Below, piece by piece: positions 1 to 64,000 of a stretch of DNA of 64,000 nucleotides. Made by a program: the position numbers and the translations under genes. Below the pieces are notes generated by a model, which was given only the letters and a program-made list of their open reading frames with translations, had not been told where the DNA came from and ran no database searches. Source of the DNA: Coffea arabica (Eukaryota; Streptophyta; Magnoliopsida; Gentianales; Rubiaceae); assembly GCF_036785885.1 (NCBI RefSeq), contig NC_092323.1:9680501-9744500 (forward strand), in the 5' to 3' direction. Positions within the stretch are counted from its first letter, which is position 1; each line of letters begins with the position of its first letter.

Positions 1-3000
1 GACTCAATGCAGATACAAATAGTTGTGAATATTCATCTGGGGCTAAATACAAGTGTTGGTTTGCCCACCTGGGATTTTGATACTCGGTGGTTCAGTGAGA
101 GGCTTTATCATACAATGTAAAAGAAGAATGTGCTATAAAACTTCTCATAATATTGCTCGCAATGTACAAGTTCCATCTGATCAGTTCTGTTGATACTTTT
201 AAGTGTTTTTTTGCACATGCTTTCAGTACTTGAAATTAGCCTTGCTGTAGAAGGCTAGACATGAGATGACAGATATTGTCCCATCGACACCTTCAGGTCT
301 CTACGATTCTATCGCCAACTAAATAAATGTGAATGCATGCTGGACTGAACTTCTTGGGTATCACCTGCTGGACAGGGGAGAAGGGCACTGAAAAGTTTTG
401 TGGTGATCCCCCATGTCTTTCTTAGTGAGAGTACCTTCTTGAAGGAGGGGTGTACGGGTGTAGGAAACTATTTCAGGAAATATTACAGGTACTCTGATGA
501 TGGGGAACAGAGATATGCTTGGATATCAAATACTGAAGCAGGTTTCTGCTTGCCTCCAGTAACCTCTGTATATACCCGTCTGTATGCCCTATAGAAACCA
601 ATAGAAATGCGTAAACTTCTATATTTTTCATTTGTTCGTGCCTCTTGACCTTCCCAAGTGATAAAGCTGATAAGCATTGACGTCAGGAAACACTTGGATA
701 GAGGTTTGGTGAGCTGCAGGTCGAAAAGTTATGCTTTAAATATGTTTGGAGGTAAACCATCTACTTTATTCAACTTGTAATTCCTCTGTGTGGTGGTTAG
801 AAGGCTGGCTGCTTGGTGATGATGAGTTACTTCATCCTAGAGAAGGCTCATCTCTGTGGATTGAAGTTTGTCTGTTGGTTTAATTGTCCGTTTGATGATA
901 TGCAGCATGTTTCAAGTGTTTTCACTTCATCTGCTGGCTTTTTTCTCTAGAGAATTTCTTCATTGCTTATTTTATGTAGGATTTCACTTGCTCACTTCGA
1001 CTAGGCATAGCGATTGCTGCAGAAATTGTGTTGGAAACTGGAGATCAAATAACATGAGAACCTTCCAATTCTTCGGACTATTCATACTTCTGTACGGACC
1101 TTATCCAGCTGCTTTTTGGTTTTGCGAACAGGAAGCATCCACTTTAAATTTTAACTGCATCCTGTTCTTTTGGTTCAACTCTTCTGAGTACTTGTACTTC
1201 CTTTGGCTCATCCTCCTTCTTGACTTGATTAGGAGCATAGATACATTGGAATATTGTCAGTAGTTGTTCATTTACTTCATAAACTTAAAGCAACTATATG
1301 CTAAAAACTTTTCACATTCTCAGAACGGAAAAAAAAAAAAAAAAGAGAGGGCATTTTAGTTAGCCGAGGGCAGTGGTCCTCAGCTGTACGGCAAAATATA
1401 GTTAAATTTCAGACTAGTGTCTTTTGACAATAACGCCAATTTGTAGGACCAGAGAATCTGGGCATACCCATTTTTTGCACTAGGCTAAATCAGGGAAATT
1501 CATGGGGATCTATTGAGTACTATGATTCCTCGTAATCCAAGCTTTATTCATGTATGCGTGTCTCCCAACCTATTATCCTGAATAATTACACAGGTCTTTT
1601 TCACCATTCATTATGAAAAGTTTTAGTCAAATATTATTGTTGACTCTGTGCCTATTTGACTGGGAATCATTGGAACAAAGCATCTTTGGGGATCAATGGT
1701 TGGATGGGACAAGGAGGAGAAAATATTACGAGGGAATTTGAAAGCAAAGAAAAAAATGAACAAAGACCTTTTTGAGGTTATTTAAGTTTAAAAGATGGCC
1801 CAGATGACATCCTTCGTCTGTCGAATTCCATCGAGCTAGTCAAGAGTAATTGTGTCGCAATTAGCACATTAATTAGGTATGCAATAGTAACTCTACACTT
1901 GAGAAAGAAGAAAATTAAACTTGAGTCTCCATTCTATCATCCCATCGTCAATTATACTACTATATGATTAATCTTTCCTACACTGACAATGTATACACTG
2001 TCAACGTTGGATGGTGATAGTGTATAAACTGTTGGTGTATATAAGATTTACTCATATATATATATATATATATATATGAACTTAGTTGTTTTTAAAATGT
2101 CACATCTGATAACTAGGAGAAGAGTCCGACTTAGCAGTTTGATGACTCCTCACAGCTTAGATGCGGAACATCTTTCCGTGTGGGTTCAACCGTGCAAGTG
2201 CCATACATCAAAGGTTGAATTGAATTGTACTAGCATCTTTGATCCACCTAGAAATATCAATGGCGGTCATTTTCTGAAACTGGCCACTGGGGTTTCGTAG
2301 GAAATATTTCACACTTTAACTGGCTTGATAGTTGAAGCAGTTCTATCAATTGGTATCTTGGCACTTCAGCAACACTTTGAGTTAGCTAGCAGATTAAACA
2401 TGACATGCACTTGGGACTTAGAAAACTGCAAAACTGGAGAATTGACTAAAGGTTATGCTTCTTGTCCGGTTGAAGATAGCAGCTACAAAATTGGAGCATT
2501 AAGGTAGAAGAACTGAAAACGTATAATCTCAAAGCAATAAATAGAGCTGAGATCTTAAAGAGGAACTCAAAAATATCTGGTCTCACCAAAATTAATATAG
2601 AGTTAGCTGTATATTTGAGTGCAAAAATGAGAAACACGTGAGACCCTTTACTGGTTTTATTTGATTAGTGATGAACAAGACGCAATTTCTTGAATTGGCA
2701 TTAACAGCTCGAGAGGTAATTCAAGAAGATCAGTTGGATATCTGTAACTATATAAGGAGATGGCTTTGAGTACGAGTTCGTCATATTAGTTAATGTATAT
2801 TTCCGGGAAAATGTAAATGATAAACATGTGTTCCCTCATTCATTCTTCCGGTGAATGAATTCTGAATAGAATTGCAAAAGTCTAACATTTATTATCACAA
2901 ATTAATACTAACAGTCCAAATTATACTAGTACTAGTCGCTTAGGTGCAACCAATTTGTGTTGAACACTCAAAATCGTCAATCCCATTCCAACCACCCTTG

Positions 3001-3098
3001 TAAAGTCTAAACCACGCCAAACAAACTCAGCAACAAAAGATATTAGCATTCCTCTCATTTATAACGGAACTTGTCTAGTTCTCTAACAAAATTAACCG
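1..3098. other. Unassigned region, no recognisable gene
   Basis: The first 120 bases could be the last exon of a plus-strand gene, because an open frame from base 1 runs to a TAA at 118-120, but it is too short to identify. Weak open frames at 400-594, 868-1263 and 2076-2507 match no family I know and have no clear splice structure. An (AT)n microsatellite lies at about 2055-2078. A small inverted motif built on CACTGACA and TGTATAC occurs at about 1980-2045. The stretch may hold 3' UTR and intergenic DNA. Confidence 0.4.
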
Positions 3099-3530
3099 AT
3101 GGTTTTCAAGAAGTTCGTTTTCTGCATATGTAGCATTCTGGGACTCCGAGGAGGGTGGCGAAGAAGGGTTTTCGCGACTGCTATCACACTAGACAAAATC
3201 AAAGAAGGGTCTTCTCCATCGCGGCAGACGGGTTCAAGTGAAATAAGATCAAGATTTGGAGACGATCATGAAGCTAACTGTGATCAAGTTGAGAAGATAT
3301 GCTGTGTTATATGCTTGTCAAGATTGAAGGAAGGAGAGGAAAAGCGTTTGCTTCCATGTCACCACGAGTTTCACAGAGAGTGTGTCGATAAGTGGTTGAA
3401 TACTAGCCGGAAAACGTGCCCGGTGTGCCGGTTCTTGATGGAAGATGAACAACAGAACCCTCAAAAAAGAGAATTTTTAACGGAGGAGATGGTGATATGG
3501 TTTTCTTCCTTTCACGTCGCTGGCTTCTGA
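3099..3530 (+). CDS. RING-H2 finger E3 ubiquitin ligase, small
   Basis: A single-exon, 143-residue protein. Residues 69-110 form a complete C3H2C3 RING-H2 finger. The zinc ligands are C69, C72, C87, H89, H92, C95, C107 and C110, with spacing C-x2-C-x14-C-x-H-x2-H-x2-C-x11-C-x2-C. The motif [16 protein letters not shown] is typical of plant RHA/ATL-like ligases, which bind an E2 enzyme and pass ubiquitin to a substrate. The N-terminal 20 residues are mildly hydrophobic ([11 protein letters not shown]) but too short for a confident membrane anchor. Residues 30-65 are polar and probably disordered. The start chosen is the first ATG of the frame. Intronless structure is usual for this class. The substrate cannot be inferred, and the exact subfamily is uncertain. 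Confidence 0.85.
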
Positions 3531-4207
3531 TGCTTCACGTATGACAAATACACTACTATTTGGTTGTAGTAAGTTTCACTTTCCATAATTAACATTAGAA
3601 GACCACCTGAATTTATGTGGTTTTTTTTTTTCTTTTGGCAAGCATGGAGTAATTTGGTCCTTTGGGAAAGTGGAAAAGTATAGCACTCACCATTGAGGAT
3701 TTCACGAAGAATTTACCACTACATATACCAAATTGCAGTACCCTTTTTATGCATATTGGCACTCAAATCAAGACTTCAGTTCTTAAAGAAAGAGAATGGC
3801 AGCCTCTTACCTGTTTATGTTTCCAATACCTCTTTGTGATTTGAGATTATTGCCACAACCATGCATGTGGAAAGTAAATTATTTTTACTTTGGGGCCATC
3901 AATTTAAAAAGGGCTAATTGTTTTAGGACAAATAGAAGAGTCATATTCTCGAGATTACTCATGCATGCAAAGAGCTAACAAAAGCTCGACAAAGGTTCAT
4001 GTGATATTTTCATATTTTTAACGTAGCCTTTACAATGCTTAACGATAATAATGCATAGACTAGAAAGAATCCGAAGAGGTGCAATCACCAAAAGGGGAAA
4101 GCACTAATTGCTTGACTTTTAAGAGAGATTTCATCCTTTTAATATTCCTGATTCGGCCTTTAAATTGAAAGGTCTTGATTCTTCGGCGCTGCTGTCCAAT
4201 CTCAAAC

Positions 4208-4310
4208 GGGCCTGGGCCGTGGTCCATTATATCCAAATCCAACAGAACGAATTTTAAGACGGGCGCTGGTCCGTCGTCCATTGTATCCAAGTCCAACAGA
4301 ACGAAAATGA
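4208..4310. repeat. Two-unit imperfect tandem repeat
   Basis: Two units of about 50 bp follow one another at 4208-4258 and 4261-4310. They share the blocks GTCCATT, TATCCAA and TCCAACAGAACGAA, with several differences between them. They sit just 3' of the tRNA-Glu gene (which reads on the minus strand). No function is apparent. Confidence 0.55.
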
Positions 4311-4324
4311 AGCAAAAAATACTT

Positions 4325-4395
4325 TCCGTTGCCGGGAATCGAACCCGGGTCTCCTGGGTGAAAGCCAGATATCCTAACCGCTGGACGACAACGGA
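4325..4395 (-). tRNA. tRNA-Glu (UUC)
   Basis: Read on the minus strand, the sequence folds as a standard cloverleaf. The acceptor arm is TCCGTTG pairing with CAACGGA. The T arm is CCCGGG-TTCGATT-CCCGG with the invariant TTC. The anticodon loop CTTTCAC has T33 followed by anticodon TTC (plus-strand bases 4360-4362), which decodes GAA. No CCA is encoded, as expected for a nuclear gene. A run of six T on the transcribed strand (plus-strand A run at 4314-4319) lies just 3' and should act as the Pol III terminator. The internal A box (around AGCGGTTAGG) and B box (GGTTCGATTCC) are intact. There is no intron. Confidence 0.95.
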
Positions 4396-6600
4396 ATTTG
4401 TTGTCTGAGTCCTTCCTTAAATGTTAAATAAGCTATATAAATAATTTATTTAAATTTATTACATTACGTTGTAAATTTGTTACCAAACTTACAACATACT
4501 CATACAGTATATCACTTATCATTTCAAAAAAAAAAAAAACAATATATACAAATAAATGTGATTATACAATGTACTACATTATTCTTATATACTTGAAATT
4601 AAAGTATAAAAAGCCCCCGCTCTAGTGTTTACACATAAAATAACATAAATGGGTAAGAGCTTTCTTAAAAAAGCAAAAGATGAATTGTTAGAACCCTCAC
4701 AACTTAACCCATTTTAATTTTCTTTTAATCTTTGTTATTCTTTCTACCAACTTTTCACCAAGCAATGAAGATTTGAGAACGCAACATTTTCCTAGGTGCC
4801 TGCCTATAGATTAAGAGCCTGTTTGAATTGCTATTTTTAGGAGTTTTGTTAAAAAAAAATTATTATAACGATTTGATGTTTGTGAAGTAAAAAGGTGATT
4901 AAGAAATATGTTTAAAAAAAATATAAAAAAATTTTCAAAAAAAATGATAATCTGAATGTCAAAGCCTATTGAAGTGATATGAATGAAGTGAATTTTTATC
5001 CCAAAAAAAAAAAAAAAACCTATTGAAGCGTCTTACAAGATCGAAAGAAAACTATATAGCAACGTTTTGTTTGTTAGGTTTAGATTTAAATGTTCGAAAC
5101 AATCCTGCTTGGCATATAGTTTGCACTCCAAAATCGAATTTGGGATCAAGAATTAGGTAAAATACAACCGACTAAATTAACAGTGAAGGTATACAACTTG
5201 AAAATGGCATCTTGTCGCGGGATCAATGTTTGAGAGAATCTTACGCATACAAAACGTAAAGTCAATCCATCGTTGAAATGTCGTTTTTTGTTTTCTACTA
5301 AATACTCTATTTATATAATGCTGAAAATATTAACTCTTTGATCAGGGTATATCCGACGAAATTAACTACCAACTAATGGTTGTTACCGCTCACTATTCAC
5401 TTTACAATTAGCAATTTCTCTTACGTGATTAACTACCTGATAATCTGTACTTCTATACTATTACTATATACAAAGGAGGAGGGGAATCTTTTGATATAAA
5501 CTAAAACTTGTCACTTTATAATTTTCTTAAATTACAATTTGTATATAATTGCCACTATTGTATCTACTTTTATCTCTCTTTTCATAACGATTCACTGCTA
5601 AATAATAGTCTATTTATACATTTTATTTATGTAAATGTCAATTTTCTATATGTATTATAAAAATATAAAACATTTTTCATAAAAAATGATTTCAACAAAT
5701 ATCTCTAAAAAAATTAATGTTTATTTGTAGTTACACCCATACTGTGTGTTTTGAACACTAGTAATTACAAGAGCTCGTAATTCATACCATCCACTCACTC
5801 TCAACCTCTTAATCAATCACGTGCGTCAAAATAGTAATCTATAAGGTCAAAAACAAAAAATGCCCAATGTAATATAGCTATTACATCGAAAAATCCCATG
5901 TGATTTCAAATCATATGGTTTAAAGTAAGGTGAAAATTTGACAGAATTCGTTAGATCTAAAGCGTTTAAATGAATTGGAATTGCGAGTAGTTCTTCCGAA
6001 AAATAGTTTTTAAGACAAATTTTGACTTGATATACCTGTCTTGCTCTTCAGACCTTAATAAAAACTGTCATGACTCTTCTTTAATTTTGCCCCAAACTTG
6101 CAGAACCCGATGATTTTTTACTTATATTATTAGAGAATAAAACCGATGAATTTCTTCAGCTATTTTTGCTTGTATTCTTAGGTTATTTCTGTCATTTTAT
6201 TTAGAACCTTTTTTTTAAAACAATTTTCATCGATGTTTCAAATTACTTCAAATCATGAAACTTCGATACGTATGATTTGAAACTACGAGAGACTTTTCAA
6301 TAAAATAGTTATACCACTTGGGCTTTTTTGTTTTTTACCCAATTTATAAAATACATCCTAATACATATTTTTCTTTTCTGGAGAAACTAATGAGAGGAAA
6401 ATGATTACCATGGCGGCATAAGATTCTATGCAATGGAAACAAAGTGAAAGATAAGACAAAGTAAAAGATGACTCTCAATTTTTTCTTTAAAAACTATTTT
6501 GACGTCTGCGTCTCGTGGGCATTCTGTATGTTTTTTTCAGTCAACTAGATGTAGCTGAGTTTTTTTGATCCCATAACGAGTTGACAATATTGTGAAGTTG
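4396..6600. other. AT-rich intergenic DNA
   Basis: No open frame here resembles a known protein. The stretch is very AT-rich, with poly-A and poly-T runs. A degenerate MITE-like segment at about 4816-4975 begins with CCTGTTTGAATTGCTATTTTT, like the GTTTGGAT-type elements elsewhere in the window, but its right end is poorly preserved. Confidence 0.5.
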
Positions 6601-7137
6601 ATTGCAAGATGCAATGGGCAGTTGGCACATCCAAAATGACATTTATTTACATCAACCATTCTGCTTTTCCTTCGCTTTTTTTTTTTTGGGGGCCCGCAAA
6701 GTTGTCAATAGATAAAAAGACGGCTTTACAATAATCGCAATCACTGGCTAAAAGTCGAGTGAAAATGATGCGAGCGGTCTCCATTTCTTCCTCTTTTAAG
6801 GTGGTAGGTGGCTGCAACTCCGCACCTTCAGAGGAACAAATTATAGAGCAAGAAAACAAAGCACGAAGAAAGAATGAATGACAATAATGAAAGGACTGGC
6901 GCATTTGTAAATTGAAACGGGAACAATTGACTTGACTCGATCCTGGGTTGTGCCACGCGAGCACTATATGTTTCTAGCTTTGGGTAGTAAGTATATGTTT
7001 CTCCTTTTGATTATCTTGAGCTTTTTCAAGTGATCTTATAATTTTGGAAAAAATAAAAATAAAAGTGGATACTCGTAAAACTTTAACGAATTAGTCTAAA
7101 TACAATTGCAGTTTAGCTCTTTAGGATATCCCTAGCT

Positions 7138-7383
7138 CCGTTTGGATTAGCTGTTTTTTGGGGTGTTTTTGAAAAACTTTGCTGTAGGAGAGTTTTTAGA
7201 GTATATTTTAAAATATTTTTAGAAAATATTTTTTATTGGCACTTTATTTTGAGATATTTGGTAAAATTTTAAAAAAATTTAAACTAATTTTTAGATTATC
7301 TTTTAGAGTACTTTGTTGTAACTTTTATTGTATTTGAAAAATTAATTTTTGAAAAACACTCCAAAAACAGGAGATCCAAACAG
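7138..7383. mobile_element. MITE, GTTTGGAT-type terminal inverted repeats
   Basis: The left end reads CCGTTTGGATTAGCTGTTTT and continues GGGGTGTTTTTGAAAAAC. The right end, reverse complemented, reads CTGTTTGGATCTCCTGTTTT and continues TGGAGTGTTTTTCAAAAA. Both ends therefore match over about 40 bases with a few differences. The interior is about 75 percent A+T and carries no ORF, as expected of a short non-autonomous DNA transposon. A truncated relative lies at 12331-12380. Confidence 0.75.
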
Positions 7384-8483
7384 TTTTTTTGGTAGCTTAG
7401 TCCTATGTTCACATTAATGCCTTTTGGGTTAAGATTACTGCACTTCCCCTTGAAATCAAGTCTAGCCTCATTTCCCTTTTATTACTTAGTCCCAACAACA
7501 GAAGTACAATCTCTCTCTCTCTATCTCTCTTTGTTTTTTTTTTTTTTGTTTTTCTTTTTAATTCCTCGCAAGCCTCCTAACATTATATTCTAGTCCTAAC
7601 CCTCCATCAATCTTTTTCAAACTGTCAGATTCAGGATTCAAATTTATAACCAAACAGCAATGACTGTAGTTCACCCTACCTATTAAGACAAACTTCGGGT
7701 GGCAAGAAGTCTAATTGTAAATTGCAATCACACTGCATCCTACATTGCTTTGTTTCTGTTCTTGAAACGCACACAATTTTCTCCCATCACAAGTCGTAAC
7801 ATTCTGAGAATAAACTTCACGGGAGCTATAGTTCCAAACCTATCGGAGCTGTCCATTATTGAGGACTCCTTCCCAGACACAACTACTTGACACGAGAGCT
7901 TTGGGCCCAGTGCAGTGCATAATTTCTACAGAGGAAAAAGCGTAACACAAAGGCCAAAATTCCTAACACATGCCAACGCCAAATTGAACGAACAACATTT
8001 TGAGACAGAGTGCAGCAGAGACAATACGAGGGGTTCGTTTTACAGAATGGTCCTAACCAACCGAGAAGGCCTCAAAACCATCATGTACTACTAGTATAGT
8101 AGTATATAATTGAAAGCTGAACTTGGACGGTTGGACCATATAGATATACAAAAGGCCCACATTTGCAGACGTCTGTAATTAAAGGTTTGACCCCATTTAT
8201 GTCTCCTAAGCACTGCCGGTTTAACTTCAATTTTTAAAGGGTTCCAAAAAGACAAATTTGTCGCGGTGGTTTGCTGTCCAATCCAAAGAAAAGGCTTTTG
8301 TTTCCTGCTTTTTAAATGTGGGTATGGGAGTCGACAATAAAAAGCAAAAGACAACACATTTTAATGTCCCGGTGCGAAAAAAACGAAGATATGCATTCTT
8401 TTTTCTTTTTGTCTGCAAAGGGCCGGCGATAAGTGCACTACTGCACTCTCTAAATTGTTTAAAAATGAATGAAAAACACTGGA

Positions 8484-8625
8484 AGTGTTTGAATAGCAAG
8501 TTTTTTTAAATAATAATATTTCGCTTGTATCATAAATACATTTTTCAATTTACCTTTTTATCTCACATACATCACAAAAAATACTACAATAATTATTTTA
8601 AATAATACTCTGTACAAACAAATCC
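8484..8625. mobile_element. Short MITE-like element
   Basis: The left end AGTGTTTGAATAGCAAG and the right end, whose complement reads GGATTTGTTTGTACAGAG, form imperfect terminal inverted repeats. The inner motif TTTTTATCTCACATACAT also occurs in the element at 12081-12228, so both appear to belong to one family. The boundaries are approximate. Confidence 0.5.
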
Positions 8626-9363
8626 ATTAATTACTACTATACTTCTTGTGCGGTACATCAGATGGAGGGATTTTTGAACCCCGACCTAATTTACGGAAGA
8701 GTTTTAAAATGCTCCCCTACATTTCAGAAAAGTTCGAACCAACACGGTTCAAAGAAACACAAGTGGCTGTAATAATAAAGGAAGAGAAAGGTTTACAAGT
8801 GGGTGACAGTGATGGTGCGGGGGATGATGAGTGACGTCGAAGTGATAGGCTAGTGAGAGTAATGGCAAAGTTACATTAACCTCCTCAAGTCTCTCTGCGC
8901 GTTACAAGTATTTCCCCAACAGTTTTAAAATTTTATATTTTTTCTTACCTCCCAACCCTAGTGATTAAGGGCCTACATGGTTTTTTCATTCCTTAACTGT
9001 GTGTTATTCTTTCTTGTACAATAAATCTGAATGGCATTTACCTCCACTGTTTCGTAGCATTAAATTGAATGGAAAATTCTTAAAAAATCTAGTATTTTTA
9101 AATTTTTTTATTTTTATTTTTTTATCTCGCGTACATTTCTCAAATCAAAACGAGCAATTCCAAACATTCCACCGAGCAAATCGTAGTATCTTTCCGACAT
9201 TAACCTTAAACAATCAATGACCATTACTCCCTGGCATGTCAAAGAAATATACTACCTGACATGAAAGCTAAGTAAATAAATAAGCAAGATAATTATGTCA
9301 AAGTTCTATGATGGTAAGTGTGATGACTTGGGCCGAATAATTGATGCAATTGTAGCCACATAA

Positions 9364-9382
9364 TAATAATAATAATAATAAT
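9364..9382. repeat. (AAT)n microsatellite
   Basis: About six uninterrupted trinucleotide repeats of ATA/AAT, downstream of the FD gene. It could be polymorphic. Confidence 0.8.
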
Positions 9383-9820
9383 TTCCTTAACCAAAAACGT
9401 TCTCCAGATGTTAATTGGTCCTTTCTTTTCTTTTCCTTTACCATAAACGTTCGTCCCAAAAAAAGAAGGCTAGCAGCAGTCAGAGAAACTAAAGAAGAAA
9501 AGAAGTTGGGAGAGCAAAAGCAAAGCAAACAATGCAAACAACAACTACGCTCGACGACCTATATCATCACAAAAAATAGAGCAGTCTCTGCTTCTTCTTG
9601 GACCGCAGAGAAAACAAACTGCCTTTTCATGCAACCTTTCTATTCTTTCCCTAAATCGCCCCATCTATTACTGATTACTGATGCATTTACGCTCATTGGC
9701 CAAAAAGATTACAACCCCATAAATAGAGTCTTTTGTCCAAACCAACAAACACTTCCACAGGTGTCTTTTCTCCCCCTCCCACTTTACCAAACCAGCAGAG
9801 ACGACTGGGACGAGTTGTCT

Positions 9821-11394
9821 TTAAAATGGCGCCGTTAACGTTCTATAGAGGGCGTGCTTTCTGGGAACTTGTTGATTCACTGCAGCTAGACATAACTGGC
9901 CGCAGAGAAAAAAGAGTATCAAATAAAATATATCAGAGAAGGAAGCAAAAATGACAAACAGCAAATAGTGAAAAAGCTGCGGATAAGGAAACGGAAACTG
10001 CGGGCCCTTCAGCTTTTTATCAAAGATTTTAGTAGTAGTAGTAGTATGTAATGTATGCCCTTTTTTTTCCCCTTTCCTCAAACTACCATATGTATCTACT
10101 ACTACATTTGTGCTCTCCCCTACGTTTAAGGAACTATAATAGCATGTTGTACCTGTCTTTGTTGTTCTCTGAGTCTGGCATTCTCTTCCATCAAGTTGTT
10201 CACTTCCAGCTCCAGCTCATTCGTGTATGCCTGTATTTATGTTGCACCAAAACGGGAAAAACAACCGCCCCAAGAAAAAAGGGGAAAAATAGGGCAAAAT
10301 CCAACAGAAAAACCAAATACATCAGGCAACACTCACAAACAGAAGGGGAACATAGCAGTATCCTTATAAACATGACAACAATTTCTGCTAATGACATCTG
10401 GAATATCCCCACCCCGAAACTATACTAAGTCATGAAAACTTTCACTTTCAAGTTCGATGGTTCTCATACTTTAATGACTAACCATAACAAGAGATTGCCT
10501 AAAGGGAAAAAAACACCATAACAAGAGATCGATGCCACTGGGCTCCCATCTCAGATGGTTGGATGCCTGTCCTCTACTAGATTCTAGGATTCTCATATAT
10601 AAATATATATGGTGGTCGTAATAAAAATGGCCACCGAGCTGGTGAGCTGATAAGACTGACTCATTTAAAAATAAAAATAAAAATAAAAATAACAGTAGCA
10701 AAAAAGAAATTGTAGGCAAATTTAAGAGAGATCGTAGAGAAAAGAGGCATTCCTGTTTTCTTGCTCTAGACCGCGCAGCCGACTCACGGTTCTTGATCAT
10801 TCTCTTATGGCGTCGGTCACCAGAGCTACTGCTGTTGGTTTGGGGTTCCGGGCACCTCTTCTTCCCATTGCCATGAGCATGCATCCCAGCAGCACAAGAA
10901 CCCAAAGCATCATTAAACTGCATACTAAGGTTACTGCAAGCATGGGAAATGGACTGCTGAGGCCCCAAAAGTGGGGTTTGCCTAAGAGGGTTTGAGTTTC
11001 CAAACAAGTGAAACTCATCAGGGCCAGAAGAATTGAGAGTCAGCATAGTTGCCTGAGGAGGAGGAGGAGGCGGCGGCGGCGGAGAGCAGTAACCGGTGGC
11101 GGGTGTGGTGGTTGGAGGATCTTTATCAAAGGGACGAGCTAAAAAGTCTTGAAAAATCATCCCACGGAAAGTGGTAGTGGAACTAGGGTCATCTCTGGAA
11201 GAAGGTTGGTCTTGAAGGGATGAAAGATTTATGTCTTTCCAAACTTCTTCCATGGTTTTGTAGATGCCTCTGGGATTTTGACGAGATGCAGCTGAAGATT
11301 GTGAAGAAGAAGATGTAGACGATGATGATGGTGATGATGTGCCTGCTATCTTGTTGAGTCTTTTCAGGCTTTTGCTATAGTTGGATGACCACAT
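9821..11394 (-). CDS. FD: FD-type bZIP transcription factor (group A)
   Basis: Three exons on the minus strand: 10753-11394, 10153-10230 and 9821-9895, coding 264 residues. FD binds DNA in the shoot apex and, bridged by 14-3-3 proteins, joins the florigen FT to activate floral identity genes. The family signatures appear in order: TMEEVWKDINL (47-57), IFQDFL (80-85), ATMLTLNS (116-123), a basic region with HKRMIKNRESAARSRAR ending at K213-Q214, a leucine zipper starting AYTNELELEV in exon 2, and the C-terminal SAP motif LYRTLTAPF (256-264), whose T261 is the expected 14-3-3-binding phosphosite. The ATG at 11392-11394 gives MWSS, as in other FD proteins. Exon 1 must end at CAG to keep zipper register, but the next bases are GAATGCC, not GT. 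Intron 2 starts with GT. A nine-proline run lies near residue 108. Confidence 0.93.
10040..10056. repeat. (TAG)n microsatellite in FD intron 2
   Basis: Five TAG units on the plus strand, inside the 257-bp second intron of the FD gene. Confidence 0.7.
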
Positions 11395-11763
11395 CTGCGG
11401 AGGCACATCAAGCAATTGTTGGGGGAATATATCAATGACCGTTTACATCTAGTTAAAGATCGGCCATGCTTAGGAAATTTGGAAACGAAATTGCCCGTCG
11501 GTCTGATTCATTCGTATATATATCCAAAAAAAAAAAACATATAGTTTAAGAATTCGTACATAGATTTGCTAATCTTTTAGGACTGTTTGATGATTCGTTA
11601 ATAAGTGAAAATATTTAATTTGCAATGCACTTTTGGTGTTCAGTCGATTTTCCCTGACGCATTTATTATTGTTAGCAGAAATCATTCAAAAAGTGGGATA
11701 TGACTCGAATCATATTCCAGTCGTAAAGATTAGATAACATTTATAATCAAAAATAATAATTAC

Positions 11764-11925
11764 ATGTGAATCACCTCTTAATTTCAAATTAAAAAATGGT
11801 TAAAAACATCAGTTCAAATCAAAACTTATCGACTTGATATTGTAAGAGACGTAAAATTATTATTTTAAAAATGAATGATGAAAAATTTTATTTAACGAAC
11901 GTTTTAAATGATTTTTCCATATTTA
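11764..11925. repeat. Half-copy of an inverted-repeat MITE family
   Basis: The segment starts with CATGTGAATCAC and contains GTAAGAGACG followed by A-rich sequence and ATGATTTTTCCAT. The same blocks occur in the same order at 33320-33510, where they form the right arm of a larger palindromic element. Here only one arm is recognisable, so it is probably a truncated copy, upstream of FD. Confidence 0.6.
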
Positions 11926-12080
11926 CATATAGTTTAAATCTTTCAGCAAAAATATAGCATGATATAACATTGAATATTCACGATAATGTTTTCAACTAAT
12001 CAGAGAAGAAAAATGGAAAAACCGAGCAATTGTTTTTTTGCTTTATCAATTGTGGTCACGGTGTAAAAGACCAGAAGATC

Positions 12081-12228
12081 GGCTGTGTTTGGACAGTCAT
12101 TTTCCGTTGAAAAATTGTTACATTTTCCGTGAACGCATTTTCCTATCACCTTTTTATCCCACATACATTAAATTGCTATAATAATTTTTCTCTAAAAAAA
12201 TTCAAAAAAATACAATCCAAACACAACC
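12081..12228. mobile_element. Short MITE with GTGTTTGGA ends
   Basis: The left end is GGCTGTGTTTGGACAG. The right end, reverse complemented, is GGTTGTGTTTGGATTG. The ends match in 12 of 16 positions. The 148-bp element is AT-rich and non-coding, and resembles the one at 8484-8625 internally. Confidence 0.7.
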
Positions 12229-12893
12229 GAAGAAATTCTTGTGTCTGAGGAGCAATTAGGTAATTATGCTGATACCTCCTCCGGTTCAACTGTGACCAAT
12301 TTCCTTGGAGCTAATGTGAAATCATATTGGTACGTTTGGATTAGCTGTTTTTAAGGTTATTTTTAAAAACAGCATTGTAGCATTTCGTTTTTCTTGTCGT
12401 AAGCAAAAACAACCGCATGAGATGATCTTTGATTGGCTATCGCATATTCGCATTGACTATTAATTACCTTGTTGTGACTTGTGACATTCATGGTAGGATG
12501 AGAATGAAAAAAAATTTCATCATCACTGTTGCAAAAATCTGGTTTGGACGTAATTGACTTTGGCAAGTAGGGAATGTTCGGACAGAAAACAACGCAACAA
12601 ATCAAGCTGCCTATCAAGGTGTAACACTCAAACCAACCACCCTTCTTTGGATTGCCGCTTTTGTGAAATTTTTTTATTTTCTAGATTAATCTCTTAACAT
12701 AATTTTCAATTGTATTTTTATTTTATACACATCATATTTTAAAAAATATTACAGTATTTTTTCAATAAAAAGAATGTATAAACCACACAGTCTCTTACTT
12801 TCTTTCTTTTTTTTTTGAAGGAAAGTCTCTTACTTTGTTCAAAGTAAGAAGTACAAGAAAACTCATAACTAAGCTATATGCGAGAAAATTATA

Positions 12894-13036
12894 GGCCTTG
12901 TTTGGATTATTATTTTTTACAAAAAAAATGTTTATATTTTTCATAAACATATTTTTAATTATTTTTTACTCCACAAACATCAAATCTCTATTATTTTTTT
13001 ATTAAAAATTTCTAAAAATAACAATTCAAACGAATT
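12894..13036. mobile_element. Short MITE with TTGTTTGGATT ends
   Basis: The left end is CCTTGTTTGGATTATTATTT. The complement of the right end is GAATTCGTTTGAATTGTTAT. The interior is nearly pure A+T. It is a non-coding member of the GTTTGGAT class. Confidence 0.6.
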
Positions 13037-13265
13037 CTAATAATCTAAAGCAGACTCAAGGAGCCTAGTATGGTTCTTTTCTGAAGTGTGCTAAAGAAAA
13101 GAGAGAGAATACAGTGTTTGACCGATCAGTGCTGCATTCCTTGCACCCTTCCATGTGTTCCGTCAGAAGTGTTACTTTCTGCCTTCAGACCATTTTAAGA
13201 TAACTACCAACTTTGTGAAACACATGCCCTATGCTAGTATATTAGAGTTCCAAAGTCTTTATTTA

Positions 13266-13587
13266 CTCCCTCCGCCTCATAGTCCTGTATTCCTTTTTCA
13301 TCTGTCTCAAATTGTAGTCCACTTTCAATTGAAAAATATAGTTATATTTTAATTTCCCTAAAATACCCTTATTTAACGTAAGTAGTTGTTACTATAAACC
13401 TACCTCATTTAATGAGAGTTGATTCTTTTTTTACCATCAATTCAAGTTCCCATAAAGTTGTACCATATTTAATGTGAGGGTATTTTAGGAAAATAGCAAT
13501 CTAAATTTACTTTTCCAATAAAGTTAACTATTTTTTCTTAAATTGTGCGAAAAAAGAAACAGGACTATCAAAGTGGGACGGAGGGAG
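13266..13587. mobile_element. Stowaway-type MITE (Tc1/mariner), copy 1
   Basis: Ends CTCCCTCCGCCTCATAGTCC and its inverted partner (complement CTCCCTCCGTCCCACTTTG) are flanked by a TA dinucleotide on each side (13264-13265 and 13588-13589), the hallmark of Stowaway elements. The element is 322 bp and non-coding. It shares long internal blocks with the copy at 16109-16534. Confidence 0.92.
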
Positions 13588-13879
13588 TATTATTATTATT
13601 ATTATTTGCTTTCCATCCATCCTCACACTCTATTTATCCTAAATTGTCAAGCCTAAAATTCAAATTCTGAACATCCCCCTCTAATCACTAGATTAATTCC
13701 AATGATTACCCAAACCTTTGATTTGCACATGCCACTTTAATGAATCTGTTCATTTTTTTTTTTTTGCAGTAAACTCTCCCATTGATGTAACAAAGTTTTT
13801 ACCTTAACCTTTTATGTTTTGCCATTGGACAAGGAGCATCTAAGTGACGAGAGACAGGTTGTTACAAATTGATGATTTC

Positions 13880-14300
13880 GTAAATTTAGGGGTCTGTGTG
13901 AAATGGGATTTTTTTAGGGGTATTTTAAAAAAGATTTTTATAGTATTATATTTGAAAAACTTTCACCGTAAATAATCCGTTTGAACTAGTTGTTTCTAGA
14001 GATGTGTTTTGGGGTGTTTATAAAGTTTAAAATTTATTGAAATATTTTTTAAATTTGTTAAAAACTTTTATCAACACCACCACTATTTACCATACATCGC
14101 TATCCACCATTGCCGCCTCTTCCCCTCATTCTTGCTCTTTTTCCTCTCTTCTCCTTCTTCATAATCACGACATGTGACTAAATCAAAGATGAAAAAGGGG
14201 GGAGGAGGAAGGGAGTAGAGGCAGGAGGAGGAGGAAAGAGTGAAGCAGAATAGGAGGGAAAGGGAAGAGAGAGGAGGAGCAGGGGGTGGCAATGACGTGT
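13880..14300. repeat. Degenerate repeat with pyrimidine-rich then purine-rich arms
   Basis: A segment with GGGGTGTTTATAAAG-type MITE sequence is followed by a C+T-rich block (14110-14165) and then a G+A-rich block (14190-14290). This organisation resembles the foldback element at 14949-16037. The ends are not clear and nothing in it codes for a known protein. The short open frames are low-complexity. Confidence 0.4.
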
Positions 14301-14948
14301 GATAGGTGGAAGATGAATAGATGCACTATAACTACATATCAATAATGTATGCATATATCATAATTTGAATGATGAAATGGTTATTTGATTATTTTTAGTT
14401 TACTTGGAACTTTTTTATATTGTAATTTATTTATCAAAAAATAAAAATAAATATGATGGTTGTGAGTTTAGATTTGCTATACACATTATAGATACACATC
14501 AATAATATACACATATCTATTATAATTTGATAACTAAAAAAATTATAATTTCAGAGAAAATGATGACTTGGTTATTTTTAGTTTACTTCAATTTTTTTTT
14601 TTTACATATTATAAGTTGTTTAAACAAATACGATGATTATAAGTTTAGATTTAAAAGTAGAGAAATGAATTTAAAAAGATCAAAATGATTCTTAACCTTG
14701 ATTTCACATTGAATATTTCGCTAAGAATAAAAAAAAAAGTAATTTAAAATATTGATACTAATGTTATACATATATACAAAATAATATTAAAATAAAAAAT
14801 AAAAAAAAAACATAATTATACAACTGCAGGGCATCCCTAAGAGATGAGAAAAGCTGGAGCCAAGTGCAGAGGAAGATTTTAGAGCGCAAAGCGGGATATG
14901 AGGGAGGAATCCCTGCCTAACACCTGCTCCATTTTCATTCCTATTAAT

Positions 14949-16037
14949 GGGCCTGTTTGAAACCTGAGTTTTTTTGGAGTTTGTCTAAAACTTTACTGTA
15001 GTGCACTGTAGAAGTTTTTGAAAAATTTTTGTAGAAGTTTTTGTAAGGTGAAAAACTTTTTTATATAAGTTTTTGTAATGTGAAAAATTTTGTAAAAATT
15101 TTTGTAAGGTGAAATTTTTTTTTTCCTTTTCTTTCTTTTCTTTTTCTTTCTTTCCTTTTTCTTTTTCTTTCCTCCCTTCTTCCTTCCCTCTCCCCCTTCC
15201 CCGTTACCTCTGCTTCCCACCTCCAGCACCTCCGCCAGCACTACCTTTCTTCTTTTTTTTTTTCTTTTCTCCTCTCCCCCCTCCCTCTCCTTCCCCGGCC
15301 ACTCCTTTCCTCCCATCTCCCCCGCCACCCCCTATGCCCACCATCCTTTTCCTCCCCTCTGCCCCTTCCCCATCTGCCCCGCTACTCCTCTCCCCCGCCA
15401 CCCTCTCTGCCTCTTCTCTCTCTTCCCCGCCACCCTCTGTTCCCCTTCCCGCTTCTCACCTTCCCTCTGCCTCTTTCGTTTTTTCACATTTTCCCTCTCC
15501 CTCTCCTCCCGTATTCTCTCCTTGCTTTTGCCGGCAGATGAAGCAGCGAAATGAAAAATTTTTTTTGGGCAATTTTCCTTCTCCCCCTACTCCCCTTCCC
15601 CTGCCACCCTCACCCTCTCCCGTGTGATCTGGTCTAGCGATCAGATCAGCCAAAGGGGAAGGGGAAGGGTGGTGGGGGAGGAATAAAGGAGACGCAGAGA
15701 GAAAAAAAAAAGACAGAGGGGAGGATGGCAGGGGAGGAAGAGGGTGAGAGGGTAAAAGGGCAAAAAAAAAAGAAGACCGGCACCGGAAGAGGTGATCGGC
15801 GCCAGAACCGGCAGCGGAGGTGGTGGCCGGCGACGAAGGTGGTGGTGGGTTGGGGTGGGGGAGGAAGAAGAAGAAGAGAAGGGGAAGGAAATTTTTTTTT
15901 TTTTTTTTTTGTGTTTTGGATATTTTAAGTGTGTAGGTAAAAAATTTTGAGAAGTTTTTTCGGGTTCATGTAGCAAAAGTTGTTAAAAAACTAATAGGTA
16001 AAAAACTTGTCCAAAAACTTAGCTTCCAAACAGGCCC
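14949..16037. mobile_element. Foldback-like DNA transposon, non-autonomous, 1.09 kb
   Basis: The left end GGGCCTGTTTGAAACCTGAG and the complement of the right end, GGGCCTGTTTGGAAGCTAAG, are inverted repeats. AAT lies on both sides (14946-14948 and 16038-16040), fitting a 3-bp target duplication as in PIF/Harbinger-like elements. The left arm is almost pure pyrimidine (15115-15520) and the right arm almost pure purine (15650-15900), so the two arms can pair over several hundred bases. Proline-rich or lysine/glutamate-rich open frames on both strands (for example 15109-15627) are by-products of this composition. No transposase is visible. Confidence 0.8.
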
Positions 16038-16108
16038 AATATGTTGAACAAGCTTGATCCATGTCTTGAATATAGCCTGATCTCATATAACTTGACAAGA
16101 AATTAATA

Positions 16109-16534
16109 CTCCCACCGTCTCATTTTGATAGTTCTATTTTCCTTTTTCATCTGTCCCAAATTGTAGTCAACTTTTCAATTAAAGAATATATAGTTATCTT
16201 TTAATTTCTTTAAAATACCCTTATTCAGTGTAGATTGTTATTAGTATAAACTTCCTTATTTAATATAGATTGTTAACCTACCCCATTTAATACATTTAAA
16301 TTTAACGTTAAATAATGTAAAATGAAGATTGATTCTTTCCTTACCATTAATTCAAGTTCACATAAACCATCAATTCAAGTTTTTATGAATAATTAATATA
16401 AAGTTGTACTCTATTTAATGTAAAGGTGTTTTAGAAAAATAACAACCTAAATTTGTTTTTCCAACAAAGTTAACTACTTTTTTCTTAAACTGTGTGAAAG
16501 AAAAACTAGGACTATCAAAATGGGACAGAGGAAG
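16109..16534. mobile_element. Stowaway-type MITE (Tc1/mariner), copy 2
   Basis: Ends CTCCCACCGTCTCATTTTGA and complement CTTCCTCTGTCCCATTTTGA, with TA on both sides (16107-16108 and 16535-16536). It is 426 bp long and homologous to the copy at 13266-13587. The extra length comes mostly from additional ATTTAATGTA-like sequence in the middle. Confidence 0.9.
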
Positions 16535-16959
16535 TATAAAACCAGTATCTGTAAATTCTTGATTGGCAACCGGAATGACATCTGATACCCAAAGCGATTA
16601 ATAAGACAAGTTAACCCCGGATGAGATGGATGGAAAATGCGGTTTTCCTTAGGAAAGTGTGGTATTAATGTGCATAATCGTGCACAGTTTTTGTGAACAA
16701 TAACTGTTAAGAGTTTGGTTGAGATGGGATTGCTCCATCTGTTTACATAATTGTGCGGAGTTGGACCGCCGCCTAACATTTACATACACATTTCTGTCTC
16801 TAACATGTGCTCTGGTTAGTAAGAATCGAGTGAATATCAATAAGGGGGTACAGACTACCAGACAATCCCTAGTTAGATTCAAGACTATGGGGTTGTTGAT
16901 TTCTCTGAGGGGAGAGGGCAGCTTGATGAAAAGGATAACTGATGGATTTGACTAGTGAA

Positions 16960-18590
16960 CATGCGTTTTCACTATATATCACTGGCAACGGGGTCTGAAC
17001 TGGAGCTTTCTTCTTTCCACTGCTCAACCCCAAATAGGATAATCTCTCAAGAACTCTCTCCCAAATTTGTTATTCATCACCAAGTAAAATTTGGATCTAA
17101 CTTTTACCACCAAAAACAAAATTTATGTTAGGATTTAACGGCATGAAATTTACCTCTACATCTTATTATTTAACTATTTCGACAATCTTTTTATAATGTT
17201 GAAATAACTTGTATTAGTACATTAGCTGAGCATATTGGATTTATGAAAAAGGTAAAAACTCAGGTAATAGGACAGAGTTGCATAAAAAAGAATATCACAT
17301 CGCCAAGTGTATTTATTCTTGGGCCATCTACAATGCAAAATACCTGTCCAACTGTTTGAATGCACATAAATTTGGACGTTGAACAGTAGTAAAACATCAA
17401 ATACAAGATCTTCATGTCATACTAAAAGCAAAATGTAGTAATTTTTTGTTACAATATCGCGCGTTGCTTTTTGGTTGATATTTGTGCGCCATAAGACATA
17501 GATGGATCTGATAATCTAACTCTTTAACTGACCTAAACAATCAACATCAAGCCTCAAGTATGCCAATGCAAAATCCTACTGGGGCAAGTTGAAGTTTCTG
17601 TTTTGGTCATAGCAAAATGGAAATTCAATCATTGCTTTTGTGGAAAGAAGGTAGTGATAGTAGAATAACAATACCAAAACAGTGAAACAAAAATTATACG
17701 AGTCAATTGAAAATTTAGATACTAGTCTAATGGTACGTTCATTCGGCAGCAGAAGAAGCCAAGCGGTGTGGATGGAAGAGATTCAAGAAAATAAGTGCAG
17801 GAACAGATGATCAGAAATTCGCAAGGTCTAGTCTTTGTGACAACTGTCAGCTCTGTGTTAAACCCTCTCTTCTCTTCTTTTAAGTTTTAACGCAGCAGCT
17901 GGGCCTTAAAAGTTCTCCCTTTCCAAGAAAAGCCATTTACAGTTCACTGTGCGCTTAGTCAGATTCAATATTCATCCATCACAGCAGCTGTACCATGGCT
18001 GCAACAAAATTGTACTGTCAACCCTGCCCAACTTTCTTTTTTTGAAGGGGCCTGCCCAACTTTCTTAATCAAGGCAACCCTGTTACCCCTAGGCTTTGCA
18101 CCGCCCCATCTTGCCCAAACTCCATCCTTACGTAAAGGTAGACAACTACGGAAATTGTAGGTTGATCTTGTATCAACTGGATAGACTTCCCAAAGAAAGG
18201 AATGGACAATTGTGCTGTTGTTTAAATATTTGGTATGTCTGGTAAAATAAGGATGTTATGTTACGTAAAATCACCATCGTGTGATCTAGTAGCAGTAAAC
18301 CAGTAGCAGCAATTCTGGGAGTAGGTGAAGCCGTGACGAGCCAAAGATGGGTAGAATCTATGAATGAAGGACACAAATCCATGCATTACTGACTGCCCGT
18401 GGATGGGTTCCCAAAGGAAGGGACTTCACTTTTTTTTTTTTTTGTGGAAGATATTCTGATTCTATTATGTGATGGTTTGTCAGGTTTCACTCAATGATCC
18501 TTTGGTAAGAATGTGGTACAAATGTTAACCGTTGGACATCCCTCTGAAAATCATCCATGTTTTGAGTCCCAAGAACAATCTGGAAATTGC
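16960..18590. other. Intergenic, no gene seen
   Basis: I find no convincing exon. A short direct duplication of GCCCAACTTTCTT occurs at about 18025-18065. Weak open frames on the minus strand (18173-18382) resemble no family. It is ordinary AT-rich intergenic DNA. Confidence 0.45.
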
Positions 18591-18599
18591 AGTACCAAT

Positions 18600-18908
18600 A
18601 TGAATGATTTGGGAGGGAGAGGGGGCGGGGGTGGGGGTGGGGGGAGGAAAGGACGAGGGCGAAGAGGAAGGGGAGGAGGAGAGGAGTGGAGAGAGAGAGA
18701 GAGACAGAGAAAAGAAAGACTGCCGATGGTAGTGACTGCCGGTAGTGTTGGTCGGTGATGACTGATGGCTACTAGTTACGTGTGAAAGAAGAGTGAGGGT
18801 GAAAATTTATTTATTTTTAGTGTATTTAAATGTGTTTTTGAAGTTATTTTAGATTTCAAATACAAAAATAAGTATTTAATAAATAGTGGAATCCAAACAG
18901 AGGATTTA
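18600..18908. repeat. Repeat R1, copy A (left part), interrupted by a transposon
   Basis: A G+A-rich block (18605-18720) is followed by a unique block beginning with GGTAGTGTTGGTCGG at 18742 and ending CCAAACAGAGGATTTA at 18908. The same unique block recurs at about 20550-20744 with few differences. Here the repeat is broken by the element at 18909-20014, and the remainder resumes at 20015 with TTAGTTATCTAGTGCACACA. Confidence 0.75.
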
Positions 18909-20014
18909 GGGGGCGCTTGATTCATGCTTTGAAATTGGAAAAGGAAATGGAATAATGGAAGAAAATCAGTATGGGTTTGAATTGGTGCTATCATTCCCAC
19001 AAGCAATGCTTGGTGTGGGATGGGTATTAAAATTTATTTTTGCTTCTTTTTTTTTCTCCTTTGGACTTTTTGTCTTCTTGGCTCGATGCCTCCCCACCGC
19101 TAACTTTACCAGACCACCACCAATCAAAACTTCTTCTTTTGTGCTTTGTTTTGCAATTATCAATCAAAAATCCATGCCTGAAATAGAAGATTTGGCACAT
19201 GGTGTCTTATTATTTTTCGTTGTTCTGAAATTGACAAATGGAACTTTAATTAAACAATCCAAAAACAAATCCCAAAATGAAATGGTGAATTCCATCCCAA
19301 TCCTTTGAAATCTGTTTGCAAGCACAACTGCATTCCACCTATGGCCACCAGCCTTCTTGCCATTAAACATCAATTTTGCTTTTCACAAGGAGAAGAGGGA
19401 GGTTGGGTTGCCTGCTGAGAGGGACGATTTGATAGTGAAAGAGGAATTTAGCGGGTCCACTTGGGCGTGAGGGAGGAGTGGTTAGCGGCGAGAAAGGAGG
19501 GGGAAAGCGCCAGCTCTTTCTTGTCGATTACTTTGGTGGCGAAAAGTGCCGATTGAGTAGAGGAAGAATGCTGTAGAGGAGGAGGAGGGGGCTCGGGAGC
19601 TTTGATCTCGGCGAGGTAGGCGGGCCCGATGTGGCTGGAGCCGAGGCAATAGAGGAAGCAGAGATCGGAGAGGGAGAAGGTAGAGGAAGGGGCTGCAGAG
19701 CAGGCGCGACGGATGGCATCCCAACAGGGGTCACCGGAGGGAGCGGAGGAGTGAGGCTTTTGGTGGGCTGTGGGGGGGAAGAGGGAAGACGTGTTGGGCG
19801 AAGGAGGAAGAGGAGGAGGTTGCAATCCAGGTGGTCTCCGAATTTATTCACTGTTGGAAATGAGTTGAGGCTTTTGAGTGATTCCTTCCAATTTAGTCAG
19901 GAATCATGAATTGGTCATGATTCCAATATTTCAATTGCCATTACAGTGTACCAAGCACTAAATATTGGAATTATTGTCATTCCACATGCCAAATCCCTCA
20001 AACCAAGCGGCCCC
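18909..20014. mobile_element. PIF/Harbinger-like non-autonomous element carrying a kinase gene fragment
   Basis: A 1106-bp insertion. The left end GGGGGCGCTTGATTCA and the complement of the right end GGGGCCGCTTGGTTTG form terminal inverted repeats, and TTA is duplicated on both sides (18906-18908 and 20015-20017). The repeat copy at 20742-20744 shows the same site with a single TTA and no insertion, so both boundaries are confirmed inside this window. A 3-bp TTA duplication is characteristic of PIF/Harbinger transposons. No transposase is present. The interior instead holds GC-rich host-derived sequence similar to an AGC protein kinase, in the manner of Pack-type elements. Confidence 0.88.
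19448..19825 (-). pseudogene. Captured fragment of an AGC (PINOID/WAG-like) protein kinase
   Basis: An open frame on the minus strand. Its residues 32-106 (19508-19732) read like the start of a plant AGCVIII kinase: DPCWDAIRR, then LSDLCFLYCLGSSHIGPAYL corresponding to the glycine-rich loop, then a proline-rich insert and FATKVIDKKELA, which contains the ATP-binding lysine of strand beta-3. The loop is GSSHIG where functional members have GxGxxG, and the similarity stops just after the beta-3 lysine, so the catalytic loop and C lobe are absent. It lies wholly inside the PIF-like element and is not a working kinase. Family assignment is from memory of the motifs. Confidence 0.7.
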
Positions 20015-20017
20015 TTA

Positions 20018-20512
20018 GTTATCTAGTGCACACAATTCCTAAGGGTCAATTTGATTCATAGGATGGCACAGGATTGGGGAGAGAGAGGAGAGGAAGAGGG
20101 AGAAGACACAACGGATCTTCTGTCTCACATCCTGTGTTATTCTCTGTCCCATTTTTTATTATATTGCTATTTCTCCTACACAAACACCATATTTTAGTTC
20201 TTTTTTGTTTTCTTAAGATCCAATAATTATTAACTAAGTAGTATACAAAATTTAACAAACTCAAAAAATCAAAATGCATAAAAAATGAGATTTTTATAAA
20301 TTTTTTGCTGTATTTTTTAATTTTTTATTACATATTTTTTAATATTTCTATTATATATTACCCAGTTAATAGTTATTGAATCTTAAGAAAATAAAAAAAG
20401 AACTAAAATGTTATGTTTATGTAAGAGAAATAGCAATATAATAAAAATAGAACAGATAATGGCACAGGATGTGAGACAGAAGATCCGTTACATGGGAAAG
20501 AGGAGAAGGAGT

Positions 20513-20543
<31 letters not shown>

Positions 20544-20744
20544 AATGACTGTCCAAGGTAGTTACTGCCGGTAGTGTTGGTCGGCGATGATCAATGGCTA
20601 CTAGTGATGTGTGAAAGAAAAGTAAGGGTGAAATTTTATTATTTTTTTTATTTTAGTATATTTAAATGTGTTTTTGAGCTTATTTTAGATTTCAAATACA
20701 AAAATAAGTATTTAAAAAATAATGGAATCCAAACGGAGGCTTTA
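20018..20744. repeat. Repeat R1, copy B, interrupted by a palindrome
   Basis: The unit begins near GGGTCAATTTGATTCATAGG at 20044 and ends CCAAACGGAGGCTTTAG. Its outer ends are weak inverted repeats (TTTGATTC and the complement TTTGGATTCC). It contains the block GGTAGTGTTGGTCGG shared with copy A and an (AG)n run at 20513-20540. A 380-bp palindrome interrupts its G+A-rich middle. It retains the empty target site for the PIF-like element that interrupts copy A. Confidence 0.7.
20110..20489. mobile_element. Near-perfect 380-bp palindrome (foldback MITE)
   Basis: The left arm starts AACGGATCTTCTGTCTCACA and the right arm ends with its complement, TGTGAGACAGAAGATCCGTT. Arms of at least 130 bp pair with only scattered differences, and the AT-rich centre continues to pair, so the transcript would fold as one long hairpin. 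It interrupts repeat copy B. A clear target duplication was not found. It has no coding potential. Confidence 0.8.
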
Positions 20745-21836
20745 GTTATTAGTGCACACAATGCCTAAGAATTCGTTTAGTTCATAGGATGACACAATAT
20801 TAGATTAATCATCCTGTGTGATCCCATATTTGGTTGTATTTTACACATAGGATGATAAACCCCAATTAACCGAAATTAATCCCCTGTACATGGGACAAAA
20901 TACTCTATGAGAGTGGTGGTATTAGTCATCGCGGATAACTAAGAGATACGATGATAAAATTAAAGAGAAATGGTATTAGTCATCCCGGATGATTAAGAGA
21001 TGGGATGATAAAATTTTAAACTAATTTATTCTTATGAATAATATAAATTTATACTCTTATAATTATATAGCGATAATATAACATGAATGTACTAATTTGT
21101 CCCTACTAATTAATTTATAATTTTTTGATTACTTTGCCCTACTACCAACATAACAATATATTTGAACTAATTTGTTCTTACGAATGATACAACTTTATAA
21201 TGAATATTATATAACCATACTCTCACATAATAATATGATAATTGTAGACAATGAAATTTTAATTAAATTCTAAAAATTACCATTGGTCTATAAATTATTT
21301 TTATGATTTATTTTTATTCAATTGAATATGGCCATATGTCATGCACACTTGAAAGTTTGGCTATTCGTCAGCCAATTATGTCTTCCCACATGTCAAGATG
21401 AGGTGTTACGGTAAATTAAAATTGTCAAGATATCTCTGCCAATTAAATTATGCCACGTTACATGCCTATATGATTTGGCAAAATTATGGATGAATATCTA
21501 AGTAATTATTTCTTTATTAAAGAAATAATATCTAGAATTATTTAATTCATGTAGATGTCTTATATACTGCAACAGCATATCCAATCAAATGACGTCATGT
21601 CATATGTCCCTACAAGTCTAGCCAATCAAGGGAATATATCTTAAGTATTATCTCTTTGTTAATAAATACAAAATGAAGAGATAATATTTAAACTGGCACA
21701 GTCCGGATATGACTGCGTGTCTTGCAAGACAAGTAGACTGGTATACATGTTTTCAACTTCTACTTCATACTGCAGCTATATATAGGGGTCTTTCTACCAA
21801 ATCGAGGGACATCCGGAGGCATTTCATGTGTTCAAG

Positions 21837-22640
21837 TAGGGATGGCAATGGGGCGGGGGTGGGGCGGGGGATCCTTTCCCCGTCCCCCGCCCCATTGTCA
21901 AATATCTCCCCCCATCCCCCATCCCCCGCCCCTTGCCCCCCACCCCTTGCCCCCCATCCCCCGCCCCCACCCCGTTTTCCCACGGTCCCCCGCGGTCCCC
22001 CGTTGCCTCAAGTTTCTGCTTTCCTCCACGTCAAACTCAAGACCTCGCTCCTCTTCTTCTTCTTCGAGTTCCCATCTTCAGAAGGATCCCAATTTGAAAC
22101 TCAGAAATAAACTCCTCGTTGCCAAGTCCGCCCCAAAATCAGCTTCTAATTCCTCTAGTCCTAGATCTAATAAATCAATTGCTAACGAAAATGATGTGCC
22201 CAAAAAATCTTCTTCACAAAGTTTTAAAAAGAACCCTTCTTTCCTTTCCCAGTGGCAATCCGCTAGAAGGCCCGCTTCAAAAACTTCTTCCCAAAGGTTG
22301 AAACTTTCTTCTGATTTGAGGGCATATTTGAAGAGCCCAACATCTGGATGTTCTGGAAGATTTGGTGCTGGTAATCAACAACGATTGAAGCAGAAATATC
22401 AACAAAGTTGCGGTGAGCCTAGTTTGCATTTCAATGTTGCTGATGATTTGGTAGACGCTGACAATTTTACTCCTGTTGGCAAAGTAGCTAGTGGGCCTAG
22501 TTTAAATTATGCACTAGTTGTTGATGATGATGAGAAGTCTGCGGGGGAGGACTCAAACTCTGGTCACGGTTTGTTATTATGTGCAGAGAGGGTGTGAGAA
22601 GTATGGAGGTTCGTTTCTTCGTTTGTTCTTTTGTTACTTT

Positions 22641-22683
<43 letters not shown>

Positions 22684-22840
22684 ATATTTTTTTTGGCAGG
22701 GGATGGGGCGGGGGTTGGGGAGGGGGAATGTATCCCCGTCCCCCGCCCCGTTTCTAAACGGGGGAATAAAATTACCCCCCGCCCCGACAGTCCCCCACGG
22801 GGCGGGTGTCCGCCGGTTACCCGCCCCATTGCCATCCCTA
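21837..22840. mobile_element. hAT-type non-autonomous element with 8-bp target duplication
   Basis: A 1004-bp insertion. The left end TAGGGATGGCAATGGGGCGG is matched at the right end by CCCGCCCCATTGCCATCCCT followed by A, a nearly perfect terminal inverted repeat. Flanks TGTTCAAG (21829-21836 and 22841-22848) are identical 8-bp target duplications, as made by hAT transposases. The subterminal regions are very rich in CCCCGCCC. The middle (about 22005-22597) is quite different and gene-like, and an AT microsatellite lies at 22651-22679. No transposase is visible. The clean ends suggest a fairly recent insertion. Confidence 0.9.
22005..22597 (+). pseudogene. Gene-like ORF carried inside the hAT element
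   Basis: About 195 codons stay open in one frame (the tail of an ORF running from 21842). The sequence is serine-rich at first, then less biased: FLSQWQSARRPASKT, RLKQKYQQSCGEPS and DDLVDADNFTPVGKV. It does not look like a hAT transposase or a BED finger. I do not recognise the family. Its composition differs from the C-rich ends of the element, so it may be a captured host exon set. The frame ends in a stop shortly before the AT microsatellite. Confidence 0.45.
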
Positions 22841-24705
22841 TGTTCAAGTCTTTTGAAACTCCAAGATACGAAGGCCTGCATTTTCAAATTTTTCAAGTCT
22901 TCCATATATGAAGATTTCAAATATCTTCCAAATTCTTCAAATCTTTCATATCAAAATTTGGAGGAATCGGTGGTTGATCAAAAAACAAGTTGCGAAGCCC
23001 TTGGATTGGCGTTTAAGGTGAAGAATAAAAAAAAATTCTCTATAAGTTCGAGAAAATCCCAGAGATTGTACTCACATATTTTCTTAAATTTATATATTAC
23101 ATATTTATAGTGTATTTTTCTTATCTTTTGCAGATTTGAAATTTTATCGCGTACAAATTTTGGGCACGCTCGGTTGGACCGTCTCTGCCTTCCATTTCTT
23201 CTTTTCGAATATTCAACTACATATATCACTAATGGCACCAAAGAGCAACAAGACCATGATTGCACGTTCCAAGGCTACTGACGCTAAACCTGTTCAGAAA
23301 GTTGCACATGTTGCCACCAATACAGCCATCAATACCCGCGCTATTGGTCCTGTAACAAGGAGTATGACGAGAACTTCCACCCAAAATAGCATGGAAGCTC
23401 TATCGGCGTCAACTCCCGTCTTTGGTTCAACATCACCAATGAGCTATTCTTCCACGGTAGGGATCAAAGACGTCCCTACCTCGATTGAGAAGATTCTTGT
23501 CATGCTCGAATTTGGATTCGAATCTAAATTTTCTAAGTATGATGATGATTCAACAAGCACCGGATCAGTCTCTTCCCATGAAGCTCTTCAATCAAAAATT
23601 TTTTATTGAAGATCCCGCTGTTTCTTCTGCTGCAATGCCTGCTAGGATAACAAACACTTTAAATTTCGAAGAACAAGTTTCGAACATGTCCAAGATGATG
23701 GAGACCATGATGAAACACATCAAGGACCAATATGCTCTCATCACGCAACAACTCACCCAGAATGGACTAATTTTTCCCTACTAATTAATTTATAATTTTT
23801 TGATTACTTTGTCCCTACTACCAACATAACAATATATTTGAACTTATTTGTTTTTACGAATGATACAACTTCATAATGAATATTATATAACTATACTCTC
23901 ACATAATAATATGATAATAAACGGACTAATTTTCCCTTACTAATTATATTCATTTTTTACTAATTTGCCCCTATTCATTATTTTAAATTTTTGACAAATT
24001 TATCCCTATTAATTAATTTATTTTTTTGACTAATTTGCCCCTACTTCATAATAAAAGGACTATATTATCATTGGATTAAATTGCGCTTACAAACCTTATT
24101 TTCTCAACCAAATTCTATATAAATACGTAACCTTATCAATTGGGTTTTGCGAATGAGGGTTTCAATAAGCTTAAGTTTGGTCCAAAGAAAACTTTTCTAT
24201 ATTGGCTTGAGTTTGGCTGATTTAAAACTCTTAAATGGGTTAGATTTTATTTAATTAAACCCTAACTTAGCCAAAAATTGGGCTATTATTTAATTGAATT
24301 TCAAATTTAGATTCAAAAACTAGGTTAAAATCTATTTTTAAGGGGCTCGAATGGGCTGAATTTGAGTTAATGCAAATTTTTATATATTAAAACCCTTGAT
24401 TCATTTTATAATTCTAAAGTTTCAAATTAGTTTATTTTAATAAAAGTTATAAATTATCAAATTATTTTACTAAAACAATTCTACAAATTAAGGATACTTT
24501 GGTCATTAAAATAGTAATCCTATCTCATCCAATATCCAACCAAATACAGGATAGAATTATTTTCCAGTATATCCTACTCAACCTAGAACCAATCAAAATA
24601 ATTTGGATTATTAATTCGAGAATGACTCAACCTAGGATTAATAATCTGAAGATGAGTCATTCCATCTCATCCAGTCGTAAACCAAAGCGAACTCTAAATG
24701 TATAA

Positions 24706-27059
24706 TTGCTCCAACATACTCATCCCTAGCCTAAACATGTTATTAGAATTTTAAAAACGTGACACAACTGTACTTTAAAAAAGCCTTTGACTTCTGAGAT
24801 ATTATTGTACACTGAAACAGTTACATATGCTGGTTTATGAGACACAGTGATAAATAAAAGCCTGTAAGCCGGGCGGTCAATGCGCGAGGACAGAAGGGAC
24901 GTGGAGCGTAAACATCATTTAGTATCCAAGGAGGGGCCAATAATTTATTTTTTTTTTGAAAGTGCTAATTATTTGTCCTCTGTATTTTGCAAAACAGTTC
25001 TGGACAAACGGATCTACTTAGACAGTAGTTGCCTTGTTCTTATGGTATTGTGCAAGGACCATTTGTGGTTGCTTTATTTCTTGAACGCACGAAGTTGTTC
25101 CTTGATAGTTTAATAATATTGGACAATTTGACATATACTACTGAAGTGTAGTATAATGTTTTATTACTATTCTTCTTCTTTTGAAAAATAAAGGTTCAAA
25201 GAGGAGGGAAGATTATCCGATTCTAATAAGGCCACAAGAGCATTTCTGAGCGATTTATAGGAGCGACCGTTATAGATCGCGCTTACAAATTAGAAGATGG
25301 ATGGGTTGGCTGGTGGTGAAACTTGGACGGAAGCTGCCCTCGAAAAAGATAGGCGAACATGGACTCAAGCCAAGATGCGTGAACCAATTTTGCCAAACTT
25401 ATAATTGGCAAAAAAGTTCAACCAAAGGACACAGAAAAGACGTTTTTTGCACTCAGTTGTCTGTGGCTCATTATCGACTGGTGCAGCAACGTTTGGCCAC
25501 CGGCTCCTTCCTCATTTACAACCAATTTCCACGAGGACCTTTTGGCGTTTACTTCCAGGGTCCCTCTGAATTAGATAATAATAATGTTGTATGTGATTAA
25601 TAATAATGGCTATATACTGATTTGAGTGACGCTTTTTTGGGTAAACTTAAAAAATGTTTTAACCATTCAAATTGTATCTTTATTTGCTAAAAAAAAAAAA
25701 AAATAGAAAATAGAGGGACGCTGTGGGGATTCAGGACGAAAATTGTCTTCGCCCGATTCATCAGCACAATACTACGTTTCTAAATTTTTTTTTTTCTAAA
25801 CGAAAAAGATGTTTAAGTGCAAAAGACTTGTTGATAGAAACAACGATATAATATTTTCAACTGATCATAATTTTGTTGATAGAGACAAGAATTAGTGTTG
25901 TGACCATCCATACGAACGTTTCTTTGCGTCAGAAATTCTACGAATATCACAGCATGAAATTATGTATAGTTATTACTATGATTAGTTTGACGTGAACGCT
26001 AATGAAAATCGCGGCATGGCATGGCTTGGCTCTCATTTTCACTACTATTTCTTCCGAAATATTGACCTTCTCCAGTAAGGCAGCCTCTGATCAAATATTC
26101 CACAATCGCTATATTCCCAAAATACAACCCCCTGCTGCCAGTGCCGCCTTCCATAACATGGCGAAAACTTCTATAGCTTTCTTCTTGTTCTGCCGCACAT
26201 TCAAACATCTGATCACGTACACATAATTAATTTTCACCATACTCACCATGCACACAGGAACCTAGGCAATTTAAAAGAGTAATTCTTGAAATTCCCAACA
26301 ATAATTAATGCATACTTCCAGAGTCGCACAAATAATAGGGGTATCAAATATTTATATATGCCCCGGATATGTCCCCCACAAGAAAGGGCAATTTATGCAG
26401 CAAGTTTTCCAAATGCTATAAAGGTCATACAGAAAATAAATCTCAAATATAATACTCGGAAAAACCCGCCCCTTCCCACACCCAAGAAAAAAAAAAAAAA
26501 AAAGGGGGCACAAACATGTCACCATCTCAGGGCAGCAGAAGCAGCTGCACCCCATCATCACCCTTGTATCCAACAAGAGAAACAAGAAACCTGCAACCTC
26601 AGTCACCCAACTTCATGTGCTTGCTTACCCCTCCAAGAACAGGAGATCACCAAGCCCCAAAGATCATGAAAAAAACGGCTGAGGGGCTGCACGGGGAAGT
26701 TGAATCAAAATTCCCCGCGACTATCAAACACATGACAAACGACAAAACAAGATATAGGAAATATTGATGATCCCCAAAAGGAAAACACGCATACATCCCC
26801 AAAATACTCCTCAAAAATCTTCTCATAAATTTTTACCTTTGTTCCCTTTTTATTTCTAATTAAACGTATCCTTTTGTTTGTTTCCCCTTTAACTCTTTTT
26901 CTGTCTATGTGCCTGGTGAGATATCATTTTCTTATCACACAACAGCAAGAATTGACTTTCATCGACCATGTTAGTATTCACCACTGCCTGCAGATCTTTC
27001 ATCCCAGCGTCCAATTTCGGAAATATCCATCATGCTGAGTCTATTATGAGCGGAACCTC
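24706..27059. other. Intergenic and probable LARP1 3' UTR
   Basis: No recognisable gene. Open frames at 24880-25113, 25301-25600 and 26286-26669 resemble nothing and have no splice context. The part just below 27060 probably contains the 3' UTR of the minus-strand LARP1-type gene. Confidence 0.45.
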
Positions 27060-30000
27060 TCATTTACTTGAATTGGGGGCTGATGTTGGAAACCCAGCTT
27101 GAACTGCAACTTGGCTTGTCTTCTCACCACTAGATTGCTGGGAGAGGCTACTCCACTCCCCAGATGAAGATGGACTAAGGTACGTCTCACCATAACCCTG
27201 CTTTGCTGTCTTTTCATCTAATGCCATACTTTGGAAATTTAAAGCAAGCATGTCCTGACTTGACTTTTGCATGGATTGAGGACTTGAAATGGTAGAATAC
27301 TGAACAGAAGGTGGCATTATCCATTTTGTCCAGTCATTTCTCCTCCTGACTTTCTCGCCCTGAAAGGGAAATGGAATAAGCAGTTAGTAACTTCAATGAG
27401 CATTCCATACCATCCCCAGCTTGCAAGTTCAAAAAATTTGTATGTTAGCTGAAAATGCGGACGATACACTGAAAACCATACTCCACTATAAATTAAAAAA
27501 CACGCACCCTCCCTACTCCTTCCACAACCCCCTACCCCCGAAAAAGAAAAAACCAAAAAAAAAAGGAATAAGTGGGGGAAATGGAAAAGGAAATGCTATG
27601 GACAAAGTAAGATAGCATACCTCCACTTCAACGGCACCTGAGGTTCTTACAGAATCCAGAATAAGTTGAATATTGTCTGTCAGCTGCGTAACCTGTCAAT
27701 GTGCAAAACAAAAGTCTAGTAATGGCAGATGAAATAAAATTTGCCTCTCCTCTCAAATGAGCATCATACACAGGAATCAAGAAAATCACAGGCCTCAACT
27801 ACTGAAGTATAAAATGTCCATGAATGAAAAGCGTACAAATTTGATAATCCTTTCAATCACACCAGGAAGCAGATTAATGCAAAAGTTCAGCATGCATATA
27901 GCACAAATACATTTTGTAAGTTGAAGCTTGAGAGCATACAAGTCTTCATGTTCATTTTTGTGCAGCAATAAAAGGTTGACCTATGTCAGCAATAAAAGAG
28001 GAAAAGAACGATATCAAAAATATTACTTCACTACGAGAGAGATTGAACATATTGAAAAATAAATCTTCTCTGAAGATGATATGAACTCCTTATCCATCAT
28101 AAATTGTTTCCCTCTCTAAAAGAGCATCACTTTTCTCCTCCTTGCACGTAAAACAAGCAAGACACCGACATGGCTACTTATGTAAGCCTTAGCTCTGACA
28201 CACTATACAGTGAATATCCACCCAAATAGTGCCATCTATGGCGAATGATAAAATCCAAATAATTCTAATCATGTTGAATAATGAAAAAAATTCCAAACAA
28301 GCACCAGAACAATTATTGTCCTGCATCACACTCACCTATCCTCAGAGGCTTTTAAAAAAGTAGCTTAAAATGAACTTGCTTGTGTCAAATCTGCTTTATG
28401 CTGACACAATATGTAAGCAACACCATCAAGTAAGGAAAGTTAAAACATGTACATGCCCCAAAATAACAAAACAACGCAACTAAGTAACTCTACAGCAACA
28501 TTAACCTCTGAGAGAGACTGTAAAATACAAAAAATTATGGACAATTAGCAAAAAATAAATAAATGAAAGTAAAGAAGGCATCTAAAAACACATAGTTCAT
28601 TGTGCTATCTCTACAGCAAATACCAGGAAAGGCAATTTCCATGGTTATAGAAGTCCTAATTAATTCAATATACAATACTACGTGCTGCATAAACATTTTG
28701 AGCTTGAATAATGCATCATTGCTTGTTGACTGGCAAGTTGTTGGGTGAAGGAAGAGCATCAGAACAACAAGTACAGTGACATATACACACCTAGAAGCAA
28801 AACACTGAACATGAAGCAATTCAAATGAACTTATGTCGGTTAAGAAAGAGGAGACCAACTATCCTTTTACCGCTTATAGACCTCAAAATTTCCCTTTCCT
28901 TCTTTTCCACCACTGTGAATTCTTTCCACAAATTCTTGCAAACATAGCACTCAAACTAAGTACCATATCCTTTACCTCCTAATCCAAATTATAATGGAAA
29001 AAAAAAAAAGGGCAGACTTGAAATCTTATAAACAGAATAGCTGATAAGAAAACAAGATTTGTCAAGCAAAATTCCTAAAATCAGCGATCAGTTGAAGTGA
29101 CATAAAGCCACGACTGCTGTATACAGAGCACAGACGTGTTAAACGAAGTAGTTACTATGGCCCACACCTCAATGCGACCAACAGTGATGGCAAATAACAT
29201 ATCATGTATACTTAGATGCAGATTTATGCAAAAGAATGCATCACCAAAAGAAATGAGAAATGATAAATTATTCTCAACCAAACTCACTTTTTTGAAGCTT
29301 GCTATTAATTTAATAGGAACCCAACCCTGGTCATCCATATTCTGTCGCAAGTATGTATCTTTAACCAGATTCTCATTACTGCAACCAAAAACAGGTGAAT
29401 GGGCCAGAGTTCGCAATCATCAGTTGAAGAAATTAAGCACAAGGACAATGGTGTAATGTAACACAGCAACAGAAATTTACTAATCCTACACAATGTAACA
29501 TTTAAATGAGTACCTAAAATAATATTCTATCTGATTCACTATCTTGGTTTGCAGCTGGGGATCTGGAAATGGAAAAAAAAATGGTGCCATTGGAGGAACC
29601 ATAGGCACAGCTCTGAGTGACTCTGGATGTGGCCCTGGAAGGTAAAATACTGTAGAAGGCACATCTGCAAACAAATGTTGAACATCAGTACAAAGCCAAG
29701 CACAAAAGCTGAAATTGCTAGGATCATAACTCACCAGGATAAACGATAGGGGTGCCAAAAGGGCGCACAGGCATGGGTGTTGGAGGCATAAAAGGTGGAG
29801 GTGTAGGATGTGGGCCCCGGATGAAGGGCCTAGAAGCCACTCTCTGTGACTGCATGTGGGTATCTCTGCCACCACCAAAACTTCGATTAGGATTCCAATC
29901 TTGGTTTCCCCTGTCCTGATCACCTCGCCTCCCCCCATAGCCATGATGGTGAGATCCATCACCACGAGGGCCCCCACTGCCCCTTTTGAATGAATTTCGC

Positions 30001-31287
30001 TGCTGCTGGTGGTCATTCCCACTATGAGACTGAGAACCAACACCTCCCCTTTGCCCTCCCTCCCGATGTGAAGAATCGGACACAGGATTAGCAGTTTTTC
30101 CAGAATTATTAGAGCCAGTTTCCACCCCTGAAGACCGTGGAGAAGGCAGCTGAGAAGGGCCACCATTGGCTGATGCATTACTGCTTGGATTCCCACTACC
30201 ACCACCACGTTTCATAGACCTCTGTCTGTTATAAGGCGCATGGTTTGGGGTAGAACTAGAATTGGTATTAGCATTAATCCCCTGCTTATGTGCAGAAGGT
30301 GATGCCATTCCAGTTGCCTTCAATAAAACCGCACATATAAGAAAACAAGGGTTAAACTAATGTCAGCACATGCAATTTAAGTACTCTTTCTTTAGTTCTT
30401 CTTTAGGGTAGCAACTGGCATCCTAATACGCACCTACATAGAACTGCAACTTACAAATTCTTAATGAACTGTAAAAGTTTTGAGTGGAAAAGTTATGAGC
30501 ACAATACCCGTGCACTACCCAAGCTAGTTATATTTTTCTAATGGAGTCGCACATATTCAGCATTAGCAGTATATACTTAACCACAACATTCAGGAAAATT
30601 CCTCAATAATATCTAATCATTGAAAACACATTGAAAACAAAATTGAAAACTGAAAGAAACGAATGCAATAAGAGGAACCTGCGACACCGGAACTGATACA
30701 TCAGAAAGAGTTTTAAGAGACTCAGAAGAAGATTTTGGAGAAGCCCGAGTTGATTCAGACAGAGCAGGCCAAGAGAAAGCCCCCATGACGGGACCAGCCT
30801 CAGTAGCCCCATTGGAAGGCTTATTCCAAGCCGGTTTCTTTGCTCCATTGTTGCCTCCGCTTCCATTGTCAGAGCCTTCTGGCTGAGCATCACCGGCACA
30901 ATCTTCAGGCAAAAAAGAAGTCGTAGCTGCTGCTGCTGCTGCCGCTGCCGCCCCAGCCTTTGAAGGGGATCGATCAGATTGCTCCTGAGAAACACTGGAC
31001 AGAGAGGGAGAAAGAGGAGGAGGAGGAGGAGGAACGGAAATCCCCACCGTAGTAGCGACGGCGGCAGCCGGGGAAGAAGGAGAAGAAGAGATTGTCAATT
31101 CAGAATCAGCACCACGAACAATCTGAGTCCACGGCGAAGAGACTCCACCGGCGCCGGCGCCACTAACCCGTCGCCGATATCTAGGACTATGAGTGCCAGC
31201 CGCGGCTGTCACGGAGGCATCCATGGCGGAAGAGCCTCGAGGAGAGTGATGAGCCGTCGAAGCAGGGTCAGAAGCTGTAGCCATCAT
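27060..31287 (-). CDS. LARP1: La-related protein 1 (LARP1B/C type), RNA-binding
   Basis: Six exons on the minus strand: 30679-31287, 29735-30317, 29514-29664, 29288-29378, 27621-27692 and 27060-27359. All junctions are GT-AG and the frame stays open for 601 residues. The N-terminal part is disordered, with SPWTQIVRG (51-59), KKPAWNKP (150-157) and GAFSWPALSE (169-178). A Gly/Arg/Asn-rich middle leads to the La motif (about 435-510): QLQTKIVNQIEYYFSNENL, then DDQGWVPIKLIASFKKV and TDNIQLILDSV, ending VRRRNDWTKWIMP. The La motif binds RNA 3' ends, and plant LARP1 proteins act in cytoplasmic mRNA decay and translation. The tail is short and lacks the DM15 repeats of the longer LARP1A, which points to the B/C type. 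Intron 4 is 1.6 kb. Confidence 0.93.
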
Positions 31288-31470
31288 CGAGAAAAAAATT
31301 AGGGTTTACTTATTCTAATAAGCCGAATCGGGGAAACTTTTCCTTTTCTCTTCCGAAAACAAGGGTTTCCTATATTCCCCTAAACCCAAAAAAATCGAAG
31401 AAAGCCCTTCTCTCTAATTAGGGTTTCTCGCTCTCGGATTAACCTCGTCGTCTACTGATCACCTACCCAA
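31288..31470 (-). promoter_or_regulatory. LARP1 5' leader with telo-box-like motifs
   Basis: Upstream of the LARP1 ATG, AGGGTTT (plus strand) occurs at about 31302-31308 and again near 31419-31426, with AAGGGTTTCC near 31362. On the minus strand these read AAACCCT, the telo-box found in promoters and leaders of plant translation-related genes. A (CT)n run lies further upstream at 31711-31742. Function is inferred from motif only. Confidence 0.45.
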
Positions 31471-32069
31471 AAAACAAAAAATAATCATCAAAATTTTCTT
31501 TAATAAAAAAATAAAAATAGGAGGGTTAATTTAAGGTAAGAATGAGAATATTGGATTTTGTTTCTTCTTCTTTTCCTTGTTTCCAAAAATATTGAAATTT
31601 GATGAGATCGCGGAGGATCCGATCGGAGCCTTCAATAGCAGCTGCGACGCTGAGAGACTCTCCTCCTACCCAAGAAAAAAACCAGCGGAGACGCAAGACA
31701 CCAGTTTTCTCTCTCTCTCTCTCCCTCTCTCTCTCGCTCTCACCCTTTCTTCCCGTCGTATTAATTCTTTCCTTCTTTGCCTGCTTTGTCCTCTAGGGAG
31801 GGCTACCGAGTTTTGGTTGTCAAGTCAAAATTACTTTATTATCCTTCTTTAAATTTTCTTTGCTTTCCCTCAAGAATCAGGATTTGTCTTGGGCTGTGGG
31901 GACAACGAAGTTAAAATTTTCGTCACGGCCACACTTTGCTGGGTTAATCTCTCTTTTATCCCTTGAATTTTGGATTAATCACACCTTACCACCGTACACT
32001 GACTATCATGCTAGTGCACGTGAGAGTAGTACGACTATTCCAAACATTCAAGGGGCTATAGTGTAACGT

Positions 32070-34730
32070 AACGCAGCGCAATATGCCCATTTTCCTTTTA
32101 GCTCTTTAAACTTAATTCTAGTTTATATTTGTATTTTAAGTATATGTAAATCAATTATAGCGTTAACATATTTTTAATTCTTAAAACCAAATGTGTTTTC
32201 TCCAAATATATTTTTAACAAAAAACTCATGTAGCTTTTTAAATTGAAATTTCATACTGTTTCACGATAATTTCAAAATTTCTTTGAGATTTTTTATTTAT
32301 AATTTATATATTTCAAGGCTAGAGTTTTGCAACTTATATTGTTAATTTTTTTCCTAAAAAAGCTTGTTTACCATAACTTCTTTTTAGGTTTATATTTCTA
32401 ACCTTAGGATCTTTAATTTCAAATAAAATGGAAGTGAATTATGTAGAAAAATCAATAAATTTGAAATTAACAAACTTTTTTTTTAATTTATCAACATATC
32501 TTTTGTAAGCACTTTGTCGAGATAACTTGCCTTCACAGTATTAGCAATACAAGTCCAAATACAAATTACTATTTTCTTCTCCTTTTACAAAAATTAGTGT
32601 TGCACTAAAAAGCGGCTATCTTTCATCTAAGCATGGCTACTAGTCAAGTGAATTAAAATTTTTAATTACGAACGTATCATAAAATACAACATCAAATAAC
32701 TACGGTATTTAAATTGTATTTTCAATAATAATAAAAGGGCAGAAATATCATTAGACTCTTTTAAATTTTTTTGGGGGTTTTCAGTTTTCTAACGTTTGAC
32801 TCGTTGTTTTAAGGTCAAGGTGTAGGGTTCAGAGTTAGGGTGCTAAAGCTTGCTTAGGGTTTCAAGTGTCGGGTACTAAAGTTAGGGTTTCAAAGTGTAT
32901 AATTACTTCAAAACTTAGGGGTCAAAGTGTGATTGATCTAACTTTGAATGGGAGTAATTTTTATAATTTGATGTAAAGAGGACCACTTAATATGGAAAAA
33001 TAGTTTAAAACATCTCTCAGAATTTGTTAAATGAATTTTTTCGTTATTTATATTTAAAATAGTAACTTTACCTTCTTTACAAAATCAAATCAGTAAAATT
33101 TTGTTCTTATCTAAGTTTTCGACCACTTTTGACCCGGAATCCATCATGTGATTCACCTATGATTATTTTTTTGAGGGATAAAAAGGTTAGATTTCATTTA
33201 TAATTAAACAAATGACTCGATTCATGTTCATTTTTACCTCTAAAAAAGTGAAATTTGACTAAATCAATATTCATTTTTGCTTGTAAAATAGTGAAATATG
33301 ATACTTTTGTCAATAAAAAAGAACTGCATGTGAATCACGTGGCGATTTTAGGCTAAAAAGTGGTCAAAAATTTAGATTGAAATCAAATTTTGTTAACTTA
33401 AATTTGTAAGAGACGAAAAATTAACATTTTAAAAGTGAAAAAAAAAATTCATTTGACGAAATATAAGGAATATTTTGAATGATTTTTTCATTTAACATTT
33501 TTTTACTATAAATAAAAAGGTTCGAAGTCGGAACCTTTTTTACACATATTTTCTTCGAACCATCCAACCTATCTCTCCCGCTTTTAACATTGTGCTTCTT
33601 TTTTTCGGGGCTTCCAAGTCAAAGCTTTGACTTTGTTTTTCAGGATGAATATTTTTAATTAGTTTTGGAAACAGAAGAGTCCATTGCTCTTAGCAGTGGC
33701 GAAGCCACGTCCATCATAGGGGATGCAATTGCACTCCTTCATTCAATTTTTAAAAATTTGTAGCATATGCTATAAAATTCTAGATTTTTTAGTATTGTTC
33801 CTCTCTTGTTCCCCCCATAATTTTGATAGTAATATTCTTTCTAATCTTGCAACTGTCTTTCAAAAGTGTTAAAACCTTTTACAATTGTTCTTACCATTTC
33901 TAATGGAACATAAAAAATATATATATATTACACAATGCTACTTTTTTTTCTTTCTAATATTTTCTATTATGTAACATTGAACTTTTTTAGATGTTCAATA
34001 GTACAAATTACAAGCAAAACAAACATTCTTTTGACGGTCAAGTTCTGTACAAGTTACTAGCCTGATTTATATACTAAATCTTTACATTTTGCAGTCTTAT
34101 CCACATTTGAAAATTCTATGCAATTTTATATAACTATTGCAAATGGTTAATTACAAGTAGCAAATAACTTATTTTAGAAAAAATTGTAATACTAGGTAAA
34201 TTGATTGGTGTACTTATGATAAATATTTAATTATACTAAACATTTTTAAACTAACACATTTTAAACTTAAGCTAATATTAATTTTCCAAACGAAGAATTT
34301 CACATGCATCGAAACATGCAGTAATAATGTGTCAAAGGGTAGTATTACCTTTGAAGTAAGGGGTACACCTTACCACACAAAAATTATTTGAATCAGGTTT
34401 ATCAATCATAATTGATCACTTAGCACAATTATTACTCCTACCTTGTATGACAAACTTAATCAATGTCCGAAGAAGTTTATACTACTATTACAAACTCATC
34501 ATTGTAACAAAATCATCAGGGTTTACAAATGCTTAACCAATTCATTTCTTTCAACAAATACATTAATTAACTCAACAATACTAGGATGTAATTTAGTATC
34601 TAATTTGTAGGACTGCCTGTGAATCCAACCCTTGAGCCTATTCATGAGTCATGTCATTTCCTCTGCGTCATCGTGGCCTTCTATACGGAACATGACAATG
34701 ACCTCTAATGTTTATTCTCCTCCTGAACAA
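32070..34730. other. AT-rich intergenic DNA
   Basis: No coding sequence is seen. Apart from the palindromic element at 32990-33505, the stretch is very A+T-rich with no ORF of note. A G+T-rich patch at 32800-32900 contains several AGGGTTT and TAGGGTT motifs without obvious periodicity. Confidence 0.5.
32990..33505. mobile_element. Inverted-repeat MITE of about 0.5 kb
   Basis: The left arm (about 33020-33163) contains TTTAAAATAGTAACTTTACC and GACCACTTTTGACC, ending CATGTGATTCAC. The right arm (about 33330-33490) begins GTGAATCACGTGG and carries the complements of these blocks in reverse order, with many point differences. A truncated relative is at 11764-11925. The element is non-coding and old, judged by arm divergence. 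Confidence 0.65.
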
Positions 34731-34974
34731 GGTCTAAAATATGCAACTTATTGAATTGGTTAAGTTGATGTAAGGCTTATAATTCATGAACATTCTAGTA
34801 TGCTCCATTGAAAGAGAGTTGAGGAAGAAGACAACGCCTGTGGTGCAGAAAATCAAAAAAACTAAATGGTTGCTAGAGCCACATAGAGCAGATGATTTAG
34901 AAAACACATCAGTGCATGCCAAAATGCAGGTTTCGGCTTTCGGCCGTCGGCTGCATTTCTGAGAAGATATCAGT

Positions 34975-37868
34975 TTAAAGTGGCAAAAGTAAGACAGGGC
35001 ATGGGATGAACTCGGCCAGCAGGTTTGCGTCCACATGCTTGGAATGGATGGCCTCCATGCTCATAACAACTAAATCCAAATTCATATCATCAGCAACCTC
35101 ACCGATTATGGCTGTTGGCTGCTTCCCTTCCCCAAGTCGCTCTAGCAACTTGAATTCCTGGAATCCACCTAAGATATTCATGAAACATGAGAAATCAACA
35201 AAGAGCTGTCACTTTGATACAAATAGCCAGTTATTTAGACGGACGACAAATCACTGATGGTTAATGTTCAGCCAAAAATAGGGCAATGACTATAAAGTAA
35301 TCAAAGTTGATCATAAACCTTTATGCCTTTTATGTTTGCCAGCATTGGAAGTAGATACTTTGTACAATGCTTCTGTTCTTACAAACTTGGAAGGAAAAGG
35401 AAAAATCTCAGGTTTCTTATACAAGGTGAATTAAACTAGCCATTCTTGAAAAGATTTATCAGCTTTTGGTATATACAAGTCTTTGAAAAAGCTTTGCAGG
35501 ACAAGCACTAGAAGGTGGGAGATATGTAGAGAATAATATTATGAATGCCATCTTAGTTCCTGATGCCTCCAACTAGTGATGATTAGCACAGTTGACATGC
35601 GGACATGTGTTCACTACATTTCTTACAAGGAGTTATCTGCATGTGCAACTTGGAGGACTAATGCCTTTTCAACTTCAGAGCAACTATTTTTTGTTAAATT
35701 GAAACAAAGCCAACATACCTTCAGATAAATGCCAACGGATGCTAGACAGCTGTGTTTCATGCTCTGGATATGATTCCTTCACCTTTTCATCAATTACTAC
35801 AAAGAACAAATAGTTGTACGTTATTTGTAATGTTTTAACAAAAAGGACCGTAGGACTATAAGTGATCTGAAAATGTTGGTATCCAACAATAGTTAATTTG
35901 TACCGAAAGGAGGTCTCAATAACCATACCTACAACTGTTATTTCAGCCCCATACTTCTTTGCTAAAGTGGCAGTAGTAGCTGCAGCCTATATATACCAAG
36001 AAAAAGACTAAGCTCGGTAAGCTAACAGCTGGATTCAATACAGTCATGTGAGTAGAAAAATATTGATGCAAGCCGTATTTTGGTGAGTAATCCCACCAGA
36101 TTTTACAAAACTATAGAGCACAGACAATGAGCAAATAAGTGATTGAGATTGATACCAAAATGTCAAAGTGCAAACTAACATTCCTAAGTTAACTGAAAAC
36201 TTCAGTACATCTTTTAAAAAGCATATCTGAAACATCCATCAGTTCTGCACAATTTGGTGAATAGAAACTATTGAAGTTGAAACTGATATCACACACAAGA
36301 AATCACCATTCAATGAATTGAAAAGGGAAAAAGAAAGAAGGCTTCCAACGTAGTTCAGTGGTTAGTAGACAGCTAAGCAAAAGAATACAATTCAATCACT
36401 GAGATAGACTGGTATTGTAATATTCATGCCAAAAGAAAGTGAAAGGATGAGGGGGTGGGGGTTGGAAGTAAACCTGTCTTGTACCCTCAGACAGGTAAGG
36501 ATTCCGATCTGTAATTGGAAGAAGCAGATGCTTGAATTGACTGAAGGAGTCAACAGCCGGGACTTCAGCTTTTACTGCCTTTACTTTCACTGAAAAATTG
36601 AGGGCATATCTTAACCAAAAAAAAAAAATCATGTATGATCTAATTGGCTCCAGTATTTTTTAATACTGCATGAGAGACAAAAATAGGAAATTTCTGTCAT
36701 TTGACAGTCCCAAATGAAACAATGCAAAGATTGCTCTTTTCGAACTTTTTGCCATGGTTTCCAGCTCTATTGAGAGTCACATTTTGAAGTTTTCCAAACG
36801 GAAATCTCCAAAGAGGCGAAAATTAGAAAGAGGAAAGACAGCAACTATTTTCAATCCAGCTTTTTCCACATAGTGGTAAACTAAGAATCACAAAAAAGCA
36901 ATAAGTCTAAACCAGGAACAGACTTTCTGTAAGCATTGTTGAAGGTTTGCTGAACACTGGTGGCCTTAGATCAATACACGGAAGCTCTTTACGACTATAT
37001 GGAGTTTAGGACCATCCATACGATGCAGAAGAACTTTACCCATCAAGAATTGTCCTTTCATCGCATTATTTATTTATTACTACTAGCAAAATTGTCAAAA
37101 ATGACAGATCAATCTGCTCAACTACTTGGAAAAAATAAAGGAAATAAAGATTAAAAAAGAAAACGGCATTTAAAAGCTCCAAACACGGTCAACTATCATA
37201 TCTTAACAAGGACATCCAAATATCAGCATGCATGATGCAGCCACATATAGGTAAAAAGAGTAACGATTCAATTTGAAGCTCATGAGAAAAATGCATCTAA
37301 ATTCTTGCTAACCATTCCCAATTTAACACACGAAGGCTATTGCCTTTTGGCAATCAGAAAGTAAGAATCATTGTGGACAGGGAATATTCAGATTTATCAT
37401 AAAATTTGAATACCTGATGGAGATTGAGCAAGCTAGTAATTTAGCTTGGGGCCTTTCCCTTAATATGCAAATAATCAATCGAACAATAAGATAAACAAAT
37501 AGAAGGAATTGGGTCCTGCCCTCATACAGTAAACAAAATAAAGTAACCATTCAAATTAGCAGTCACGGAATTGAAAATAACATAAATCAAGAGAGTCCCA
37601 AGAAGTCAAAGCTAATTGCAACCAAAAATAAAAATTTTAAACAAAAAAAAGAGGGGACGGGTGGTTCACCTTTATGTCCAAATTTGCGAAATTTGGAGAA
37701 AAAGGAGAGCTTGGTAACTTTATAATTGGGGTGGAAAGAAGAGAAGGGAAGGGAAAGAAGAGAATTGGAAATGGAGGGCAATGGAGGAGGAGTTAGAATT
37801 GACTTTCTCAAGTTGGGATGCGAAGCTTCAACTGGAGCTGCTGCCATCAAGTAGTGAGCAAAAGCCAT
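34975..37868 (-). CDS. Plastid-targeted universal stress protein-like protein
   Basis: Five exons on the minus strand: 37670-37868, 36474-36589, 35929-35986, 35719-35796 and 34975-35168. GT-AG junctions keep one frame of 214 residues. Residues 1-60 are rich in Ser, Pro and basic residues with no acidic cluster, like a chloroplast transit peptide. The rest follows the USP/alpha-hydrolase fold: FKHLLLPITD (strand 1), AAATTATLAKKYGAEITVV (helix 1, strand 2), FKLLERLGEGKQPTAIIGEV, then DLVVMSMEA and CPVLLLPL at the C terminus. The region where ATP-binding members have G-x2-G-x9-G-S/T reads MEAIHSKHVDANLLAEF, without those glycines, so it probably does not bind ATP in the standard way. The exact orthologue and function are unknown. 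Confidence 0.82.
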
Positions 37869-38318
37869 CGAATAAAATAAATGGACTACTCACGCTTGAT
37901 TCTTGACTCAAATCAATATTCAATACCCCTTGTTTCTCTTTCTCTTTTCTCTACTGACAAGTGTTCCGTAGTTATAAGGTATGCTGCTGCTGTGGGAGGA
38001 GAATTGGTTTGATGAGCAGGCTGGATGGGTTCCAGAAACAGCAGAGATGGTGGATGACGCAGCTAAACAGCCAAAACTAGTAGTATAGTATAATAAGCAT
38101 AAAGGAAGTAACTAGACGTGGCTGCTTAGTGCATTTGGGGAACCGTAAGCGGCGGAATGGGACGAGCTTTCTATTATCAGCGTCATCATTACCGAGACGA
38201 ATCTGACGGACGATGCCCCATAATGCTTTGTTTGGTGTCCTTTTCCTTCTAAGGGTCCAACGCTGGTTTGTCGCACAGGCGTCAAATCAACTCATTTATG
38301 CACCATTCAAGGACCTAT

Positions 38319-38532
38319 CTGTTTGGCACTTGAATTTTTTACCAAGTTTATCTGGTACAAGTTTTTTTAAAAATTTTAATTACAGTAATTTTTAAAAAAA
38401 TTTCAAAAATTTTAAATTATATACTTCAAAATATTTAAAAAATTACAAACTTTAAAAAATTTTTAAAAAATTTTTACAATAAATTATAATAAAATTTTAG
38501 ATAAACATCTAAAAAACTCACTTGTCAAATGG
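38319..38532. mobile_element. MITE with TTTGGCACTTG ends
   Basis: The left end GTTTGGCACTTGAATTTTTT and the complement of the right end, CATTTGACAAGTGAGTTTTT, are related inverted repeats. Both are followed inward by a GTTTATCTG/A-like block. The interior is almost entirely A+T. The boundaries are approximate. Confidence 0.6.
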
Positions 38533-38697
38533 GGCCAATGTAAGTTTAAGCCCAAAGGAATAGTTCATACTTCAGAAAACTTGGACTATTAACTATTGAG
38601 TAGGCCCAAAATCATGACAGGTGATATTTACTTTACATTCGAAATCTTCATCCTTGCATTGACAATGTAGAAAGTGTGAATCTATGCTACTATTATG

Positions 38698-38875
38698 GGT
38701 TTGTTTGGATAGGATATTATTTGAAATATTATTTGGAATAATTACTGTAGCATTTTTTGTGATATGATGTATATGAGATAAAAAGGTAATTGAGAAGATA
38801 AAAAACTATATTGGAAATTGTAATGGTAATGTCAGCAAATATATTTGTCCAAATAATCTACTGTCCAAACAAACC
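38698..38875. mobile_element. MITE with GGTTTGTTTGGA ends
   Basis: The left end GGTTTGTTTGGATAGG and the complement of the right end GGTTTGTTTGGACAGT match in 14 of 16 positions. ATG flanks both sides, fitting a 3-bp duplication. The element is 178 bp, AT-rich and non-coding. Confidence 0.75.
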
Positions 38876-38943
38876 ATGGTTAATACATTTTTGCCACGCA
38901 ATTGTCTATAAATGTAGTGTTACTAATTCCAAACTAGTATAAA

Positions 38944-38998
38944 TTTTTGTAAGAATGATAGGGGTGAAAATTTTGTAAGAATGATAGGGGTGTAAATT
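38944..38998. repeat. Two-unit direct repeat
   Basis: The block TTTTGTAAGAATGATAGGGG followed by TG and A-rich sequence occurs twice in a row with a single-base difference. No function is apparent. Confidence 0.7.
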
Positions 38999-39976
38999 TG
39001 AAATTGACTTGTTTACTTTTCAAGTTGAGTTTGAATAAGTTTTATGAAATTGAATTCAAGTTGAACTTGAGTAATTTGAACTTTTTACATGTAAATTTCA
39101 CTTATATATTAATCAAACCGATTTTGAAAGTTTATCAAATTTAAATTATTGTTCAAGTTTGATCTGATTAGCTGATGAATCAAATTCGAATGAATTTTTA
39201 CTGAACCAAAATGGGTACGAGTATCAAGTATTCTGGTTGTCTTTCAACTTGGAGGGAAGAGCTTGTGATAGAAATTAAGAATACTTGCTTTTTCATGCCT
39301 TCTTTTATCCAAGCATTTGTATTGGCAAATGATATTGCCAAAGCCAACGTTTTAAATCCATAACAAGTTTTTTTTAAATGACAAAACCACCTCTTTTAAT
39401 TCCAAATTACAATCGGAGTATGAAGTGGCATTAATGCAGTCCCTCACTTAAAATTAGTATGGATGGAGAAATGTCCATAGAGATTAGAAGGAAATGATAA
39501 AAATTTTATCTTTCTTAGGAGTTTATGGAAATAAAAGGTACAAAAAAGTAGGAATGATGTTTGAAAGAAATGGAATGATGAAATAGTTTTTTCATTAACT
39601 TTTGAAAAAAAAAGGAGAATAGTTAGAAAGTTAATTAAGACATCACAAATTTTCCGTCTATTATTCCCCTCATTTCTGAAAGTTTGAAACTATTTCATCT
39701 TTCGATTTGTTTCCAAAATAATCTCAAATCGAGTAAGAGAAATTCATCCAATGCTCCTCTCTTTAGTTAACATGCAGTATAACTCAAGTTTATTGTTCAT
39801 TCCATATCTCCCTTCTTTTCTATTTTCTCTCTTCCAAACAAAGCCTCAAAGTGAGGGTATTTAGGTAACTTTGCTCCACGACGTCGTTTCCTTCAAAAAT
39901 CAACCGGCGAAATTCTTAAGCTCACGCGACGTCATGCAATTCGTCCAGGAGCGGGCGCAGACGGCGGAGCTGTCAT

Positions 39977-41401
39977 ATGGAACCTAACCAAGACGACGAC
40001 GACGCCGGCGTCGACGAGTCATCTCCCCAAGAAGAAATGATCACAACTTCAACGCACCATTTCGGCGACGGAGATGATGCCTTCTCAGTCACTATCATTG
40101 AGGCATGTCCCTTTATCCAACTTCTCTTCTACTTCTGAATTAACTCCAAAAGAAAAAAAAAGTTGAAGATTTTTGTATTGTTTTTATATTTGCTCAATTT
40201 AGAGTATGAAAGAAGAGTACGGGTTATTCGTGTGGCCATGTAGTATTATTTTAGCTGAATACGTTTGGCAACAAAGATCCCGCTTTTCCGGGGCTAATGT
40301 AATCGAGGTAATTATCTAAACAAGAGTTCCAAGATTCTCCTATAAATCCTATTCAATCATGGGTTATGGTTCTTGATCTTAACTAGTGCTAGTTATATTT
40401 GACAGCTTGGTGCGGGGACTTCTTTGCCCGGTATAGTTGCTGCTAAAGTTGGCGCTGACGTCACACTCACAGATGATTCGAATAGACCTGAAGTATGCTG
40501 TTTTACACATTTATTTTTTAGAAGTTTGGCTTACAGTTTAGAGTCATTTCTGTGTCTTGTAGTTTTGTTACATCCCTAGTTGCTTCAGTTTTGTTCTTGA
40601 CATGTGCAGGTGCTGGATAATATGAGGAGAGAATGTGAGCTGAATAATGTGACATGCAAAGTATGGAATGGTTCTTTATTTGATAATAGTAGATTTTAGC
40701 TTGCTAGCTTATATGATGCATCTTCAGTTCTTCGCAGATAAATGATGCATTGCATACTTAGTTTCTATATTCTAGACCATAATCTGAAGCAGCGTTTGAC
40801 TAGAGCCCAATAAACTTATAATTGGTCATATTTATATGTATTGCAAGGTGCTGGGACTTACATGGGGTGTTTGGGATGAACCGATATTCACCCTGTGCCC
40901 AAATATTATCCTTGGAGCTGATGTCCTATATGAAACAAGTGGTAGGCTTGTCCCTATTTTTCTCTTCCCAATTTGGTGACTTTTTTGGTTTTGTTTCACA
41001 TATCAATTAACTGGAAAGATATTTTTACCACGCATGCACTTTGAAGCATTTGATGATCTTTTTGCTGCTGTGGCATATCTGCTCCAGAATTCTCCCTCTT
41101 CAGTTTTTATAACAGCTTACCACAACAGAAGGTGATTATGGATTTTCAATTCCTGATCTTTTCTTGGCTCAGGGACATTTGGTACTGCACTTGGGTGTAT
41201 CACAGGTTTATGTTAATTTTTTATTTCTCTTTTACTGTAAACAGTGGGCATCACCTGATTGAGTTCTTGATGGTTAAATGGGGATTGAAGTGCATGAAGC
41301 TTCTAGATGGGTTTTCATTCATGCCAGCTGACAAGGCATCTGGATTAAGTGGGAATATACAGTTGGTAGAGATAATTTTGGATAATGACAAACTAAGTTA
41401 G
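39977..41401 (+). CDS. METTL23-like protein methyltransferase
   Basis: Seven exons: 39977-40102, 40203-40307, 40406-40492, 40610-40660, 40848-40941, 41047-41131 and 41245-41401, giving 234 residues. It is a class I Rossmann methyltransferase of the METTL21/23 group, which transfers methyl from S-adenosylmethionine to protein side chains. SAM-binding motif I is VIELGAGTSLPG (75-86), with the acidic strand-2 end LTDDS (99-103). GLTWG (126-130) and NIILGADVLYE (142-152) match METTL23. FVWPCSIILAEYVW (50-63) is the usual preceding helix. Exon 1 is followed by GC, not GT (GAG then GCATGT), so intron 1 is a GC-AG intron. Using the GT two bases later would give a TAG at the junction. The later introns are GT-AG. 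Convergent with the peroxidase gene downstream. Substrate not inferable. Confidence 0.88.
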
Positions 41402-42053
41402 CAAATGGTCGTGATGCTTATTGAGAAAAATGGTAAGATGCAATATATTTTTTTTCTTTGTTCTTTTTCTCTCCCTCTCTCTTTTTTTTTTTGCCTTCTT
41501 GAATGACTGTTAAAATACATGGGGTGTTGGGGATGACATTAACATGTTACACTATCTGTTCCCCCTTGGGTTTTATTTATTGTATCACTTCTGGAATTAA
41601 AGCTTATTATCTTCTGTTCAGAAGTGTGCAAAAAGGTTAACTTCCTAAAACTGGATTAAGTCAATTTGTACTGAGATCTGATCAATCAATTTGGATGTCC
41701 ATTTATGAGCTACCCGTGGGCAAATAATTATATGTCAAGACCTCCAATTCTGCTTTCAAGTAAAATCAGTGGTTAAATTTTCATGAAGGCTTTCCATTTA
41801 TCTCTTTCCCCCCTAACATCAAGTTTTGTATTGAGCCCCAAAAATTCTGCATAACAGAGTATCCAAACAGGACTGCTATTTGCTGGATAGGAAATAGACT
41901 GCTTTAACATTTACATCTGTAAATATTATATGCATTGTTCTGTGGAGTATTGAATTTCGGGGTTCATATAATCTTAAAAATCAACAAGCTTGATAGCTCT
42001 GGTTTTCTTCCGATCACTTTAGATGATGGAAGTGCTTAGTTGAGAAAGATAGT

Positions 42054-43534
42054 TTAGTTTACCACCCTACAGTCCTTTCTAATTTCTTGACCACCTGTGA
42101 TGCTGCTCATCTTGATCATGGAACTTGAAAAGGCCTCATAGAAAGTTTCTTTTGAGGTCGCAAACTTTGAAACCAAGTCTTTCGTCTTTGGAGAAGTGAG
42201 TAAAGCCTGATCTGAAGAGAAGAGGCTCTTCCCTTGTAGAATCAACTTGTAGTATGTGTTGTCAAAAGTAGTTGACGATGGATCCATTGAGGTGCCTCCA
42301 TTTTTTGTGCCACTCTTGTTTGGACAAATGCTTTTCAAACTTGCTGCAAAGGATGGGTGTAGTGTAGGATCAATGTCATGGGTGGCGTTGAAATTGTGGA
42401 TTCTGTTCTGGAATGATGAGCAATGGGAAAAACCTATTGTGTGGCCACCTGCAAAGTGTGGAAGGAATAATTTTTTTAGTTTGTGAAGGTGGAAAGAAAT
42501 GATGTGCAAGACAGTTTGGAACTTGGTTCTATAACCTGAGAGAGCAACAAGGTCTTCCATGGACAGACCTCTCTGAGAGAAGCTTTGTTGGAGTTGTGAT
42601 ATATTGAAGAGTGGAGCTGGCATTTGTGTTGTTTCGCTAGCCTTAGATATCCTCCCATCTTTTCTTCCTTTGGGTACATCCCAATACGGCCCACCAGACT
42701 GTTGTATTAAACACAGTTTAACAACTATATTTTTGACTGAAATTGACCGTCAACTATGTTACATCAAATGTGTATTGGACGACATCAGTTCTGAATCCTA
42801 AACCACCATCCTGCTCTTTCTAAGGCCAATCAGCGCTTCAAAACTCTCTTATACTTTACCTTCATATGATTCTGGCCTCTATGTGGTGTTACATATTTTT
42901 GTTTCGCTTTCAGTGGGTCAAGATAGATTGATCACGTCTTATTAAAGGTGCAATATTTCATTGTAGTATCGGCAGAAGATGCATCTCTTGCAATATTTCG
43001 TATTTATTCTATACAATATTTATGGTTTACTTACCAGAACAACTGCATCTCTTGCAGCTGAAGCCAAGATATCAGCACAAGACACTACACCAGGGCAAAG
43101 AGCTTCCACTGCCTTCTTTGCATTGTCAATGACATAGAACGCATGCAAAGATTTATTAGGGGGTCCGTCCTTCTCAGCGCTGTTCTTCCCTTTGGAGTTC
43201 AACAGCACAGAAGCATCACAACCCTTCCGAACAAGCAAGTCATACAAATAAATATGAAAGTGTTAACTAGCGACAAAGAGTCGAGTTATGTGAGACAATT
43301 CAAGCCAAATGTTAACTAGGTCATACATACCCTGATAAAACAATCATGAAAATGCATCCTCAGTAGTGCTGCAGGCACCGTGTTGTCTTTCTTTGCAGCA
43401 TCCTTTACAACCTCTGTTACAATGCTTTCGGCATTGGGGCATGTCTTTTCATAGTAATTCAAACTGAGCGCATGCCCTTGAGAGCAGACCAAACAGATGA
43501 AGAGGGAGATGGACAATGAAACTAGGCAAGCCAT
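42054..43534 (-). CDS. PER64: Class III peroxidase, peroxidase 64 type
   Basis: Four exons on the minus strand: 43331-43534, 43035-43223, 42536-42698 and 42054-42448, giving 316 residues, the normal length. Residues 1-22 are a signal peptide, and the mature protein starts near [11 protein letters not shown]. The distal haem pocket is R59 and H63 in LRMHFHDCF, and the proximal haem ligand is H188 in [25 protein letters not shown] and the remaining conserved cysteines are present. [24 protein letters not shown] and [14 protein letters not shown] closely follow Arabidopsis PER64, a secreted enzyme needed for the lignin of the Casparian strip. The classical three-intron structure of the family is kept. 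Exon 3 is reconstructed through the splice site TCTGGTGG at 42698. A TATA run (about 43592-43602) lies near 60 bp upstream of the ATG. A second identical copy is at 56105-57585. Confidence 0.93.
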
Positions 43535-43591
43535 AGCACTATACAGATAAGGAGCTCTAGCAGGTATCTGACGCTTTTGTCACTTGTGTTG

Positions 43592-43602
43592 ATATATATA
43601 TA
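43592..43602 (-). promoter_or_regulatory. Probable TATA box of the peroxidase gene
   Basis: An uninterrupted TATATATATA run lies about 60 bp upstream of the peroxidase start codon on the minus strand, a normal distance for a short 5' leader. The same sequence occurs in the second copy at 57643-57653. Confidence 0.55.
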
Positions 43603-43609
43603 GGGAGGA

Positions 43610-45099
43610 AAAAAAAGACAGCATGATTTGGATGTTGAATGGTTGGCTACTACATTGAATTCGGTAGCATAATTGTTGGCGTTTGATGATTAAGAGTGTG
43701 CTCTAAGCATCCTCAGCGCAAGTTTTGGTCTCTAATTCTGTTTTGTCTGTCCACCTTTTAGCCCCTCACTAGCACCGGTAAAACTTTGTTTATTGGAAAC
43801 TCGTTACATCAATGACTAGAAAGCAAAGCAATGGTTAAAATGAATAATAACTAGAAGCACACACTAGTTATTCTCTGGAAAAGTTCCTTCGGATTCTAGT
43901 ACGCCAAGTCAAAAAGGAAAACAGGAAAAAATGATGGAACTTTTTACGTCTAGCCACTCTTGCTGGAGGTGCATTAGCAGGTTAGGGGTGGTTGGAATTG
44001 CTCCATCAATTTGTTACTTGATTCATCATGGATTATCATTACTCTCAAGTTTTAGCTTTTGTTGGTTATATGAATGGAATAACAGATATGAAGAGTTGGG
44101 GGTAGGGCTGCATGAGGTTCGCAGACTGGATTTGGGATGTGACGTGATGTGATGTACTTTGGATTCAACTAATTGGGGTTGAGATGTCAATTTACCAATT
44201 TATTAAGTACATGACAAGTTTAATTAAATTAGTCACATGCTTGTCTACTCATAAGTTTTTGATAATCATGTGAACGATTTTTCCATTACCTAAACAGCAC
44301 CACCATCGTCGGATCAAGGGTTCTTGTTTAGTTACATCTTGAAGGTACATTTACTTTTATCAACTACATATACCTGTTGTGCATAGTGCATACTACTACT
44401 ACTACGTTGTCGTGAGATTTTGGTCCCCAGACGTATTTGGTTTGAATTTGATTTTTATTTTTATTTTTTTGCATACGTGACTTGTAATTAAAAGGTATTA
44501 ATATATACACTGTCAGTGTAAACAAAATTAAGTTACTTATCAAAGTATAAAATTCAAGACATTTCATGTAGATTGTTCGTGTTAGTTTTAATTAATTAAA
44601 TTAATGGATCAAGAAAAATGTTGTTAGCTACTTTTTTCTTTTTAAGTTAAATTACATTGACGTAAAATCCGGGATTACATGACATTGACGAAATCATTTT
44701 ATACCTCATTAAACAATTTAATATGCCAGGAGATTTCAAAATGAACACACAACACTTTGGGTGTTTTTGGGCCTTTGTTTAGGCTGCTACTACGAGTTAA
44801 CAGTTTCTTTTCCCGGCAGTCATTTCTTTGGGCTCAGGAGCCCAACAATTAGGTTCCTATTTTCCGCAACCCGAAATATGGTTCCAAAGTCCAAACCGCA
44901 TCCGCCCCAAGTCCGGAACCCGATCCAGATTCGCCGTTGCCTCTAGTTCTCCTGCTAGAATCCTGGGATGTAGGGTTTTGTTAGCTGGATGGAGCAGAGC
45001 TAAAAAGTAAAAACAAGACCGCCGATTGACATAGACCTCCGACGAATTCTGCTGGGTTTTGCTGAAATTTCTCCGGCGACGGAAAAAGAGCGCATTTCC
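43610..45099. other. Intergenic between peroxidase and ESF1 genes
   Basis: Divergent spacing of 1.5 kb between two genes transcribed away from each other. It holds a short (TAC)n run near 44392-44405 and a small inverted motif TACACTGTCAGTGTA at 44516-44530. I see no gene. The last 100 bases are likely the ESF1 5' UTR. Confidence 0.45.
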
Positions 45100-48000
45100 A
45101 TGGGGTCCAAAGGCAAGAACAAGAAGAATATGACTAAGCCTGACGGTGACGCCACCGCCAACCACCGTAATGATGGAAAAATCATCACCGATGCTCGTTT
45201 CGCATCCTTACACTCGGACCCTAGGTTTAGGGAGCCACCGAAGCATAAAGCCAAGGTTGCGATTGATTCTCGCTTTAACCGCATGTTTACTGACAAGGAT
45301 TTCGCTACCTCAAAAGCTCGCACTGATAAGAGGGGCAAACAGAAGAAGAATGACTCCGCTGCTAACTCTTTGAGGCATTATTATCGCCTCGAAGAGGAGG
45401 AAGAAGGAGCGAAAGAGAGGAGTTTGGGAAAGGAATTGGTGAAGAATGAGGAGAGCGGAGAAAGTGAGAGTGAGGGTGTTGAAAGTGATGAAGAAAGTGA
45501 GAGTGTGAACGTGGAGAAAGGGAGCTTGAAGCTGGAAAATGAGTCCGAAACATCGGATTCTGAGGAGGAGGAAGAAGAAGAAGAGGAAGCTGAGAGTGAT
45601 GACTCGATGAGTACTACTTCGGATTCAGATGAGGCGTACGAAGAGGAAGAAGATACTTTTGGGCTGGTAAAAATGAATAATGCAGGTTGAATTTATATAA
45701 TTTGGGGAACTTTGTTCGAAAATTTTAAATGTTTAACCTTTTATTTGTGCGGAGCAGGAGGAGACTGTTCCGGAAATTGATAAGGAGACGCATAGGCTTG
45801 CGGTTGTCAACATGGATTGGAGTCAAGTCAAGGTTAGTAGTATTGAAGATTCTAAGGTTTGTATTAATATAGGGGAAGAGATTGTGTAAAGAATATCTTG
45901 ATGGTTTGTTATCTTTTTCTTGATCGATACATGTCGTCTGGGAGACTGCATTTTCTATGACTTGAAGGTATTTTAATTGGTGTCTTAGACTCTATAGAAC
46001 CCCAACAAAGAGAGGAAAATGAGCTCATGTTGTATCCTGCATGTAATTGGTGTTGTGTTTTTCGTGGACTTGAGCTTAGAATGTTGATTTTTGCACTGAA
46101 ACTAGATTGTTTCCTGTAGGCAGTTGATTTGTATGTCTCGCTAAGTTCGTTTCTTCCTAGAGGTGGTCAAATTATGTCAGTGGCAGTCTACCCATCTGAG
46201 TTTGGGCTCAAACGAATGGAAGAGGAGGCGATTCATGGTCCTGTTGGGCTATTTGAAGATGACAAAAAGAATAATCAAAATGATGAGGATGAAGATGATG
46301 ATGATGATGAAATTGACAATGAGAAATTGCGTACTTATGAATTAAGTAGGCTAAGGTGACATGTCTGCTCTCCTATATGTGCATATACATACCTTTTATT
46401 GTGTCTGTTTTTCCACCGCTTGAGTTTAATTTCAAAATCTGTTATCTTTACTTTGTAGTTGTGTAGCTTTGGTTTTCAGAATAAAAACCTATGGCATGTG
46501 TTGTTTCTTGTTATCTATTTTCCAAATTTCATCCTGATTCATTTGTAATAGCTTTGCTATGCTTCCTGAATGTTTATATGATAAAACAATCTCTTTCCTG
46601 CCTGGTGGTTAAAAGAGTGATTGCTCTCTCTCTCTCTCTCTCTCTGTGCGCGCGTGTCCACATGCATCTATCTGTATTCGTGTATGCCTTTATGCCTGTG
46701 GGTGTGTGCAAATTCACACATGGAGTATAAGTTTCTCTGGTGTTTCCACTTATATTTCAGGTACTACTATGCTGTGGTGGAATGCGATTCAATTGCTACT
46801 GCAGATTACCTCTATAGGACTTGTGATGGAGTAGAGTTTGAGAGATCATCCACTATGCTTGATTTGAGGTTTGTACCAGATAAAATGGAATTTAAGCATC
46901 AACCACGTGATGTTGCAAAGCATGTAAGTCTTTGTCCTTATTCTTAATGCATAGCTTATACTTGTTCTGCAGCGAAGTGCTCGGCCAATAAGATAGCTCT
47001 TCAAAGAGGTTTCTTGCCCCAGGTCAATTAAACACTGTTATTTAGTTTATTAGATTGAATAATTTGAGATTGCCTTTCCTTTCATTAGGCACCAGCAGAC
47101 TATGAAGGATTGGACTTTCAAACTCGAGCACTTCAGCAAAGTAAGATTCATCTGACATGGGATGATGATGAGCCACAGCGTGCAAAAACCTTGAAGCGAA
47201 AATTTAACGATGATCAGGTACTTTGATTTTCATTTCAACTCAACGATGATCCGGTGTTTATTTTTGCTACTGGTTTGGGAAGCAACATGTGATTATATAC
47301 TGTTTGTGCATCTTTGTGCTTCTTGCTGCAAAACATGCATAGTCAGAGCATGATCCAACGTCTTTAAAGTCATAGTGCTTTGATTAATGGAAGTATTATT
47401 TCTACATAACCGGGTAAGTTTTATACAACTGGCATTGATGCGGTTCTCCTCTTTCAGCTTGCTGAGTTAGAGTTCCAGGAGTTTTTGGCTTCTGATGAGA
47501 GTGATAGTGATGAGAGTGAGAACAATGATGGCATGCAAAATGGATCATTTGTAAAACAGAAGAAGCAGGATATGTACCGTGCTCTTCTCCAGTCAGGGGA
47601 TGGCTCAGATGAAAATGATGAGAAGTACCAGGACATGGAGGTAACGTTCAATACTGGTTTAGAAGATTTAAGTAAACGGATTTTGGAAAAGAAAGACAGA
47701 AAATCAGAGAATGTTTGGGACGCTATCCTTAGAGAGAGACGTGAGAAAAAGAAGGCCAGGAAAAATAGATCGAAAGATTCATCAGAAGATGAGAGCATTG
47801 ATACTGATAATGAACCTGCAGAAGAAACTGATGACTTTTTTCTTGAAGAATGTTCTGGAAAAGAAAGTAAGGTTTCTCAAGGTAGAAATGCGAGAAAAGA
47901 GCAGCAGAATGAAGATGCATCTCGAGAAGCTGAAGCAAGTAGAGCAGAACTTGAATTGTTACTTGCTGACGATAAGGGAGCAGATTCCGGCTTGAAAGGC

Positions 48001-48690
48001 TACAATCTGAAACGCAAGAAGATGAAAGGGAAAATGGGTAAAGAAATTCCCGATGAAGGGAAGCTGCCAACTATTGACTATGATGATCCTAGGTTTTCAA
48101 CCCTGTTCACTTCACCGCTTTTTGCTCTGGATCCCACGGATCCTCAGTTCAAACGGTACTTCTTTTACTGCACATTTGGTCAACGTTTCCAGTTTTATGA
48201 TGACTTGTGTACTTGACCCTCTTCATTTCTTCTTCACCAATATTGTCTGGATTTTAGAATATTTTCCTGATAATCAATCAATATTTTTCCAGTATAATCT
48301 ATATAGCGATTTTGACATGTTATTTTCTGAAAGTTACTGCTTGCTCTGTGGCTTCATCTGATGAGGTGTCTCCTCTTTTTTTTTTTTTTTTTTTTTTACA
48401 GGAGCGCAGCTTATGCACGACAAATGGCAAATAGACAACAGAAGAGCGAGTCCGAGAACAACAGGGTAAAGGAGCCGTCAGAAACACTTGGACAAGTTTT
48501 GGTGTCTAGTAAGACACAGAACGATGACAATCGCGAGTTGCACCGTTGTCTGCCGCCTGCAAAGAAAGAGAAGCTGGAATTGTCCTCATTAGTTAGGTCA
48601 ATTAAGATGAAATCAAAACAGATTCCCCTTCATGATAAAGTGCTAGGAAAAAACCGCCACCTGAAAATAAAAGCAAGCAAGAGCAAGTAG
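45100..48690 (+). CDS. ESF1: ESF1-like pre-rRNA-processing protein
   Basis: Seven exons: 45100-45666, 45758-45832, 46120-46355, 46761-46923, 47089-47217, 47458-48155 and 48402-48690. All introns are GT-AG and the frame runs 718 residues. ESF1 is a nucleolar factor for 18S rRNA maturation in the small-subunit processome. The N terminus has [16 protein letters not shown] and a long acidic stretch (about 95-185). The central domain reads [19 protein letters not shown], then [26 protein letters not shown] and [10 protein letters not shown], as in ESF1 orthologues. The C-terminal NUC153 motif [18 protein letters not shown] is at about 595-612, followed by a lysine-rich tail ending KASKSK. Acidic and basic tracts are typical of nucleolar proteins. 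A (CT)n run lies in intron 3. An identical copy is at 59151-62741. Confidence 0.93.
46623..46645. repeat. (CT)n microsatellite in ESF1 intron 3
   Basis: About eleven CT units followed by GTGCGCGCGTGTC, within the third intron. The length is the same in the second copy at 60674-60696, although microsatellites change fast. Confidence 0.85.
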
Positions 48691-49563
48691 GTTAACCACT
48701 ATTTCTATACGGATATTTAGGCAGTGTTGCGAGGATGGCGAAAGTTTAAAAAGTTCTGAGGGACAAAGCAAGTAGTATCCTCTATACATGGGTGTAGGAG
48801 TTGGGGTATTTTTCTGTTTTTGGTCAGATAAACGAAGGGCATTTCTGTATGGTTTTCCTCAATTTAAAAGTCTTGGTTAACTTGTACTCATTTGTTCATA
48901 TTACGCGCTCAATTCATTTTTCTTTTCTTCTTTATGTTTTTTGTTTTTACTCCAACTGAATGTTGATGCTGCAGGATTTCATTAGTTTCGCTGTTGTTAT
49001 CTTCATTCATATTTTTTTGTTGGGGGCTGTCAAAATCTTCAGTCACATTCCTTTCTCTTGAATTTTCTATCTGTATTCATGTTGATCGCTAACCAGGTTA
49101 CAATCTCATCTGTCCTACTCGTTTTCTCCAGCCTGGATTTCAATCACGATCTGCACGATATCGTTTCATTTATGCTCTGACAAGTTAAAATCAACTTCAA
49201 ATTGTCTAAAACTAACGCAATCAAAATGTAAAATAAGCTTTGCAAGGTCAGTTTAATGATTTCCTCAGGTCGAATAAAAAGAAAAAGAATTAAAAGGGAG
49301 TCATCAAGAGTACGCTACACTTCAAAGGGTTATCTGGAATTACCGACAATAGCCATATCAAGTATATATATATATGCCTTCGAAAAGTAATATGTATCCA
49401 TCAATCAAACAATAATGTATATTCACAGCTAAAAGTACGACAGATCAATCTCAATATAGCCGAGACGGCTGCAAAACTAGCATATTGTAATGGTATTAAA
49501 TCTATCCAGTGGAAATGCTACTGCTACAAAATACTGCTCAATTCCACACAAGCGGTTGCAGCC
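48691..49563. other. Spacer between convergent ESF1 and aspartic protease genes
   Basis: 873 bp between two stop codons of convergent genes, so it should contain both 3' UTRs. An AT microsatellite lies near 49364-49374. No ORF of interest. Confidence 0.5.
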
Positions 49564-52500
49564 TCAGTAAGAAAGAATAATCAAATAATGGCTCAACAGG
49601 CAAAACAGAAAGACAAGGATTTTGCAAGATATGGAGTTCGAATCCGGTGCATTGCTCCCCGGGGGTGATTGTGTTGGAATTGCAGTTGCCACAGGAGAAG
49701 TACTTCCCTTTCCAGATGTGGCTTCTGGCACGAGAGTTGAGGGTGAAGGAGCTTGGGTACCGTTCCGTTGGTTAACGGGCAATGTGTTTGATCCATTCTT
49801 AGTTTGCACATCATCGTAGCCTGAGAACAATGCTTTCATTTAAGGGCAGAGAGTTGCAAACTTCTAATATGTTGCATGAGGCAAAAGAAAAAGTGAACTC
49901 ACAGTTAGATGGCTTCCATCCCAGAGTCATGTTCTCGCGGTTGAAAACTACCCGATAACCAGTCATGAAATTTTCTGGCCAAAAATCAACAAATTGTTTT
50001 GTCAGAGCTAGAAATTAATATGTGAATGCATGACTCAAAACAAAATACATGGAAGTTCAACTGGAACCGAAAACAAGCGAGCAGGACTTTCTTTTTTCTT
50101 TTTTTTTCCTTTTTTAAAAAAAAAGGGGGAATAGGACTTTGATATAACTTTCCAACAAACTTTGAAGAATTCAATATCAAACTCTGTATCGTGTCACCAT
50201 AGATAGTCTTATGATCAGATAAGTATTACAAGACGGACCAGTGAAAACGAAAAAGAATCTTACATCCTAATATGTTAACATGGAACTAGTACTGATATAA
50301 GCAATAAATTAACACACAAACTAGTGGTATAAGGGAATGGCATCACTCTACTGAAGAAAACAAGAGGAATATATAAAATAAACCAACTCACTTTTCCTTT
50401 TTGTTTACAATGGGAAGGGGAGACATTAGTGGCAGTCAGTTTCGTGTATTTATGTTCTGATTATATTAACAATGAAACTTAGTGGTACTTACGTCCGATG
50501 ATGTTGACATCCCCACTTTTAACAACTGCCAAACAATATATATATCTATTATTCTGCACATCAGAAAATGGGTTATTACAATCAAGAGAAAATCCCAAGG
50601 TATCCAACTTTGTGAAATGTAATTACCGAAAGTTGAAATATTTCCGATGGATTAGTGATCGAAAATGGATCTCCCCCTTTCATCGTCAAATTCAGAGAGG
50701 GCATGTCAAAGCCTGTTTCATTGGGACTGCATGAAAAGAAAGAGTCAGTCTACAAGGTTCCCAGGGTAAAATGAACGACCACGAGGTGAAGTATTGTTAA
50801 ATGATGTTGTGAGAATGAAATTACCTTAGATTATAGCAAAATTCAAAAGGAATTTGGGAATCAGATGGATAACGTGGCTGTTGGACCCGAGAATTGAACT
50901 GCCAAAAAACATAGAAGCAAGATAGTTTGTAATCCTTGAAAGCAGACCACATCATATTTATGTAAAATATCATGAAAACTTCCTAGTAACTTACATTCTC
51001 GGTTATAATTGAGTAAGCTGGGTCATTGACATATGTAAATGAGGTGCCAGAATCAAAAATAGCAGTGAAATCAACATCTGTGATATTCTCTCCCACAGCT
51101 ATTTGCGTAATGCTTATGTTGTAAGCTGGGCTGATAGAAAATACAGGGGGGGAAAAGGTAATGAAGAGAAAAATAAAATTTAGTAGAATTTTGGAAGTCC
51201 TTTAATCTGAAGAAAAGTAATTGGTGGCTAAGTGAGTGAAATTGGTACTAGAATATACAAAGCGAACAGGAGCTGCTTACTGTAGTTGATGAAGATTGAA
51301 TGGTGTTTCTCCTTGGTCTGTACTTCCTTTATCTCCAAAAACAATTCTTCCAACTCCATCATTCCCAAAACACATCGAAAAAGAATTTGCAGCTAGCCCT
51401 TTGCTTGCTAATGTGCTAGGAACTGATATAGTGTCCATACCTAGACCAAACAGACCATTGGGAGCAGCACCATCCAAAAATCCACCAGTTTGAACTATTC
51501 CACAGCTGAAATAGAAGAAGCATCATGAGTCAATGTCATGTGCAAGTAGAAAGGCCATGGACAAAATATTGCCCAATAATCAGCTGTGAGTGCAAACTAC
51601 AAGGAGACATGATTAAGGACATAGATATATGAGATAACGAGCAGCAGCTAAGAAGGCAGATAAAAGTCCAGACAAACTCATTAGTTGAAACAATAATAAA
51701 AAATAAAAAAAAAGGCAATCTAGGAATCTAAAAATGCCTCGTATAGACCATAAATGTAGTCCCCAGAGCGAGGATAACAATAAAACTTCAGCTACTCAGA
51801 GCATCAGGAAAAAGAAGAAGAAAAAGAAAAAAGAAAACTTGAATTAATTCACCATTTGGATTAGAAATATAATATGTCTGCTGCATCAATGTGAAATCCT
51901 CCTTTAAGACAGCAACATAAGATTCATGAAAGTATTAGTCTCTTCAGAATTTTATTGATCAACGATGAGCTCCTCAAACAAAAACAGGTAATCATACTAT
52001 GAATTAATAATACTCACCCCAATGTAATTGGCGCATCAACAACTTTCTGCTGACTATCATCCGTAGCCAAGTGCAAAACATCCTCAACTAACAACCCTGT
52101 AGATGAAGTGTTGCCGGAAAGGTAACTAACTTCATAAGCACAAGCCTTGCGTGAAGCTGAGCATGCTCTTCTTCGTGCATCACACATTGTACTGTTGCAC
52201 GGAACAGTCATGCCAGTTGAGGATGTATCCAGACTGTACATGTTTAAATCAATTCGCTGCTTGAAAAGAAAGAGCGAAAAAAAAAATGAATAACAGAAAA
52301 CTGGCTATGGAAGACAGGCTCAAAATTTAAAAAAAATAAATAAAAATAGTACAAATAAATTTGGCAATAGAAGTATTAATTAAATTTTTCAACTTTTTAG
52401 ACAGCAAAATTGGCTGATGAAGTTTGAACCTGGTATTGCACAATGCTAGAATTTTGATTAACAAGATAATAGAAATTTATGGTGCCAATCAAGCTTGCGC

Positions 52501-52969
52501 AATGCACAGTTAAAATTAAGGTACTGGTAATTATTGCTTCCCAAAGGAAAAGTGTGACATCCACCAGAATCTTGGATGAAATGTCCAATCGAAAAAAACT
52601 TTATAGTTAGTCATATGGCATAAAAATTGGGGAAAAGAAAAACCCAACTGCCACTAAACATAGCGGAAAAAGAAGCCAAGCAGTCCACTTGTTGCTATTT
52701 TTCTTCCCCAGCAGCAAGTTCTTAATTACCAATACAGCAAGATGAAGATATCCATATTTGCAAATTAATCTAAGACATAGTTATCATTTCAAGTGATAAA
52801 ATGTGAAATTAAAATCTAAATAAATTAACATACTTGTCCTGATCTTGTCACCAAGCCACGCACACAACTGGTACAATCACAAGGCAGCCAAAACAAGTCA
52901 CTTCCAGTATCGAGTGCGACCAAGAACCACAATTCTGGTGTTCCAACGGAGACATTTGCATAGTACAAA
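49564..52969 (-). CDS. Plant aspartic protease (A1 family, APF1-like), 5' end missing
   Basis: Nine visible exons on the minus strand: 52834-52969, 52018-52259, 51281-51505, 50995-51130, 50825-50898, 50627-50726, 50493-50553, 49903-49974 and 49564-49820. Phases are consistent and junctions GT-AG. The first catalytic aspartate is in VALDTGSDLFWLPCDC and the second in AIFDSGTSFTYV. Other family blocks are SSTGLLVEDVLHL, CGIVQTGGFLDGAAPNGLFG, NISITQIAVG, FEFCYNLS and IIGQNFMTGYRVVFNRE, then GWKPSNC. After a Ser/Pro/Thr-rich stretch the protein ends in a hydrophobic tail (CKILVFLFCLLSHYLIILSY), as in GPI-anchored plant proteases. The first visible exon begins at LYYANVSVGTP, so signal peptide and propeptide exons are missing. 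None is recognisable up to 53659, so they probably lie in or beyond the N gap. Confidence 0.88.
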
Positions 52970-53659
52970 CTGCAAGTTCAGGAAAAAAAAAAAAAAAGAG
53001 AGAGAGAGCAAAGGAAAAATATTGGTCAATTGCACATTTATTTTTTCAAGGAAGATTAAATTACTCATGCTGTATAATCTTGGTTTAGTCCATTAAATAT
53101 CTGTCACCCCATGAACGCTTATTAATGTTTTGCAAAGTAGGAAATTAAAGGTGAAAAATTATTAAAACTGGCCAGAAAAAGGAAAAGAGAAGAGAATTCA
53201 TAATGTTAAGTTTAAAAAGCTCTTTCGCTCGTAAAACTGGAATCTTTTTATAGAGACAGAAACACCAAAGGAACAAAAGCAACACAGAAATCTAAATACC
53301 GAAAAAAAAAAGGATTTCCAACCAGCAAACAGATAAAGTGCTACAGTTTTTAAACTAGAGCTCGCTAGCCTTGTAAAAGAAATATGATAAAATAAAGGTG
53401 GTTCTGATTAATGAAAATTTTTTTTTAAAAAAAAAAGTACAACAGAATACGGGAAGAAAAGGAGGCTTTAATGATTTCCACAAATCCTTTGAGCACTATC
53501 TTCGTCAAATTGCCTTTCAAGAAGAGAGTTTGTTTAAAACCAGCATTCAAACCCATGCTATGTAAGGGTTTATATTTCAATTCAAAACAGTAATATATGT
53601 TCGAAACCAGCATTCAACCTCTTCCATTTCCTTTTCCCCAACTCCTCTATTCTTCTTCT
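52970..53659. other. Probable first-intron sequence up to the assembly gap
   Basis: No exon of the aspartic protease or of any other gene is recognisable. There is an (AG)n run near 52996-53007 and several poly-A tracts. The block TTCGAAACCAGCATTCAA at 53599-53616 resembles AAAACCAGCATTCAAACCC at 53536-53554, a short local duplication next to the gap. Confidence 0.45.
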
Positions 53660-54159
53660 NNNNNNNNNNNNNNNNNNNNNNNNNNNNNNNNNNNNNNNNN
53701 NNNNNNNNNNNNNNNNNNNNNNNNNNNNNNNNNNNNNNNNNNNNNNNNNNNNNNNNNNNNNNNNNNNNNNNNNNNNNNNNNNNNNNNNNNNNNNNNNNNN
53801 NNNNNNNNNNNNNNNNNNNNNNNNNNNNNNNNNNNNNNNNNNNNNNNNNNNNNNNNNNNNNNNNNNNNNNNNNNNNNNNNNNNNNNNNNNNNNNNNNNNN
53901 NNNNNNNNNNNNNNNNNNNNNNNNNNNNNNNNNNNNNNNNNNNNNNNNNNNNNNNNNNNNNNNNNNNNNNNNNNNNNNNNNNNNNNNNNNNNNNNNNNNN
54001 NNNNNNNNNNNNNNNNNNNNNNNNNNNNNNNNNNNNNNNNNNNNNNNNNNNNNNNNNNNNNNNNNNNNNNNNNNNNNNNNNNNNNNNNNNNNNNNNNNNN
54101 NNNNNNNNNNNNNNNNNNNNNNNNNNNNNNNNNNNNNNNNNNNNNNNNNNNNNNNNNNN
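53660..54159. other. Assembly gap of exactly 500 N
   Basis: An uninterrupted run of 500 undetermined bases. A round number of this kind is a scaffolding placeholder, so the true distance between the two sides is unknown. The left side stops within the protease 5' region and the right side starts inside intron 1 of the METTL23-like gene. Confidence 0.99.
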
Positions 54160-54253
54160 CCCTTTATCCAACTTCTCTTCTACTTCTGAATTAACTCCAA
54201 AAGAAAAAAAAAGTTGAAGATTTTTGTATTGTTTTTATATTTGCTCAATTTAG

Positions 54254-55452
54254 AGTATGAAAGAAGAGTACGGGTTATTCGTGTGGCCATGTAGTATTAT
54301 TTTAGCTGAATACGTTTGGCAACAAAGATCCCGCTTTTCCGGGGCTAATGTAATCGAGGTAATTATCTAAACAAGAGTTCCAAGATTCTCCTATAAATCC
54401 TATTCAATCATGGGTTATGGTTCTTGATCTTAACTAGTGCTAGTTATATTTGACAGCTTGGTGCGGGGACTTCTTTGCCCGGTATAGTTGCTGCTAAAGT
54501 TGGCGCTGACGTCACACTCACAGATGATTCGAATAGACCTGAAGTATGCTGTTTTACACATTTATTTTTTAGAAGTTTGGCTTACAGTTTAGAGTCATTT
54601 CTGTGTCTTGTAGTTTTGTTACATCCCTAGTTGCTTCAGTTTTGTTCTTGACATGTGCAGGTGCTGGATAATATGAGGAGAGAATGTGAGCTGAATAATG
54701 TGACATGCAAAGTATGGAATGGTTCTTTATTTGATAATAGTAGATTTTAGCTTGCTAGCTTATATGATGCATCTTCAGTTCTTCGCAGATAAATGATGCA
54801 TTGCATACTTAGTTTCTATATTCTAGACCATAATCTGAAGCAGCGTTTGACTAGAGCCCAATAAACTTATAATTGGTCATATTTATATGTATTGCAAGGT
54901 GCTGGGACTTACATGGGGTGTTTGGGATGAACCGATATTCACCCTGTGCCCAAATATTATCCTTGGAGCTGATGTCCTATATGAAACAAGTGGTAGGCTT
55001 GTCCCTATTTTTCTCTTCCCAATTTGGTGACTTTTTTGGTTTTGTTTCACATATCAATTAACTGGAAAGATATTTTTACCACGCATGCACTTTGAAGCAT
55101 TTGATGATCTTTTTGCTGCTGTGGCATATCTGCTCCAGAATTCTCCCTCTTCAGTTTTTATAACAGCTTACCACAACAGAAGGTGATTATGGATTTTCAA
55201 TTCCTGATCTTTTCTTGGCTCAGGGACATTTGGTACTGCACTTGGGTGTATCACAGGTTTATGTTAATTTTTTATTTCTCTTTTACTGTAAACAGTGGGC
55301 ATCACCTGATTGAGTTCTTGATGGTTAAATGGGGATTGAAGTGCATGAAGCTTCTAGATGGGTTTTCATTCATGCCAGCTGACAAGGCATCTGGATTAAG
55401 TGGGAATATACAGTTGGTAGAGATAATTTTGGATAATGACAAACTAAGTTAG
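54254..55452 (+). CDS. METTL23-like methyltransferase, second copy, exon 1 missing
   Basis: Exons 2-7 of the gene at 39977-41401 recur at 54254-54358, 54457-54543, 54661-54711, 54899-54992, 55098-55182 and 55296-55452. Exon 1 would fall inside the N gap, so the copy lacks its start codon here. The visible protein starts at SMKEEYGLFVWP and contains the SAM-binding motif LGAGTSLPG and the block GADVLYE unchanged. It is likely a duplicate placement of the same gene, not a paralogue. Confidence 0.85.
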
Positions 55453-56104
55453 CAAATGGTCGTGATGCTTATTGAGAAAAATGGTAAGATGCAATATATT
55501 TTTTTTCTTTGTTCTTTTTCTCTCCCTCTCTCTTTTTTTTTTTGCCTTCTTGAATGACTGTTAAAATACATGGGGTGTTGGGGATGACATTAACATGTTA
55601 CACTATCTGTTCCCCCTTGGGTTTTATTTATTGTATCACTTCTGGAATTAAAGCTTATTATCTTCTGTTCAGAAGTGTGCAAAAAGGTTAACTTCCTAAA
55701 ACTGGATTAAGTCAATTTGTACTGAGATCTGATCAATCAATTTGGATGTCCATTTATGAGCTACCCGTGGGCAAATAATTATATGTCAAGACCTCCAATT
55801 CTGCTTTCAAGTAAAATCAGTGGTTAAATTTTCATGAAGGCTTTCCATTTATCTCTTTCCCCCCTAACATCAAGTTTTGTATTGAGCCCCAAAAATTCTG
55901 CATAACAGAGTATCCAAACAGGACTGCTATTTGCTGGATAGGAAATAGACTGCTTTAACATTTACATCTGTAAATATTATATGCATTGTTCTGTGGAGTA
56001 TTGAATTTCGGGGTTCATATAATCTTAAAAATCAACAAGCTTGATAGCTCTGGTTTTCTTCCGATCACTTTAGATGATGGAAGTGCTTAGTTGAGAAAGA
56101 TAGT

Positions 56105-57585
56105 TTAGTTTACCACCCTACAGTCCTTTCTAATTTCTTGACCACCTGTGATGCTGCTCATCTTGATCATGGAACTTGAAAAGGCCTCATAGAAAGTTTC
56201 TTTTGAGGTCGCAAACTTTGAAACCAAGTCTTTCGTCTTTGGAGAAGTGAGTAAAGCCTGATCTGAAGAGAAGAGGCTCTTCCCTTGTAGAATCAACTTG
56301 TAGTATGTGTTGTCAAAAGTAGTTGACGATGGATCCATTGAGGTGCCTCCATTTTTTGTGCCACTCTTGTTTGGACAAATGCTTTTCAAACTTGCTGCAA
56401 AGGATGGGTGTAGTGTAGGATCAATGTCATGGGTGGCGTTGAAATTGTGGATTCTGTTCTGGAATGATGAGCAATGGGAAAAACCTATTGTGTGGCCACC
56501 TGCAAAGTGTGGAAGGAATAATTTTTTTAGTTTGTGAAGGTGGAAAGAAATGATGTGCAAGACAGTTTGGAACTTGGTTCTATAACCTGAGAGAGCAACA
56601 AGGTCTTCCATGGACAGACCTCTCTGAGAGAAGCTTTGTTGGAGTTGTGATATATTGAAGAGTGGAGCTGGCATTTGTGTTGTTTCGCTAGCCTTAGATA
56701 TCCTCCCATCTTTTCTTCCTTTGGGTACATCCCAATACGGCCCACCAGACTGTTGTATTAAACACAGTTTAACAACTATATTTTTGACTGAAATTGACCG
56801 TCAACTATGTTACATCAAATGTGTATTGGACGACATCAGTTCTGAATCCTAAACCACCATCCTGCTCTTTCTAAGGCCAATCAGCGCTTCAAAACTCTCT
56901 TATACTTTACCTTCATATGATTCTGGCCTCTATGTGGTGTTACATATTTTTGTTTCGCTTTCAGTGGGTCAAGATAGATTGATCACGTCTTATTAAAGGT
57001 GCAATATTTCATTGTAGTATCGGCAGAAGATGCATCTCTTGCAATATTTCGTATTTATTCTATACAATATTTATGGTTTACTTACCAGAACAACTGCATC
57101 TCTTGCAGCTGAAGCCAAGATATCAGCACAAGACACTACACCAGGGCAAAGAGCTTCCACTGCCTTCTTTGCATTGTCAATGACATAGAACGCATGCAAA
57201 GATTTATTAGGGGGTCCGTCCTTCTCAGCGCTGTTCTTCCCTTTGGAGTTCAACAGCACAGAAGCATCACAACCCTTCCGAACAAGCAAGTCATACAAAT
57301 AAATATGAAAGTGTTAACTAGCGACAAAGAGTCGAGTTATGTGAGACAATTCAAGCCAAATGTTAACTAGGTCATACATACCCTGATAAAACAATCATGA
57401 AAATGCATCCTCAGTAGTGCTGCAGGCACCGTGTTGTCTTTCTTTGCAGCATCCTTTACAACCTCTGTTACAATGCTTTCGGCATTGGGGCATGTCTTTT
57501 CATAGTAATTCAAACTGAGCGCATGCCCTTGAGAGCAGACCAAACAGATGAAGAGGGAGATGGACAATGAAACTAGGCAAGCCAT
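56105..57585 (-). CDS. PER64: Class III peroxidase, peroxidase 64 type, second copy
   Basis: Exons 57382-57585, 57086-57274, 56587-56749 and 56105-56499 repeat the gene at 42054-43534, with the same 316-residue product, catalytic residues and introns. The upstream TATA run is also the same. If the duplication were real this would be a tandem PER64 pair, but the absence of intron differences argues for one gene represented twice. Confidence 0.88.
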
Positions 57586-59150
57586 AGCACTATACAGATA
57601 AGGAGCTCTAGCAGGTATCTGACGCTTTTGTCACTTGTGTTGATATATATATAGGGAGGAAAAAAAAGACAGCATGATTTGGATGTTGAATGGTTGGCTA
57701 CTACATTGAATTCGGTAGCATAATTGTTGGCGTTTGATGATTAAGAGTGTGCTCTAAGCATCCTCAGCGCAAGTTTTGGTCTCTAATTCTGTTTTGTCTG
57801 TCCACCTTTTAGCCCCTCACTAGCACCGGTAAAACTTTGTTTATTGGAAACTCGTTACATCAATGACTAGAAAGCAAAGCAATGGTTAAAATGAATAATA
57901 ACTAGAAGCACACACTAGTTATTCTCTGGAAAAGTTCCTTCGGATTCTAGTACGCCAAGTCAAAAAGGAAAACAGGAAAAAATGATGGAACTTTTTACGT
58001 CTAGCCACTCTTGCTGGAGGTGCATTAGCAGGTTAGGGGTGGTTGGAATTGCTCCATCAATTTGTTACTTGATTCATCATGGATTATCATTACTCTCAAG
58101 TTTTAGCTTTTGTTGGTTATATGAATGGAATAACAGATATGAAGAGTTGGGGGTAGGGCTGCATGAGGTTCGCAGACTGGATTTGGGATGTGACGTGATG
58201 TGATGTACTTTGGATTCAACTAATTGGGGTTGAGATGTCAATTTACCAATTTATTAAGTACATGACAAGTTTAATTAAATTAGTCACATGCTTGTCTACT
58301 CATAAGTTTTTGATAATCATGTGAACGATTTTTCCATTACCTAAACAGCACCACCATCGTCGGATCAAGGGTTCTTGTTTAGTTACATCTTGAAGGTACA
58401 TTTACTTTTATCAACTACATATACCTGTTGTGCATAGTGCATACTACTACTACTACGTTGTCGTGAGATTTTGGTCCCCAGACGTATTTGGTTTGAATTT
58501 GATTTTTATTTTTATTTTTTTGCATACGTGACTTGTAATTAAAAGGTATTAATATATACACTGTCAGTGTAAACAAAATTAAGTTACTTATCAAAGTATA
58601 AAATTCAAGACATTTCATGTAGATTGTTCGTGTTAGTTTTAATTAATTAAATTAATGGATCAAGAAAAATGTTGTTAGCTACTTTTTTCTTTTTAAGTTA
58701 AATTACATTGACGTAAAATCCGGGATTACATGACATTGACGAAATCATTTTATACCTCATTAAACAATTTAATATGCCAGGAGATTTCAAAATGAACACA
58801 CAACACTTTGGGTGTTTTTGGGCCTTTGTTTAGGCTGCTACTACGAGTTAACAGTTTCTTTTCCCGGCAGTCATTTCTTTGGGCTCAGGAGCCCAACAAT
58901 TAGGTTCCTATTTTCCGCAACCCGAAATATGGTTCCAAAGTCCAAACCGCATCCGCCCCAAGTCCGGAACCCGATCCAGATTCGCCGTTGCCTCTAGTTC
59001 TCCTGCTAGAATCCTGGGATGTAGGGTTTTGTTAGCTGGATGGAGCAGAGCTAAAAAGTAAAAACAAGACCGCCGATTGACATAGACCTCCGACGAATTC
59101 TGCTGGGTTTTGCTGAAATTTCTCCGGCGACGGAAAAAGAGCGCATTTCC

Positions 59151-62100
59151 ATGGGGTCCAAAGGCAAGAACAAGAAGAATATGACTAAGCCTGACGGTGA
59201 CGCCACCGCCAACCACCGTAATGATGGAAAAATCATCACCGATGCTCGTTTCGCATCCTTACACTCGGACCCTAGGTTTAGGGAGCCACCGAAGCATAAA
59301 GCCAAGGTTGCGATTGATTCTCGCTTTAACCGCATGTTTACTGACAAGGATTTCGCTACCTCAAAAGCTCGCACTGATAAGAGGGGCAAACAGAAGAAGA
59401 ATGACTCCGCTGCTAACTCTTTGAGGCATTATTATCGCCTCGAAGAGGAGGAAGAAGGAGCGAAAGAGAGGAGTTTGGGAAAGGAATTGGTGAAGAATGA
59501 GGAGAGCGGAGAAAGTGAGAGTGAGGGTGTTGAAAGTGATGAAGAAAGTGAGAGTGTGAACGTGGAGAAAGGGAGCTTGAAGCTGGAAAATGAGTCCGAA
59601 ACATCGGATTCTGAGGAGGAGGAAGAAGAAGAAGAGGAAGCTGAGAGTGATGACTCGATGAGTACTACTTCGGATTCAGATGAGGCGTACGAAGAGGAAG
59701 AAGATACTTTTGGGCTGGTAAAAATGAATAATGCAGGTTGAATTTATATAATTTGGGGAACTTTGTTCGAAAATTTTAAATGTTTAACCTTTTATTTGTG
59801 CGGAGCAGGAGGAGACTGTTCCGGAAATTGATAAGGAGACGCATAGGCTTGCGGTTGTCAACATGGATTGGAGTCAAGTCAAGGTTAGTAGTATTGAAGA
59901 TTCTAAGGTTTGTATTAATATAGGGGAAGAGATTGTGTAAAGAATATCTTGATGGTTTGTTATCTTTTTCTTGATCGATACATGTCGTCTGGGAGACTGC
60001 ATTTTCTATGACTTGAAGGTATTTTAATTGGTGTCTTAGACTCTATAGAACCCCAACAAAGAGAGGAAAATGAGCTCATGTTGTATCCTGCATGTAATTG
60101 GTGTTGTGTTTTTCGTGGACTTGAGCTTAGAATGTTGATTTTTGCACTGAAACTAGATTGTTTCCTGTAGGCAGTTGATTTGTATGTCTCGCTAAGTTCG
60201 TTTCTTCCTAGAGGTGGTCAAATTATGTCAGTGGCAGTCTACCCATCTGAGTTTGGGCTCAAACGAATGGAAGAGGAGGCGATTCATGGTCCTGTTGGGC
60301 TATTTGAAGATGACAAAAAGAATAATCAAAATGATGAGGATGAAGATGATGATGATGATGAAATTGACAATGAGAAATTGCGTACTTATGAATTAAGTAG
60401 GCTAAGGTGACATGTCTGCTCTCCTATATGTGCATATACATACCTTTTATTGTGTCTGTTTTTCCACCGCTTGAGTTTAATTTCAAAATCTGTTATCTTT
60501 ACTTTGTAGTTGTGTAGCTTTGGTTTTCAGAATAAAAACCTATGGCATGTGTTGTTTCTTGTTATCTATTTTCCAAATTTCATCCTGATTCATTTGTAAT
60601 AGCTTTGCTATGCTTCCTGAATGTTTATATGATAAAACAATCTCTTTCCTGCCTGGTGGTTAAAAGAGTGATTGCTCTCTCTCTCTCTCTCTCTCTGTGC
60701 GCGCGTGTCCACATGCATCTATCTGTATTCGTGTATGCCTTTATGCCTGTGGGTGTGTGCAAATTCACACATGGAGTATAAGTTTCTCTGGTGTTTCCAC
60801 TTATATTTCAGGTACTACTATGCTGTGGTGGAATGCGATTCAATTGCTACTGCAGATTACCTCTATAGGACTTGTGATGGAGTAGAGTTTGAGAGATCAT
60901 CCACTATGCTTGATTTGAGGTTTGTACCAGATAAAATGGAATTTAAGCATCAACCACGTGATGTTGCAAAGCATGTAAGTCTTTGTCCTTATTCTTAATG
61001 CATAGCTTATACTTGTTCTGCAGCGAAGTGCTCGGCCAATAAGATAGCTCTTCAAAGAGGTTTCTTGCCCCAGGTCAATTAAACACTGTTATTTAGTTTA
61101 TTAGATTGAATAATTTGAGATTGCCTTTCCTTTCATTAGGCACCAGCAGACTATGAAGGATTGGACTTTCAAACTCGAGCACTTCAGCAAAGTAAGATTC
61201 ATCTGACATGGGATGATGATGAGCCACAGCGTGCAAAAACCTTGAAGCGAAAATTTAACGATGATCAGGTACTTTGATTTTCATTTCAACTCAACGATGA
61301 TCCGGTGTTTATTTTTGCTACTGGTTTGGGAAGCAACATGTGATTATATACTGTTTGTGCATCTTTGTGCTTCTTGCTGCAAAACATGCATAGTCAGAGC
61401 ATGATCCAACGTCTTTAAAGTCATAGTGCTTTGATTAATGGAAGTATTATTTCTACATAACCGGGTAAGTTTTATACAACTGGCATTGATGCGGTTCTCC
61501 TCTTTCAGCTTGCTGAGTTAGAGTTCCAGGAGTTTTTGGCTTCTGATGAGAGTGATAGTGATGAGAGTGAGAACAATGATGGCATGCAAAATGGATCATT
61601 TGTAAAACAGAAGAAGCAGGATATGTACCGTGCTCTTCTCCAGTCAGGGGATGGCTCAGATGAAAATGATGAGAAGTACCAGGACATGGAGGTAACGTTC
61701 AATACTGGTTTAGAAGATTTAAGTAAACGGATTTTGGAAAAGAAAGACAGAAAATCAGAGAATGTTTGGGACGCTATCCTTAGAGAGAGACGTGAGAAAA
61801 AGAAGGCCAGGAAAAATAGATCGAAAGATTCATCAGAAGATGAGAGCATTGATACTGATAATGAACCTGCAGAAGAAACTGATGACTTTTTTCTTGAAGA
61901 ATGTTCTGGAAAAGAAAGTAAGGTTTCTCAAGGTAGAAATGCGAGAAAAGAGCAGCAGAATGAAGATGCATCTCGAGAAGCTGAAGCAAGTAGAGCAGAA
62001 CTTGAATTGTTACTTGCTGACGATAAGGGAGCAGATTCCGGCTTGAAAGGCTACAATCTGAAACGCAAGAAGATGAAAGGGAAAATGGGTAAAGAAATTC

Positions 62101-62741
62101 CCGATGAAGGGAAGCTGCCAACTATTGACTATGATGATCCTAGGTTTTCAACCCTGTTCACTTCACCGCTTTTTGCTCTGGATCCCACGGATCCTCAGTT
62201 CAAACGGTACTTCTTTTACTGCACATTTGGTCAACGTTTCCAGTTTTATGATGACTTGTGTACTTGACCCTCTTCATTTCTTCTTCACCAATATTGTCTG
62301 GATTTTAGAATATTTTCCTGATAATCAATCAATATTTTTCCAGTATAATCTATATAGCGATTTTGACATGTTATTTTCTGAAAGTTACTGCTTGCTCTGT
62401 GGCTTCATCTGATGAGGTGTCTCCTCTTTTTTTTTTTTTTTTTTTTTTACAGGAGCGCAGCTTATGCACGACAAATGGCAAATAGACAACAGAAGAGCGA
62501 GTCCGAGAACAACAGGGTAAAGGAGCCGTCAGAAACACTTGGACAAGTTTTGGTGTCTAGTAAGACACAGAACGATGACAATCGCGAGTTGCACCGTTGT
62601 CTGCCGCCTGCAAAGAAAGAGAAGCTGGAATTGTCCTCATTAGTTAGGTCAATTAAGATGAAATCAAAACAGATTCCCCTTCATGATAAAGTGCTAGGAA
62701 AAAACCGCCACCTGAAAATAAAAGCAAGCAAGAGCAAGTAG
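59151..62741 (+). CDS. ESF1: ESF1-like pre-rRNA-processing protein, second copy
   Basis: Exons 59151-59717, 59809-59883, 60171-60406, 60812-60974, 61140-61268, 61509-62206 and 62453-62741 repeat the gene at 45100-48690, including the acidic tract, the NUC153 motif DPRFSTLF and the CT microsatellite of intron 3. The encoded 718 residues appear identical. Confidence 0.88.
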
Positions 62742-63614
62742 GTTAACCACTATTTCTATACGGATATTTAGGCAGTGTTGCGAGGATGGCGAAAGTTTAA
62801 AAAGTTCTGAGGGACAAAGCAAGTAGTATCCTCTATACATGGGTGTAGGAGTTGGGGTATTTTTCTGTTTTTGGTCAGATAAACGAAGGGCATTTCTGTA
62901 TGGTTTTCCTCAATTTAAAAGTCTTGGTTAACTTGTACTCATTTGTTCATATTACGCGCTCAATTCATTTTTCTTTTCTTCTTTATGTTTTTTGTTTTTA
63001 CTCCAACTGAATGTTGATGCTGCAGGATTTCATTAGTTTCGCTGTTGTTATCTTCATTCATATTTTTTTGTTGGGGGCTGTCAAAATCTTCAGTCACATT
63101 CCTTTCTCTTGAATTTTCTATCTGTATTCATGTTGATCGCTAACCAGGTTACAATCTCATCTGTCCTACTCGTTTTCTCCAGCCTGGATTTCAATCACGA
63201 TCTGCACGATATCGTTTCATTTATGCTCTGACAAGTTAAAATCAACTTCAAATTGTCTAAAACTAACGCAATCAAAATGTAAAATAAGCTTTGCAAGGTC
63301 AGTTTAATGATTTCCTCAGGTCGAATAAAAAGAAAAAGAATTAAAAGGGAGTCATCAAGAGTACGCTACACTTCAAAGGGTTATCTGGAATTACCGACAA
63401 TAGCCATATCAAGTATATATATATATGCCTTCGAAAAGTAATATGTATCCATCAATCAAACAATAATGTATATTCACAGCTAAAAGTACGACAGATCAAT
63501 CTCAATATAGCCGAGACGGCTGCAAAACTAGCATATTGTAATGGTATTAAATCTATCCAGTGGAAATGCTACTGCTACAAAATACTGCTCAATTCCACAC
63601 AAGCGGTTGCAGCC

Positions 63615-64000
63615 TCAGTAAGAAAGAATAATCAAATAATGGCTCAACAGGCAAAACAGAAAGACAAGGATTTTGCAAGATATGGAGTTCGAATCCGGTG
63701 CATTGCTCCCCGGGGGTGATTGTGTTGGAATTGCAGTTGCCACAGGAGAAGTACTTCCCTTTCCAGATGTGGCTTCTGGCACGAGAGTTGAGGGTGAAGG
63801 AGCTTGGGTACCGTTCCGTTGGTTAACGGGCAATGTGTTTGATCCATTCTTAGTTTGCACATCATCGTAGCCTGAGAACAATGCTTTCATTTAAGGGCAG
63901 AGAGTTGCAAACTTCTAATATGTTGCATGAGGCAAAAGAAAAAGTGAACTCACAGTTAGATGGCTTCCATCCCAGAGTCATGTTCTCGCGGTTGAAAACT
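63615..64000 (-). CDS. Aspartic protease, second copy, 3' exons only
   Basis: The last exon (63615-63871) and most of the preceding one (63954 to the window edge) repeat the 3' end of the gene at 49564-52969. The rest lies beyond the window. The Ser/Pro/Thr-rich stretch and hydrophobic C-terminal tail are the same. In a real duplication this copy could retain the 5' exons that the first copy lacks. Confidence 0.85.

Follow-up and report, generated by a model that had tools for sequence, protein, structure and literature searches.

Pack-type elements are already known, and what sets apart the element of Coffea arabica described here is an unusually clear record of its assembly. MULEs have long terminal inverted repeats (TIRs) and a 9-bp duplication. 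Rice Pack-MULEs, as far as the partial accounts available go, are likewise non-autonomous TIR elements with captured exon DNA, and they differ from the coffee element, which has short TIRs and a 3-bp TTA target, by the long TIRs and 9-bp duplication.

The Pack-PIF elements of maize and rice (Gisby and Catoni 2022, PMC8903248), in the excerpted text of that study, likewise have PIF/Harbinger TIRs, mostly TTA or TAA duplications, short host-gene pieces, and several copies; maize Pack-PIF cluster 18 holds a 163-bp gene piece. The coffee element differs from those in the excerpts in its donor gene, in arms derived from different subfamilies, and in an insertion found on two corresponding chromosomes. 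The hybrid Pack-CACTA model (Catoni et al. 2019, as summarised in parts of PMC13317346 and PMC8903248) states that two neighbouring elements lose their facing ends (3' of the first, 5' of the second) and that the DNA separating them is retained, which predicts the order observed here, namely left part of one element, chromosomal DNA, and right part of the neighbour. It concerns a different superfamily, and the parental neighbouring pair was not seen here. Animal Pack-TIRs also hold host DNA between the ends of a TIR element, but in the sections of PMC8277862 available this DNA mostly fills an internal gap of one element, whereas the two arms differ here. Gene-piece pickup by DNA transposons is debated, and a passage of a 2026 review (PMC13317346) considers that unlinked genes may be captured by some other mechanism that is still undiscovered.

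Boundaries, empty site and superfamily of the element

The element occupies positions 18909 to 20014 (1,106 bp) of the window, i.e. of the whole 64,000-nucleotide stretch of DNA analysed, and is inserted in one copy of a local repeat. It is delimited by its TIRs, a TTA duplication, an empty site and further genomic copies. The left TIR, GGGGGCGCTTGATT (18909..18922, plus strand), and the right TIR, GGGGCCGCTTGGTT (20001..20014, minus strand), agree at 12 of 14 bp when counted by eye, and TTA is found at 18906-18908 and 20015-20017. Thus, the TIRs and the duplication define the element as proposed in the preliminary description.

Copy A of the local repeat (plus strand) extends from 18670 to 18908 and resumes from 20018 to approximately 20070, and copy B (20494..20796, plus strand) includes a single TTA at 20742-20744, which had been put forward as the unoccupied site. 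The flanks of the element fused with one TTA aligned continuously with copy B with a score of 362, as compared with a maximum of 30 in 100 shuffles, which supports that assignment. The counterpart region on C13 likewise has the occupied site together with an empty copy B, with 110 of 111 bases in agreement around the empty site, and the window and C13 are collinear with about 90–97% identity in the main blocks. As the window insertion is common to C13, it is older than the C13/C14 split, whether this was due to polyploidy or other duplication. Shared transposon insertions and collinearity in C1/C2, C3/C4, C11/C12 and C13/C14 suggest that these are corresponding chromosome pairs of a polyploid or of a phased hybrid assembly. 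C1 and C2 are collinear at ~92–97% in all blocks except one short block at 87%. Between repeat copies A and B, a long fold-back at 20110-20489 (arms of 47–59 bp, 85–89% complementary) resembles another MITE.

PIF/Harbinger elements have a short TIR starting with G, and we take the ends of the coffee element to resemble published PIF/Tourist ends. The 3-bp target-site duplication of PIF/Harbinger elements is TTA or TAA according to the excerpted text of PMC8903248. The family elements have GGGGGYGCTTGG-type ends; 21 of the 37 are flanked on either side by TTA or TAA (3 nt slack allowed), and in the other 16 the ends are mutated, missing or mismatched. The exact family left end, GGGGGYGCTTGGTTCATG, was found at 41 places genome-wide, and its reversed control at 0. 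A host-gene piece in a non-autonomous TIR element and the presence of more than one copy (8 copies at 6 sites) are Pack-type features. The element is very probably a non-autonomous Pack-type PIF/Harbinger-like transposon with a three-part anatomy, in line with the capture in a PIF/Tourist-type element suggested earlier, the Harbinger label being provisionally assigned from the target-site duplication and TIRs.

The element itself contains no transposase. PIF/Harbinger elements are mobilised by a DDE transposase (PF13359) that has matching ends. At least 193 matches to PF13359 were found in the genome (best 150 of 1,153 candidates scored). Five transposase loci, one of them read on one side only, included no matching end pair in a regular-expression and end-pair scan. 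When compared by eye, no transposase among the matches listed (best 150 of 1,153 scored) was within 10 kb of any of the 41 exact left ends. At four further loci with the exact left end, which bring those read to 20 of 41, no autonomous partner was found and the longest ORF was 152 aa. Three related elements of ~0.9–1.1 kb (L065-L067) have the same left end and TTA/TAA flanks around other interiors, and perhaps form a third subfamily.

The captured kinase segment and its donor genes

The interior had been described as kinase-like sequence on the minus strand at 19508-19732. Its character and strand were confirmed, and its extent was corrected to 19508..19842, which corresponds to element bases 600-934 (335 bp). 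This segment stems from the first exon of a kinase gene that appears AGC1-12-like, and is 86–87% identical to genes at C1:50951906-50952251 (86%) and C2:45272881-45273223 (87%). It begins upstream of the kinase domain, ends at ...KRELA shortly after the beta-3 lysine, and lacks both the start codon and any splice site. At both donor loci, the first two exons of the kinase are open, exon 1 terminates at GT, and a Pkinase domain was detected in exons 1 and 2. The best PDB matches of exon 1 were PKG, PKN and PKC, followed by a group that includes Akt. In plant AGC (AGCVIII) kinases, DFD replaces DFG and is followed by a long insert; donor exon 2 encodes MLTDFDLSL, a long stretch, and then SFVGTHEY. 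The donor has the features of a plant AGC (AGCVIII) kinase, namely a domain nearest to AGC kinases in exon 1 and the DFD motif with its insert. The two donor genes, the Pkinase domain and the AGC best matches agree with the earlier view that a TTA-target TIR element had captured a piece of an AGC kinase gene. A PINOID/WAG/D6PK-like donor had been suggested; exon 1 shares 62.5% identity with AGC1-12, as compared with 49, 41, and 39% with PID, WAG1 and D6PK, respectively, and with provisional sequences as all four references, the donor appears closest to AGC1-12.

Used alone as a genome query, the 335-bp segment gave 8 matches (8 of 8 candidates scored), which are the two kinase genes and six element copies, and no autonomous transposon with the same interior was among them; the shorter kinase pieces of L015 and L020 were missed by this query. 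The segment has a GA-rich sequence that codes for proline, and the decayed ORF alone revealed no kinase in Pfam or among PDB sequences, where its best match was nectin-4 (E 0.11), as would be expected if the kinase-like DNA were the own sequence of the transposon or a chance low-complexity similarity. However, the identity of 86–87% over 335 bp to two kinase genes, the absence of kinase sequence from the kinase-free elements examined in the two related subfamilies, X and Y (see below), and the score of the ORF against provisional kinase references (39.7 bits, best of 500 shuffled ORFs 22.7 bits) make such an origin extremely improbable. Scans of viral contigs with the decayed ORF and with a provisional kinase piece found no relative.

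In the window, the donor reading frame is lost above approximately 19775 via a 1-bp difference in a G run, and the fragments in the window and C13 are both frameshifted, with the donor frame gone in each. The two captured pieces differ at 37 of 334 positions, distributed 11/13/13 over the codon positions. This even spread and the frame loss indicate that the fragment of the window insertion has been under no constraint since the C13/C14 split; as judged by sequence, the piece at the window site is a frameshifted, decaying fragment. The kinase piece of L014 has a stop, and L016 and L018 retain the donor frame without a stop across their shorter kinase pieces. Differences from the C1 donor by codon position were 15/5/14 for the window, 8/3/9 for L014, 9/5/6 for L016 and 16/11/13 for L011, and L018 showed 8/0/10 of 266, i.e. 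zero second-position changes. Over the captured stretch, the C1 and C2 donor genes differ at 2 of 343 positions, each a third codon position, and 9 of 48 CpG bases are at second positions. Hence, constraint on the donor side and the CpG distribution may partly account for the scarcity of second-position changes. Constraint soon after capture, or at L018, may also have acted.

Arms from two subfamilies and the origin of the capture

A left-arm search at ≥82% identity revealed at least 14 elements with the X-type left arm (best 40 of 78 candidates scored), all 14 being among the loci that were read. Among them, 8 carry the kinase piece (the window element, L011, L012, L014, L015, L016, L018 and L020) and 6 do not. 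The right arm is of the X type in 6 of 6 kinase-free elements; it is kept in 7 of the 8 kinase-bearing copies and is of the Y type in all 7 (only 125 bases in L012). The kinase-bearing copies occupy 6 distinct sites when the flank-sharing pairs window/L011 and L012/L015 are counted once each, the flank common to the latter pair being the left one only. Bases 547-667 are absent from five copies, and this 121-bp gap is most simply explained by one deletion that spread through later transposition; thus, the composite still moved after capture. In L020, 29 bp of kinase sequence is left. Two independent captures, one giving the long form (window and C13) and the other the short form of the five copies, were rejected, since the copies that retain a right junction share essentially the same one; the short form is taken to reflect the 121-bp internal deletion.

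The element is composed of X bases 1-599 (18909..19507, plus strand), 335 bp of kinase sequence, and the last 172 bp of Y (element 935-1106; 19843..20014, plus strand). In a block comparison of 18 loci and then 19 more, X elements sharing the left arm (L013, L017, L019, L021, and the shorter L022 and L023) were distinguished from Y elements sharing the right arm (L024-L028 plus others). The left arm of the window element is 92–95% identical over bases 1-545 to the four long X elements, 81–84% to the two short ones, and 70–76% to L024-L028. For the right arm, identity is 93–97% to L024-L028, as compared with 77–80% to the long and 77–81% to the short X elements; further Y elements among the second 19 loci showed 83–97%. 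A 50-bp sliding profile showed that the closest partner switches across the kinase piece. In the FastTree tree of left arms (n=35), 7 of 7 Pack copies grouped with X (support 1.000), and in that of right arms (n=36), 7 of 7 were outside the X clade (support 1.000) and among Y, with weak branch support for the exact partner inside Y. L015 and L044 were omitted from the trees, and L036 was too short for the left one.

As the arms belong to different subfamilies in the trees, the idea of one recipient element, whether X or Y, was rejected. Arms from distinguishable subfamilies indicate that two elements took part, which arms from the same source could not reveal. In X, the breakpoint lies at 593 of 912 (L013), and in Y it lies at 778 of 949 (L025); the junction microhomology is 0 bp on the left and 1 bp on the right. 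We propose that an X and a Y copy in the same orientation came to lie close together; X would have lost approximately its 3' third and Y approximately its 5' four-fifths, and the intervening kinase DNA would have formed the interior of a single element, which would then have been moved in trans by a Harbinger-type transposase. In maize, 12 of 13 local PIF pairs are in the same orientation (excerpts of PMC8903248).

A fusion of two elements around intervening DNA is a better fit than gap filling inside one element. The latter, which has been put forward for many Pack elements, would require a recipient that was already an X/Y recombinant; X and Y are homologous, such a recombinant could have existed, and the X interior was indeed replaced at internal breakpoints. 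However, a Y right arm without kinase sequence was found in 0 of the 14 X-left elements (best 40 of 78 scored), and a pure X recipient conflicts with the right-arm tree. Hence, filling within one existing element is considered improbable.

It is plausible, and our tentative preference, that the kinase DNA incorporated by the fusion was whatever lay between the two insertions. With seven query elements, no X or Y remnants were found within ~24 kb of either donor locus, and inspection by eye of the matches listed from the genome search found no X and Y elements ≤100 kb apart. As the donor exons are open and no remnants are nearby, the event should have taken place on a since-lost allele or copy, or by copying. 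In the latter case, X and Y elements lying near each other would have suffered a break or deletion between them, repaired by copying 335 bp from a kinase gene elsewhere, leaving the gene unharmed. The state of both donor loci and the junction microhomology of just 0 and 1 bp are consistent with such templated filling. Gap filling with template switching is known for animal Pack-TIRs from the available part of PMC8277862, and the plant review, in the passage available, allows for capture of unlinked genes (PMC13317346). However, microhomology (median 2 bp) occurs at one or more breakpoints in 67.6% of animal Pack-TIRs in the same part of PMC8277862, as compared with 0 and 1 bp here. Templated filling also requires the same X-Y neighbourhood as fusion, plus an ectopic template, and no datum here separates the two; we regard it as possible, though it is not the outcome we would expect. 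The more specific version, in which repair synthesis between neighbouring X and Y elements was templated by an unlinked kinase gene with the donor left intact, is somewhat doubtful. If true, exons could be picked up by DNA transposons that had at no time inserted in the gene. As one genome holds the donor genes, kinase-free relatives, a shared insertion and the empty site, the order of events is testable in related species.

Other inserts and repeats

Another insert is present in a Y subgroup, at L026:1366-1585 (C11), with copies in L028, L031, L032, L034, L041 and L042. Besides C7, inserts of this type were located at ten places, of which seven lie in elements that were read. In L026 the insert is 220 bp long and matches a relic on C7 in three separated collinear pieces. 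A spliced, cDNA-like capture by the Y subgroup was considered and rejected, since the gaps in C7 resemble two later insertions and not introns; as read at the edges only, one insertion has GGGATGGCAA...TTGCCATCCC ends and the other has TG...CA LTR-like ends with a CCATC duplication. The translated L026 insert had no match in Pfam, and the insert may represent another gene-like capture made by this transposon family.

Window positions 40109-49949 and 54160-64000 are 100% identical over 9,841 bp. When the next 30 kb is included, 40109-53659 equals 54160-67710, and 38030-50112 is found again at 81918-94000 (continued window coordinates), also at 100%. The identical repeats from 38030 on represent either an array of gene-bearing duplications that arose very recently or an artefact of the assembly. 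A shorter repeat of 159 bp is present at 21085-21242 and 23760-23918 with 95.6% identity.
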